Source: Cymodocea nodosa
Taxonomy: Eukaryota > Streptophyta > Magnoliopsida > Alismatales > Cymodoceaceae
Direction: 5' to 3'
NCBI GenBank assembly: GCA_036874045.1
Contig: CM072337.1
Span: 2,790,001-2,854,000 of the forward strand
Length of the DNA stretch: 64,000 bases
Shown one piece after another: positions 1 to 64,000 of this stretch. The position numbers and the translations under genes were made by a program. The number at the start of each line of letters is the position of its first letter. The first letter of the stretch is position 1. The notes under the pieces are model-generated. The model was not told the DNA's origin. It made no database searches and worked only from the letters and a program-made list of their open reading frames with translations.

Positions 1-2888
1 TGTCATAAAACTAACTGAAAATGGATATTATGTAGTATTTGAAGATAATGTATGCAAAAATTATTGATAAAAATACAGATGAAATTAAGTTTATTGCTAA
101 AAGAAAAGGTTCTGTATGTATTTTATCTTTACCTTCGGGTGTAGTTGATTTAAATTCATGTTTGCTAGCTAAAACTAGTGATGCATATCTATGGCATAGA
201 AGGATTGGGCATATAAATATGAAACTATTACATAAACTATCTAGAAAACATTTAGTGAGAGGTTTACCAAAGATTAAATACTCAAAGGACTTTATGTGTG
301 ATGCATGTAAGTTAGGTAAACTTCATAAAAACTCTTTTAAATCCAAAATTGATATTTCAAGCAAGAGAGTCTTAGAACTTATACATATGGATCTATTTGG
401 ACCAACGAGAATCATGAGTCTTGGTGGTAAACGGTATGTATTTGTTTTAGTAGATGACTTCTCTAGATACACTTAGGTATATTTTCTAGCATCTAAGATA
501 GAAGTTTTTGAAAAATTTAAAATGTTTTACAATTTTGTTCAAAATGAGTAGAGTGTCTCTATTCAAAAACTTAGGAGTGATCATGGAACTGAATTTGATA
601 ATGATCAAATGGATAACTATTGTAATGAGCATGACATTGATCACAAATTTTCTTTTCCAAGAGCACCGTGTCAAAATGGTGTTGTTGAGAGAAAGAATAG
701 ATCACTTCAAGAAATGGCCAGAACTATGTTGAATGAACATAAGTTACCTCAAAATCTTTCGGCTGAAGCAGTAAATACAACTTGTTATGTTATTAATAGA
801 AGTCATTTAAGACCTCATGTTAATAAAACTCCTTTTGAAATTATGTTTAATAGGGTTCCAAAAATTTCCTATATGAAACTATTTGGCTGCAAGTGTTTTA
901 TTCTTAATACTAAGGATAAAAAGGATAAATTTCAAGCCAAATCGGATGAAGGAATTTTTGTAGGTTACTCTACTAGAAGTAAAGCCTATAGAGTATATAA
1001 CAAGACTTCTAGGACTATTGAAGAAACCCTCCATGTAAGCTTCAATGAAAATTCTCTTAAAGAATCTCAATCTAAAGCTGATAATGATGATTTGATCAAT
1101 CTTCCAAAAGAGTTAGAGATCAATACAGAGATTGATGATTTATCTGAGAAAATAAAAAATATGAACTTAAATGATCAAACTAATGATGAAAGTGATGGAC
1201 TTTCAAATGTTGATGAGAATATTGAGGAAAATCAGAGAAATTGGCATTATTCTTCATCACATCCCATTACACAAGTCATTGGTGATATTAACGAGGGAGT
1301 TAAAACTAGAGCTTCAGTAAATTTAAATAATATGTGTATGTTTGTTTCTATGATGGAACCAAGGAATATACAAGAAGCATTATCTGATGAAAATTGGATA
1401 GTGGCAATGCAAGAAGAACTAAACCAATTCATTAGAAATGATGTATGGGAATTAGTCTCTCCACCAGAAAATTAGTCCATAATAGGTACAAAGTGGATAT
1501 TTAAAAACAAAACTAACGAAACTGGTCAAGTTAAAAGGAATAAAGCTAGATTAGTTGCACAAGGGTATACACAGGAAGAAGGATTAGATTATGATGAAAC
1601 ATTTGCTCCTGTGGCTAGGTTGGAAAGTATTAGAATATTATTGGCCTATGCTTGTTATATAGATTTTAAATTATATCAAATGGATGTAAAGAGTGCATTT
1701 CTAAATGGTTTAATTAATGAAGAAGTCTATGTGAAACAATCACCTCGATTTGAAGATATTAAAAATCCTGACTTTGTGTATAAATTGAAGAAAGCCTTAT
1801 ATGGTTTGAAGTAAGCACCTAGATCATGGTATGAAAGATTGTCTACTTTTTTAATAGAAAAAGGCTATATCATGGGAAAAGTGGATCATACTCTATTTTT
1901 TAAGAGAGATGGTAAAGATCAGATTATTGTTCAAATATACGTGGATGATATAATCTTTGGAGCAACCTCCGATAAGTTGATAGAAATATTCTCTGAAGAG
2001 ATGACTAATCAGTTTGAAATGAGTATGATAGGAGAACTTTCATATTTTCTAGGACTTCAAATTAAGCAAATGAATAAAGGTATATTTTTAAATCAGGAAA
2101 AATATGCAAATGAAATGCTTAAGAAATTTAATTTTAATGATACAAGGATTCGAGGAACTCCTATGAGTACTACTTTAAAGTTAGATATTGATGACATAGG
2201 AAAATCTATAGATCAAAGAAAATACAGAAGTATGATTGGTTCTTTACTTTATTTGACTGCTAGTAGACCTGCTATTATGTTTGCTGTGTGTGTTTGTGCT
2301 AGATTTCAATCTAATCCTAAGGAATCACACTTAATTGCAGTTAAAAGAATATTTAGATATATACAAGGAACTAAAAATTTCGGACTGTATTATTCTAACG
2401 ATAATTCAATAGATCTTATAGGATATACTGATGCTGATTATGCAGGATCTAAATCTGATAGAAAGAGTACCAGTGGCACATGTCAATTATTGGGAAATAA
2501 TTTGGTGTCGTGGTTTAGTAAAAAGCAAAACTGTGTAGCACTTTCTACTACAGAAGCTGAACATGTTGCTGTTGCACTATGTTGCACTCAAATTCTGTGG
2601 ATAAGGCAAACTTTAGATGATTTCGGATTATCTTTTGATACAACTGAGATTTATTGCCACAGTAGTTCTGCAATAAATCTTTTCAAAAATCCTATATTAC
2701 ATTCAAGAGCAAAGCATATAGAGGTTAGACATCATTTTCTAAGAGATAACGTAATTAAAGGAAAAATTAAATTAGAATTTGTGTCTAGTAAAAATCAATT
2801 AGCTGATATATTTACAAAACCTCTAGACGAAAATACATTCTGCAACATTAGATTAAATTTGGGTATTTGTAAGTTCTGTGATGTGTAA
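1..2888 (+). pseudogene. Sirevirus-like Ty1/copia pol, 3' part (GAG-pre-integrase, integrase, RT, RNase H), broken
   Basis: The translation runs in copia order: GAG-pre-integrase with the HLH...C..C zinc-binding pattern (about 60-330), integrase (370-1470) with LIHMDLFGP and NGVVERKNR, reverse transcriptase (1490-2300) with QMDVKSAFLNG and the catalytic YVDDIIFG, then RNase H with ALSTTEAEHVA and a C-terminal HIEVRHHFLRD block ending at 2888. The family normally encodes one long gag-pol; here the frame is stopped at 474-476 (Trp codon to TAG), 549-551 (Gln to TAG), 1473-1475 and 1812-1814 (Gln to TAA). Gag and protease lie outside the window. The sequence is the same family as the fragment at 14841-15927, with which it shares the TAG at 474. 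The envelope-like ORF downstream and overall similarity point to the Sirevirus lineage. Non-functional. Confidence 0.93.
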
Positions 2889-4447
2889 AATGCTTAAACT
2901 CCACATAAAAAGATAAATATTATTGATGATGTTGTACACCTCATAGATATTATATACTTATTATAAATATCTAAAGTAATATCTAAACTGATGCTTAAGA
3001 TATTATGTATTTACTATAAAATCATAGTAGTATCTTATTGATTTTAAAGTAGTTTATCAATTTTAATGATTTTTACAATTTTAAGTGGAAGTGTAAATGA
3101 AAAACATTAAATACTTCTGACATTCTAAAATTTTGACTAAATGTTTTCTTTGAATCAAGGAAAATGCATATGATCATGCATAAATTTGACTTAATTGATT
3201 AAACTTGTAGAATAAGTTATATGTAACTCATCTTAAACTATTAATCAAAAGTATAAGCTTATTGAAACTGATTCATATTCTCAGTACAATCATAGAAGTA
3301 AAAATTGTATGAGATTTGTGTTTTATTGCATCTGTATTAATGGAATACATATATACTGTGCTTAAAATGAAAAGTGCTTACAAAGTGAAAATCTTTGAGA
3401 GTTTATTGATCAGTTTGATCACGAGCCTTTTGTACTTAAGCAAATAGGTATGTAAGGATTGTTGTCCTCAAAAAGGATTCTTTAAATTTGGCAACCTAAG
3501 GTCTTGATCAGATCTGGGATTGTTGACTGAAAGCTCATTATATGGGTACATTAGAAAGCTCTTGTATGATTCGAACTTTTAAAACTAACTTTTAAAGAAA
3601 ATTATCAATATTTACTGTTTTGAAAAGAAAAAGTTGTTTCATTAATTACAGATATCTTTGAATCTCATATAGTTTGTACCAATATGACTACTGATTTATT
3701 GAATCAACATTAGTACTTTTGAAAACATTTATTTGAGATATATTCTTTTATTCTCCTTGAATTAATCGAATTGAGTTCAAAGTTGTGTTTTGATTCATAT
3801 ACAGTAGGAATTGATTCTGGAAATCATTTTTGATGATGTCAGGATAACGAAAGTCTCTAAAAAGAAAATGTAAAAGTATAGTTATACTTAACATCTATTG
3901 TCACTACAAGTATATTTTGTATGTTGATTGAATATATTTGAAGTATATTTGTAGGGGGAGGATTAACAATGTCAAAAACAGATTAATATAATTTAGAATA
4001 CAAATCTAAGTTAATCTGAATTAATGTCCTCTTAAAATCTTGATGAAATAATTTAAAAAGACAAATAAACTATTTTAGATTCAAAGGACAAAATGTTCAA
4101 ATAGTTTACAATGTTCTCAAGATAATATTAAGTTTAACATGTGTGTTGTTTTCAGAATGTTTCAGTTGGAAGCATCCGAAAATTGGTGTACTAACTAGAC
4201 GTTATGTTAGATAAGGTAACGTGTAAAACTGCCTCTAGACAGCGTTTTACTCATTAGGTTGGTTAACTCAACGAGTTATACTTGAATATTTCGGGTACCT
4301 TGATTGAATAAACTTTATTCAATATTTATTTATTTTCTAAACCCGACTTCTCTTCACGTTGAGTTATACGCCTAAAAACCCTATTTAAACACTTATTACA
4401 CGGGGACTTAGGTTATTTGTAAACATTGTCAAGAAAATCTTTTCCGC
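2889..4447 (+). other. Noncoding stretch 3' of copia pol, with a 3' UTR shared with the Ty3 F-box elements
   Basis: No coding sequence is seen. From about 3060 to 3960 it matches, at roughly 85-90 percent by eye, the 3' UTR of the F-box elements (11700-12650; minus strand of 37300-38500 and 57600-58800). The best block is 3395-3580. It ends in a purine run, GTAGGGGGAGG, near 3953-3963 that resembles a polypurine tract. The remainder (3970-4447) carries AACTCAACGAGTTA-type dyads like those in the LTRs and probably serves as promoter and 5' UTR for the next ORF. Confidence 0.6.
4382..4389 (+). promoter_or_regulatory. TATA-like box upstream of ORF X
   Basis: TATTTAAA lies 83 bases before the ATG at 4472, in a stretch with ACGT-containing and AACTCAACGAGTTA-like motifs. 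Position and sequence fit a core promoter or an LTR-type promoter remnant; there is no direct evidence of use. Confidence 0.35.
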
Positions 4448-4471
4448 TTGTTGCTGTTACAACTTGCGACA

Positions 4472-6225
4472 ATGGTCTCCAAGTTTTACAAAGGTCGTGG
4501 TAGAGGAAAAGGCAAAAGCAGAAGAGATGCAAAAGGAAAAGAAATAGAGAATGATGAAGTTCCACGTACTTGGTTCAAGAAAATATTTCGAGTGGACAAA
4601 AGGTTAGCAGAACTTTATAGATATTACTTCTTTCCTCAAGGTATATTAGATGAAATTAGACAAGAACTTCAACATACTGATGCAAATATTACATACATGG
4701 GTATTCGTAGTAAATTTGATAGAGAATACAGAATGAAATGTGCTGAGATTGCATTTTTGCAACAGTATGCAAAATATTTGGAAAAAGGTGTAGGTTCATC
4801 AAATAGAACTCCTCAAACTCCTATAAACAGTACAAGACTATATGCGTTTGAGGAAGAGCATGAATCAGCTATCCCTACTCCTTTATATTCAAAACAAGTA
4901 GAATCAAATATTGCTGTAGACAAAACAAAAGTTGATAGTCTTCGAAAGGCCGTTGTAATAGAATGTGCCTTAGAAGAATTAAAGCAGAAAACTTTTATGA
5001 AGCAATTTGAAAAGAAAACAGCAATACTTGAAAAGGAGAAACAAAAATGTTATAGAAGAAGGAAAGTCAGAAAAATTATGTCTAGGGAAACAAAGTCTTT
5101 TGAAAAAGGAAAATCAGATGAAAATTTATTTCCAAAGGACAATGTATGTCTAGACATTGTACCTTATTGTGCATCTGATAAACTCATCAGTTCCGAACAC
5201 ACTAAAACTGATGAAGATAATGAGACTTTATTTTCCCTTACTAGAAAACTTAAGAAGAAATCCAAGTCAAATATGAGCTCAAGTTTTTCTATTAGTACAA
5301 GTACTGATGATGCAGAAATTAACAAATTAGAGCATCAGGCACTTGACATTGAACAAGTTATTGCAGATATAATTGACAATGTTGAAGTAGTAACTAGTTC
5401 ACAGGCTGAATTGTCTGGAGTAGCAGATATTGAAATTGTTAAGACTCCAGAAGAGCTAAAACTTAACCAACCTTCTACGGAATCTATAGAAGCAGAGTTT
5501 GAAAATTCACAGCATGAATCAATGAAATTATCTATTGAACAAAATGAACAATTACAGACAGATACACTGGTTGTAGAATTTGTGGAAAAATTGAACTCTG
5601 AACATTCTATAGAGACTGAACAGATGAATGTTGAGCATATTGACAATGTTCCTAACACTGTTGAAGCTGAAGAATCAAGCTTACCTGAGCAGCTTCAAGA
5701 TAATATTTTGGAAGAGGAACAACATGACATTCATTTTGAAGAAGAGGTTCCTGAAGATGAATTAAACTCTAAATCACAGCTTCAGGTATCACTTTCTTTG
5801 TGTACAATATTAAAAATTCAAGGTAATGTAATTCATTTTAGATCTGAAGAAGCATTGTAGAAATACAATAATCTGATTACATGTCAGATTCTGCATGCTC
5901 GACCAATAAAATTCAGAAATTTGATGGAAATAAGAGATCTGTTTGAGTTTCAAAGCCTCATTAAATTCTTGCCAATAGGAACGAAATGGAAGCAATAGAC
6001 AGAGCTTATTACAACTTTTTATAGCAATCTGGTCAAGAATGGAAATTTTCTGAAAACTCAAATAAATGAACAGGAGTTTATGTTGTCTCCTGAGTTAATT
6101 TTTGAAGTTTTAGGATTAAAGAATGAAGGTGTTGTTGTTACCAACAAATTTGACATAATAAGACAATTGGAATGGAACATTCAATCTTTATCAAAAATTC
6201 CAGATGTATATTCTGAGATGTCTTC
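4472..6225 (+). pseudogene. ORF X, N-terminal part: envelope-like/'putative plant transposon' protein
   Basis: The first ATG context (ACAATGG) starts a very basic N-terminus (MVSKFYKGRGRGKGK) followed by an alpha-helical, Lys/Glu-rich and then acidic region, open to a TAG at 5858-5860. The same frame continues through TAG codons at 5858 and 5996 and then shows FYSNL, NEQEFMLSPE and LIFEVLGL, the pattern of the plant transposon protein domain found in env-like ORFs downstream of pol in Sireviruses (family assignment from memory). The C-terminal half resumes at 8388 after an inserted retroelement end. It lies 1.6 kb 3' of a copia pol, the usual place of such ORFs. Function unknown; no signal peptide or membrane span is evident. 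Pseudogene. Confidence 0.6.
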
Positions 6226-6619
6226 AATTATTATTCTTGTTTACAGAAATAGTTGTTGTAATTATATCTCTTATATATATATATTCTCTATAATTATCTT
6301 TTTGATTAATGACAAAAATGGGGAGAAATATTATAAAAAGATGATTATGATCTTAATTGCATATATATATTATAAAATGAGATGCGATTTAAATGGTTAT
6401 TGTAATCTGACAGATGATAATTAGAAAACTGATACTTATATAATTATTGATATCTAAGAGTTTTAGTTCTGAGAGGTAAAATTTACACAAACAATAGAAA
6501 TAAGCTTAAGTGAACTTAAGTCAACAAACAAGTTTGTTGAATTAAAAGTTAACCCAACGAATGTGCTTTGTTGAGTTAAACATATTTCATAATTGATTTA
6601 ATGTGGTTTTGTCATCATC

Positions 6620-6633
6620 AAAAAGGGGGAGAT
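6620..6633 (+). other. Polypurine tract of the Sirevirus element
   Basis: AAAAAGGGGGAGAT lies immediately 5' of the LTR start TGTTGAG. Such a tract primes plus-strand DNA synthesis in LTR retrotransposons. Confidence 0.8.
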
Positions 6634-6899
6634 TGTTGAGTATTTTTGTTTTGATGATGTGTGTTGAATGAAAATAATCATATTTGCTCAATTACTATTG
6701 CTTGTGAAAAGAAATTAAAATCATCAATTAATATAGAAAAAGCTTACTAATATAAATACTTGTCTGTATTGGATCTGAAGTTAATAACTAGTCGTTTCGT
6801 TGCATTAATTTCTCATTTAGCTAAACGTTATGTTTACGTGTGTTTTTATTGAAAAGCATGATATGTTTTAATGTTATATCTTCTGTATCATGAACAGTG

Positions 6900-7560
6900 C
6901 ACGTTTAGACAACTCGTTAAGTTAGAGTTTTGTTTGTATAGAGGTCACGTGAGAACTCGTTAAGTTAGAGGCTTAAAGGTTAAAATAGGTCACGTGATAA
7001 CTCGTTAAGTTAGTGAGTAAAAGAAGAGACGAACTCGTTAAGTTAGTGTTATACACGTGGTGAAATTATAAGTTACGAATGTTGTATTGTATCACGTGAG
7101 GTGCACATGTTTAACTTGTTAAGTTAACATAACTAAACGCGTTGAGTTGCTATATTGAACACTAAGGCAACGCGTTAGGTTAGCGTTATAAACTTAAGTT
7201 GTTATTTTTGCACGTGGTAAAATTCTTATTATAAAAACATTTGTTTATTACTGAATTGGTGAGTTAAAGTTTTTTTTCGGAGACTTACAGTCGTAACTAT
7301 CCGAAAGGTAACTTATGTCATGTTTTCAGGTCTTGACACGTGTCTCACTAGTTTTATAATATAAAGAGTCTTTCGATGACTTATAGTCGTAACTATCCGA
7401 GACTTAAACTGTTTTCGGTGAGTTATCGTTTAACCTTCCAAATGAAAGGTTAAGTTGGTTCGTTGAGTTAGCATAACACCACGGACTTAGTTCGTTGAGT
7501 TAGCTACAGTACTTGTCACGTGAAATGGCACATGGTGAACTCGTTAAGTTAGAAACGTTA
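6900..7560 (+). repeat. Array of AACTCGTTAAGTTAG repeats with CACGTG motifs in the LTR
   Basis: The 15-base unit, with one to three changes, recurs near 6910, 6955, 7000, 7029, 7112 and 7538, each near a CACGTG or ACGTG core (6947, 6993, 7056, 7093, 7211, 7517). Half-sites AACTC/GTTGAG make each unit part of a dyad. CACGTG is the G-box/ABRE core bound by plant bZIP and bHLH factors, so a stress-responsive enhancer is plausible, but that is inference. Confidence 0.6.
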
Positions 7561-7820
7561 AGTTATATATATATACTTGTGTTACTCGTTTACTTAACAT
7601 TAAAGTAACGACTTCTTATTACACTGATGAAAAATTTTTGGACGAGAAAGTTTATTTTTAGGAAATTTTTCAGAGATCCAGGACTGATTATTAAAGAAAA
7701 TTCGAAATGTAAACGTGGGTTAGAACGCGTGTGTTTCGATGAAGGAAAAAGAAAAGACGTGGAGAAGTGGAAAACTGGTAGTGGTTAAACGTGAAGGATA
7801 TGCATGAAATGAAGATACAG

Positions 7821-7827
7821 TATAAAA
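7821..7827 (+). promoter_or_regulatory. TATA box of the Sirevirus LTR
   Basis: TATAAAA followed about 30 bases later by the probable transcript start just before the stem-loops at 7854. It is the best TATA match in this LTR and lies in the expected U3/R position. Confidence 0.55.
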
Positions 7828-7853
7828 CGCATAGAGTTCTCGTTGATCAATTT

Positions 7854-7932
7854 ATCCTTGCACACAAAATGAAAAATCTTTACAAGGATCAAACCATCCC
7901 TGCACACCAAAAGAAAAATCTTTTTCAGGGAT
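7854..7932 (+). other. Two tandem stem-loops in the LTR 5' UTR
   Basis: Stem 1 pairs ATCCTTG (7854-7860) with CAAGGAT (7883-7889). Stem 2 pairs ATCCCTG (7896-7902) with CAGGGAT (7926-7932). The loops are similar (TGCACAC...GAAAAATCTTT) and the one stem difference is compensated on the other arm, which argues for selection on RNA structure. Further direct repeats around a GTGAAGCAT core follow at about 7978-8073. Confidence 0.6.
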
Positions 7933-8387
7933 CATAAACACCTCTTCGGGAAAAATCTCTCAAGTGGAAGAAAGTTCAGTGAAGCATAAAAAGGTAAGAT
8001 TTTCGTCACTAAAGATTTGAAGTATCAGAAGAAAGCAAATTCGGTGAAGCATGAAAGACAATATATTCGTCACTGAAGAATTACTGAAGAAGAAAAAGAA
8101 GAAGAAGAAAGATCTCAAACAGGGAGAAAAGTTTTAAATTCCGCAAATTAGTTTTCTCTGTTTGTAGTTATGAAATTGTTTAGATGATACATGGTATCAA
8201 AATATAATTGCATCTACAATTTATGAGGAGAATTGAATTGTATATTGTAATTGAAACCTTGAATAAAAATGATTTTATGAAAACAATGTCTCGACTTGTT
8301 TTTGTGTTTTAAAGTTTCAATTATATTTCAGAAAATATTAAAAATACACAATTCACCCCCCTCTTGTGTAGCCATACGATCCTACAG

Positions 8388-8942
8388 CTTCTCCACAACA
8401 TATTTGATTTAAACAATGAAGTAACAAAAATTTTGGAAGATACAACTGCAGTTGAATAGACTGAGCAGCAAATTAAGGATTATTTAGCTATCAATCCTGG
8501 TGTGCCATTATTAAATAGATTGAAGCATTTAAATGGTAAAGCACACATGGTAGCTAACATTCTGATTAAGAATGTCTATCAACGACAGGGCCATGACATA
8601 GAATTAAGTCAATTTGTCAAATGGGCCACGTATGCAATTGTAAATAAGATCTAAATAAATTGGTCTGCAGTTTTTATCTCCAAGTTGAAAACAGTGAAGA
8701 AGAAATTATTTTATGGAGATTTGATTCTACTGTTGATGGTGGATTGTATTGATTTCACTAAATGGACATCAAAAAGGATCAGATCTAAAACCATTTCAGT
8801 GAAAGAATATAGAAATTTTGTAGCTGCAGAATTAGCTGTACCTTCTAGAGAAATTACAGGAGCAGTAGAGAGGATAAATAAATTAGAGCAGCAATTAGAA
8901 AAACTCTAGAAGGAAGTAGATGAACTTAGGTATAAAGATTAA
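8388..8942 (+). pseudogene. ORF X, C-terminal part
   Basis: One frame from 8388 to the TAA at 8940-8942, stopped at 8457 (TAG), 8652 (TAA) and 8907 (TAG). It reads LAINPGVPLLNRL, FVKWATYAIVNK and LFYGDLILLLM, matching the second half of the env-like plant transposon protein domain, and ends in a short coiled coil (INKLEQQLEKL, then KEVDELRYKD). It complements the N-terminal half at 4472-6225 without overlap. Downstream it joins sequence shared with unit C, so ORF X appears to sit just upstream of the F-box cassette in at least this variant. Confidence 0.6.
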
Positions 8943-8955
8943 ATTGTATTGTTCG

Positions 8956-9326
8956 TCTACTTTTGTAAAATTGTATAGTGTACTTGTAATGTAATTGATT
9001 CATATTAATAAATATAATTTTTCAGATGCATTTTTCATACATGTTTGGATGTGAAATGAATGGAATTTATTGAATATTATGTAATTTGTGAAACTTTATG
9101 AATGAATATGTAACAGATTTACAATTTGCTGAATGACAGGATAACTGCTTAAAAATTTCTGCATGTTATAAGGTAAAATGTAAATTTTGCATAACATAAA
9201 ATGATCTGCAAGTTAAATCTTTATATAATGTTCAGATTTAAATGTATTTTAATCAAAATGAGGCATTAATGACATAGATTTAACTTTATTAGAGTTAGCA
9301 GAATGATAGAGAAAAAAAAAAAAAAA
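8956..9326 (+). other. Untranslated segment upstream of the leader, shared with unit C
   Basis: Matches the minus strand of 55380-55715 nearly base for base with small indels. It ends in a poly-A run (9311-9326), after which copy B also becomes homologous. No coding sequence is seen. In B and D this place is occupied by a minisatellite and integrase instead. Confidence 0.7.
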
Positions 9327-9370
9327 ACAGAATAGAAACGCTTATGAGAGTGAAGCTTAAAAGTTGCTAA

Positions 9371-9560
9371 GTGTTAACTCAACGAAGTAAGTCCGTTGAG
9401 TTAACCGTAACTCCACGAGGTCAGTAATATAATATAAGGTCACTCCGTTGAGTTATCTGTAACTCAACGAAGTTAGTCCGTGGAGTTAGCAACAGTAACC
9501 AACTGTGTTCCGTTGAGTAATCTGTAACTCAACGAGGTTAGTTCGTGGATTAAGCAGAAC
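9371..9560 (+). repeat. Array of imperfect palindromes in the leader of copy A
   Basis: Five or so units of the type AACTCAACGAAGT followed after a few bases by CCGTTGAGTTA; each can fold into a hairpin and each is also a DNA dyad. The same array occurs in the leaders of B (42055-42240) and C (55130-55340), before the F-box acceptor site, and in every LTR of the family. Confidence 0.8.
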
Positions 9561-9638
9561 AGTTATTCTTCTAACCACGAATGAAACTTTGTCGGTTTAA
9601 CGGTTACCTAAATTTGAAATTAGTAGTGGTACACGTAC

Positions 9639-9650
9639 CCATAAAAATAG
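9639..9650 (+). promoter_or_regulatory. Internal TATA-like box of the F-box cassette, copy A
   Basis: CCATAAAAATAG just after a GTACACGTAC motif. The equivalent in unit C is a perfect TATAAATAGG (55051-55060, minus). A start about 30 bases downstream would give a leader whose first ATGs are at 9704 and 9708. Confidence 0.45.
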
Positions 9651-9707
9651 GAACCACGATGCACGTTGCAAGACACATTCTTGCAACGAGATTTATTCAC
9701 TTTATGG

Positions 9708-11005
9708 ATGCGCAGTATATATATGAAACAGAATGTTATTTACGAGTTACCAGCACTTTTAAAAGAAAGGAGGAAGCGTTGGAGGAACTGGAAGGAGAAG
9801 CAGCTGATTCAACTTCATTTGACAACAAATATTTATAGAATGGAAAGCTTCAGACTGAATCGACAAATGAATTGATGCAATTACCATTGGATGCACTAAG
9901 GGAAGTACTAAGTAACTTGTCAACTAAAGATCTGTGCAGGCTGCGTTGTGTATCAAAGGAAATTAAAGACTGTATTGAAGAAAAATATTTTCAGGGACTA
10001 CAAGCTGCAAAAATGACTAAGATTAGAGATGGATTCATATGGAGGTCATTTAATCGTAGTTCAAATACCCATGAATATCTGGCTATGGAAGAAACTACTG
10101 GAATTCCACCCAATGCATTAGAAGGAATAAATCATATTATGGGGATAGATGAAGGATTAATTATATACAAGACGAGACCAAGGTATGCAAGTTTATCATT
10201 ACTTGATATTTTGATAAGAAATCCTATAACAGGAGAAGAATGGAATATAGGAAGACCTAATACATTTGAAGCACCAACTTAAAATTGTGGGTCAGCTTTA
10301 ATATTTTCTGATAAAAATTCTGCAATTCTTGAAAAATTATATTATTGGAGACATACAGGAAATTAGGGTGAAGATTTACGCTTAAGTGTGTATAATTTTC
10401 TGAACAGATCTTGGAATGAAAATATTATAATATATCTAGGACAGAAATCATTAATTAACCAAACACATGTCATACTTGATGGATATATTTATTTAGTCAC
10501 GGAGATATCAATAGCATATAGATCTGATTTATACATAGTGAGCATAGATAGTTGTGATGATTATATAGAAATTTTACCTATACCGAGTGAAATAGCTAAA
10601 CCACCATCTGCAAAATTTAATGAAATTCAAATAGGAATGCGGTATAATGAAGAAGATGATCCTACTTTATGTGTGATAAGATGGTGGGATGAACTGATGA
10701 AATTTCAAATATGGATTATGGAAGACATAAATGAATGGAAGTGGGAAGAGGAGTATATTGAAATAGATGTAGAAATAGAAACTACTACATTACCTTGGAA
10801 CCAAAAAGGATCCCTTTCTGCATTACATATCATTAATGGTAATACACTCGTATTTGGAATTTATAATATATTGCATGTTTACAAATTAAGAAGGAACAAG
10901 AACTGCATTAAAATAGAATTAATACCAAGAAGAACTATGCCTAAAAAGTTTGCTTGGACTGATACATTTATTCCATTTGTTTCTACTTTTCAATCATGTT
11001 CTTAA
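9708..11005 (+). pseudogene. Retroelement-borne F-box protein gene, intronless copy A
   Basis: Exon 1 (9708-9857) and the F-box exon (from 9858) are fused at exactly the splice sites visible in B and C. Exon 1 adds about 50 residues with a basic stretch (LKERRKRWRNWKEK). The F-box lies at 9875-10000 (LPLDALREVLSNLSTKDL, CRLRCVSKEIK); F-box proteins bind SKP1 and recruit substrates to SCF ubiquitin ligases. The rest resembles the F-box-associated beta-rich region of plant proteins, with IRNPITGEEWNIG and DELMKFQIWIM, and ends FVSTFQSCS with its stop at 11006-11008. Breaks: loss of one G near 9870, TAA at 10280-10282 (shared with B), TAG for Trp at 10363. The family product would be about 430 residues. 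It sits between leader and 3' UTR of an LTR element, the env position. Confidence 0.82.
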
Positions 11006-11008
11006 GCT

Positions 11009-12764
11009 GTGATTTTGTGTGTTTAACGTTGTGTATTCTGCATTTATTTTTAGAAAAAAAAAAAAGGAATTTTGAAGTTTTCATGTTCATTTTATAAAAA
11101 AAAAAAAACAAAACAAAATATCAATCCAGTTTGTTAGTATCTGTTCGAGGAAACCAACTAGCTTGCTTGTGAGCCACCAAAGGCATAGGAGCCTAGGTTC
11201 CACACAAGACACTGATTTATTAATATCTATTAAATGTTATTTTATTTTATATTCTGTGTTTATCTGGGAATGAAAAGTTTTTTAGAATCAAAAATCAGAA
11301 TATGCAGAAGGAGATACAAATGGAACAAGGTATGTAACCAATTACTTATCCTGAATTTTAAATCAAACAAAACTTTATTCATGCCTACTACAATTACTGT
11401 ATTTATTGTCAAATCTTTTACATTGAGGACAATGCAAAATTTAGGTATGGGGGGGAGGTAATTAAAGTAACAGCCATGTAAGTTTGTTAATTAAAGAAAT
11501 TAAAATGGTACTGCAAAGTTTCGAGGAAATTGAAAATTTTTATGAACTTGCTGTAACTATCCGATAATTGAGATTGTAAAATTTTTATAAACTACTTGAA
11601 TGTTATATTTAGAAGGCTATAGAAGATGTTATAGAATTTATTATTTATGTAAATCTAGATATAGTATCTTATGTTTTTTTTTTTAATTTCATGAGTTTAA
11701 CAGTTTCACGATTTTAAAATGAAATCCGAATACTTAATGCTTAATCAGAAAATTATCTGAAGTCCTGAAAGAGCTGAGATGTGAATTCTAGATTAAATGA
11801 AACACATATGATGAAAGATACATTTACTTTGACTGATTGAACTTGTAGAATGATTTATGTGTAGATCTTATTAAACTACATATAAAGTATGAGCTTATTG
11901 TTACTGATTCATATTTTTAGTAAATGATAGAAGCAGGATTATATGATATTGGTGTTTTACTACATCTGTATTAATGAAATACGTGCATATACAGTATGTG
12001 ATTAATGTTTTGTTTTGTGTGTGCATTCTATTTTATTTTTATTTTTTATTTTTAAAAAAAAGAAGAAGAAGAAAAATTATTGAGAGTTTATTGACTTGTT
12101 TGTTGAGCCTTTTGTACTTGAGCAAATAGGTATGTAAGGATTGTTAACCTAAAAAATGACTCTTGAAATCTAGCAACCTAAGATCCTGATTAGATCTAGG
12201 ATTGTTGACTGAAAGCTCGTTACATGGGTACATTAGAAAGTTCTTGTATGATTCAAGCTTGTCAAATTAACTTTTAAAGAAAAAAGAAAAAGAAAAAAAC
12301 ATATACTGTTCTGAAAAGATACAAGTGTTTTGTGAAATACAGAGATCTTATGAATCGAGTATATTTTCTGTTATCTAGAATTGCTGAAATATGAGTCTGG
12401 AATTGACTTTTGAAGTTGTTTAATGGAAATACAATTCTTTATTCTACTTGTCTTAATCAGATTGAATTGGATTGTACTGTGATTCGTATGTTGTTGAAAT
12501 TTCTTCTAGAAATCTTATTGGAAAATTCAGGATGACAGATGATGAAAAGAAGAATAAACGATAATATAATTAACACCTATATGAAGATGATATACTTTGT
12601 ATGTAATTTACATATATTCTAAATATCTTTGCAGGTTGATTATTGAAACATACAGAATATATTTTTATGCTAAATAGAAGAAAAAAACAAAAGGGGAATA
12701 ATTAATTCTAGCACTTTTAAAAACCAATTAATTAAATCTTAGTTTGCTAAGGGACTAGCAAAAA
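11009..12764 (+). other. 3' UTR of copy A, with a second purine tract
   Basis: Noncoding and conserved in B (37260-39050) and D (57580-59323). A short frame at 11234-11461 of 75 residues is kept in all three but ends in the purine tract and is probably incidental. Around 11425-11460 it reads TTGAGGACAATGCA followed by GGTATGGGGGGG, the motif that follows pol in many plant Ty3 elements. From 11700 to 12650 it is homologous to the copia 3' region at 3060-3960. Confidence 0.7.
11443..11460 (+). other. Internal (second) polypurine tract
   Basis: AGGTATGGGGGGGAGG closely resembles the terminal tract at 12765-12780 (AGGTATGGGGGAAG) but lies 1.3 kb upstream of it. It is kept in B (38600-38615, minus) and D (58863-58878, minus). 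Confidence 0.55.
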
Positions 12765-12780
12765 TTAGGTATGGGGGAAG
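12765..12780 (+). other. 3' polypurine tract of copy A
   Basis: TTAGGTATGGGGGAAG directly precedes the LTR start TGTTTAGAATG. Confidence 0.85.
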
Positions 12781-14840
12781 TGTTTAGAATGAAAAAGTGC
12801 ATATTATTAACGGTTAAATGATGGTTAATTGCACAATATTTAGCTTATCATATGAGAATTAAGCCATTATGTTATAATTGCACTGCTATATGCTTTAATT
12901 GAAGAATCTGCTTAATTTTGGGGAATTAATGTTAATTTAGTACATTTATGAACTGTCGGTAAGTTGCCGGCTGTGAAATTCTTAAGTTTCCAAATTTTCT
13001 GATATTTCGGACAGTTATGTTTAACATACCGAACAAATTAAGACAGTTATGTTTAATAGACCGAATATGTATCGGATAGTTTTGTTTAAATTACTGAATA
13101 GTTATGTTTTGAGAGAATATTTTATTATTTCCTAAAGTACGCATGTCGAAACCATAATAAATGACTTAAGTGAACTTTCGGTAAGTTAATTGTAACTATC
13201 CGAAATGCATTTGAGCATCGGATAGTTAAGTTTATAAGTATCCAAAATGCACATGAGCATCGGATAGTTAAATTTATGCACGTGTTGAATTTAAATGCTT
13301 TAGAATATCACGTGAGATGCACATGTTTAACTCGTTAAGTTAGCATAACTGTACGCATTGAGTTACATGAATATACACTAAGGTAACGCGTTATGTTAGC
13401 AGCTTATTTCTTTATTGCACGTGTTTTATAGTTAAATCAACGAAGAAAGTCCGTTGAGTTATCTGTAACTCCACGGACTATATATTTTCTAATATGCCAC
13501 TGTAGCAGTTGTAGGAACAAACAGTTGGAAGAGAAAAACCACGTTTGCACGTATCACACAGGAATTCAATCGTGTAGGGAGAAGGAAGCATCACCGTTGA
13601 TATGAATGAAGGAAATCCAACCAATCATTCAAGCAGAAGCAGTTACTACTGAAGAAATATAAAAGAAAAGAAGAAAAAAAGAAGAAAGGTGATCGATGGA
13701 CGAATAGTGTGTGCAGAGAAGGATGAGCGTCACAATTCTCTGAAGTACCACACCAACCACCATCATCACCACCATAATCACCAACCATCGGAGGTCTGTA
13801 AGGATACTTGTCTGATGTCGGGTCGATTCTGAGCAAAACACAATGCCTAACAACCACTATGAGGAGTGATCACGTCGCGGGAAGGGAAGCCATTTTCACC
13901 AAGCGCCAACTCATATTTCAGGAGATCGTAAAGCTTTTAGCCTTGGCTTCGGGTTGATGCCTGTATGCTGAAGAGGAGATCATCTTGCAATTCTGGACTC
14001 GCGATTCTATAAGGAGAGGAAACAGAATTGTAAGTGGTTTAATTTTCAATGGTGTAATCGCGTTGCAAGTAGTGTCGGAAGTATTTACTGTCAAGTGAGA
14101 TTACTTTACATTTCACCTTTCGCCCATTTCCATGTTCACATCAAAACAAAAATACCAAAAACAATTTATCTTTGTTTGTATGTTGTATTTGAGTGTTATA
14201 TTGTTTGTGTTGTATCGTGATTAATGTTATCTGTATCAGTTTTGTGATTGTTTTATGTTAGTTTTAATTTTACAGTTTACTGAAATTGGTTCGTATAAAA
14301 GACTTAAAGATTTTAATGGTTACAGTTTGAATCACCTGAATGTTAGTATTGCTTAATGATAAATCCAATGTTAACTAGCATTAAAAAGTTTAATTGATGT
14401 TATTTACAATATGTGGAATCGCCTAATGGTTGGCTGAATTCCTCTGTAAATAGCAATATTATAAAAAAGAGACAAGCTAGTGGAGTTAACTTAAGTCCAC
14501 AAGGATAGTCCGTTGAGTTAGCCATAACTCAACGAACTTTGTCCGTTGAGTTAACTGTAATTCAACGAAGTGCTTATTGAATATAAATTTGAATTGTTAA
14601 CAATCAAACAGTTCTTAAATTTATCAGCAATTCCCTGTGGGATCGACCTGTACTTACACACTGATACAATAGATACTATGTACTTGCAGTTAAAGTACAA
14701 ATTGGAATTAATATCTAAATTGTATTAAAGGTTGTTTGTTTACTTCTAAAAGAAAGAATAGGCATAAAGATAAATTAACTAAGTAAAAATAAAAGTAACA
14801 AATCCACGTTTTTCTAGTGTAGTGCTAGGAAAACCAAATA
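12781..14840 (+). repeat. Ty3-type LTR, copy A
   Basis: Begins TGTTTAGAATG and ends GGAAAACCAAATA, versus GGGAAAACCCAAACA in B. Homologous over its length to the LTRs at 35295-37244, 44287-46238 and 55716-57562 (all minus). It contains the shared CACGTG/GCGTTGAGTT block (13305-13430), GTAACTATCCGAAA repeats, palindromes (13430-13490, 14480-14575) and a TATA box. The CA end appears mutated to TA. Confidence 0.88.
13658..13665 (+). promoter_or_regulatory. LTR core promoter TATA box, copy A
   Basis: TATAAAAG, kept at the equivalent place in the B LTRs (36487-36494 and 45480-45487, minus). It divides U3 from the transcribed R/U5 part. Confidence 0.6.
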
Positions 14841-15927
14841 AAACAACATCAAAATAGATCTTGGATAGTAGAGCATCAAGTCACATGACCGTATAGAAAA
14901 GTCTATTGAAAAATTTTACAAATACCATGAAAGGAAGTGTAACATTTGGAAACAAAAGCAAGGATAAAATCATAGGTATGAGCAATGTTTAAATAACTCT
15001 TACTTGTGTTATTTCAAATGTATTATATGTAGAAAACCTAGGATTTAATTTGTTGAGTGTTATAAAACTAACTGATAATGGATATTATGTAGTGTTTGAA
15101 GATAATGTATGCAAAATTATTGATAAAAGTACAGATGAACTTAAGTTTATTGTTAAAAGAAAAGGTTCTATATGTATTTTATCTTTACCTTTTGATGTAA
15201 TTGATTTAAATTCATGTTTGCTAGCTGAAACTAGTGATGTATATCTGTGACATAGAAGGATCAGGCATATAAATTTGAAACTGTTATATAAACTGTCTAG
15301 AAAACATTTAGTGAGAGGTTTTTCAAAGATTAAATACTCAAAGAACTTTATGTGTGATGCATGTGAGTTAGGTAAACTTCACAAGAACTCTTTTAAATCC
15401 AAAACTGATATATCAAGCAAGAGAGTCTTAGAACTTATACATATGGATCTATTTGGACCAACAAGAATCATGAGTCTAGGTGGTAAACGATGTGTATTTG
15501 TTTTAGCAGATGACTTCACTAGATACACTTAGGTATATTTTCTAGCATCTAAGACAAGTTTTGAAATATTTAAAATGTTTTGCAATCTTGTTCAAAATGA
15601 ACAAAGTGTCTCTATTCAAAAACTTAGGAGTGATCATGGTACAGAATTTGATAATGATCAAAAGGATAATTACTGTAAAGAGCATGAGATTAATCACAAA
15701 TTTTCTTTTCCAAGAGCACCATCTCAAAATAGTGTTGTTGAGAGAAAGAATAGATCAGTTCAGGAAATGGCCAGAACTATGTTAAATGAACATAATTTAC
15801 CTCAAAATCTTTGGGCTGAAGTAGTGAATACAACTTGTTATGTTATTAACAGAAATCACTTAAGACCTCATATTAACAAAACTCCTTTTGAAATTATGTT
15901 TGATAGGGTTCCAAAAATTTCTTATGA
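14841..15927 (+). pseudogene. Second Sirevirus-like copia pol fragment (protease end, GAG-pre-integrase, start of integrase)
   Basis: Starts in the retropepsin region (ILDSRASSHMT, with the Trp before it changed to TAG), then GAG-pre-integrase and integrase up to PKISYE, where homology to the copy at 1-2888 stops. Nearly the same family as that copy and it carries the same TAG at the Trp codon of the integrase start (15530-15532). Other stops at 15247-15249. Its 5' end is cut by the Ty3 LTR of copy A and its 3' end by unrelated DNA. Confidence 0.9.
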
Positions 15928-16104
15928 ATCATTCAAACACAAGTAATAAAGTTAAAATAATTAAAGTTAAAACATTAAAGTTTTTCAATATAGAAATGTC
16001 TTGAAAACATTAAAGTCTTCTAATTTTTAGATGTTCATGCATGTAACTAAAAGTCTTCATATCATTCTCATTCTCTTCCAATTCATGAAAATCATTTCTA
16101 GCCA

Positions 16105-16978
16105 TTAGACCTTCACTGAATCATGTTCTACCTTTAGAAAGATTTCTCGGGTGACTTGTTTCTCAAACTTTAACATAGCATACACCCATATGTCTGTACC
16201 TTCCATAAATCTAATCTCTTTAAGCTTCTTGATGCATTGAGGATAATCATACATCTGTTTACATTCTTCAAATTTCAATATGATTGACTCTAATGAATCA
16301 ATCCAATCATTTAGGCTTGCAATGTGTTGACGTCTTCTACTTGTAGAAGATGCAGTGGATGTCGACGTTAGTGTACTTCCAACAATGGGTGTGTCGATGT
16401 CTACTTCCACGTTCAAATCCTCTATAGGTATCTACTCACTACTCTAGATGGATTTACTTCAAAGCTTGGGATATAAATAAACTCACCTGCTGCAACAATG
16501 CCATCAAAAAGTCTCTCCAACTTGCCAGCAAATTTTATGCCTCGATAGCGAAATTTCTCACAATTTGGTTCGATCTACATGTATCAAACAAAATTATCAA
16601 ATAAGTTGGTGAATAATGAAATGAAATAAAATTATCAAACAAAATTATTACATAACAATTACATACCTTTTGAAAATTTTCCCACCATGTGTCATTCGTA
16701 CCTTCCCAAGTCTTGGTTGTAGGATTTCATCTGATATCTATTTGGGAACCAATTGTTTTCCACAATTGCCAATCCTTCCTCAATTTTTTCAATTTATTCT
16801 TTAAGTGTGATCTTGTTTGCCTCATTCCTGTCCTCTCCAACAATTTATGTTTGCATAAGTCATATCTTTTTGCATCCAAGTGTGTGTCAAGTTTGTGTCC
16901 CAAGTCAGTAAGCTCTATGCAAATATCTAGCAATTTAGAAACTAGATCATCTTCCCATGCTATTCTAAGAGTGTTCAT
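16105..16978 (-). pseudogene. Myb/SANT-like protein of the Harbinger element
   Basis: Read on the minus strand: a helix-rich N-terminal part (16978-16727), then TWEGTNDTWWENF, an apparent intron (about 16670-16575), then KFRYRGIKFAGKLERLFDG and a Ser/Thr-rich linker, ending with a helical C-terminus (16416-16105, LKEIRFMEGTDIWVYAMLKF). This WW/KFR/LF pattern is the Myb/SANT-like partner protein of plant PIF/Harbinger elements, which helps transposase bind DNA. Stops and frameshifts interrupt it. Confidence 0.7.
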
Positions 16979-17239
16979 CTTTGAGACATGTTTTGATACT
17001 TACTCTCCCCTTAGAAGATTCACGTACATTCTGTTAGCAAACATTAGAGAAGTCCAACAATAACAAATAACATTCAAACACTGAAAATATTTAAGTAATA
17101 GAAATGATATTCAACAATGGAATAATAACAATTCAGACCAATTTATACTACAAATCATATTTAAACAATAAAGATAACATTCAAACAATAGAAATAACAA
17201 AACAATGGAATAAAATGTTTGAAATTTGAGTTATCAAAT

Positions 17240-18410
17240 AAATCATTCATTTTGCATTATTAGATCCCTAATGTTATCATGCATAGTACCCATGTCCAAC
17301 TCGTCTAACATAACAAGAACTTCATAGTTGGTACTTATTAACATTTCCTAATCATGAACTTCAATAGGTTCTTCGTTTTGATTGATCGATAATGCTTCTT
17401 GATCTATTACAGAATTTTGATCAATTATGAAGTTGTGTAAGACCATGCAAGCGACCACTAACTTTACTTGAGTAGGGTATGGAAATGGCGACATATGATT
17501 CAAAATGTGTCACCTCCTCTTAAATACTTCAAATGCACGCTCAACAACACTCCTCAAAGAAGAATGTAAATAATTGAAATACTCCTCTACACTGTGTGGT
17601 TGTGAGGATTGGAATTTTGGTAAGTGATATCTAGTGGTCCTATATGGTGCAAGAAAACCAATTGCATTTGGATAGCTAGAGTCAACCAAGTAGTACTTAC
17701 CTATAAATTTGACAACAATATTAGTTCAAAAATATGTTCAATGTAGACTATACAATGTTCTTAATAAATTGAAAATATAGTACCTACAGGTGGATTAGGA
17801 AATTTGTGACATGAGTCAAACATTGCATGCTTAAGTACTCGATAATCATGTGCAATGCCCACCCACCCGACTAATGCAAAAATGAATCACATGTTGAAGT
17901 CACATACACCCAATACATTTTGAGTTGTCTGCTTGCCATGTCTACCACATCTAAATGAGATTTGTTTATTTTTCCTAATAACACAATGAACATGTGTACC
18001 ATCAAATGCTCCTATTGCATCTTCGAAATATGGCATAAATCTAGGGTTGTCCTTAAGAAATTGTGGTATTTCAATGAAAGATTCCTTGGGCCAAATAACC
18101 TCAAGTGCCTATAATAGTAATGCATCTAAAACTTTATAAACATATTTACTAATTGTTTCCCTAGAATGTTGTTGGTAGTTCTGTAGTACTCTATTTTTAT
18201 GTCTATGCCTAACTTTTGCAAAAAAATCTTCACTTGCTCTTTAACAGTAACCCACCTCCCATTCTCCAAAAGGTTTTTCCCCCTTAATATTTGACACAAA
18301 GTGATAAAAGTGGATGAGATCATACAACACATGTCAAAGCAAACCCTCCAATGTCCTCCTAACATGTTGTCAATAACATCTTTTCCAGAATAAGGCATGC
18401 TATGCACTCA
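17240..18410 (-). pseudogene. PIF/Harbinger (HARBI1-like, DDE) transposase
   Basis: The N-terminal helical part is at 18407-18126 (MISSTFITLCQILRG, then TVKEQVKIFLQKL). The catalytic triad is readable: Asp in GAFDGTH (codon 18001-18003), Asp in YYLVDSSYP (17681-17683) and Glu in VVERAFEVFKRR (17540-17542), followed by VACMVLHNFI. Frames shift between blocks and stops occur (for example after VCDFNM), so the enzyme is dead. Confidence 0.85.
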
Positions 18411-18940
18411 TTGCCTTTTAGTTGAATTGTAAGTTTGCAACCATTGTATTATGCATGCATCACTAGTTTCTAAAAATTTCTCCATTCTACTGAACAAATG
18501 TGCAAATAGGATAGTGTAAGTTCGGATATAATTGCATGAAACAAATACAAAATGATTTCAATTAAAAACTATTCAAATAAACTAGTGATTGAAAATATTC
18601 AAATAAAAATAAGCATGATTCATATGACTCCCATCAATAAAAATATAGTTTCCATATTCATTTAATAAAATAAGGAAATAACAGAACTCAAAATTTTACA
18701 AGTTACATAGATTTTTTATCCTGTACACAGACTTTTTTTTCTACTACTACTACCACTACTATTTTTCTTCTTATTGTCTAAAATATTTCTCCTCTTAAGA
18801 AAATGAAAAAGAGCTAAAAAAGCTCAAGGCTACACAAAAGGTCGAAGCTTTGAAACTTCAGGTAGAATTCAAAAATATATTGACCTAGAAATAAAAGGTA
18901 AGCGAAATCCCTTTTAGTGAGCTCAAGGTAGAGTTAATTT

Positions 18941-19336
18941 ATTGACCTAAAAACCCCTTTTGGTGAGAAAAAAAAGCTTTCACATCAAATGTCAAAGTAA
19001 TATAATTTAAATGCAATACAGAAAGGGTACTATATCATTTCTAATATTCCATTATTTTCATATCTAAAATTAACCTAGATTGATGATATACAACTATAAA
19101 AGATATTGTAGAATTTTTTTAAAAAAATATTTTGGTTTATTTCTCATTTTCAATCATACTCTACAAGAAAAACAAAAGTCATTGACTAAATTAAAGAAAG
19201 CTGAGAAGAAATGTATTCAATTATAAGGATTTTATTGACTCAAAAATCTCTTTTGGTGAAAAAAAAACTTTGACGTCAGATGACAAAGTAATATAATCTA
19301 AATACAATAAAAAAATGGTAATATATCATTTTTAAT
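18941..19336 (+). repeat. Diverged direct repeat, two copies of about 105 bases
   Basis: 18941-19046 and 19234-19336 both run from ATTGACTCAAAAA-like sequence through CTTTTGGTGA, then TCAAAGTAATATAAT to ATATCATTT, about 80 percent alike by eye. Origin unknown. Confidence 0.6.
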
Positions 19337-19701
19337 GTAACGTGCTAGAATGTCAGATGTTTCAATACTTAAAATATGCAATCGTAAATTGATAAAATAA
19401 AAAATCAGATGAAAGATAAGTTTAATCCATTGCAAATCGATAAATACATTGTTTAAGTTGAAAGTTGCGAAAACGCTATTTAAGACTACAGAGATGACAA
19501 AGATATTCTGGACAAAAGATCAATGACGTCTTATTGAAGTTAGAAAACCTAATCATTTATTTAAAGTACACTCCTAACACATGTTCCAACGGAGGGCACG
19601 CTCAACTCTAGATGCAACGTAAGTATCTATAAAATTAATGTTCTTGTTTTTATCTTATACATATATATATATAATCTCAACCATCCACCCGCCGGCGAAG
19701 T

Positions 19702-19729
19702 GGGGGGGGGGGGGGGGGGGGGGGGGGGG
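19702..19729 (+). repeat. Run of 28 G
   Basis: Uninterrupted G homopolymer flanked by GC-rich sequence in otherwise AT-rich DNA. It may mark a sequencing or assembly weak point. Confidence 0.9.
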
Positions 19730-20068
19730 CGCGTGGGGGCGGTGGCTAATAAAATTTTTTAATGAATATAATAATTAAGATTAAGTCAAAACTTCAATAT
19801 TCTTAAAAAAAATTTAAAAATTCAATATCTAATAGATTATATTTTAGATTGGTTCATTACAAAATCTGATTTAAGTAAAAAAAATAATGATTAACAAGAA
19901 TAACTTACAATAAAAAATATTCTCATTTTCATCTGTGCACGTCCTGGACTCGTCTCCTCCACACCTCTCGTTCTACCGTCCACGCCCCTGCCCCAGCCCC
20001 CCCCGGCAACTCCCGGCGCCGCCACCGTTACCTCTTCCTGTAGTGCTGTAATCCTAGAAGAAAAGAAC

Positions 20069-21448
20069 ATGTGGTCCGCAACAATCCCATCTTCCATCTC
20101 CATCCCAAAGCCATCACGGCACGCCGACGTCTTGTCCTCTAGGGTTCTGTTTTCTCCTTCACAGTTCCCCCCCGTGTCCTTTCCATCTGGAATCTCCACT
20201 TCCCCTCCCGCCACGTCGCTCACCATCCGGATGGGCGGCGGGCCGAGAACGTACCCGGGGGGCGTGTCCAAGTGGCAGTGGAAGCGGATGCAGGCGAAGA
20301 AGGCGAAGCAGCTCTTGAAGGCGCGGCTCTGCCGGGAGCGGCAGATCTACGAGATGCGGAAGCGCGCAGAGCTAAAGGCTGCCGTGTCGGAGCTGGAGAG
20401 ACCGTGGGAGGTGGTGGAGCGAGCGCCGACGCTGTTCTCGGTCAAGGCGGACGAGCAAGTGAAGGTGCTGGCCGACCGGTTCCAGAAACCCGGGGGGTTC
20501 GATATGTGGACGGACAGGGACGGGCCGCAAGTCTTCCGGGGGATGGATGGGTTGCCGTCAGCGAGGTTCTTTCCGAAGGGAGTGGTTCATAGTGTGAGGC
20601 CTTACGGTGTGGTTTCTGGATCGGTAGAGGGGGGGGAAGGGGGATTGGGGCCCGAAGATGGAGAAGGGATGGCATCTAAGGATCGGATTGGACATGGCCG
20701 TGGTGGAATCAGAAATACTCGTAAGGACAGGACTACGATGCGGAGAAGAAATGGCAGCAAGCTTGGGAGCTTGAGTTCCAGAGATGTTGGAAGGGATTCA
20801 AGGAATTTCAATTCTTCCTGTGGTGGAAATGAGGGTTTTGGTGGGGAATCGGTCTCTTCAGGGAGTGGAGAAGAAGTATTGGATTCGGTTGATCAGATTC
20901 AAAAGGCAGGCGGTGGAGGCAGAACAAGTTCTAGTGATTGCTCCGATCAGCATCAGTCTCGGTGGCAACAAAATGGCAGGTTGATGCAGGAGGGAGATTC
21001 AGATTCTAGATTTGAAGGTTCGAGATTTGCAAGTTCAAGATTTGGTAGAAAGGGCTCTTCTCATCCGAACCCAAGGGATTTAGAGTTTCCAAGTGCAAGA
21101 GGGAGAATGATTGACGATGGTAAACAGAATGATGAAGGTCGTTTCTCTTTTGATTCATCAAAATCGAGTTCTTTGAACCTTCCAGCAGATTCAAATGAAT
21201 TATATTTTCGTGCTTCAGCGGACCATGGAAACAGGCGAAGACAGGCGATTCTGCGTGGATTAGGTTCAGATGAGATAATGGTTAACAATGGGGAGGGACG
21301 AAGGGTACTAGACAAAGAGGATTCCAACAAAAGTGGTCCAGAACGTGGATTCTTTACCAGGAAAATCTCACCTCAAGACGAAGATTCACAGATCAGTGGT
21401 GTGAGGTGTCCTAAATGGGATGAAGGAGAAGATGCTAAAGCCTTGTAA
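20069..21448 (+). CDS. N-terminal exon of a DEAD-box RNA helicase-like protein (helicase core not in window)
   Basis: Open for 459 codons. From the second Met (20231) it reads MGGGPRTYPGGVSKWQWKR, a signature I recall from the start of plant DEAD-box helicases of the RH26/31/33 type, followed by a Lys/Arg-rich helix, ADEQVKVLADRFQKPGGFD and LPSARFFPKGVVHSVRPYG, then a long Ser/Gly/Arg-rich low-complexity region. The 54 residues before MGGGP are Ser/Pro-rich and could be an organelle transit peptide. GC falls steeply from 5' to 3'. No helicase motif (DEAD, SAT) is found before the next gene, and no certain donor site; GTGAGG near 21402 is a candidate. The gene is either truncated or continues beyond a very long intron. 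No partner gene shares its promoter. Confidence 0.6.
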   Translation: MWSATIPSSISIPKPSRHADVLSSRVLFSPSQFPPVSFPSGISTSPPATSLTIRMGGGPRTYPGGVSKWQWKRMQAKKAKQLLKARLCRERQIYEMRKRAELKAAVSELERPWEVVERAPTLFSVKADEQVKVLADRFQKPGGFDMWTDRDGPQVFRGMDGLPSARFFPKGVVHSVRPYGVVSGSVEGGEGGLGPEDGEGMASKDRIGHGRGGIRNTRKDRTTMRRRNGSKLGSLSSRDVGRDSRNFNSSCGGNEGFGGESVSSGSGEEVLDSVDQIQKAGGGGRTSSSDCSDQHQSRWQQNGRLMQEGDSDSRFEGSRFASSRFGRKGSSHPNPRDLEFPSARGRMIDDGKQNDEGRFSFDSSKSSSLNLPADSNELYFRASADHGNRRRQAILRGLGSDEIMVNNGEGRRVLDKEDSNKSGPERGFFTRKISPQDEDSQISGVRCPKWDEGEDAKAL

Positions 21449-22510
21449 AAGATAAGCATGGTATCTAGAGGTATATAACATGAAGACATGCTTTTGTGCA
21501 GCACATTGGTTTTATAGCAGACTGTTCAAAACTTTAATGTTTCACAACTGAAAACCAGAGAAATTAATACCTATAAATACTTTGAAAGTAATCAAAATAA
21601 ATGCATGCATTAGCACCTGCAATTTACAATTCAAATAAAATAAAATGAAGATTAAAAGAAGTGAAATTTTTTAGATGTGGGTAATGCTCATTTTTGGATT
21701 TGAATATAGACTTTCTTAGAATGGAAGCTTGACTGCATTATCTTAATATGATTAAAAGAAGTCATAGTTGAGCTATCATTTCTGCAATATTATGTAGAAT
21801 ATAAAAATATTTTCTTAACAAATAAAACACACTCCTACCGTGCAGATAGCCGATTTGGTTAGCTTAGTTCTTCCAGCATGTGTTAAGTGCTTTGAGTTGC
21901 CACTTGAATAAGCTTCTGTAACTTTTCTTTGATAATTTGAAATGAGTGCTGTCACGTCTACCTTTGTAATGCTAAATGAAAGCAATCAAATAGGATTGAT
22001 ATAGATAATTAAAATAATTCGATAAAGATATGGTAAAGTTACAAACAGGCTTCTGGAAGAGCATCCCAGTGAAAACATCTGTGCTTATTGTCCACTTGAA
22101 CTTGCAAAAATTTTATCAACCACTGTATGACATGAAGAAACTCAGAATGGAAAGGCCCTAATAGCAAATTTAAACAATTTCATTATCAGCACCCAACTTT
22201 TAGTCAAGTTTAGTTCATTGTGTTTTGAGTTAATTCATTTTTAATATTTTCCTTAGACCATCCATGGTTGACATAACGGTCTTCCGATTGGTATGTGACA
22301 ACCCACTCACTTCCAGTGATGGTTCAATTTCAGTGACTTATACTTCCTTTTTAGTGATGATGTAACCTTATTCATTAGTTTTTTTATTTACTCCATTCTC
22401 TATTTTAATTTTTTTGTGCTAATTATGATATTCTCATGTTGAGTTTAGTTTACGTTAATGAACATCATTTCATTGATAAACACATTGCTTATGTTATTAA
22501 AACTTCATTA
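21449..22510. other. Intergenic, no gene seen
   Basis: AT-rich; searched by eye for helicase exons on the plus strand without success. Confidence 0.45.
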
Positions 22511-22513
22511 ATT

Positions 22514-23124
22514 TTATTCTAGTGGTAGTACGATTGCTGTTACACCTTCTGAGCTATTATTTCTATTATTATTATTATTATTGTTGTTGTTGTTGTTGTT
22601 GTTGTTATTGTTTCCTTTGAAAATGAATCCTTGTGTTCCATAAACCAACAAGAACATGAGTTCAGACCTTTCATCTTGTCCACACTCAACCCAAAACTCC
22701 AAAAAGGGAACCCTCTCAACACTTCTCTATATGTGCTTCTTAAGTGCGTGAAACTCTCCACCACCAGAGTCTTGAGAACACCTGATTTGAGAATCAAAAC
22801 CTCCACCCTGAGTTCCTCAAATGGTAGCCTCAAAATCCCCTTGTACTCCCCTGTCCTGATCATAGCAAAGCCAATTCTCCACCACTTCAATCTAGACTCT
22901 CTTTGAATTACATCCCAATCACAATTTCCCTTTCCATTCAAGGTCTTTTGTACCTTCTCCATCTCCTCTAAGGTACCTCTCCTCTCTACCAAATTGCCCT
23001 CACCTTCTTGCCCATTATATATAAAGTAAGCTTTCTTATCACAGCATTTACTTAAATTCTTATAAATTTTCTTTTTGTGCTTTAATTGCTTTTTAATTAT
23101 AATATTCTTTTCTTTGATCTTCAA
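22514..23124 (-). other. Unidentified minus-strand open frame next to a triplet microsatellite
   Basis: A 194-codon minus-strand frame from 23121 to 22540 has a protein-like stretch (LKWWRIGFAMIRTGEYKGI, ESFTHLRSTYREVLRGFPF) at higher GC than its surroundings, ending in Thr/Ile runs encoded by the triplet repeat at 22558-22612. I recognise no family. It could be a gene fragment or chance; an overlapping plus-strand frame at 22631-22906 is equally unexplained. Confidence 0.2.
22558..22612 (+). repeat. Triplet microsatellite (ATT)n(GTT)n
   Basis: About eight ATT followed by about eight GTT triplets. Confidence 0.9.
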
Positions 23125-23675
23125 GAATTTTTAACATATTTATATATCTCCATTAATTCTCTCATAATTGACACTTAATTGTAAACTTTGCTCAATCTTT
23201 TGAAACCAATATGTACAAAAAGAAAATAAAATAAAATCAAGTATAAAGTTTGTGATTTCACATATGTTTGGATATGCACGTGAAGTTTAAATTTTCATTT
23301 AATTTATAATATGAAAAAAATTTAAAATAAAAATTTATCCTTGCAAAATTTAGTTTGTTGAAAATCATGTATCTTATTATTACATCATTGCTCTCATGTG
23401 ATAAGATGTTTTCAGATGGAAATGAACTTTGAACATTAAAGTGATTTTCTTTGGATTGTTAAAATTTAGTTTGGAGATGATTGCAAGTAGAATTTCAAAT
23501 AAATTTTTTCATAAATTTTGTGTAATTTTTATATTTGTCATAGACAAATAATTATAGGTAAATGAGCATTATTTAGGTTAACAATATTAAGAAAACAACA
23601 ATAAAAATGAGATGTTATTATCTTCAATAATAAGCAATATTATGTATTATATTATGTACGTTACCAAAGTATATC

Positions 23676-24190
23676 ATGTATATTACAGAAGTCGGAGAAG
23701 CCACCAAAGCATCTCAATTTGTCCAAGGAACCATCGACAGCCTTCAACCAACCCCAACATCTCTGGAAGGCCTCAGCTCAGCATCGAACGGCAAATCTCA
23801 AGGGCCCCAGACCCATGCACATATTACGACACTCACACACCCAATGAAAAACAAGTTCCAAACACATTTCAAACAATCCCCCGTTCCGTCGACGTTGAAA
23901 TACACCCATTTCCAGTGAAGGATCTTTGCATGGTTGCCCCGCCTTCAAACTTCCGAGGACCACGGCACTATTAGCTTTCACTGCCCAAATGAATGGCACG
24001 GGGCCTTCTTCCTCCACACCGACCAAGTGGGGTTTGAGTTTGAAGGCCCTCTCCTGCAAGGCTGGACGACCGTCCAGTCGTGCATCAATATGGGATGTGA
24101 GAAAAATTCATATGGAAAAGCTGGTTTGCATGAATACATTGATGATGAAGACAGGAAAATCACATTAGTCTCCAGAATCTGGATTTTTTA
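23676..24190 (+). other. Unidentified GC-richer island, possible exon or gene fragment
   Basis: Between AT-rich flanks, this block has coding-like composition on both strands. Plus-strand frames at 23612-23974 and 23934-24191 are open; the second reads FHCPNEWHGAFFLHTDQVGF. A possible acceptor (TATATTACAG) lies at 23686. No family recognised, and the frames do not join without a shift, so a pseudogene fragment is likeliest. Confidence 0.25.
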
Positions 24191-24604
24191 GATTTGCAGA
24201 ATTTACATGAATTTAAATACTCACCACTGTCCTCAGATTCATTCATGTGGTTCACGTATATTATTTTCCTGAAGTTGAAAATCTGCGCACATATATTCAT
24301 ACAGCTGATGTCGTAATCATAAAAAACATGGGTTGTAAGCACTGCGTGCAAATTGATTGCAAATTCACAGCAAAGGGTACAAAGCACTTGTATACTTAAC
24401 CCTAAGGGTTGTGTATTTGTACTTTTCACATCTTAAAAGCTTATACATCTAAAGCATACTGCAAAAAAAAAAACCTAGGCCTAAAGACAAAATATAAAGG
24501 CTAGTATTTACAATATTATGATATTAAATATCGCAGCTTTTAGTTGCTCAGAACAGCTATGGTCTTTAAGATAGCTTTAACCCACCGTTTTGTTTACCAT
24601 CCTT

Positions 24605-27020
24605 CTAGTAGTCCTCTTCAAGATCATCCAGTATCGATTGATTCATCCGCTTCCTAGAAACCCTTCTATGCTTCTTGGGCTCAAGACGTGGTTCTGCTTG
24701 CTTGGTACCAAGATCACCCATCTTATACCTGCATCAATGACAAATAAGACTCATGCATTCGTATGCCAGTGAGAAGTGAAAATATACTCCTAAATTTAAC
24801 AAAACATATCAACAAATTTAGCATCACTATCGTCAAGAACTAAGATAGCACCCCAGGGTTTGAAAATCACTACCATTATCAAAAAAATTATGATAGCATA
24901 TCAATAAATTTTTTATAGAATGCACGGAAAAAATGGTCTGCGAAATAATAAGTTTGCAACTTTATAAAAAACATGAATATGGAATGCATGTCAAGGTACA
25001 ACTCATTTTCGTTTGGAGAACTTTAGTCTGTGGAATTGTAACCTAATAATGCCTTGTGATAAGATTTGGTGAAATCTTGAGTAAATGGCCAAGGTGCCAC
25101 ATGTAGTAATTGATGATGTCATTAATATGAATCCTATTGCAGAACAGAATGATAGCAAACAAGCCTCTTAATTTTTAGGGAAAAAAATATGGGCTTCACC
25201 TAACATCACTTTCCCGTTTGGTTCCCAATGTTCGCAGCTGAAACTCTTCCCTGATTTTGATCTCATCAAGTAGTTGAACATAGTATGGGTACCTTTCCCA
25301 GTCTCTCTTCACCACACACCCTGGTTCGCCAAGATGTAGGCAATCATTGAATGAGCATTTCAACGGTTCGCTATCTCTGAGCATCTGCCTGATCTAAAAA
25401 AATGTACAACAGAAAAAAACATTATATATGATGTAAAGAGAAAACTGTATGGAAAGCTGCTAAGTGATGATATCCATAACTGGTAGCTACCATAAGCTTA
25501 TTAACCAAAAGCAGATAATATAGTTGATCTTTAACAAAAAAAGTGGCATGACTTCGAACCCAAACAAAACATTACAATTATAGAAAAACTACTATAAGCT
25601 TATTTGTGCTCACACAAAAGGCAAACCTCTGGAAATGTTTGTGCAAGGGATTTCCTTGTAGCATGCATTAAATGAGGCTGGTTGAAACCAGGAGTGTCAG
25701 CAAGAAATCCTCCCTCAGATAGTGGAAGTAAGGAAACATGCCGTGTGGTATGCTTTCCTCTGCCACTTCTCTTAGAGACTGTACCTACACGCTGGTGTTC
25801 AAACCATTTCTGCCCCTCAATCTGAATCTGCATTGTTTTATCAAGACAGAAGACAAACGACACCTGTTAAGCTGCATTGCTCTACATCAAATTAAATCGG
25901 AAGGAAAACATTTCACATTGTGAACCAGGTTGATAGATTGATTGAGAAAATGTTTCTCTGTAAATAAAGAGAGATGACCATGCAGAAAAAAAAATTAAGT
26001 CAGAAGAAAGAGAACACTGGAGCTTACACTATCGGACAAGTTACCATCAAGTTCATGATCTGCATTGCAGTGGTTTCCTCTCAAAGCATTGATAAGACTT
26101 GATTTTCCAACGCCACTAGGACCCACTATGACACTTGTTTTTCCCTTCAACAGACCCTCAATCGTCTTCAGACCACACTTGGTCTCAACACTGCAAAACA
26201 CAGGTTGGTAACCCCAACCACGCAGGCGCGACTCCCACGAAGACAAGGCCTACGGCAAACAACACAAACACCGACGAAATCTCAAGCCAAATCGTCAATA
26301 AAAGGGATAGCCAAAACACAAAACCAGATAGCGACAAGGGAGCACCTCATTGGAAACGAGATCCAGCTTGTTCATGGCAAGGGTGAGGGGAATCCCGGTG
26401 GATTCAGCCTCAACGAGGAATCTCGTGAGCAAAAACGCCTCCACCTTGGGCTGCTCCAGCGAGAACATTACCACCAAATGATCCACATTCGCCACGGGCA
26501 GTTCCCCGACCACCGACCGCCTAGCGAAAGCATTTTCGATCATTCCCCTCCCGTCCACCCAATCCACGGAGCCAACCAGCACCTTATCCCCAACAAAGAC
26601 TCGCCTCTTGATCTTCTTCAGCACCGCCCGAACGACGCACAGCAGCTCCTTCCCGATCTTCTCCTCCTCCAGGGCGGACTCCACCACGACGCGCATGAAG
26701 TTGGCCTGGGCGGAGGCGACAAGGCCGATGGCCTGGTTGGGGAGGAGGGTGTGAGGGTCGAGCTCGTCGAGCGCGCGGGTGGGGAGGGAGGCAGGGGAGA
26801 GGCGGTCCAGAACGGCGTCCTTGGCTTTGAGGAGATTCTTGTCGGGAGGGGGCTTGCGGGAGAGGCGGTAAGCGTGCTTGGGCTGATCGGCGGAGCAGAA
26901 AGTGGCGGTGGAGAAGCGGAGGCGGTGGTGGTGGTGGAGGAGAGGGAGGCGTGGAAGCGGAGGGCTAGCGGGGATGGGTAGGAGGCGGAAGCGGGAGACG
27001 AGTGGCATGGTCGCCTGCAA
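24605..27020 (-). CDS. RSGA: RsgA-type small-subunit ribosome biogenesis GTPase (organellar), five exons
   Basis: Exons on the minus strand: 27020-26346, 26249-26028, 25827-25627, 25393-25200, 24728-24605. All introns are GT-AG and the frame is open for 471 residues. The order is that of the circularly permuted YlqF/YawG-like GTPases: an OB-fold-like region (FVGDKVLVGSVDWVDGRGMI), G4 NKLDL at the end of exon 1, then the P-loop GPSGVGKSSLINAL in exon 2, G3 DTPG in exon 3 and the RsgA zinc module CSFNDCLHLGEPGC in exon 4. RsgA matures the 30S subunit; the Ser/Pro/Arg-rich N-terminus (MPLVSRFRLLPIPASPPLP) suggests import into mitochondria or plastids. Translation may start at 27020 or at the Met at 27008. 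Exon 1 is very GC-rich, later exons are not. No disabling change seen. Confidence 0.92.
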
Positions 27021-27046
27021 CTCCCAAGTGATGGCCTTTTTTTCAC

Positions 27047-30000
27047 TGGATTCTTATCTTCCTTATTTATTTATTTACTTTTTCAGATGACAGTGATATT
27101 TTATGTCTATTAAAATTTAATTTAATTATTATAACTATAATCTATCATTAATTAATTAATTCAACTATTATAATTTATTCTCTTAAAAAAGATTGCAATC
27201 GATCATATTTTCAGTGGAATTGAATGAAGACTTATTTTCACCTCACATTTAAAGATATCTCCTCAAAGAATAGAAATGAAAAAATAAAAAATATTATTTG
27301 ACAATTTATTCTATAATCCAATCATTAATCCTGTTTCACAGAAGAACAACTACTTGAGTAATCCCTTAGCCATCAAATCAATAATGGTACAAGAGTTTAT
27401 ACAAAAAGTACCAAGTATAAGCCCGAAGTCCCTTTCCATCCATTGATCTTCTTTCGATGTGCTCAAGCATGATCTTTGATCATAGACCTACCTAGTAGCC
27501 TTGCCACCTCATGGTAAGTTGCATACCTTATAATAAACTTAATACATGCAAATACATTCATATTTATTATTAAGTTTTACATCATTGAAATCAATTGAAA
27601 AATATTTTCTTAACAATGTGTAATTTAAAAATATTGAAATTCTTTTTTCACGATATTTGTATAACTTGTAAATGTTAAAATTCAATTCTTACATCTAACA
27701 TTTGCCCAGGTATAAAAGAGGAGAGGAATAAATTTTCTAACCCTCGAACCTAGAGGTGCATACAGGCTAGGTCGAATCATGTCGATCGGATCCAGTTTGG
27801 TCAAACCATGTTGGTAAGTAGAGCTGTAGCTATAAGTGTAGGTGTAGTAGCCTCAATTGACAAGCCATCATGTAGGCATGGCCTATGGCACAGTTGACCG
27901 TGCCATTGACCAAAATAGGCTTCTGCTAATCGGCCATGCTTAGCACAAACTGGCTCGAGACAACAACTTTTCGGGTCGTGCCAGGCTGACACAGCCTGTT
28001 GATTATACGTACCTGATCTTTTGAATTTGTATAAAAAGTCCTTATCCCTCGTTTCGTTTCTAGGAGGGGTCTGTGTAAGTAGAATATGATGAAAAGAAAT
28101 TTATTTTTCATTATTAGATTTTTATTGAAATCTGTTTGTGTATAAATGAAAATTTTATTTTTTTATAAAAAATGAATTTCTTCTTTAGTTAAACTTTAAG
28201 AAAAAAAATTTCCCAAGTCTTCAACTCAGAATCTTCTAAAATTTATACATATAGTAATAATTTTAAATAAGATCTTATTTTATTATGGTGACATGATAAT
28301 CTTATTTTACAATTTCAACTAAGATCTTCTAATTTTGAATTTTTTGATTTCAAGAATAATCATGTAATATATGAATGTAGATATATACTTATATTTTTGC
28401 ATATACTTGATTTTGATAAATGATATATATTTAATTAATTGATAAATGATATATAAAGATCTAATTTTATAACATGTTAATTGATTAATGTAATTAATTA
28501 ATTCATTAATTAATTACATTTTGATTAACTACTTCAATTCATTAATTAAGAACTTCATTAAAAAATAATTTTATTCAATTTTATCATGTGCACAAATATC
28601 TAAATTTTAATTTTCATTAAATTCTTGAATGTACACAAATACTTGAATTTCAAATTCTATTTCTGTCAAATTTTATAGAATTCAAATTCTGTTAGAATTC
28701 AATTCTAAATACACAAACAAGCTCCTAGCTTTCTCAACCTTGAACTCTTGCAATATAGAAGCATCTGCATTCAACATCACTCTTGACCACAAACCCTTGT
28801 AATGTAGAGCCCTTTGCATTTAACCCTATGAGCCCTCCTAAGGCCAATTTTTTGACTATTATAGATTGTCACCCTATCACTTGCCTAAGTCATTGCAAAT
28901 ATTATGGCAAAGTCATTGCAACCATTATGCTTACCCATAGCAATCACCTTGTTGATAGCTATTATGAGCCATCTACATTACTTGAAATGTCTACTCTTCC
29001 ATTGATAAAAGTTTCCCTTTCAATGTGTTTGGAAGCCCTCATCTAGATTGAGTTCTTCTATTGTAATATATTTTGAATGCAATGTTCTTTCAAATTGAGT
29101 TTTAATAATTCTATATGTATTTTACATATTTCAATTTTAAATTCACTTATATATAATAAATCTATGCCAGATTGAGTTTTTAACTACAAATATATATTTT
29201 ACATTCTATATCTATATTTTTCTAGATTGAGTTTAATAAATGTGGGTAATGTGGTTCACCTAAAAATTCTTCTATGCTACTTCTAAAATATTATTTATTT
29301 ACTTGGTGGAGGAATGAAGACTTAAGTTGCAAGTAGTGTTCTCATTTCACTTTAAGGTGTAGAAACAAAATAGCTTGATATATATTATTGTAAGTACTCT
29401 TTTGCACTAATATAATTCTATCATTTTTCATTATGTATATAAATACATAAATTTAAATTTCATTGTGAGCACTCTTTTGTTATGTGTGCAAATGTTAGAA
29501 AAATATTGAAATTAAAATTACTTTTTGTTATTTTTCATTTTCATTCATTTTATTTATTTTCCTTTCCATTGTTTATTTTTCAGATGCAAGAATACCCACT
29601 AGCTTGTTCTTATATGATCGTCATACACTACATGCCCCCCACCCCCCTTCTATTATAATGATTGAGAAACCATTGGTAGACCAGCAATGGTCAAGTGCAT
29701 TTCTACGGTGACCAGTGAGGGTTCCACATACTTCACTATCTCATTTCCTCCTAAATATTCCAAATTAGCCTAAAAAAAGTAGATATTTTAATTTTCACAA
29801 ACTCAAAATATCCCTAATTAATCATATCTATGTCAATCTTGTCACACTCTTAAGAAAAGAATGAGAATCATTATAATATTAAAGAGAAGAAATTACATAT
29901 AATAAAAAAAAGTGAGTAAAAAACTTCTCCCTCTAATATTACAAGGTTAAGTACCTCCTAAAAAAAAGTTTAACCTATTGAAAAATCAAAAATCACATAA

Positions 30001-31588
30001 CTTCACGGCAAAAAACTTCAAAAGCATCCATAAATGGTCCACTAATATGTAGATTACATCATAAGATTACAAAAGTCAAGTGGAATATCCAAACCAAAAG
30101 AATACATCCCAAAGGGTCCACTACAACCTAATCATAAGTAGACAGTTTGCATGTCCTCTTTTATTCATGTTCAACCCAAGAGACTACTGGATAACTTAAA
30201 AATAATAAACTATAAGTATGAGCTGAAGTCCGATAAGTTAATCTATCGTAAATCTAGAAATAACAATAATGAGTAACGCATGAAATAGAAAAGTCATCAA
30301 GTCAATAACCAATGTAATATGGTAAGAAATGTAGATACATAACAATAAACATGAACTATGAGTAATAAAGTACCAAAGTAGACCACCACTATTTTATACA
30401 TATCTACATATATCGTAGCTTTAAATTATAAAGTTGCATTTTACCCTCTACAATAAAGTCCAAAAATCATCTATTGCCATGTGATAAAGACACATGGGTG
30501 TGTCGATCTTAAGACAAGGCCAAAGATACTTATATTTGTTGTAGGTCTAGAATTATATAATAACAAAAACTAAAACATAATTTATAAGATTTAATTTAAT
30601 TTTCAAAATACACAAGCATCCACACACACACATACATAGAAGCGTTTTTCTCGTATTTACATATCTTGTGATCATATAAAAACAAAATTACGATCACCAC
30701 CTGAAGTAACTTGTTCCCACACGTGCCCTACAATCACATATCATTTTATGTCTTGGGATCTAAGTCTAAAATAATCATAAGAAAAGGACTCAACTAAGGC
30801 TCAATAAGTATAATCCAATATATAAAAAATGTAAACTACTTATATAGTGCAACAAATAATCAAATGATATAATATCATAACCAGAAATAAGGAATAACAA
30901 TTTTCTTTACCAATCTTATCTTATAATTGTTACAACATACTTATTCGTAAATATTTGCACACAAAGACAATGATCACATATCATCTTGTGATGAGATTTG
31001 AGTCAGCTCACAAATCATATGAGGTAACATTCCACCTTTTTAGAGACTTAATTAAGGTGACTCACATAATCTATCTTATCATGTACTACCATTTTGTGAC
31101 GGAACTTGAAGTTATTTTGCTCACATATTATACATAGCCTTTGAAAATTTAAATGTCATGCCTTTGAATGGATCACGACAAATATCGTAAAATTAAAAGA
31201 GTAGAAAATTTTCTCTTTTTAATTTTACAAGACTATTCATGTTAAAAAGACGAATTTGATAATAAGAGACTAAAATAAAACATAAAAGTCGACAATACAG
31301 AAGGAATAAACCAAATTTGAATTCTTATTGGTGGAAAAATCAACAAATCACCTTTTCTTGAAGAAAAAGACTTGACCAACGAAATCTACACATTAACTAG
31401 TAATATCGTAAAATATTATTCTGCTTCACATGTATATAAATATTCATAATGATCATATAGTTTACAAATGTACATCATTTAACAAGAAAAAATCCTACAA
31501 TCTATTTACAAAATATATTTTAGCATGACCTTTCAAACTCAAGCCCCACTTGACTTATAGGAAAACCTAAAGGAAAAAAACCAAAAGT
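27047..31588. other. Intergenic, AT-rich, no gene seen
   Basis: Contains AT-rich palindromic runs of AATTAATT type (27141-27160, 28430-28530), tandem GATAAATGATATATA units (28416-28457), a C-rich run near 29635 and a GC-richer 200-base patch at 27770-27990 that looks like an old repeat. No gene, tRNA or intact element recognised. Confidence 0.5.
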
Positions 31589-31593
31589 AGTGA
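31589..31593 (+). repeat. Target-site duplication AGTGA, left
   Basis: AGTGA precedes the 5' LTR of the copia element and recurs directly after its 3' LTR at 48177-48181. Confidence 0.9.
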
Positions 31594-31900
31594 TGTTATT
31601 ATGTGTCTTGAATTAGTTTGTTACACATAGGGGTAGTTTTATCTTTAGTCACTTGAGGATACACAAATGTTATAAATAGACCCCTAACGTGTACTTTTAG
31701 ATGATGATGAATCTTGTATCCCTTTGTGATCACTTAGAGAGAATCATTTAGTTGAGCCCCATCCGTGGACGTACCCAATTAGGGAACCACATTAAACCTT
31801 AGTGTTTTTGCAATTGTTTCATACGTTTTTCTCATTTGTCTTCTTCTTTCTTCTCTACGAGTCCATGCTTCTCCTTTTCCGTACTTCTCTTCGCATAACA
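31594..31900 (+). repeat. 5' LTR of copia element E
   Basis: TGTTATTATG...CGCATAACA, with TATAAATAGA at 31671-31680. Very similar to the 3' LTR, with scattered substitutions. Confidence 0.95.
31671..31680 (+). promoter_or_regulatory. TATA box of element E LTR
   Basis: TATAAATAGA; the same sequence is in the 3' LTR near 47948. Confidence 0.75.
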
Positions 31901-31902
31901 AG

Positions 31903-31914
31903 TGGTATCAGAGC
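31903..31914 (+). other. Primer binding site of element E (initiator Met tRNA)
   Basis: TGGTATCAGAGC, two bases after the LTR, is the standard copia site complementary to the 3' end of the initiator Met tRNA. Confidence 0.95.
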
Positions 31915-31974
31915 AGAGCTTGAGGAGTTGGCCGTGGATTAGTCTTGAAAGAAGAAAAGAAAGATCTTGGCCAA

Positions 31975-32470
31975 CGCACGAGCTGACGCTCGCGCCTGCG
32001 CCCAATGCCTACGCTTGTGCCCAACGCCCGACGCCCACGCCCAATGCCCGCATTGTTGCCTACGCGATCGTCTGCGTCTCTACCTGCGCTAGTGTCCGCG
32101 CTCATTCGCCTGCGTTCTTGCTCGCGCGATCATTTGCGTCTCCGCCCGCGCCAACGTTCGTGTGCATATGCCCGAGTTCTTGCCCACGCGATCGTCCGCG
32201 TCTTTACCTGTGCTAGCACCCGCATGTATTCACCTGCGTCTTCGTCTACGCTAGCGCCCGCGCACGACCACTCACTTCCTCGCCTGACGCTAGCACCTGT
32301 GTGCATTCATCTACGTCGTTGCCTACGCCAGCACCCGTGCATGATCTCTCGCGTTTCGCTCGACGCCAACGTTCACGTATCAACGCTTGCGTTCTTTGTT
32401 TGACGCTAGCGCTCGCGGTTTGCTCACACGATCTTTGCTCGCGACTTGTGTTCGTGACAAAGCATCCATA
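31975..32470 (+). repeat. GC-rich degenerate repeat in the 5' leader of element E
   Basis: Imperfect repeats of words such as CGCGATCGT, CTGCGTC, GCTAGCGCC and CCTGCGTTCTTG, spaced 25-60 bases. GC content is far above the rest of the element. The open frames here on either strand have repetitive low-complexity translations and are not taken as genes. Confidence 0.65.
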
Positions 32471-32647
32471 GTTGGAATTCTTGTTTGACGCCTGCGATCT
32501 TGAATCTGACAACGTGCACTTGGTCATCTATCGTTTCCACGTTGGTGAAACGAGTAGTAAGAATTCCTATCATAACTTTTGAAGTTTGTTGTTGTGATTT
32601 TGCGAAATTCTTTTTTCAGCCTTTTTTGGGTAGATCAAGTGTGGCCA

Positions 32648-32718
32648 GTTCTTTGGAATTCTTTAGCAGTTCTTTGGAATTCTTTGAAGTTCTTTGGAAT
32701 TCTTTGAAGTTCTTTGGG
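32648..32718 (+). repeat. Short tandem repeat in the leader of element E
   Basis: Three to four units of TTCTTTGGAATTCTTTGAAG (19-20 bases). Confidence 0.85.
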
Positions 32719-32926
32719 AATTTTGAGACAATACGTGTGATCTTGGCTCATCTTTGTTTGTTTGGGATTCTTTACGAGTGATCTTTTGAATTTGGTAACT
32801 GCATTTTGCTAGTTGAGATATTTTGAATAAAAGATTCATTCACAGCTTTGGGATAGCAAATTTTGTGCTTATTTGTTGTCCGAATTCTTTGGTATTTGCT
32901 TGTTGTATTTGTGTTGTTCTACTATC

Positions 32927-35294
32927 ATGGCATCTTCAGCCTTGAAAGTTGAGAAGTTCAACGACAAGAACAACTTTAGTTTGTGGCAGATTAAGATGAA
33001 AGCACTTTTGAAACAGCAAGGTATTTGGACTCCCTTAAATGTGGAGACAACCCTAGATAAGAAGTCTGCCGAATTTGAACAGCAAGAGGAGAAGACACAT
33101 TCGACTATTCTGCTATATTTATCAGATGAGATAATCATTGAGGTAGTAGATGAAAATACAGCTTTGGGTCTTTGGAATAAGTTAGAATCTCTGTATATGA
33201 CTAAGTCTCTTACGAATAAACTGTTGTTGAAGCAAAGGTTGTTCTCTTTAAGAATGAAGGAAGGTACACCATTGAAGCAACATTTGGATCAGCTCAACAC
33301 CATTCTCATGGAGTTGAGGAACATTGGTGTTACTGTGGAAGATGAGGATGTTGCTCTCATCTTATTAGTATCTCTCCCTCTCTCCTTTGAGAATTTTGTG
33401 CAATCTTTTGTAGTTGGCAAAGATTCTATTACCTTGGAGGAGGTAAGATCGAGTCTTCATTCTCGAGAATTGAGACATTTGACTACACATGGTAGCAATG
33501 ATGCTGGCGGATCAGGTTTGACAATGCATTATTCAGAGTCTAGAGGACAGTAGAGTAGAAGAGACAACAAGTGCAGAGGCAGAAGTAAGTCTAGAGGTAG
33601 ATTTTCCAAGGACACTTGCAATTATTGCAAGGAAAAGGGGCATTGGAAGGTAAACTGCCCTAAATTGAAGATTAAGGGAAATGCAACAGTCGTTGAAAAT
33701 GGAGACTCAAGGTCTGACTGTGATTTCTCCCTTACTATATGTTGTAGTGTCTACTCCGATCAGAGTTGGATTATGAATTCTAGTGCATCACATCATATGA
33801 CTCCCAACAAAGAATATTTCCATACATATGAGGAGGTAGATGGTGGACAGGTCACTTTAGTAGATAATGATGTTTGTAACAGAACAGGTTTTGGATCTAT
33901 CAGATTCAGGATGCATGATGGGACGATCAAAGTCTTGGAGAATGTTTGGCATGTACCAAGGTTGGGCAAGAGCCTTATTTCACTAATGGCTCTTGATCAG
34001 AAAGGTTTCAATTTTTCAGGTGAAGGAGGTAAACTTCACATTTTGAAAGGTTCCCTAGTTGTAATGAAGGGAATCAAGGATGAACCTTTATACATTCTTC
34101 AGGGAAAACCTATCATTGGATCGGTAGCTACGACAATAAGTGATCAACTGTCTATGTCAGCTATTTGACATTCCAAGTTAGGACATTTGGGCCTAAAGGG
34201 AATGCAAAAGCTCAGTACACTTGATAGGTTAGATGGTCATATCTTTACAGATATTGATTTATGCAGACATTGTATCTATGGGAAACAGAAACATGTTTCC
34301 TTTGGAAGAGCAGAACATTCTACCAAGGGAAAGTTGGATTATGTCCATGCAGATTGTTGGGGACCATCTTAACAACTTTCTTTAGCAAGTTCTAAGTATT
34401 TTCTCTCCATTGTTGATGACTTTAGTCATATGACTTGGGTTTTCGTTATGAAACATAAGAGTGAGACCTTCAAGAACTTTAAACAATGGAAGACTATTGT
34501 TGAAAACCAAGTAGGGAGAAGTAAAATTCTTGAGAACAGATAATGGTTTAGAATTTTGCTCAAATGAATTTGACATTTTTTCCATAGATGCAGGCATAAC
34601 TAGGCATTATATTGTCAGGGGAACTCCACAACAGAATGGAATTGTAGAACGTCTTAGTAGGACGTTGTTGGAGAGAGCTAGGAGTATGCTCTCTCTTGCT
34701 GGGTTGAAAAAATGTTTTTGGGCTGAAGCTATTAACATAGCCTCCTATTTGGTGAACAGGTCACCATTTAATGCAATTGGCGACAAGATCCCTTATGAAA
34801 TATGGATGGATAAAGCGGCTAACTATTCTAAATTGAAAGTATTTGGATGTCCTGCGTATTACCATGTGAATCATGGTAAATTGGAGCCACGTGCCAAGCA
34901 ATGCATCTTTGTGGGATATGGAATGGGAGTAAAAGGATATAGGATATATGATAAAGAAATAAGAAATGTCATTCATGGTAGGGATGTTACCTTTGATGAG
35001 GTTTCTTTGATGCACAAGAAAGAAAACACAACTACTTTGAATCCACCTAGTACTCCTAAGCAGGTGGAGCTTGATTTGAATCAACCATTGATATCTGATC
35101 AGCTTGTTCTTGTTGATACAGATCAACATTTGATTTTAGAAGATGATCGAGGAGATGAATTTGTTGAGGACACACGTTCAAGGTGTGTTGCCAGAGATCA
35201 TCCTAGGAGGGATGTTCACCCTCCACAGAGGTATGGCTACAATAATATGGTCACTTTTACCCTACAGGTAGCTGGTGAGGTGGAGGATGTTGAC
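32927..35294 (+). pseudogene. Element E gag-pol, 5' part (gag, zinc knuckle, protease, integrase)
   Basis: ATG at 32927 (MASSALKVEKF). Gag is of the UBN2 type (FSLWQIKMKALL; LWNKLESLYM), with zinc knuckle CNYCKEKGHWKVNC at 33620-33660. The protease region has WIMNSSASHHMT, where the catalytic Asp is Asn. GAG-pre-integrase ends HSKLGHLG..CRHCIYGK, then integrase (HADCWGPS, RTDNGLEF, NGIVERLSRT). Breaks: TAG at 33551-33553 (Gln), TGA at 34166-34168 (Trp), TAA at 34370-34372 and a frameshift near 34515. It is cut at 35294 by element B and continues at 46239. Confidence 0.92.
35290..35294 (+). repeat. Target-site duplication of element B, left (TTGAC)
   Basis: TTGAC before the left LTR of B; the right copy at 46239-46243 is CTGAC (one change). 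Splicing out B joins EVEDVD to PPSFDAAVSGPEA in frame. Confidence 0.85.
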
Positions 35295-37244
35295 TGTTTG
35301 GGTTTTCCCAGCACTACACTAGAAAAACTTGGATTTGCTACTTCTATTTTTACTTAGTTAATTTATCTTTATGCCTATTCTTTCTTTTAGAAGTAAATAA
35401 ACAACCTTTAATACAATTTAGATATTAATTCCAATTTGTACTTTAACTGCAAGTGCACAGTGTCTATTGTATCAATGTGCAAGTACAGGTCGACCCATAG
35501 GGAATTGCTGACGAATTTAAGAAATGTTTGATTGTGAACAATTCAAATTTATATTCCATAAGCACTCCGTTGAGTTACAATTAACTCAACAGACTAAGTT
35601 CGTTGAGTTATGGCTAACTCAACGGACTATCCTCGTGGACTTAAGTTAACTCCATGAGCCTGTCTCTTCTTTATAATACTGCTATTTACAGAGAAATTCG
35701 GTCAACCATTGGGCGATTCCACAGATTGTAAATAACATCAATTAAGCTTTTTAATGCTAATTAACATTGGATTTATCATTGAGCAATACTAACATTTAGA
35801 TGATTCAAACAGTCACCATTAAAATCTTTAAGTTTTTTGTACGAACCAATTTTAGTAAACTATAAAATTAAAACTAACATAAACAATCATAAAATTGATA
35901 CAGATAACATTAATCACGATACAACACAAACAATACAACACTCAAATACAACATACAAACAAAGATAAATTGTTTTTGGTATTTTTGTTTTGATGTAAAC
36001 ATGGAAATGGGCAAAAGGTGAAATGTAAAGTAATCTCACTTGACAGTAAATACTTCCGACACTACTTACAATCCGATTACACCACTGAAAATTAAACCAC
36101 TTACAATTTTGTCTCCTCTCCCTATAGAATCGCGAGTCCAGAATTGCAAGATGATCTCCTTTTCAGCATACAGGCATCAACCCGAAGCCAAGGCTAAAAG
36201 CTTTACGATCTCTTGAAAAATGAGTCGGCGCTTGGTGAAAATGTCTTCCCTTCTCGCGATGCGATCACTCCTCACAGTGGTTGTCAGGCACTATGTTTGG
36301 CTCGGAATCGACCCAACATTAGGCAAGTATCCTCACAGGCCTCCAATGATTGGTGATTATGGTGGTGATACGATGGTTGGTGTGATACTTCAGAGAATCG
36401 CCGATATTGTCTGTAGAAAGCTCGGTGCTCCTCCTCTGTATACACTACCGTCCATCGATCACACTTTCTTCTTTTTTTCTTCTTTTCTTTTATATTTATT
36501 TAGTAGTAACTTCTTCTACTTGAATGATCGGTTGGATTTCCTTCCTTCAGATCAACGGCGATGCTTCCTTCTCCATGCGCGATTGCATTCCTACGTGATA
36601 CGTGCAAACGTGGTTTTTCCTTCCAACTATCTATTCCTACAACCGCTACAGTGGCATTTTAGAAAATAACTATAAAATACATGCAATAAAGAAATAAGCC
36701 GCTAACCTAACGCGTTACCTTAGTGTATATTCATGTAACTCAACGCGTGTAGTTATACTAACTTAACGAGTTAAACATGTACATCTCACGTGATATTCTA
36801 AAGCATTTAAATTCAACACGTGCATAAAATACATGCAATAAAGAAAAAACTGCTAACCTAACGCGTTACCTTAGTGTATATTCATGTAACTCAACGTGTA
36901 CAGTTATGCTAACTTAACGAGTTATAACTTAAGTAAATCTACCAGCTCTCGACACGTGTCAGCAACAGTTTAAACATAAAATAACATTTCAGAGAGTTAC
37001 AGGTCTAACTATCCGATGCTCAGATGCATTTTCAGATACTTAAGAATTTCACAGCCTGCAACTTACTAACAGTTCATAAATGTACTAAATTAACATTAAT
37101 TCCCCAAAATTAAGCAGATTCTTCAACTAAAGCACATAATAACGCAATTATAACATAATGGCTTAATTCTCATATGATAAGCTAAATATTATGCAATTAA
37201 CCATCATTTAACCGTTAATAATATGCACTTTTTCATTCTAAACA
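35295..37244 (-). repeat. 3' LTR of copy B
   Basis: On the minus strand TGTTTAGAATG...GGGAAAACCCAAACA, 1950 bases, close to the 5' LTR at 44287-46238. Palindromes at 35560-35660 (on the plus strand, GTTGAGTTATGGCTAACTC). TATA box 36487-36494 (minus). The shared ACGTG/CTAACGCGTT block is tandemly duplicated (36695-36800 and 36825-36925). Confidence 0.93.
36220..36669 (+). other. Antisense open frame (149 codons) inside the LTR of B
   Basis: Opposite to element transcription and spanning the probable transcript start. The same 149-codon frame is open in the other B LTR (45213-45662); D has a shortened version (56625-56915) and A a frameshifted one (13857-13591, minus). Reads MSRRLVKM, TVVVRHYVWL and PPMIGDYGGDTMVG. 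No family recognised. Conservation may reflect only the recent age of the LTRs. Confidence 0.3.
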
Positions 37245-37260
37245 CTTCCCCCATACCTAA
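37245..37260 (-). other. Polypurine tract of copy B
   Basis: Minus strand TTAGGTATGGGGGAAG directly before the 3' LTR. Confidence 0.85.
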
Positions 37261-39050
37261 TTTTTGCTAGTCCCTTAGCAAACTAAGATCTAATTAATTG
37301 GTCTTTCAAAATGTGCTAGAATTAATTCTTCCCCTTTTGTTTTTTTTTTCTTCTGTTTAGCATAAACATATATTTTGTATGTTTCAGTAATCAACTTGCA
37401 AAGATATTTAGAATATATGTAAATTACATACAAAGTATATCATCTTCATATAGGTGTTAATTATATTATCGTTTGTTCTTCTTTTCATCATCTGTAATCT
37501 TGAATTTTCTAATAAGTTTTCTAGAAGAAATTTCAACAACATACAAATCAAAGTACAATTCAATTCAATCTGATTAAGACAAGTAGAATAAAGAATTGTA
37601 TTTCCATTAAACAACTTCAAAAGTCAATTCCAGATTCATATTTTAGTAATTCTAGATAACAGAAAATATACTCGATTCATAAGATATCTGTATTTCACAA
37701 AACGCTTGTATCTTTTTAGAATAGTATATGCTTTTTTTCTTTTTCTTTTTTTTTGTTTTTTTTTCTTTTTTTTGTGCACTTTAAAAGTTAATTTGACAAG
37801 CTTGAATCATACAAGATCTTTCTAATGTACCCATGTAACGAGCTTTCAGTCAACAATCCCAAATCTGATCAGGATCTTAGGTTGCCAGATTTTCAGAGTC
37901 CTTTTTCAGGTCAACAATCCTTACATACCTATCTGCTCAAGTACAAAAGGCTCGTGATCAAACAAGTCAATAAACTCTCAAAGTTTTTTTTTTTTTCTTT
38001 TTTCTTTTTTCCTTTTTTTTTTTCTAAAAATAAATGCACACACAAAATAAAGCATTAATCACATACTGTATATGCACGTATTTCATTAATACAGATGCAG
38101 TAAAACACCAATCTCATATAATCCTACTTCTATCATTTACTAAAATATGAATCCATAACAATAAGCTCATACTTTATCTATAGTTTAATAAGATCTACAC
38201 ATAAATCATTCTACAAGTTAAATCAGTCAAAGTAAATGTATCTTTCATCATATGTGTTTCATTTAATCTAGAATTCACATCTCAGCTCCTTCAGGACTTT
38301 AGATAATTTTCTGATTAAGCATTAAATATTCTGATTTCATTTTAAAATCGTGAAACAGTTAAACTCATGAAATTCAGAAAAATCATAAGATACTATATCT
38401 AGATTTACATAAATAATAAATTCTATAGCATCTTCTATAGCATTCTAAATATAACATTCAAGCAGTTTATAAAAATTTTACAGTCTCAATTATCGGATAA
38501 TTACAGCAAGTTCATAAAAATTTTCAATTTCCTCAAAACTTTGCAGTACCATTTTAATTCCTTTAATTAACAAACTTACATGGCTGTTACTTTAATTACC
38601 TCCCCCCCATACCTACATTTTGCATTGTCCTTAATGTAAAAGATTTGACAATAAGTACAGTAATTGTAGCAGGCATGAATAAAGTTTTGTTTGATTTAAA
38701 ATTCAGGATAAGTAATTGGTTGCATACCTTGTTCCATTTGTATCTCTTTCTGCATATTTCGATTTTTGATTCTGAAAAACTTTTCATTCCCAGATAAATA
38801 CAGAATATAAAACAAAATAACATTTAACAGATATTAATAAATCAGTGTCTTGTGTTGAACCCATGCTCCTATGCCTTTGGTGGCTCACAAGCAAGCCAGT
38901 TGGTTTCCTAGAACAAATACCAACAAACTGGATTGATATTTTGTTTTGTTTGTTTTTTTTATAAAATGAACATGAAAAACTTCAAAATTCCATTTTTTTT
39001 TTTCTAGAAATAAATGCAGAATACACACGCTAAACACACAAAATCACAGC
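37261..39050 (-). other. 3' UTR of copy B
   Basis: Homologous to 11009-12764 and 57579-59323. Holds T-rich runs (37730-37770, 37985-38025), the second purine tract (38600-38615) and the stretch shared with copia at 3060-3960. A 75-codon frame at 38823-38596 is kept from copy A. Confidence 0.7.
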
Positions 39051-40199
39051 TTAAGAACATGATTGAAAAGTAGAAACAAATGGAATAAATGTATTAGTCC
39101 AAGCAAACTTTTTAGGCATAATTCTTCTTGCTATTAATTCTGTTTTAATGCAGTTCTTGTTCCTTTTTAATTTGTATACATGCAAAATATTATAAATTCC
39201 AAATACGAGTGTATTACCATTAATGATATGTAATGCAGAAAGGGATCCTTTTTGGTTCCAAGGTAATGCAGTAGTTTCTATTTCTACCTCTATTTCAATA
39301 TACTCCTCTTCCCACTTCCATTCATTCATGTCTTCCATAATCCATATTTGAAATTTCATCAGTTCATCCCACCATCTTATCAGACATAAAGTAGGATCAT
39401 CTTATTCATTATACCACATTCCTATTTGAATTTCATTAAATTCTACAGATGGTGGTTTAGCTATTTCACTCGGTACAGGTAAAATTTCTATATAATCATC
39501 ATAACTGTCTATGCTCACTATGTATAAATCAGATCTATATGCTAATGATATCTCCGTGACTAAATATATATATCCATCAAGTATGACATGCGTTTGGTTA
39601 ATTAATGATTTCTGTCCTAGATATATTATAATGTTTTCATTCCAAGATCTGTTCAGAAAATTATATACACTTAAGCGTAAATCTTCACCCCAATTTCCTG
39701 TAGGTCTCCAATAATATAATTTTTCAGGAATTGCAGAATTTTTATCAGAAAATATTAAAGTTGACCCACAATTTTAAGTTGGTGCTTCAAATATATTAGG
39801 CCTTCCTATATTCCATTCTTCTCTTGTTATAGGATTTCTTATCAAAATATTAGGTAATGATAAACTTGCATACCTTGGTCTCGTCTTGTATATGATTAAT
39901 CCTTCATCTATCCCCATAATATGACTCATTCCTTCTAATGCATTGGGTGGAATTCCAGTAGTTTCTTCCATAGCCAGATATTCATGGGTATTTGAACTAC
40001 GATTAAATGATCTCCATATGAATCCATCTCTAATCTTAGTTATTTTTGCAGCTTGTAGTCCTTGAAAATATTTTTCTTCAATACAATCTTTAATTTCCTT
40101 TGATACACAACACAGCTTGCACAGATCTTTAGCTGACAAGTTACTTAGTATTTCCCTTAGTGCATCCAATGGTAATTGCATTAATTCCATTTGTCCATT
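39051..40199 (-). pseudogene. F-box protein gene, copy B (exon 2)
   Basis: Follows a clear acceptor (TTTTATTTTATAG at 40212-40200, minus). Exon 2 starts AATGGACAAATGG and is in frame with exon 1's ATGGAAAGC (MESFRLNGQMEL). F-box LPLDALREILSNLSAKDL, then the beta-rich C-terminal region ending FVSTFQSCS. Stops at 39774-39776 (Glu codon to TAA, shared with A but GAA in D) and 39402-39404 (Glu to TAA). F-box proteins act as substrate receptors of SCF E3 ligases; the target here is unknown. About 380 codons in this exon. Confidence 0.85.
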
Positions 40200-40249
40200 C
40201 TATAAAATAAAAACAAAAATTTAGCAGAGACAAAAATTAACATAACTAC

Positions 40250-40325
40250 TGCACACCCTCGTGGAGTTAAGGCATAACTCAACGGACTAAGTTCGTTGAG
40301 TTAAAAATTAACTCTACGATACTAT
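40250..40325 (-). repeat. Palindromes near the intron 3' end, copy B
   Basis: AACTCAACGGACTAAGTTCGTTGAGTT-type dyad and CTCGTGGAGTTA, also kept in C (53340-53405) and D (60535-60600). They lie just upstream of the acceptor and could affect splicing or act as an enhancer. Confidence 0.7.
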
Positions 40326-40329
40326 TAAC

Positions 40330-41721
40330 TTAAAATAAAACATATATACATACAAATAGTTGCTTCAGATATGCTACTTCATTCAGCTGCCCTCCTAGAA
40401 GAGGTATCAATTTCATTAACTGTTCTATTGATAGGATTAGATATAGCTTGTATTGGCAATCCTCTAGTAGGTCTAACTTCCATTGGTTCCTTCTATCTAA
40501 GTGATATATTTCTATTCTGATTTTGATTTGCAGCATTTCCAAATATAAATTCTAGACAATTGTTTACTTGTTGGATTATCTTTTCTAATTTCTTTATTCT
40601 AGCTACTTGTTCAATTAATACTTCATAACTTATGTTCTTCTCATTTATATTTTCTCCTCCCTAGAAATTGTTGTTTCTCCAAGATAAATTCGGGTGATTT
40701 TTCCAATTAGGATTATAAGAATTTCCCAAGCTATCTCTTTGGTTCTAGCATAAATAATATCTAAGTCATTTATGTTTGTATTCTTTTCTGCTAGCTTTTG
40801 ATTTAATGATAACTCTTCTATTTTCTTTGTTAATTCATTTAATTTCACCTCAAGCATAGTATTGGAATCTATTTCATGCATTCCTCTTGGCAATAATCTT
40901 TTATTTGCAATAGCTTCAGCCGAATTTTCCCACTATGCAGTTCTTTTTGCAAAATTTTCTAAATATGCTCATGCTTCTTCACTACATAATTTTAAAAATC
41001 CATTTTGACAAGTAGATTCTAATAAAGATTTCGTTGAAACATCTATGCCTTCATAAATTATACCTATTAATTGTGCTTTGCTCATTGCATGATGTGGACA
41101 TTGAGTCAGTAAATCTTTAAATCTTTCAAAATATTTCCAGAATGATTCACCCTATTTTTGGCTACACATTAATATTTCTTTCTTCTTTTTAATCGTTTGA
41201 TGTGTTGCATAGTATTTTTCCAGAAAAATAGAGCAAAATTCAGTCCATGTAGAAATTGAATCAGGTGATAGAGTATATAACCATCTCTTAGCTGTATCTT
41301 TTAAAGCAAAAGAGATATATCTAAGTTTAATAGCATCTATACTCATGTTCGGCATTCTCATCATTTGACAAAGTTCGTTAAATTCTCTAAGGAAATAATA
41401 GGCATCCTCTCTTTCTAATCCATGAAAATGTGGCAATTGACTAATATAATTAGATTTCAGTTCAAACCTATCTCCCTCAAAGTTTGGCAATCGAATACAT
41501 GAAGGTTCATCAATTAATTCAGGATACATAATTTCTCCTAATGGTTTTTCTACTGGAGTAGTCATCTCTACGTTCTCTTTTAAAGAAAGGTTAGCTACAC
41601 CCCAAATAATTTCGTTAAAGTTCAGTTCAGAAAATTTTTCAATACTCCTCTGCAATGAAAATTCCTGGGTAGGTGTTCTTACTAATCGTTTAGTACTTAG
41701 AGAACGAGTCCATGTACTCAT
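40330..41721 (-). pseudogene. Ty3 gag (capsid) ORF lying 3' of integrase, copy B
   Basis: ATG at 41721, 24 bases after the splice donor ends. It reads like the plant Athila-type gag: LPNFEGDRFELKSNYIS, DAYYFLREFNELC, IKLRYISFALKDTAKRWLY, STWTEFCSIFLEKYY, then RFKDLLTQCPHH, a coiled region and NPNWRNHPNLSW. The zinc knuckle expected in gag is absent here; it is in the ORF at 43780-44237 instead. Broken by TAG at 41152-41154 and 40933-40935 (both Gln codons, both shared with C, the second also with D), a TGA for Trp near 40970 and a frameshift near 40750. Gag forms the particle that packages the RNA. Confidence 0.85.
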
Positions 41722-41750
41722 AAACAAATAGCAGAAGATTAATTACATAC

Positions 41751-42285
41751 CAGTCTGAAGCTTTCCATTCTATAAATATTTGTTGTCGGATGAAGGTTGA
41801 ATCAGCTGCTTCTCCTTCCAGTTCCTCCAACGCTTTCTCCTTTCTTTTAAAAGTGCTGGTAACTCGTAAATAACATTCTGTTTCATATATATACTACACA
41901 TCCATAAAGTGAATAAATCTCGTTGCAAGAACGTGACTTGCAAGGTGCATTGTGGTTCCTGTTTTTATGGGTACGTGTACCACTACTAATTTCAAATTTT
42001 GGTAACCGCTAAACCAACAAAGTTTCGTTTGTGGTTAAAAGAATAACTGTTCTGCTTAATCCACGAACTAACCTCATTGAGTTATAGATTACTCAACATA
42101 ACACAGTCGGTTACTGTTGCTAACTCCACAGACTAACTTCGTTGAGTTACAGATAACTCAAAGGAGTGACCTTATATTATATTACTAACCTTGTGGAGTT
42201 ACGGTTAACTCAACGGACTTACTTCGTTCAGTTAACTCTTGGCAACATCTAAGTTTCACTCTCGTAAGTTTTCTATTCTCTTTTT
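41751..42285 (-). other. Leader and exon 1 of the capsid/F-box cassette, copy B
   Basis: Runs from palindromes (42240-42055) past a TATA-like CCATAAAAACAGG (about 41968) to exon 1 (about 41908-41751). The exon 1 frame that is open in A and C has a one-base insertion here. The exon ends CTTCAGACTG at the donor. Confidence 0.7.
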
Positions 42286-42630
42286 TTACCGGTTTAACCG
42301 ATACTATGCTTCGGTCAGACCTAAATATTTTTTATTTTTTTTATTTTTCTTTCGGTTGAACCGATACTATGTTTCGGTCAAACCTAAATATTTTTTATTT
42401 TTTTTTACTTTTCTTTCGGTTGAACCGATACTATGTTTCGGTAAAACCAATATTTTTTTCTGAAAATTAATATACAATTTTTTTTTTCAGTTTAACCGAT
42501 ACTATGCTTCGGTCAGACCTAAATATTTTTTATTTTTTTATTTTTCTTTCGGTTGGACCGATACTATGTTTCGGTAAAACCAATATTTTTTAATGTTCCG
42601 GTCATACCGATGGATCCAATCGGTTGAACC
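42285..42630 (-). repeat. Minisatellite with a CGGTTgAACCG core, copy B
   Basis: Five units of about 60-75 bases, each with CGGTTTAACCGATACTATG, TTCGGTCAGACC and an A/T-rich spacer. A shorter array is in D at 61340-61610. The core is itself a palindrome. Confidence 0.85.
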
Positions 42631-42734
42631 GCAACTATTTTTATGTTTTATATATATTTTTAATATATATATATTTTTTTATAAATAAATAAACATAAAA
42701 ACTGATTTCTTACTAAATAAAGCTCGAGTAGGCC

Positions 42735-43778
42735 TCTACTCTAACTTCTTCTATAATTCGAAAGGAGCTTTTTGGTGTTTTCAGAATAGGTTTAAGTCTG
42801 TCCATTTACTTTAAATATATTCTGATTTTTAGGATTTTCAATTTCAATAGCTCTATAAGGATAAACATTTCGAACTATGTAAGGTCTTACCCATCTAGAT
42901 CTTAATTTTCCTAGATGGTTATGGAGTCTAGCCAGATAAAGATATACTTCTTGTCCTATTTCAAAGCTTTTAGGAATAATTTTTCTATCATGCCAGAATT
43001 TAATTTTCTCTTTTTCTCTTACAGTCTTCGAATAAGCTTCATTTCTAAATTCTTCTAATTCAATTAGTTGCATTTTCCTATTTTCAACAGCTTGATTTAA
43101 ATTAGTGTTCAGAGTTTTTAATGCCTAATAAGCTTTATGTTCTATTTCAGTAGGTAAATGACAACTTTTTCCATATACTAGCCTAAAAGGTGACATACCT
43201 AAGCTCGTTTTATAAGCAGTTCTATAAGCCCAAAGTGCATCTATCAATCTATTAGCCGAATCTGTTCTAGTAGGATTTACTACTTTTTCCAAGATTAATT
43301 TAATTTGTTTGTTTGCACTTTCTACTTGTCCACTTGTTTGCGGATGATATGATGTTGCAATTTTATGGTTTACTCCATATTTCTTCATTAAGGCTTCAAA
43401 ACTTCTATTACAGAAATGAGTTCCTCTATCACTAATAATAGCTTTAGGTATTCCAAATCTGGCAAATATATTTGTTCTTATAAATTGTATTACCACTTTG
43501 TTATCATTAGTTTTTGTAGAAATAGCTTCTATCCATTTAGATACATAATCCACCCCCAACAATATGTAATTAAATTGATTAGACATAGGAAATAGACCTA
43601 TAAAATTTATTCCTCGTACATCAAAGATTTCAACCTCAACAATAGGATTAAGAGGCATCATATTCCTCTTTGATATTCTTCCTATTTGTTGACATCTTAA
43701 ACAACTTAAGCAATATTCATGAGCATCTTTAAATAGTGTTGGCCAATAAAACCCACATTGCAGAATTTTTGCAGTAGT
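42735..43778 (-). pseudogene. Ty3 integrase, copy B
   Basis: Zinc module partly kept (CLSCLRCQ), catalytic core with [26 protein letters not shown] and [12 protein letters not shown], then the C-terminal DNA-binding part (KIKFWHDRKII, FEIGQEVYLY, LRSRWVRPYIV). The first catalytic Asp, normally in GIDF, is Asn (G-to-A). The element's closest form is Athila-like plant Ty3. It is fused at about 43778 to the 5' zinc-knuckle ORF by a deletion that removed protease, RT and RNase H. A TAG at about 43124 separates the C-terminal part. Confidence 0.88.
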
Positions 43779-44237
43779 TTTCTTTATGGCTTTTTCAGTT
43801 TCGTAAATTATATCCTGTTTAGGTTCTGAATATGCCTCCTTATAGTTTAACCGGTTGACTTCTTGTTGTTGACACACAAAGTATTCCAGTTTGTCTAGAT
43901 TTTGCTCTATACTATGCTCCAGTCTATCATAACTATCCCAAACTTCAATGTCTCTCATCATATTACACATTCTATACTGACCATCAGTTGGGTAAACTAT
44001 AGGATTCTCATACTCAGCTCTATTATATTGAGGATAATTCATTTGTTGTTCATGGGATCTAACAATATGTAAATGTCTCAATTTCAAACAATCAGAAATG
44101 TCGTGTCCTTCAGAATTGCAGAATTCACATATGCTAATTAAAGGTTTCAAAAATCTTTGAGCATAAGCATATGCCATATTCTCAATTACAAAAGAAAACA
44201 CACAACTCTGGCTATTAAAACGAAACAACTCTAACAG
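43779..44237 (-). pseudogene. 5' zinc-knuckle ORF (nucleocapsid-like), copy B
   Basis: Begins within about 50 bases of the primer site. It has [14 protein letters not shown] (CX2CX4HX4C) near residue 34, [16 protein letters not shown], then a helical [16 protein letters not shown]. This looks like the C-terminal half of a plant Ty3 gag without its capsid half. The same start and order are found in D (63657-63106), where protease follows. Confidence 0.8.
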
Positions 44238-44260
44238 TTACTTATATTAATTCAATTCAA

Positions 44261-44279
44261 TTCCCCAGCAACGGCGCTA
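44261..44279 (-). other. Primer binding site of copy B (tRNA-Asp type)
   Basis: Minus strand TAGCGCCGTTGCTGGGGAA, two changes from TGGCGCCGTTGCCGGGGA, the site complementary to the tRNA-Asp 3' end in many plant Ty3 elements. It lies 7 bases from the 5' LTR. Confidence 0.85.
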
Positions 44280-44286
44280 TAAAACT

Positions 44287-46238
44287 TGTTTGGGTTTTCC
44301 CAACACTACACTAGAAAAACTTGGATTTGTTACTTCTATTTTTACTTAGTTAATTTATCTTTATGTCTATTCTTTCTTTTAGAAGTAAACAAACAACCTT
44401 TAATACAATTTAGATATTAATTCCAATTTGTACTTTAACTGCAAGTGCACAGTGTCTATTGTATTAGTGTGCAAGTACAGGTCGATCCCACAGGGAATTG
44501 CTGACGAATTTAAGAAATGTTCGATTGTGAACAATTCAAATTTATATTCCATAAGCACTCCGTTGAGTTATAATTAACTCAACGGACTAAGTTCGTTGAG
44601 TTATAGTTAACTCAACGGACTATCCTTGTGGACTTAAGTTAACTCCACGAGCCTATCTCTTCTTTATAATACTGCTATTTACAAAGGAATTCGGCCAACC
44701 ATTGGGCAATTCCACAAATTGTAAATAACATCAATTAAGCTTTTTAATGCTAATTAACATTGGATTTATCATTAAGCAATACTAACATTCAGATGATTCA
44801 AATAGTCACCATTAAAATCTTTAAGTTTTTTGTACGAACCAATTTCAATAAACTGTAAAATTAAAACTAACATAAACAATCATAAAACTGATACAAATAA
44901 CATTAATCACGATACAACACAAACAATACAACACTCAAATACAACATACAAACAAAGATAAATTGTTTTTGGTATTTTTGTTTTGATGTGAACATGGAAA
45001 TGTGCGAAAGGTGAAATGTAAAGTAATCTCAATTGACAGTAAATACTTCTGACACTACTTGCAATGCGATTACACCATTGAAAATTAAACCACTTACAAT
45101 TTTGTCTCCTCTCCCTATAGAATCGCGAGTCCAGAATTGCAAGATGATCTCCTTTTCAGCATATAGGCATCAGCCCGAAGCCAAGGCTAAAAGCTTTACG
45201 ATCTCTTGAAATATGAGTCGACGCTTGGTGAAAATGTCTTCTCTTCCCGCAACGCGATCACTCCTCACAGTGGTTGTCAGGCACTATGTTTGGCTCAGAA
45301 TCGACCCGACATCAGGCAAGTATCCTCATAGACTTCTGATTATTGGTGATTATGGTGGTGATACAATGGTTGGTGTGATACTTCGTAGAATCGCCGATAC
45401 TGTCTGCAGAAAGCTCGGTACTCCTCCTCTATATACATTGTCGTCCATCGATCACACTTTATTCTTTTTTTCTTCTTTTCTTTTATATTTCTTAAGTAGT
45501 AACTACTTCTGTTTGAATGATCAGTTGGATTTCCTTCCTTCAGATCAACGGCGATGCTTCCTTCTCCATACGCGATTGCATTCCTGTGTGATACGTGCAA
45601 ATGTGGTTTTTCCTTCCAACTGTCTGTTCCTGCAACCGCTACAGTGGCATTTTAGAAAATAACTATAAAATACATGCAATAAAGAAATAAGCCGCTAACC
45701 TAACGTGTTACCTTAGTGTATATTCATGTAACTCAACGCGTGTAGTTATACTAACTTAACGAGTTAAGCATGTGCATCTCACGTGATATTCTAAAGCATT
45801 TAAATTCAACACGTGCATAAAATACATGCAATAAAGAAATAAGCCGCTAACCTAACGCGTTACCTTAGTGTATATTCATATAACTCAACGCGTACAGTTA
45901 TGCTAACTTAACGAGTTATAACTTAAGTAAATCCACCAGCTCTCGACACGTGCCAGTAGTAGTTTAAACATAAAATAACATTTCAGAGAGTTACAGGTCT
46001 AACTATCCAATGCTCAGATGCATTTTCGGATACTTAAGAATTTCACAGCCTGCAACTTACTGACAATTCATAAATGTACTAAATTAACATTAATTCCCCA
46101 AAATTAAGCAGATTCTTCAATTAAAGCATATAACAGTGCAATTATAACATAATGGCTTAATTCTCATATGATAAGCTAAATATTATGCAATTAACCATCA
46201 TTTAACCGTTAATAATATGCACTTTTTCATTCTAAACA
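44287..46238 (-). repeat. 5' LTR of copy B
   Basis: 1952 bases, minus strand TGTTTAGAATG...AACCCAAACA, with palindromes (44555-44655), TATA box (45480-45487, minus), an antisense open frame 45213-45662 and the duplicated CTAACGCGTT block (45690-45925). Confidence 0.93.
45213..45662 (+). other. Antisense open frame (149 codons) in the 5' LTR of B
   Basis: Same frame as 36220-36669, reading MSRRLVKM, with several amino-acid differences and no stop. Coding status unknown. Confidence 0.3.
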
Positions 46239-47796
46239 CTGACCCACCTAGTTTTGATGCTGCCGTTAGCGGACCAGAAGCCGTACATTGGTTGGGAGCT
46301 ATGCAAGAAGAACTATAATCTTTGCATAAGAATAGGACTTGGGAGTTGGTAAAACGTCCCAAGGATAGGAATATTGTTGGTTGCAAATGGGTGTTCAAAA
46401 GAAAATCAGGAACGCTGGCAACCTTGGAATACAATATAAGGCAAGATTGGTAGCAAAAGGGTTTTCACAGAAGGAGGGTGTGGACTTCAATGAAGTCTTT
46501 GCTCTAGTAGTTAGACGCACCTCTATTCGAGTCCTTTTGGCAATTGTTGCAGTAAAGGATTTAGAACTTGAACAGTTGGATGTGAAAACAGCTTTCTTAT
46601 ATGGTGATTTAGATGAGGACATCTGGATGGAACAGCCAATAGGTTTTGTAGAAAGAGGTAGATCAGACCTCGTTTGTAAGCTGTAGAAATCTTTGTATAG
46701 GCTGAAATAGTCTCCTAGGCAGTGGTATAAAAGATTTGATTCTTTTATCACTGATGTTGGTTTTGTTAGAAGTAGTTTTGATTCATGTGTCTATATTAAA
46801 CAAATTAAAGAAGAATTTGTTTACTTGCTCTTGTATGTGGATGATATTTTGATTGCAGCCAAAGATGTCAATGAAATACAAGTTTTGAAAGACACATTGA
46901 AATCTGAATTTGCAATGAAGGATTTAGGACCGATAGGTAAAATCCTTGGGATGGAGATTTATCATGACAGGAACATTGGAAGATTATTTCTCCATCAGCA
47001 CAGTTATGTTTTGAAAATTTTGAACAGGTTTGGCATGACTTCAAGTAAGGCCATCAGAACGCCCTATGATAGGAACCTACGATTATCAGTTGCTATGGCA
47101 CCTCAGACGCAATCTAAAAAAGAGTACATGAAGAAAGTTCCATATTCACAGGCAGTTGGCAGTCTTATGTATGCCATGTTTTGTACTCGTCCGGATCTTG
47201 CTTACCCTCTTAGTGTTGTAAGCAGGTTTATGTTAAATCCAGGGAAGAGTCATTGGCAGGTCGTGAAAATGATCTTTAGGTACTTAAAGGGCATGTCTGA
47301 TGTAAGACTGATTTATGGTGTTAAACATAACTGTAGTGTAGCTGGATATTCTGATTCAGATTTTACAGGTGATGTTGATCAACGTAGATCCTTAACAGGA
47401 TATGTCTTCACATTGGCAGATTCCATTATTAGTTGGAAATATACTCTACAACCTACTATATCTTTATCCACCATAGAGGCTGAGTATATGGCAATGACAG
47501 AAGCTGCAAAAGAAGGTATTTGGCTAAAGAGGTTACTTGGAGACTTTGGTCTGTGATATGATAAAGTAGAAATTTTCTGTGATAGTCTCAGTGCCATCAG
47601 CTTAACGAAGGACAATGTGTTTCATGACAGGACAAAGCACATTGATGTTCGTTATCACTTTCTTAGAACAGAAGATCGTGCGAAGATTTTGAAGATCAAC
47701 ACACATGACAATCCAGCTGGTATGTTTACGAAAGGCGTTCTTGAAAGCAAGTTTAAGCATTGCTTAGACTTACTTAATGTGTTTGCTTATAGTTGA
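46239..47796 (+). pseudogene. Element E pol, 3' part (reverse transcriptase, RNase H)
   Basis: Resumes in frame with 35294 (DPPSFDAAVSGPEA), then WELVKRPK, KARLVAKGFSQKEGVDF, LDVKTAFLYGDL, catalytic YVDDILIA, and RNase H with SLSTIEAEYMA and KHIDVRYHFLR, ending NVFAYS. Breaks: TAA at 46316-46318, a frameshift near 46415, TAG at 46684-46686 and 46708-46710 (both Gln), TGA near 47554. Confidence 0.93.
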
Positions 47797-47859
47797 CCCG
47801 TCGGGTCTTTTGAAGATGGAAATTTGTTTGGTTCTAGGTGGAGTTTGTAAATTCAAAGC

Positions 47860-47869
47860 AAGGTGGAGA
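47860..47869 (+). other. Polypurine tract of element E
   Basis: AAGGTGGAGA just before the 3' LTR. Confidence 0.8.
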
Positions 47870-47870
47870 T

Positions 47871-48176
47871 TGTTATTATGTGTCTTGAATTAGTTTGTTA
47901 CACATAAAGGTAGTTTTGTCCTTAGCCACTTGGGGGTACACAAATGTTATAAATAGACCCCCAACGTGTGCTTTTAGATGATGATGAATTTTGTATCATT
48001 TTGTGATCACCTAGAGAGAATCATTTAATTGAGCTCCATCCGTGGACGTACCCAATTGGGAACTACGTTAAACCTTGGTGTTTTTGCAGTTGTTTCACAC
48101 ATTTTTCCCATTTGTCTTCTTCTTTCTTCTCCACAAGTCTAAGCTTCTCCCTTTTCGCACTTCTTTTCGCATAACA
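47871..48176 (+). repeat. 3' LTR of copia element E
   Basis: TGTTATTATG...CGCATAACA, followed by the AGTGA duplication at 48177-48181. Confidence 0.95.
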
Positions 48177-48181
48177 AGTGA

Positions 48182-51100
48182 ATTAATGTCTAGTAAGTAA
48201 TCCATCTATTAACCAACTAAAATTTAAATAAATAACAACATGCTACAATAAGGAAATTTATAAACGTAAAATACATACCGAATAGTTTAGCAAATTTAAC
48301 GGTCCTTCATTTTACATAATAAGCCAAAAGAACTAGGCCAACCAAACACATCTTTTTAGTTTCTCCTTATTTAATTAGTTATGACTGTATATTCTCCTTT
48401 ATAGTAGGGTCAAACACAACTACATATTTCTCCTTGTAATAGGGTTAAGTAGTCACATACTGTCTCATAACTAGACTACGAATACCTCAAGTTGCCCTGA
48501 AATGGTCAAGCATATCATGCCTTAATCATATACACAACATCACAATATCATGCTCCTATGGTCGAGTTTCATAGTTAATCTAATTGATTCAACTTTTATT
48601 TGAACCAAATTTAACCATACATAATAGGTTGGTCATTAATCAAATCAAGTGCACAAGTTCCACACCATCTCATAATATTTCAAATCATGAAGCATCCACA
48701 TAATACACAACACTCACACATCATAAAATGCAGTAGTCCATTTACATTGGGAATCATCATCTATATTTACCTGTAAGTTGGATAAAGCCACAATATACAA
48801 CATTTCTAGGTATTAATAATTCAAGCATGTATCAAGCATACTAACAAAGATGCATCACCAGCCATAACTTTAAGAATTTAAGACTTTTAAATACCTTGTA
48901 GCTACAAGTCTTACCACCAGGCAAGTTAACCAACGAAGACAACATGCAACTCACCTCTCGTACTTACCGCTCTCCTCTCACGCGGGATCAACGGCCACCG
49001 GAACGAACGGAGCCACCACTGGAACACACGAGTTCACGAACGCATGGTTTTTCTCTCGCGTCGGATCATCCTCCACTTGATTTTCTTCTTTCACAGTCGA
49101 TGCTCATGTGGAGGCTCCTCGCGCAACTCTCTTTTGCTCTTGTTAAGGTCAAATTGATTTAACTTAGAAACTGGTGAGTAAGAATCGTTGATGATGAAAA
49201 ATTGATAAACAACTCGATGACAAGTGAATATAATCAAGTAAATTTGATGCACAAGTGAAATACATGTAAATGAAAGCTCGGACCATGGTAAATATACATG
49301 TAAAAATTTGTAGTAATTCACCCCCACAACAAAAGCTATGTCTATTCCTTCCACCCGTCACTTGAGCGTTCCATTAAATAGCGTTGTTATTCTAGGCTAA
49401 CACTCTATCACTTGCTCCTTTAACCTTGGCAAATCTACCAAGCAACCTTGTTAAACTTGCCAAGTAACCTCCTCGCAGCTTAGTGAGTTGTCACCACAAC
49501 TTGATGATACAAGTTTTTAATCTGTAACTGCAAAGGAGTCACTTACACTATGGTTGTACGTGTCAAGCAAGAGGTACCACAGGCAACCAACCTATGATTT
49601 GTTCGACGAGCAAATAACTTTAAAGGCGGGCCATCACATTTCGCTAGCCAACGGATGGTAAGAGAGGACAGGTGATCGAGGAAGTCGTAACTTGGTTGAC
49701 AATACGTTTGGGTGATCAAACATTTCAAGTGACATTCATCGAGTTTCACTAGCGGGGACAGGACCAATGAGCCATCGAAGACCCATCGCAACAAAATTCA
49801 CATGGCTAATTTTCACCTTTTGAAACACTTCAAAACCACAATCCACTAGATCCCAAAGCTCCTTTCTCAAAGATGAATGCTTGGAAAACGCATGCTAAGA
49901 ATGCTTTCAAAATGCCTTGAAGTGAGAGAGAGTTCCAAAGAGCTGTATTTTGAGCATAAGAGAAGTTGGAAGCACCAGAGGTGTGATCCTTTCGTCTAAC
50001 TGGGCTTATTTATATTGGCATGTCATTTCTCTAATGACCGGTCGGATTGGTTTGTCGATATGGAAATTGATATACCATTCAATATAAACCCTAGCTTCCT
50101 AAAGGTTAAACAGTGTATTGATGAGAAAATTGGTCTGCTGGTGGTCATTCGAAGCCCTAAGCAAACAATGTGTCATTTTGTAGTAATTGTATTTTATTCC
50201 TACTCTACTCTAGAGAGCAACTATAGTTTGTTCCAAAAGAACAATATTCTAACATTGATAAAGATATTCCAATTTGAGTTTGGCAACTATTGTTCCTTGA
50301 AATGATATACCAATATCAAGAATTAGTATATCGATTTGGTTTAGAATTTACTTACGCTCTTGGTTCAGAATTCAATACTCTATTTTATAGAAATTATGTA
50401 TTGGTTTGTGGTAGTGTGTCATTTCTAAATAAAATATATAAATAAATTTTAATGATCATCTATTCTAAGTGTTCTATATAGGAATTCTAGCATGAGAAAG
50501 AATACTAATTAAGATTTACAATTTTTTTTAAAATGCACTTTTCACAACTTAATACAACATTTATAATTTTCAAAATTTCAACAAATTTTATCATCATCCT
50601 TGAACTTTTTTTCTCCAATTTTACTTATCCCCCGTTTGTTTATGTTTCTCATCAAAAAATAAAATGTTGGAAAATAGTGGAAATGATAAGAAATGGAAAT
50701 AACAAAATATGACAAGAAATGTAGTAGTATTTATGCATTAGAGAAAACGACATGAAATTAAAATGAAATGTTTGTATAATTATAGGAAATAACACGAAAT
50801 TTTAAAGTTAATATTTTTACAAAAATTAAATAATAAATTAAGAAAATAAATTGGAAAAAAATATTATATGTCAAAAGTATTATTTTAAAATATAAAGTGT
50901 AATATACATTAAAATTTCAAGTAAGACAAACATAATATGTGAAATAATATATTTGTAATTAACATCATAAGTATGGTTCATTACAACTCAATATTTTTCA
51001 AAGATGTTATATATTATGGGTCTATTTGTGTATTTAAAATTTAAATTCTACATAATTTGATAAAAAAAATTTGAAATCCAAGTATTTGTGCACATTCAGA

Positions 51101-51300
51101 AATTTGATGGAAATTAAAATTTAAGTGTTTATGCATATGACAAAATTGATTTTTAATGAAGTAATGAATTAAAGTAATTAGTGAAAATGTAATTAATCAA
51201 GGAATGAGTTTAAAGGACAAGATTAAGTTAATTAAATGAAATTATAACTTAGATAAAACATAAAAATATCTATGTTAAAAGAAAAAATTAAATCAAATTG
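48182..51300. other. Flanking DNA, no gene seen
   Basis: AT-rich with a GC-richer part at 48940-49800. No frame has a recognisable domain; probably very old repeats. Confidence 0.45.
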
Positions 51301-51309
51301 TAACTTATG

Positions 51310-51640
51310 TCTTAAGCTCGATCAAAAAAAAAAAAAAAAAAAGTCTCTTTCATAGTTGAACCGAAGTCTAACTTAAGTTCAACTGAATCCTTAAAATAAA
51401 TAAATAAAATGTTTCAATTGAATCAAAACCTACATTTAGTTCGATTGAAAAATAAATAAATAAATAAAATAAAGATTCGATCAAACCGCACATGTCATCA
51501 TCTCAATCGAAACCTAAAAATAAAAAGACAAACAAAAGTTTGGTTGAACCGAAGATTACTCTCAACTCAACTGAAACTAAAGAATAAAATAAAATAAAAA
51601 TAAATAGGATTTTCAGTCAAATCAAAACCAAACTAAATAA
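51310..51640 (+). repeat. Degenerate minisatellite with GGTTGAACCGAA-like core
   Basis: About six units of 45-60 bases: TTGAACCGAAG, AGTTCAACTGAA, TTCGATTGAAA or GGTTGAACCGAAG alternating with AAATAAATAAA spacers. The core resembles the minisatellite of copies B and D, but decayed. Confidence 0.5.
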
Positions 51641-51779
51641 ATAAACAAAAGAAAAATGTAAACAAAAGAAATTGACACATTTTAATTATATTACATGTTT
51701 AAAACAACAAAAGGTAAATTATATTATTAAATTCTATATTTCATTTGAAGGTACAGAAAAATGTATATTACAATAAATA

Positions 51780-52950
51780 TGTTCATTATGATGTTTGTAA
51801 TACCCTCATTCACGACCATCCTACATTGCATTTATGATATTTTTATGAAATTTATCTATAATTTCTTTTCTTTGCTCTTGCGTACTATTTCCAATAGTGT
51901 TAACTATTTCATATTGTCCTTCTACATTTGTAAAGTCTTCAACTTGTACATCACATTTATCTTCTTGTACTTCATCTTCAAGATCTTGACATAAATCTAT
52001 TTTATCTGCTTTACGAATGAAATTATGAACTAAAAAATATGCTAACACTATTTTTGCTTGAGTTGTGAAAGGAAATGACATATATCCTCATAATATTGTA
52101 AAATGATATTTGACTACTCCAAATGTATGTTCAATTACCATCCTCAACTATGAATGTCTATGGTTGAAGTTTTTCACTACATTAGTTGGTTGTCAATTTC
52201 CTTCATATTTTGATAAGTGATATCGAACACCTCAAAATAGACAAACTCAAGCTTATTTGGAAATCCAATATCAATTAAGTAAAATTTACCTGCATGTGTT
52301 TGAACATCCTTTGAAATAAGTTTAATTTTAATTGACAAGTGAAACAAAGGTAGATCATAAGTACTATACCTCGTGGTACTTGCAAACCAATTTCATTGAC
52401 TTATCACATCTTGAAGGAGTCGAGCATTAGTAGTTGAACCTTCTCACCCACTAAGAACATAGGTAAATTTCATATCAAAATTGCATGCAGCCAATACGTT
52501 TTGTGACAATTCACCTTTTTTATTCCCAAATCAAGCATTCTCCTTTCCATAAATTGTGGCTTTAATGTGTGTACCATCAATAGCACCTATACAATCCTAC
52601 TCATACCAAAAACAAATTTAATTAATATATAAACAAATAATATCAAATGTCAAAATTATTGTAAAGATTAAAATGTTTACCTTGAAATATGGATAAACAT
52701 TGATATCATTCTAAATTCAATTGTATGTAGCAACTTCATATTTAACTAAAAGTATATCACTTATTTTTAATATAGCATTTACCATTTCATTGAAATATGT
52801 ACTGTCCATGCTGAGCGATGAAAACGCTCTCTGATTACTCCATACCTCTAATTTTGTCCAACTATCACTAAAAAAATAGCAAGTTTCTCCTCTACACTCA
52901 TATTTCTACTATCTGATATTACTTTCATATTTCTTAATAATCCACAAAAT
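51780..52950 (-). pseudogene. Second PIF/Harbinger transposase remnant
   Basis: Minus strand: GAIDGTHIKATIYGKENA with the first catalytic Asp (codon 52576-52578), QNVLAACNFDMKFTYVLSGWEGS, GKFYLIDIGFPN with the second Asp, then KIVLAYFLVHNFIRK and an acidic C-terminus (52081-51821). Many stops and shifts. It abuts the truncated F-box gene of unit C. No Myb partner or terminal repeats identified. Confidence 0.78.
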
Positions 52951-53078
52951 TGTGAAAAAACATTTTAACTCATTCAATAAATTTTCCTACAATTGTATGT
53001 TTAATATGGTGATGATGGATCTAACAATCTTTGTATATATTCTTCTCCTTCTGTGTTATATATGCGAGTGGTGGATGT

Positions 53079-53286
53079 TTGAACTACGATTAAATGATCT
53101 CCATATGAATCCATCTCTAATCTTAGTCATTTTTGCAGCTTGTAGTCCTTGAAAATATTTTTCTTCAATACAGTCTTTAATTTCCTTTGATACACAACAT
53201 AGTATGCACAGATCTTTAGCTAACAAGTTACTTAATACTTCCCTTAGTGCATCCATTGGTAATTGCATCAATTCCATTTGTCGATT
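53079..53286 (-). pseudogene. F-box gene, unit C (truncated exon 2)
   Basis: After the acceptor TTATACAG the exon reads ATGGAATTGATGCAATTACC and encodes the F-box (LPMDALREVLSNLLAKDLC, CVSKEIKDCIEEKYF) up to WRSFNRSSN, where homology ends. Only the SKP1-binding half remains. Confidence 0.85.
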
Positions 53287-54844
53287 CTGTATAACACAAA
53301 CAAAAATTTAGTAAAGACAAAAATTAACATAACTACTGCACACCCTCGTGGAGTTAAGGCATAACTCAACGGACTAAGTTCATTGAGTTAAAAATTAACT
53401 CTACGATACTATTAACTAAAAATAAAAAAAAAACATATATACATATAGATAGTTGCTTCAGATATGCTACTTCATTCAGCTGCCCTCCCAGAAGAGGTAT
53501 CAATTTCATTAACCATTCTATTGACAGGATTAGGTATAGCTTGTATTGGCAATCCTCGAGTAGGTCTAACTTCCATTGGTTCCTTCTGTCTAAGTGATAT
53601 ATTTCTATTCTAATTTTGAATTGCAGCATTTCCAAATATAAATTCTAGACAATTATTTACTTGTTAGATTATCTTTTCTAATTTTTTTATTCTAGCTCCT
53701 TGTTCAATTAATACTTCATAACTTATGTTTTTCTCATTTATATTTTCTCCTCCTTGGAAATTGTTGTTTCTCCAAGATAAATTTGGGTGATTTCTCCAAT
53801 TAGGATTATAAGAATTTCCCAAGTTATCTCTCTGGTTTCTAACATAAATAATATCTAAGTCATTTATGTTTGCATTCTTTTCTGCTAGCTTTTGATTTAA
53901 TGATAACTCTTCTATTTTCTTTGTTAATTCATTTAATTTTACTTCAAGCATAGTATTGAAATTTATTTCATGCATTCCTCTTGGTAATATTTTTTTATCT
54001 ACAATAGCTTCAGCCGAATTTTCCCACTATGCAGTTCTTTTTGCAAAATTTTCTAAATATGCCCATGCTTCTTCACTACATAATTTTAAAAATCCATTTT
54101 GACAAGTAGATTCTAATAAAGATTTCATTGAAACATCTATGCCTTCATAAATTATACCTATTAATTATGCTTTACTCATTGCATGATGTGGACATTGAGT
54201 TAGTAAATCTTTAAATCTTTCAAAATATTTTCAGAATGATTCACCCTATTTTTGGCTACACATTAATATTTCTTTCTTCTTTTTAATCGTTTGATGTGTT
54301 GGATAATATTTTTCCAGAAAAACAAAGCAAAATTCAGTCTATGTAGAAATTGAATCAGGCGATAGAGTATATAATTATCTCTTAGCTGTGTCTTTTAAAG
54401 AAAAAGGAATATATCTAAGTTTAATAGCATCTATACTCATGTTCAGCATTTTCATCATTTGACAAACTTCGTTAAATTCTCTAAGGAAATAATAGGCATC
54501 CTTTCTTTCTAATCCATGAAAATGTGGCAATTGACTAATATAATTAGATTTCAGTTCAAACCTATCTCCCTTAAAGTTTGGTAATTGAATACATTAAGGT
54601 TCATCAACTAATTCAGGATACAAAATCTCTCCTAATGGTTTTTCTACTGGAGCAACCATCTCTACGTTCTCTTTTAATGAAAGGTTAGCTACAACCCAAG
54701 GAATTTCTTTAAAGTTTAGTTCAGAAAATTTTTCAGTACTCCTCTGCAATGAAAATTCCTGGGTAGGTGTTCTTACTAATTGTTTAGTGCTTAGAGAATG
54801 AGTCCATGTGCTCATAAATAAATAGCAGAAGATTAATTACATAC
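53287..54844 (-). other. Intron of the F-box transcript, unit C
   Basis: GTATGT donor (54844-54839) and TTATACAG acceptor, 1558 bases; the same boundaries as in B and those removed in A. Confidence 0.85.
53640..54815 (-). pseudogene. Ty3 gag (capsid) ORF, unit C
   Basis: ATG at 54815 (MSTWTHSLSTKQLV). Same protein as in B, through FELKSNYIS, FCFVFLEKYYP and NPNWRNHPNLSWRNN. Stops include TAG at 54246-54248 and 54027-54029 shared with B, plus a TGA for Trp near 54234. No zinc knuckle. Confidence 0.82.
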
Positions 54845-55380
54845 TAGTCTAAAGCTTTCCATTCTATAAATATTTGTTGTCGGATGAAGTTGAATCAGCT
54901 GTTTCTCCTTCCAGTTCCTCCAACACCTTCTCCTTTCTTTTAAAAGTGCTGGTAACTCGTAAATAACATTCTCTTTTATATATATACTGCGCATCCATAA
55001 AGTGAATAAATCTCGTTCCAAGAACGTGTCTTGCAACGTGCATCGTAGTTCCTATTTATATGGGTATGTGTACCACTACTAATTTCAAATTTTGGTAACC
55101 ACTAAACCGACGAAGCTTCGTTCGTGGTTAAAAGAATAACCATTCTGCTTAATATATGAACTAACCTCATTGAGTTACAGAAAACTCAACAGAATACAGT
55201 CGGTTACTGTTGCTAACTCCACGGACTAACTTCGTTGAGTTACAGATAACTCAACGGAGTGACTTTATATTATATTACTGAACTCGTGGAGTTACGTTTA
55301 ACTCAACAGACTTACTTCATTGAGTTAACACTTAGCAACAACTAAGTTTTACTCTCGTAAGTTCCTCTCTGTTCTTCTTT
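54845..55380 (-). other. Leader and exon 1 of the cassette, unit C
   Basis: Palindrome array at 55340-55130, then TATAAATAGG (55060-55051) and exon 1. From the ATG at about 54994 exon 1 is open to the donor (MRSIYIKENVIYELPALL, then KERRRCWRNWKEKQ, MESFRL), in frame with the F-box exon. Confidence 0.72.
55051..55060 (-). promoter_or_regulatory. Internal TATA box of the capsid/F-box cassette, unit C
   Basis: TATAAATAGG, a perfect plant TATA box, about 30-60 bases before exon 1 ATGs and downstream of the palindrome array and a GTGGTACAC motif. It suggests the cassette is driven separately from the LTR. Confidence 0.55.
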
Positions 55381-55715
55381 TATTGTTTATTCTGCTAACT
55401 GAAATAAAGTTAAATTTATGTCATTAATGCATCATTCTAATTAAAATACGTTTAAATCTGAGCATTATATAAAGATTTAACTTGCAGGTCATTTTATGTT
55501 ATGCAGAATTTACATTTTACCTTATAACATGCAGAAATTTTTAAGCAGTTATCTTGTTATTCAGCAAATTGTAAATCTGTTACATATTCATTCATAAAGT
55601 TTCACAATAACATAATATTCAATAATATCCATTCATTTCACATTCAAAACACGTATGAAAATTGCATCTGAAAAATTTACATTCATTAATATGAATCAAT
55701 TACATTAAAAGTACA

Positions 55716-57562
55716 TGTTTGTGTTTTCCCAGCACTACACTAGAAAAACTTGGATTTGTTACTTCTATTTTTTTTACTTAGTTAATTTATCTTTATGCCT
55801 ATTCTTTCTTTTAGAAGTAAACAAATAACCTTTAATACAATTTAGATATTAATTCCAATTTGTACTTTTACTGTAAGTGCACAGTGTCTATTGTATTAGT
55901 GTGCAAGTACAGGTCAATCCCACAAGGAATTGCTGACGAATTTAAGAAATGTTTGATTGTGAACAATTCAAATTTATATTCAATAAGCACTCCGTTGAGT
56001 TACAGTTAACTCAACGGACGAAGTTCGTTGAGTTATGGCTAACTCAACGGACTATGCTTGTGGACTTAAGTTAACTCCACGAGCTTGTCTCTTCTTTATA
56101 ATACTACTATTTACAGAGGAATTCGGCCAACCATTGGGCGATTCCACAGATTGTAAATAACATCAATTAAGCTTTTTAATGCTAGTTAACATTGGATTTA
56201 TCATTAAGCAATACTAACATTTAGATGATTCAAACAGTCACCATTAAAATCTTTAAGTTTTTTTGTACAAACCAATTTCAGTAAACTGTAAAATTAAAAC
56301 TAACATAAAACAATCATAAAACTGATACAGATAACATTAATCACGATACAACACTCAAATAAAACATACAAACAAAGATAAATTGTTTTTGGTATTTTTG
56401 TTTTTGCTGTAATGGGCGAAACGTGAAATGTAAAGTAATCTCACTTGACAGTAAATACTTCCGACACTACTTGCAACGTGATTACACCACTGAAAATTAA
56501 ACCATTTACAATTCTATCTCCTCTCCCTATAGAATCGCAAGTCCAAAATTGCAAGATGATCTCCTCTTCAGCATACAGGTATCAACCCGAAGCCAAGGCT
56601 AAAAGCTTTACGATCTCCTAAAATATGAGTCGGCGCTTGGTGAAAATGGCTTTCCTTCCCGCGACGCGATCACTCCTCACAGTGGTTGTCAAGCACTATG
56701 TTTGGCTCGAAATCAACCCGACATTAGGCAAGTATCCTCACAGACCTCCGATGATTGGTGATTATGGTGGTGATACGATGGTTGGTGTGATACTTCGGAG
56801 AATCGCCGATACTTTTTGCAGAAAGCTCGGTGCTCCTCCTCTATATACACCGGTCGTCCATCGATCACACACGCTTCTTCTTTTTTTCTTCTTTTCTTTT
56901 ATATTTCTTCAGTAGTAACTGCTTCTGCTTGAATGGTCGGTTGGATTTCCTTCCCTCAGATCAACGACGATGATTTTTTTCTCCCTACGCGATTGAATTT
57001 AAGCATGATACGTGTAAATGTGGTTTTTCCTTCCAACTGTCTGTTCCTGTAACCGCTACAGTGGCATATTAGAAAATATATAGTCCATGGAGTTACAGAT
57101 AACTCAACAGACTTCCTTCGTTGATTTAACTACAAAACACGTGCAAAAATAACAACTTAAGTTTATAACGCTAACCTAACGCGTTGCCTTAGTGTTCAAT
57201 ATAGCAACTCAACGCGAACAATTATGCTAACTTAACGAGTTATAACTTAAGTAAATCTACCAGATCTCAACATGTGTTAGCAGCAGTTTAAACATAAAAT
57301 AACATTTCGGAGAGTTACAGGTATAACTATCCGATGCTCAGATGCATTTTTGGATACTTAAGAATTTCACAGCCTGCAATTTACCAACAGTTCATAAATG
57401 TACTAAATTAACATTAATTCCCCAAAATTAAGCAGATTCTTCAATTAAAGCATATAACAATGCAATTATAACATAATGGCTTAATTCTCCTATGATAAGC
57501 TAAATATTATGCAATTAACCATCATTTAACCGTTAATAATATGCACTTTTTCATTCTAAACA
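55716..57562 (-). repeat. 3' LTR of copy D
   Basis: Minus strand TGTTTAGAATG...GGGAAAACACAAACA, 1847 bases. Bases 57138-57216 are identical to 7138-7216 of the Sirevirus LTR. Palindromes at 55985-56085 and 57085-57125; antisense frame at 56625-56915. Confidence 0.92.
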
Positions 57563-57578
57563 CTTCCCCCATACCTAA
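57563..57578 (-). other. Polypurine tract of copy D
   Basis: Minus strand TTAGGTATGGGGGAAG adjoining the 3' LTR. Confidence 0.85.
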
Positions 57579-59323
57579 ATTTTGCTAGTCCCTTAGCAAA
57601 CTAAGATCTAATTAATTGGTCTTTCAAGAAGTGCTAGAATTAATTCGTCCCCTTTTTTTTTTTTCTTCTGTTCAGCATAAACATATATTCTGTATGTTTC
57701 AATAATCAACCTGCAAAGATATTTAGAATATATGTAAATTACATACAAAGTATATCATCTTCATATAGGTGTTAATTATATTATCGTTTGTTCTTCTTTT
57801 CATCATCTGTTATCCTGAATTTTCCAATAAGTTTTCTAGAAGAAATTTCAACAACATACGAATCAAAGTACTATCCAATTCAATCTGATTAAGACAAGTA
57901 GAATAAAGAATTGTATTTCCATTAACAACTTCAAAAGTCAATTCCAGATTCATATTTCAGCAATTCTAGATAACAGAAAATATACTCGATTCATAAGATA
58001 TTTGTATTTCACAAAACACTTGTATCTTTTCAGAATAGTATATATATATATATATATATATATATTGTGTACTTTAAAAGTTAATTTGACAAGCTTGAAT
58101 CATACAAGAGCTTTCTAATGTACCCATGTAATGAGCTTTCAGTCAACAATCCTAAATCTGATCAGGATCTTATGTTGCCAGATTTTCAGAGTCCTTTTTC
58201 AGGTCAACAATCCTTACATACCTATCTGCTTAAGTACAAAAGGCTCGTGATCAAACAAGTCAATAAACTCTCAAAGTTTTTTTCTTTTTTTTTTTCTAAA
58301 AATAAATGCACACACGAAACAAAGCATTAATCACATACTGTATATGCACGTATTTCATTAATACAGATGTAATAAAACACCAATCTCATATAATCATGCT
58401 TCTATCATTTACTAAAGATATGAATCCATAACAATAAGCTCATACTTTATCTGTAGTTTAATAAGATCTACACATAAATCATTCTACAAGTTCAATCAGT
58501 CAAAGTAAATGTATCTTTCATCATATGTGTTTCATTTAATCCAGAATTCACATCTCAGCTCCTTTAGTACTTAAGATAATTTTCTGATTAAGCATTAAAT
58601 ATTCTGATTTCATTTTAAAATCGTGAAACTGTTAAACTCATGAAATTCAGAAAAATCATAAGATACTATATTTAGATTTACATAAACAATAAATTTTATA
58701 GCATCTTCTATAGCCTTCTAACTATAACATTCAAGCAGTTTATAAAAATTTTACAGTCTCAATTATCGGATAGTTACAGCAAGTTCATAAAAATTTTCAA
58801 TTTCCTCAAAACTTTGTAGTACCTTTTTAATTAACAAACTTACGTGGCTGTTACTTTAATTACCTCCCCCCCATACCTTCATTTTGCATTGTCCTCAATG
58901 TAAAAGATTTGACAATAAGTACAGTAATTGTAGTAGGTATGAATAAAGTTTTGTTTGATTTAAAATTCAGGATAAGTAATTGGTTACATACCTTGTTCCA
59001 TTTGTATCTCTTTCTGCAAATTTCGATTTTTGATTCTGAAAAACTTTTCATTCTCAGATAAACACAGAATATAAAATAAAATAACATTTAACAGATATTA
59101 ATAAATCAGTGTCTTGTGTGAAACTCAGGCTCCTATGCCTTTGGTGGCTCACAAGCAAGCTAGTTGGTTTCCCAAAACAGATACCAACAAACTGGATTGA
59201 TATTTTGTTTTGTTTGTTTTTTTTTTTTTTTTTTTAAATGAACATGAAAACTTCAAAATTCCTTTTTTTTTCTTTCTAAAAATAAATGCAGAATACACAA
59301 CATTAAACACACAAAATCACAAC
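57579..59323 (-). other. 3' UTR of copy D
   Basis: As in A and B, with a (TA)n run at 58041-58064, the second purine tract (58863-58878) and a 75-codon frame at 59087-58860. Confidence 0.7.
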
Positions 59324-60476
59324 TTAAGAACATGATTGAAAAGTAGAAACAAATGGAATAAATGTATCAGTCCAAGCAAACTTTTTAGGCATAATTCTTC
59401 TTGCTATTAATTCTGTTTTAATGCAGTTCTTGTTCCTTTTTAATTTGTAAACATGCAATATATTATAAATTCCAAATACGAGTGTATTACCATTAATGAT
59501 ATGTAATGCAGAAAGGGATCCTTTTTGGTTCCAAGGTAATGTAGCAATTTCTATTTCTACATCTATTTCAATATACTCCTCTTCCCACTTCCATTCATTC
59601 ATGTCTTCCATAATCCATATTTGAAATTTCATCAGTTCATCCCACCATCTTATCAGACATAAAGTAGGATCATCTTCTTCATTATACCACATTCCTATTT
59701 GAATTTCATTAAATTCTGCAGATGGTGGTTTAGCTATTTCACTCGGTACAGGTAAAATTTCTATATAACCATCATAACTGTCTATGCTTACTATGTATAA
59801 ATTAGATCTTTATGCTAATGATATCTCCGTGACTAAATAGATATAACCATCAAGTATGACATGTGTTTGGTTAATTAATGATTTCTGTCCTAGATATATT
59901 ATAATGTTTTCATTCCGAGATCTGTTCAAAAAATTATACACACTTAAGCGTAAATCTTCACCCCAATTTCCTGTAGGTCTCCAATAATATAATTTTTCAG
60001 GAATTGCTGAATTTTTATCAGAAAATATTAAAGTTGACCCACAATTTTCAATTGGTGTTTCAAATATATTAGGTCTTCCTATATTCCATTCTTCTCCTGT
60101 TATAAGATTTCTTATCAAAATATCAGGTAATGATAAACTTGCAAACCTTGGTCTCGTCTTGTATATGGTTAATCCTTCATCTATCCCCATAATATGACTC
60201 ATTCCTTCTAATGAATGCATTGGGTGGAATTCCAGTAGTTTCTTCCATAGCCAGATATTCATGGGTATTTGAACTACGATTAAATGATCTCCATATGAAT
60301 CCATCTCTATTCTTAGTTATTTTTGCAGCTTGTAGTCCCTGAAAATATTTTTCTTCAATACAGTCTTTAATTTCCTTTGATACATAACACAGCCTGCACA
60401 GATCTTTAGCTGACAAGTTACTTAGTATTTCCCTTTGTGCATCCAACGGTAATTGCATCAATTCCATTTGTCGATT
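59324..60476 (-). pseudogene. F-box protein gene, copy D (exon 2)
   Basis: Acceptor TTTTATTTTACAG at 60489-60477. F-box LPLDAQREILSNLSAKDL, then the C-terminal region to FVSTFQSCS. Breaks: a small insertion near 60210 shifts the frame, and a TAA lies near 59808. The Glu codon that is TAA in A and B is intact here (GAA near 60050). Least damaged of the copies in its middle part. Confidence 0.85.
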
Positions 60477-61340
60477 CTGTAAAATAAAAATAAAAATTTA
60501 GCAGAGACAAAAATTAACATAACTACTGCACACACTCGTGGAGTTAAGGCATAACTCAACATACTAAGTTCGTTGAGTTAAAAATTAACTCTACGATACT
60601 ATTAACTTAAAATAAAAACATATATAAATATAGATAGTTACTTCAGATATGCTGCTTCATTCAGTTGCCCTCCCAGAAGAGGTATCAATTTCATTAACCA
60701 TTCTATTGACAGGATTAGGTATAGCTTGTATTGGCAATCCTCTAGTAGGTCTAACTTCCATTGGTTCCTTTTGTCTAAGTGATATATTTCTATTCTGATT
60801 TTGAATTGCAGCATTTCCAAATATAAATTCTAGACGATTGTTTACTTGTTGGATTATCTTTTCTTATTTCTCTATTCTAGCTCCTTGTTCAATTAATACT
60901 TCATAACTTATGTTCTTCTCATTTATATTTTCTCCTCCCTGGAAATTGTTGTTTCTCCAAGATAAATTCGAGTGATTTCTCCAATTAGGATTATAAGAAT
61001 TTCCCAAGTTATCTCTCTGGTTTCTAGCATAAATAATATCTAAGTCATTTATGTTTGTATTCTTTTCTGCTAGCTTTTGATTTAATGATAACTCTTCTAT
61101 TTTCTTTGTTAATTCATTTAATTTCACCTCAAGCATAGTATTGGAATCTATTTCATGCATTCCTCTTGGCAATAATTTTTTATCTACAATGGCTTCAATC
61201 GAATTTTCCCACTATGCAGTTCTTTTTGCAAAATTTTCTAAATATGTCCATGCTTATTCACTACATAATTTTAAAAATCCATTTTGACAAGTAGATTCTA
61301 ATAAAGATTTCGTTGAAACATCTATGCCTTCATAAATTAT
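60477..61340 (-). pseudogene. Ty3 gag (capsid) ORF, copy D, C-terminal half
   Basis: Keeps the part from YEGIDVSTKSLLEST to NPNWRNHSNLSWRNN, with the shared TAG at 61212-61214. At 61340 it passes straight into the minisatellite, so the N-terminal capsid half, leader and exon 1 are deleted. Confidence 0.82.
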
Positions 61341-61610
61341 GCCTATGTTTCGGTAAAACCAATATTTTTTTCTGAAAATTAATATACAATTTTTTTTCCG
61401 GTTTAACCGATACTACGCTTCGGTCAGACCTAAATATTTTTTAATTTTTTATTTTTCTTTTGGTTGAATCGATACTATGTTTCGGTAAAATCAATATTTT
61501 TTTCTGAAAATTAATATACAATTTTTTTTTCCGGTTTAACCGATACTACACTTCGGTCAGACCTAAATATTTTTTAATTTTCCAGTCATACCGATGGATC
61601 CAGTCGGTTA
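61340..61610 (-). repeat. Minisatellite, copy D
   Basis: Three to four units with CGGTTTAACCGATACTA and CTTCGGTCAGACC, the same as in B. Confidence 0.8.
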
Positions 61611-61712
61611 AATCGCAACTATTTTTATATTTTATATATATATATATATTTTTTAATATATTTTTTTTAAAAAAATAAACATATATATATAAACATAAAA
61701 ACTGATTTCTTA

Positions 61713-62085
61713 CTAAGTAAAGCTCGAGTAGTACTCTACTCTAACTTCTTCTATAATTCCAAAGGAGCTTTTTGGTGTTTTCAGAATAGGTTTAAGTCTT
61801 TGTCTATTTACTTTAAATATATTCTGATTTTTAGGATTTTCAATTTCAATAACTCCATAAGGATAAACATTTCGAACTATGTAATGTCCTACCCATCTAG
61901 ATCTTAATTTTCCTGGATGGTTATGGAGTCTAGCCATATAAAGATATACTTCTTGTCCTATTTCAAAGCTTTTAGGAATAATTTTTCTATCATGCCAGAA
62001 TTTAATTTTCTCTTTTTCTCTTACAGTCTTCGAATAAGCTTCATTTCTAAATTCTTCTAATTCAATTAGTTGCATTTTCTTATTT
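61713..62085 (-). pseudogene. Ty3 integrase C-terminal part, copy D
   Basis: KIKFWHDRKIIPKSFEIGQ, LRSRWVGHYIVRNVYP, ENPKNQNIFKVNRQRLKPI; no catalytic core. Fused by deletion to the protease ORF at about 62090. Confidence 0.85.
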
Positions 62086-63657
62086 TCAGCAGCTTGATTT
62101 AAATTCTTCATATGCTAACTTCATTACTCTAGTTTTACAATTTATAACAACCCCTAATGTTGCTAAAAATGGCCTTCTCAAAATTAAAGATGTATCACTA
62201 TTTTTATGCTTAATTTGTTGGGAATCCAAAATTACAATATCAATAGGATATATAAAATTTTTGATTTTAATTAAGACATCCTCTATTTTTCCTCTAGGGT
62301 ATCTTATACTTCTATCAGCTAATTGAATAACCATACTAGTAGGAGTTAAGCATTCTAATCCTAAGGATGCAAATATATCACTTGGTATAACATTTATACC
62401 TGCACCTAGGTCTATTAATGTTCTTTCTAGAATGGTATTTCCTATGGTGCATGATATAACAGGGATTCCAGGATCAGATAACTTTTTAGGAATTTGTGGC
62501 AGAAATAGGGAACTATTTTGCTCAGCTAAAAAGACATTCCTAAGAACTTTTCACTCTCTTTTCTTAGTACACCAATCCTTAAGAAATTTAGCACAAGGTG
62601 GCATTTTCTGCAATAGATCTAACAAAGGAATGTTAACTTGTACTTTTTCAAAAATTTCTTTGATTTTTTCTTATTTTTCAGGAATTGTTTGTTGTAATCT
62701 TTCAGGATAGGGTGCTAAAGATTTTGATTTCAAAGACTCTTTTTCTTTCAATTGATTTGTTTGATCATTTTTAGCTTCATTCGCAGATTCAGATTGTTCT
62801 TCAGTGATTTTTAGATTTTCAGCTATTACATTTTCATTATCATTTTGATTTTTACTCTTATCCACCTTCATATCATTTCCATTTTGAGTTCTTGGTGGTA
62901 TATTAGTTCTAGATCTTAATGTTACACATACATCTTCTAGATTTTCATTACTTTCATGATGTTTTTGTATATCATTTTCGTGATTATGATCTTCAATTGT
63001 TTTTAGTTTTAAAGTACATTCTTTAAATTCTCTTGCATTAGTATTTTCTGTTTGCTGTATATTTTACAAATTATGCAAGTTTATAACATTATAATTTTCA
63101 TTGTCCTATTGCATAACTTGTATTTTCATTGCATTTTCGTCTAATGCTTTTAATTTTATTTCTAGATCATCTAATTTCGTTGCATTGACTTGATCAATTT
63201 TCTTTATGGTTTTTTCAGTTTCATAAATTATATCCCTTTTAGGTTCTGAATATGCCTTCTTATAGTTTAATTGGTTGACTTCTTGTTGTTGACACACAAA
63301 GTGTTCCAGTTTGTCTAGATTTTGCTCTATGCTATGCACCAATCTGTCATTGCTATCCCAAACTTCAGTGTCTCTCATCATATTATACATTCTATATTGA
63401 CCATTAGTTGGGTAAACTATAGGATTCTCATACTCGGCTCTATTATATTGAGGATAATTCATTTGTTGTTCATGGGATCTAACCATCTGTAAACGTCTCA
63501 ATTTCAAACAGTCAGAAATGTCGTGTTCTTCAGAATTGCAAAATTCACATATGCTAATTATAGGTTTCAGAAATCTTTGAGCATAAGCATATGTCATATT
63601 CTCAATTACAGAAGAAAACATACAACTCTGGCTATTAAAATAAAACAGCTCTAACAA
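62086..63657 (-). pseudogene. Zinc-knuckle ORF and retropepsin protease, copy D
   Basis: Zinc knuckle CEFCNSEEHDISDC near the N-terminus (63560-63520), a long Asn/Glu-rich linker, LERTLIDLGAGINVIPSDIF (the Asp protease active site in its plant DLGA form, about 62420-62360) and LADRSIRYPRGKIEDVL. Stops near 63105, 62670 and 62560 break it. The capsid domain is absent between zinc knuckle and primer site, as in B. Confidence 0.8.
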
Positions 63658-63686
63658 TTGCTTATATCAATTCAATTCAATTCAAT

Positions 63687-63704
63687 TCTCCGGCAACGAC
63701 GCCA
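63687..63704 (-). other. Primer binding site of copy D (tRNA-Asp type)
   Basis: Minus strand TGGCGTCGTTGCCGGAGA, two changes from the tRNA-Asp site, 7 bases from the 5' LTR. Confidence 0.85.
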
Positions 63705-63711
63705 TAAAACT

Positions 63712-64000
63712 TGTTTGGTTTTCCCAGCACTACACTAGAAAAACATGGATTTGTTACTTCTGTTTTTACTTAGTTAATTTATCTTTATGCCTATTCTCTC
63801 TTTTAGAAGTAAACAAACAACCTTTAATACAATTTAGATATTAATTCCAATTTGTACTTTTAACTACAAGTACACAGTGTCTATTGTATCAATGTGTAAG
63901 TACAGGTCGATCCCATAGGGAATTGGAGATGAACTTGAGAACTATTCATTTGTTAAAAATCAAATTTATATATTCAATAAACTTTCCGTTGATTTATAGT
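63712..64000 (-). repeat. 5' LTR of copy D, start only
   Basis: Begins on the plus strand with TGTTTGGTTTTCCCAGCAC, as the other LTRs of the family, and runs off the window. Confidence 0.88.

Follow-up and report, generated by a model that had tools for sequence, protein, structure and literature searches.

Copies of a Ty3-type LTR retrotransposon that lack precisely a capsid-bearing intron very probably descend from spliced RNA

Among the retrotransposon copies in a 64,000-nucleotide stretch of Cymodocea nodosa DNA (C5:2790001-2854000, referred to here as the window), one, copy A, lacks exactly the segment that carries the capsid frame in copies B and C. This raises the question of whether copy A was made from a spliced RNA. 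As an earlier note on the window had claimed, exon 1 of copy A is joined directly to exon 2 (Table 1); the family joint is also written AAAGCTTCAGACTG/AATCGACAAATG. A 26-mer spanning the joint occurred once in the window and in none of 100 shuffles (up to three mismatches). A 28-mer covering exon 1 and the donor was found in the window only in copy B (41737-41764, no mismatches) and copy C (54831-54858, two mismatches), and in 0 of 100 window shuffles with up to three mismatches. The same flanks are separated in B and C by about 1.55 kb, also as claimed; both introns start with GTATGT and finish with a T-rich stretch followed by ATAG or ACAG. The bases common to both ends of the missing segment number one in B and none in C, and a direct repeat therefore does not account for the deletion. 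Exon 2 starts with AATCGAC in A, C and element D, and with AATGGAC in B. Element D has lost exon 1 and the donor through a deletion with different ends, running from the repeats before the module to the middle of the intron. A hairpin that folds better than shuffled sequence lies about 60-120 bases before the acceptor in B, C and D, with z-scores of -3.15, -2.02 and -3.72 respectively; the numbers of shuffles folding as well were 0, 6 and 0 of 200. This hairpin, and the ACTCAACG-type inverted repeats in the upstream part of the copy A 3′ module, before exon 1, may be modulators of splicing.

Table 1. Features of copies A, B and C and element D (window positions unless marked C5)
Feature	Position	Strand	Remarks
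Copy A, presumed 5′ LTR	C5:2779050-2780388		outside the window, ~19.5 kb before the joint
Copy A, upstream part of 3′ module	8979..9839	+	common with C; from 9321 with B too
Copy A, TATA-like box	9716-9724	+	within upstream part of 3′ module
Copy A, exon 1 coding part	9840..9857	+	ATG + 5 codons, phase 0
Copy A, exon 1-exon 2 joint	9857..9858	+	CTTCAGACTG/AATCGACAAATG
Copy A, exon 2	9858..11005	+	F-box protein frame, 10367-11005 open
Copy A, 3′ LTR	12781..14840	+	TGTTTAGAAT...; polypurine tract (PPT) AGGTATGGGGGAAG just before
Copy B, unspliced LTR element	35295..46238	-	large part of pol deleted
Copy B, 3′ LTR	35295-37244	-	
Copy B, exon 2	39051..40199	-	F-box frame with stops
Copy B, intron	41750..40200	-	1551 bp, GTATGTAATT...TTTATTTTATAG; also given as GTATGT...TTTTATAG
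Copy B, capsid ORF (Retrotrans_gag) inside intron	41152..41721	-	first ATG to first stop
Copy B, upstream part of 3′ module + exon 1	41751..42287	-	
Copy B, 5′ ORF	43125..44237	-	zinc-knuckle part of gag without capsid, then integrase (rve, H2C2)
Copy B, PBS	44262-44279	-	
Copy B, 5′ LTR	44287-46238	-	
Copy C, truncated exon 2	53072..53286	-	
Copy C, intron	54844..53287	-	1558 bp, GTATGTAATT...TGTGTTATACAG; also given as GTATGT...TTATACAG; capsid frame with stops
Copy C, upstream part + exon 1	54845..55715	-	ends at 3′ LTR of element D (55715/55716)
Element D, exon 2	59324..60476	-	F-box frame, broken
Element D, intron 3′ part + acceptor (TTTTACAG)	60477-61346	-	acceptor side only kept

The members of this family have the order LTR, PBS, nucleocapsid-only ORF, protease, RT/RNase H, integrase, repeats, 3′ module, PPT and LTR, the 3′ module being an F-box gene whose 1.55-kb intron holds the capsid ORF. 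Copy B has both PBS and PPT, LTRs of about 1.95 kb, and flanks (GTCAG and GTCAA) identical at four of five bases. We take its PBS to be of the tRNA-Asp type and, from the resemblance of the gag and PBS letters, presume that the lineage is Athila/Tat (OTA). The 5′ LTR assigned to copy A is presumed from the order of the parts and from 387 aligned LTR bases (K2P 0.071); other elements have apparently inserted between it and the joint. Self-similar repeats lie between integrase and the 3′ module (42269-42591 and 61343-61575), and their length varies among copies.

A zinc knuckle was present at the 5′ end of all six fetched elements examined (L015, L017, L019, L025, L027 and L029), as it is in B and D, and a capsid search of the fetched DNA gave no match beside it; in L015, 162 bases separate the LTR end from the zinc knuckle. 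The unspliced counterpart L029+L016 contains the zinc knuckle, protease and integrase regions, the capsid intron and exon 2. In these copies gag is divided: a zinc-knuckle nucleocapsid comes directly after the PBS, and the capsid, where present, lies in an intron after integrase. Plant Ty3/gypsy elements, in the part of the review drawn on here, have the order GAG-PROT-RT-RH-INT, with GAG first (PMC6317226). The present family has the two LTRs, the PBS, the PPT and the order PROT-RT-RH-INT, and does not have a capsid upstream of PROT. As the 5′ zinc knuckle stands without a capsid and the capsid follows integrase, the capsid appears from the sequence to have been relocated from its usual first place into the intron, an unusual gene order for a Ty3 element.

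The segment missing from A had been described as the capsid ORF. The ORF in the B intron matched Pfam Retrotrans_gag, the capsid part of gag, with an E value of 1.6e-7, above the cut-off. Its first ATG is 29 bases into the intron, and the frame continues beyond in-frame TAGs. The same frame, interrupted by stops, was found in the C intron (87% alike) and in the genomic copy L016/L029. In all four copies covering the position (the introns of B, C and D, and L016), a TAG occupies the identical place in the capsid frame (KRTA*WENS); this stop was either inherited or arose repeatedly through decay of a CAG.

The exon 2 product matched the Pfam F-box domain (E 1e-11 for the N-terminal stretch in the copy A frame, and 8.4e-11 for L008, both above the cut-off), and its C-terminal half gave a weak match to FBA_1 (E 0.016, below the cut-off). 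Exon 1 joins the F-box frame in phase in the spliced copy L008; in copy A the exon 2 frame is disrupted by a frame-shifting loss shortly after the joint. Read in unspliced RNA, the exon 1 ATG would start a frame of nine codons, closed by a stop ahead of the capsid ATG. The element anatomy fits a scheme, likely the use to which the arrangement is put, in which the unspliced RNA would serve as the capsid message and the spliced RNA as the F-box message. The resemblance to retroviral gag/env splicing drawn in the earlier note is a loose one: here the intron removed is the capsid, downstream of integrase. Comparison of the F-box frame of a diverged copy with nine others gave dN/dS values of 0.405-0.499, and the full frame of 381-382 codons was kept in 6 of 30 spliced exon-2 sequences. 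These values suggest moderate constraint mixed with decay, and therefore that the F-box protein was probably useful to the element. The even distribution of variable sites over codon positions (110, 113 and 112) in 25 mostly young exon-2 copies counts against such a use. Viral F-box proteins that disarm RNA silencing exist (polerovirus P0), and a silencing role of the element protein, by analogy, is only a lead.

If A arose through splicing, the earlier note had reasoned, several genomic copies should lack precisely the intron, and their deletion ends should not vary. Searches covered the 374.6-Mb assembly with 28-mers and up to three mismatches. The exon 1-exon 2 joint was found at 207 places and the exon 1-donor joint at 3507, both counts being lower bounds; reversed-pattern controls for the two joints gave 0 and 0. 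Spliced joints thus make up 5.6% (207/3714). The exact 22-mer of the A joint occurs at 80 places, and together these exact and near joints rule out copy A as a one-off.

Exact exon-1 ends of the TTTATAGAATGG class number 458 genome-wide, and 369 of them continue into GTATG. Among the matches listed, 100 such ends were followed by the donor in 74 cases, by exon 2 in 21 (a joint match with 0 or 1 mismatch) and by neither in 5. Deletion ends are therefore not scattered, and the varied ends that were to count against splicing were not seen. The five remaining ends may represent mutated donor or spliced joints, or other joints. Deletions with other ends do exist, in element D and inside the intron of the diverged L020 copy. 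The TTTATTGAATGG class, which is basal in trees as far as sampled, has 14 spliced and 176 unspliced joints; spliced copies are present in both exon-1 classes.

Nine spliced loci were mapped with their flanks. All nine have LTRs, with a PPT before the 3′ LTR. Two, L015/L016 and L019/L020, are whole elements with an LTR at each end; L017/L018 and L025/L026 likewise reach from one LTR to the other, with part of the 5′ LTR fetched, and the other five seem to be interrupted, within the range fetched, by elements nested in them or lying next to them. The order in the first four is zinc-knuckle ORF, protease region, a gap at the RT position, integrase, module, 3′ UTR and LTR, and PBS, zinc knuckle and PPT were present in all of them. 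A capsid search inside these four elements gave no match; the capsid matches found in L016 and L020 lie in adjacent elements. A Pfam scan for RT covered L017 and L015, and detected RT and RNase H in L017 (with protease at E 2.6e-4, below the cut-off) and RNase H and integrase in L015.

For two spliced elements the sequence on either side was read. L019/L020 has a 5-bp target duplication, with GTCAT next to the 5′ LTR and ATCAT next to the 3′ LTR (four of five bases alike), and its insertion point splits exon 2 of the diverged intron-bearing copy. The flanks of L015/L016 do not match, and this element has no target duplication. No poly(A) was found after the 3′ LTR in any of eight flanks of spliced copies. 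Since the spliced copies are LTR elements, with a target duplication in one of two, the proposal that spliced RNA was copied back together with its LTR is supported, as is integration of these copies as LTR elements. K2P values for pairs of whole LTRs were 0.035 (L015/L016) and 0.062 (L019/L020) for spliced elements and 0.054 for the unspliced copy B, and for fetched LTR parts 0.038 (L017/L018) and 0.048 (L025/L026). Spliced and unspliced elements therefore seem to have moved at broadly similar times.

We consider it very probable that copy A descends from spliced RNA of a Ty3-type LTR retrotransposon that was reverse-transcribed and integrated, probably repeatedly, to give capsid-less daughters. 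Judging from the DNA, some of the genomic RNA would lose the capsid intron to the spliceosome. That intron lies inside the element, close to the 3′ end, and its removal would leave both RNA ends and the priming sites in place, so that the family machinery could still copy and integrate the molecule. The spliced RNA would be packaged with capsid from unspliced copies, and capsid-less daughters such as A would depend on the capsid of their unspliced relatives. This copying probably recurred in several sublineages, to judge from a tree with five unspliced copies. The stops in the capsid frames of B, C and L016/L029, the acceptor of the diverged copy and the unmatched flanks of L015/L016 weigh against this explanation.

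In the diverged copy, L020/L019, exon 1 is followed by GTATGT, and some of the capsid frame is present along with exon 2. It is 87-88% identical to the other copies over exon 2, 82-84% over the promoter part and about 81% over the intron, which has undergone an internal deletion; the sequence at the acceptor is now ACAA. This copy served as the outgroup, chosen by its divergence and not from an outside species. In trees rooted on it, which hold five unspliced copies in all, of thousands, spliced and unspliced copies interleave. A single spliced clade was rejected both for the upstream part (881 columns, 26 spliced and 4 unspliced copies, p 2.2e-7) and for exon 2 (26 spliced and 4 unspliced, p 1.8e-5). 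Rearranged or short rows were pruned from these sets (6 of 36 upstream; 5 of 35 in exon 2, including C with 215 bases). The unpruned sets of 36, 35 and 37 rows agreed, with p values of 1.0e-6, 1.2e-6 and, for both parts together, 9.6e-11; L049 supplies no exon 2.

Smaller sets bear on the main rival, according to which one loss event, by splicing or deletion, gave rise to a capsid-less subfamily that was amplified by ordinary transposition, the nested intron-bearing copies having got the intron back through a switch of template between RNAs packaged together. When B and C were compared with 23 young spliced copies in the upstream part, one clade was still rejected (p 0.0017). It was not rejected for B and D against 23 spliced copies in exon 2 (p 0.31), or when the diverged copy and L029 were set against 26 spliced copies, with B and C left out (p 0.37). 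These weaker rejections leave room for one early loss followed by recombination that restored the intron in B, C and D. The same rival gains from close sister relationships among some spliced copies in the exon-2 tree (L002, L003, L007 and L046) and from the higher spliced share in the TTTATAGAATGG class than in the TTTATTGAATGG class, the former figure being for exon-1 ends among the matches listed. Against it stand the rejections by the full sets and the excess of intron-bearing over spliced joints, about 17 to 1 at up to three mismatches. Several independent losses are the simplest reading of these data, and we regard a single loss as unlikely. In one spliced copy (L036:1511-3021), exon 2 breaks off at position 618 and is followed directly by a diverged intron-bearing fragment, a sign of recombination between copies.

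Could the intron-less state instead be ancestral, the capsid segment having been inserted later? Copy A without the segment and the unusual position of the capsid would fit such an insertion. However, the diverged copy has the segment at the same place, starting with GTATGT, and the duplicated bases at the segment ends number only 0-1. Because the more divergent copy carries it, the intron looks ancestral, and we consider later insertion very improbable. Slightly more improbable still is precise deletion at the DNA level, by slippage or microhomology repair without an RNA step. Ordinary deletions do occur in the family, but those in D and in the diverged L020 intron have different ends from the spliced joints, which at 207 places end exactly at the intron GT and AG with 0-1 shared base in B and C. 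Although intron-less retrocopies are typical of LINE activity, there is next to no likelihood that the spliced copies are LINE-made processed pseudogenes, as they end in an LTR after the PPT with no poly(A) in eight of eight flanks, and four of them have a PBS and a 5′ LTR, one with the 5-bp duplication.

The descent of copy A from spliced RNA may form part of a wider arrangement, which we put forward tentatively and at rather less than an even chance. The family would be a split-gag element, with the nucleocapsid at the 5′ end with pol and the capsid in a retained intron belonging to an F-box gene at the 3′ end, a gene that has its own TATA-like promoter. One splicing decision would switch between capsid and F-box protein, and the same splice on full-length RNA would steadily make a capsid-less self-competitor, copied in trans and now present in hundreds of copies.

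The nearest known mechanism, in the parts of the papers on which this comparison draws, is the SD′ RNA of MLV and its splice-associated retroelement, SDARE (PMC2925334). That case differs in concerning an infectious retrovirus and another splice (PMC2925334); here a plant genome keeps a record of 207 places, and the intron removed is the capsid ORF. The nearest genomic pattern is that of the LINE-1 SpIREs (spliced integrated retrotransposed elements), genomic copies that likewise record splicing of the element RNA, although LINE-1 is a non-LTR element (PMC5860798). The spliced copies are a minority in both, SpIREs making up about 2% of full-length LINE-1 and spliced joints 207 of 3714 here; SpIREs are reported to be evolutionary dead ends, with transcription about 30-fold lower (PMC5860798). 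Like spliced retrocopies of the SDARE/SpIRE kind, the present copies lack precisely the GT-AG intron of their relatives, and they have LTRs and, in one of two, a target duplication.

The nearest ecology is that of BARE-1 and BARE-2, where a plant LTR element has a Gag-less subfamily packaged in trans and partial RNA splicing raises Gag output (PMC3735527). BARE-2 lost Gag through an 8-bp deletion of the start codon, and replication there is ascribed to unspliced transcripts alone (PMC3735527); in the present family it is the spliced RNA that appears to have undergone replication. The four copies without a capsid match inside them keep PBS and PPT, and may be Gag-less parasites of the BARE-2 kind. 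According to the section of the BARE paper drawn on, spliced RNA has to be kept from being packaged and integrated (PMC3735527); the present family looks like a counter-example to this exclusion, about 200 genomic joints keeping a record of apparently replicated spliced RNA in a plant family. Ogre and Bagy-2 are likewise plant Ty3/gypsy elements with partial splicing, in Bagy-2 for env, and neither is described, in the portions of the sources used, with a capsid in an intron downstream of integrase (PMC6317226, PMC3735527, PMC7264820).

In a literature search with subscription journals largely outside its range, we found, among the matches listed, no description of an F-box-bearing LTR retrotransposon or of intron-less LTR-retrotransposon copies of this kind; nor did that search return an element with gag placed after pol. 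This absence is weak evidence that the arrangement is new. With its capsid in an intron and next to an F-box gene, the family is a natural test case for the interplay among capsid dosage, splicing and capsid-less copies.

The DNA around copy A contains further repeats. Region 3167-8386 was considered as part of copy A and rejected: parts of it are found elsewhere at other positions and in both orientations, and it therefore looks like a nested element. This separate repeat, with an ORF at 4412-5860, lies beside or inside family copies, and parts of it also occur in L009, L011, L013, L021, L023, L027 and L032; its segment 3167-3955 is 71-77% like the family 3′ UTR. A second extra ORF precedes the F-box module (window 8386-8978; L011:8042-8839) and gave a weak Pfam match to Transposase_32 (E 8e-6, below the cut-off). 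The 3′ modules vary because this ORF is mostly missing in L013, L015 and L019. Exons at 19904-21448 and 26295-27053 presumably belong to host genes, resembling by eye a DEAD-box helicase and an RsgA-type GTPase. Copy A is flanked on both sides by the same segment (1-872 and 15058-15925), 92% alike and copia-like by eye.
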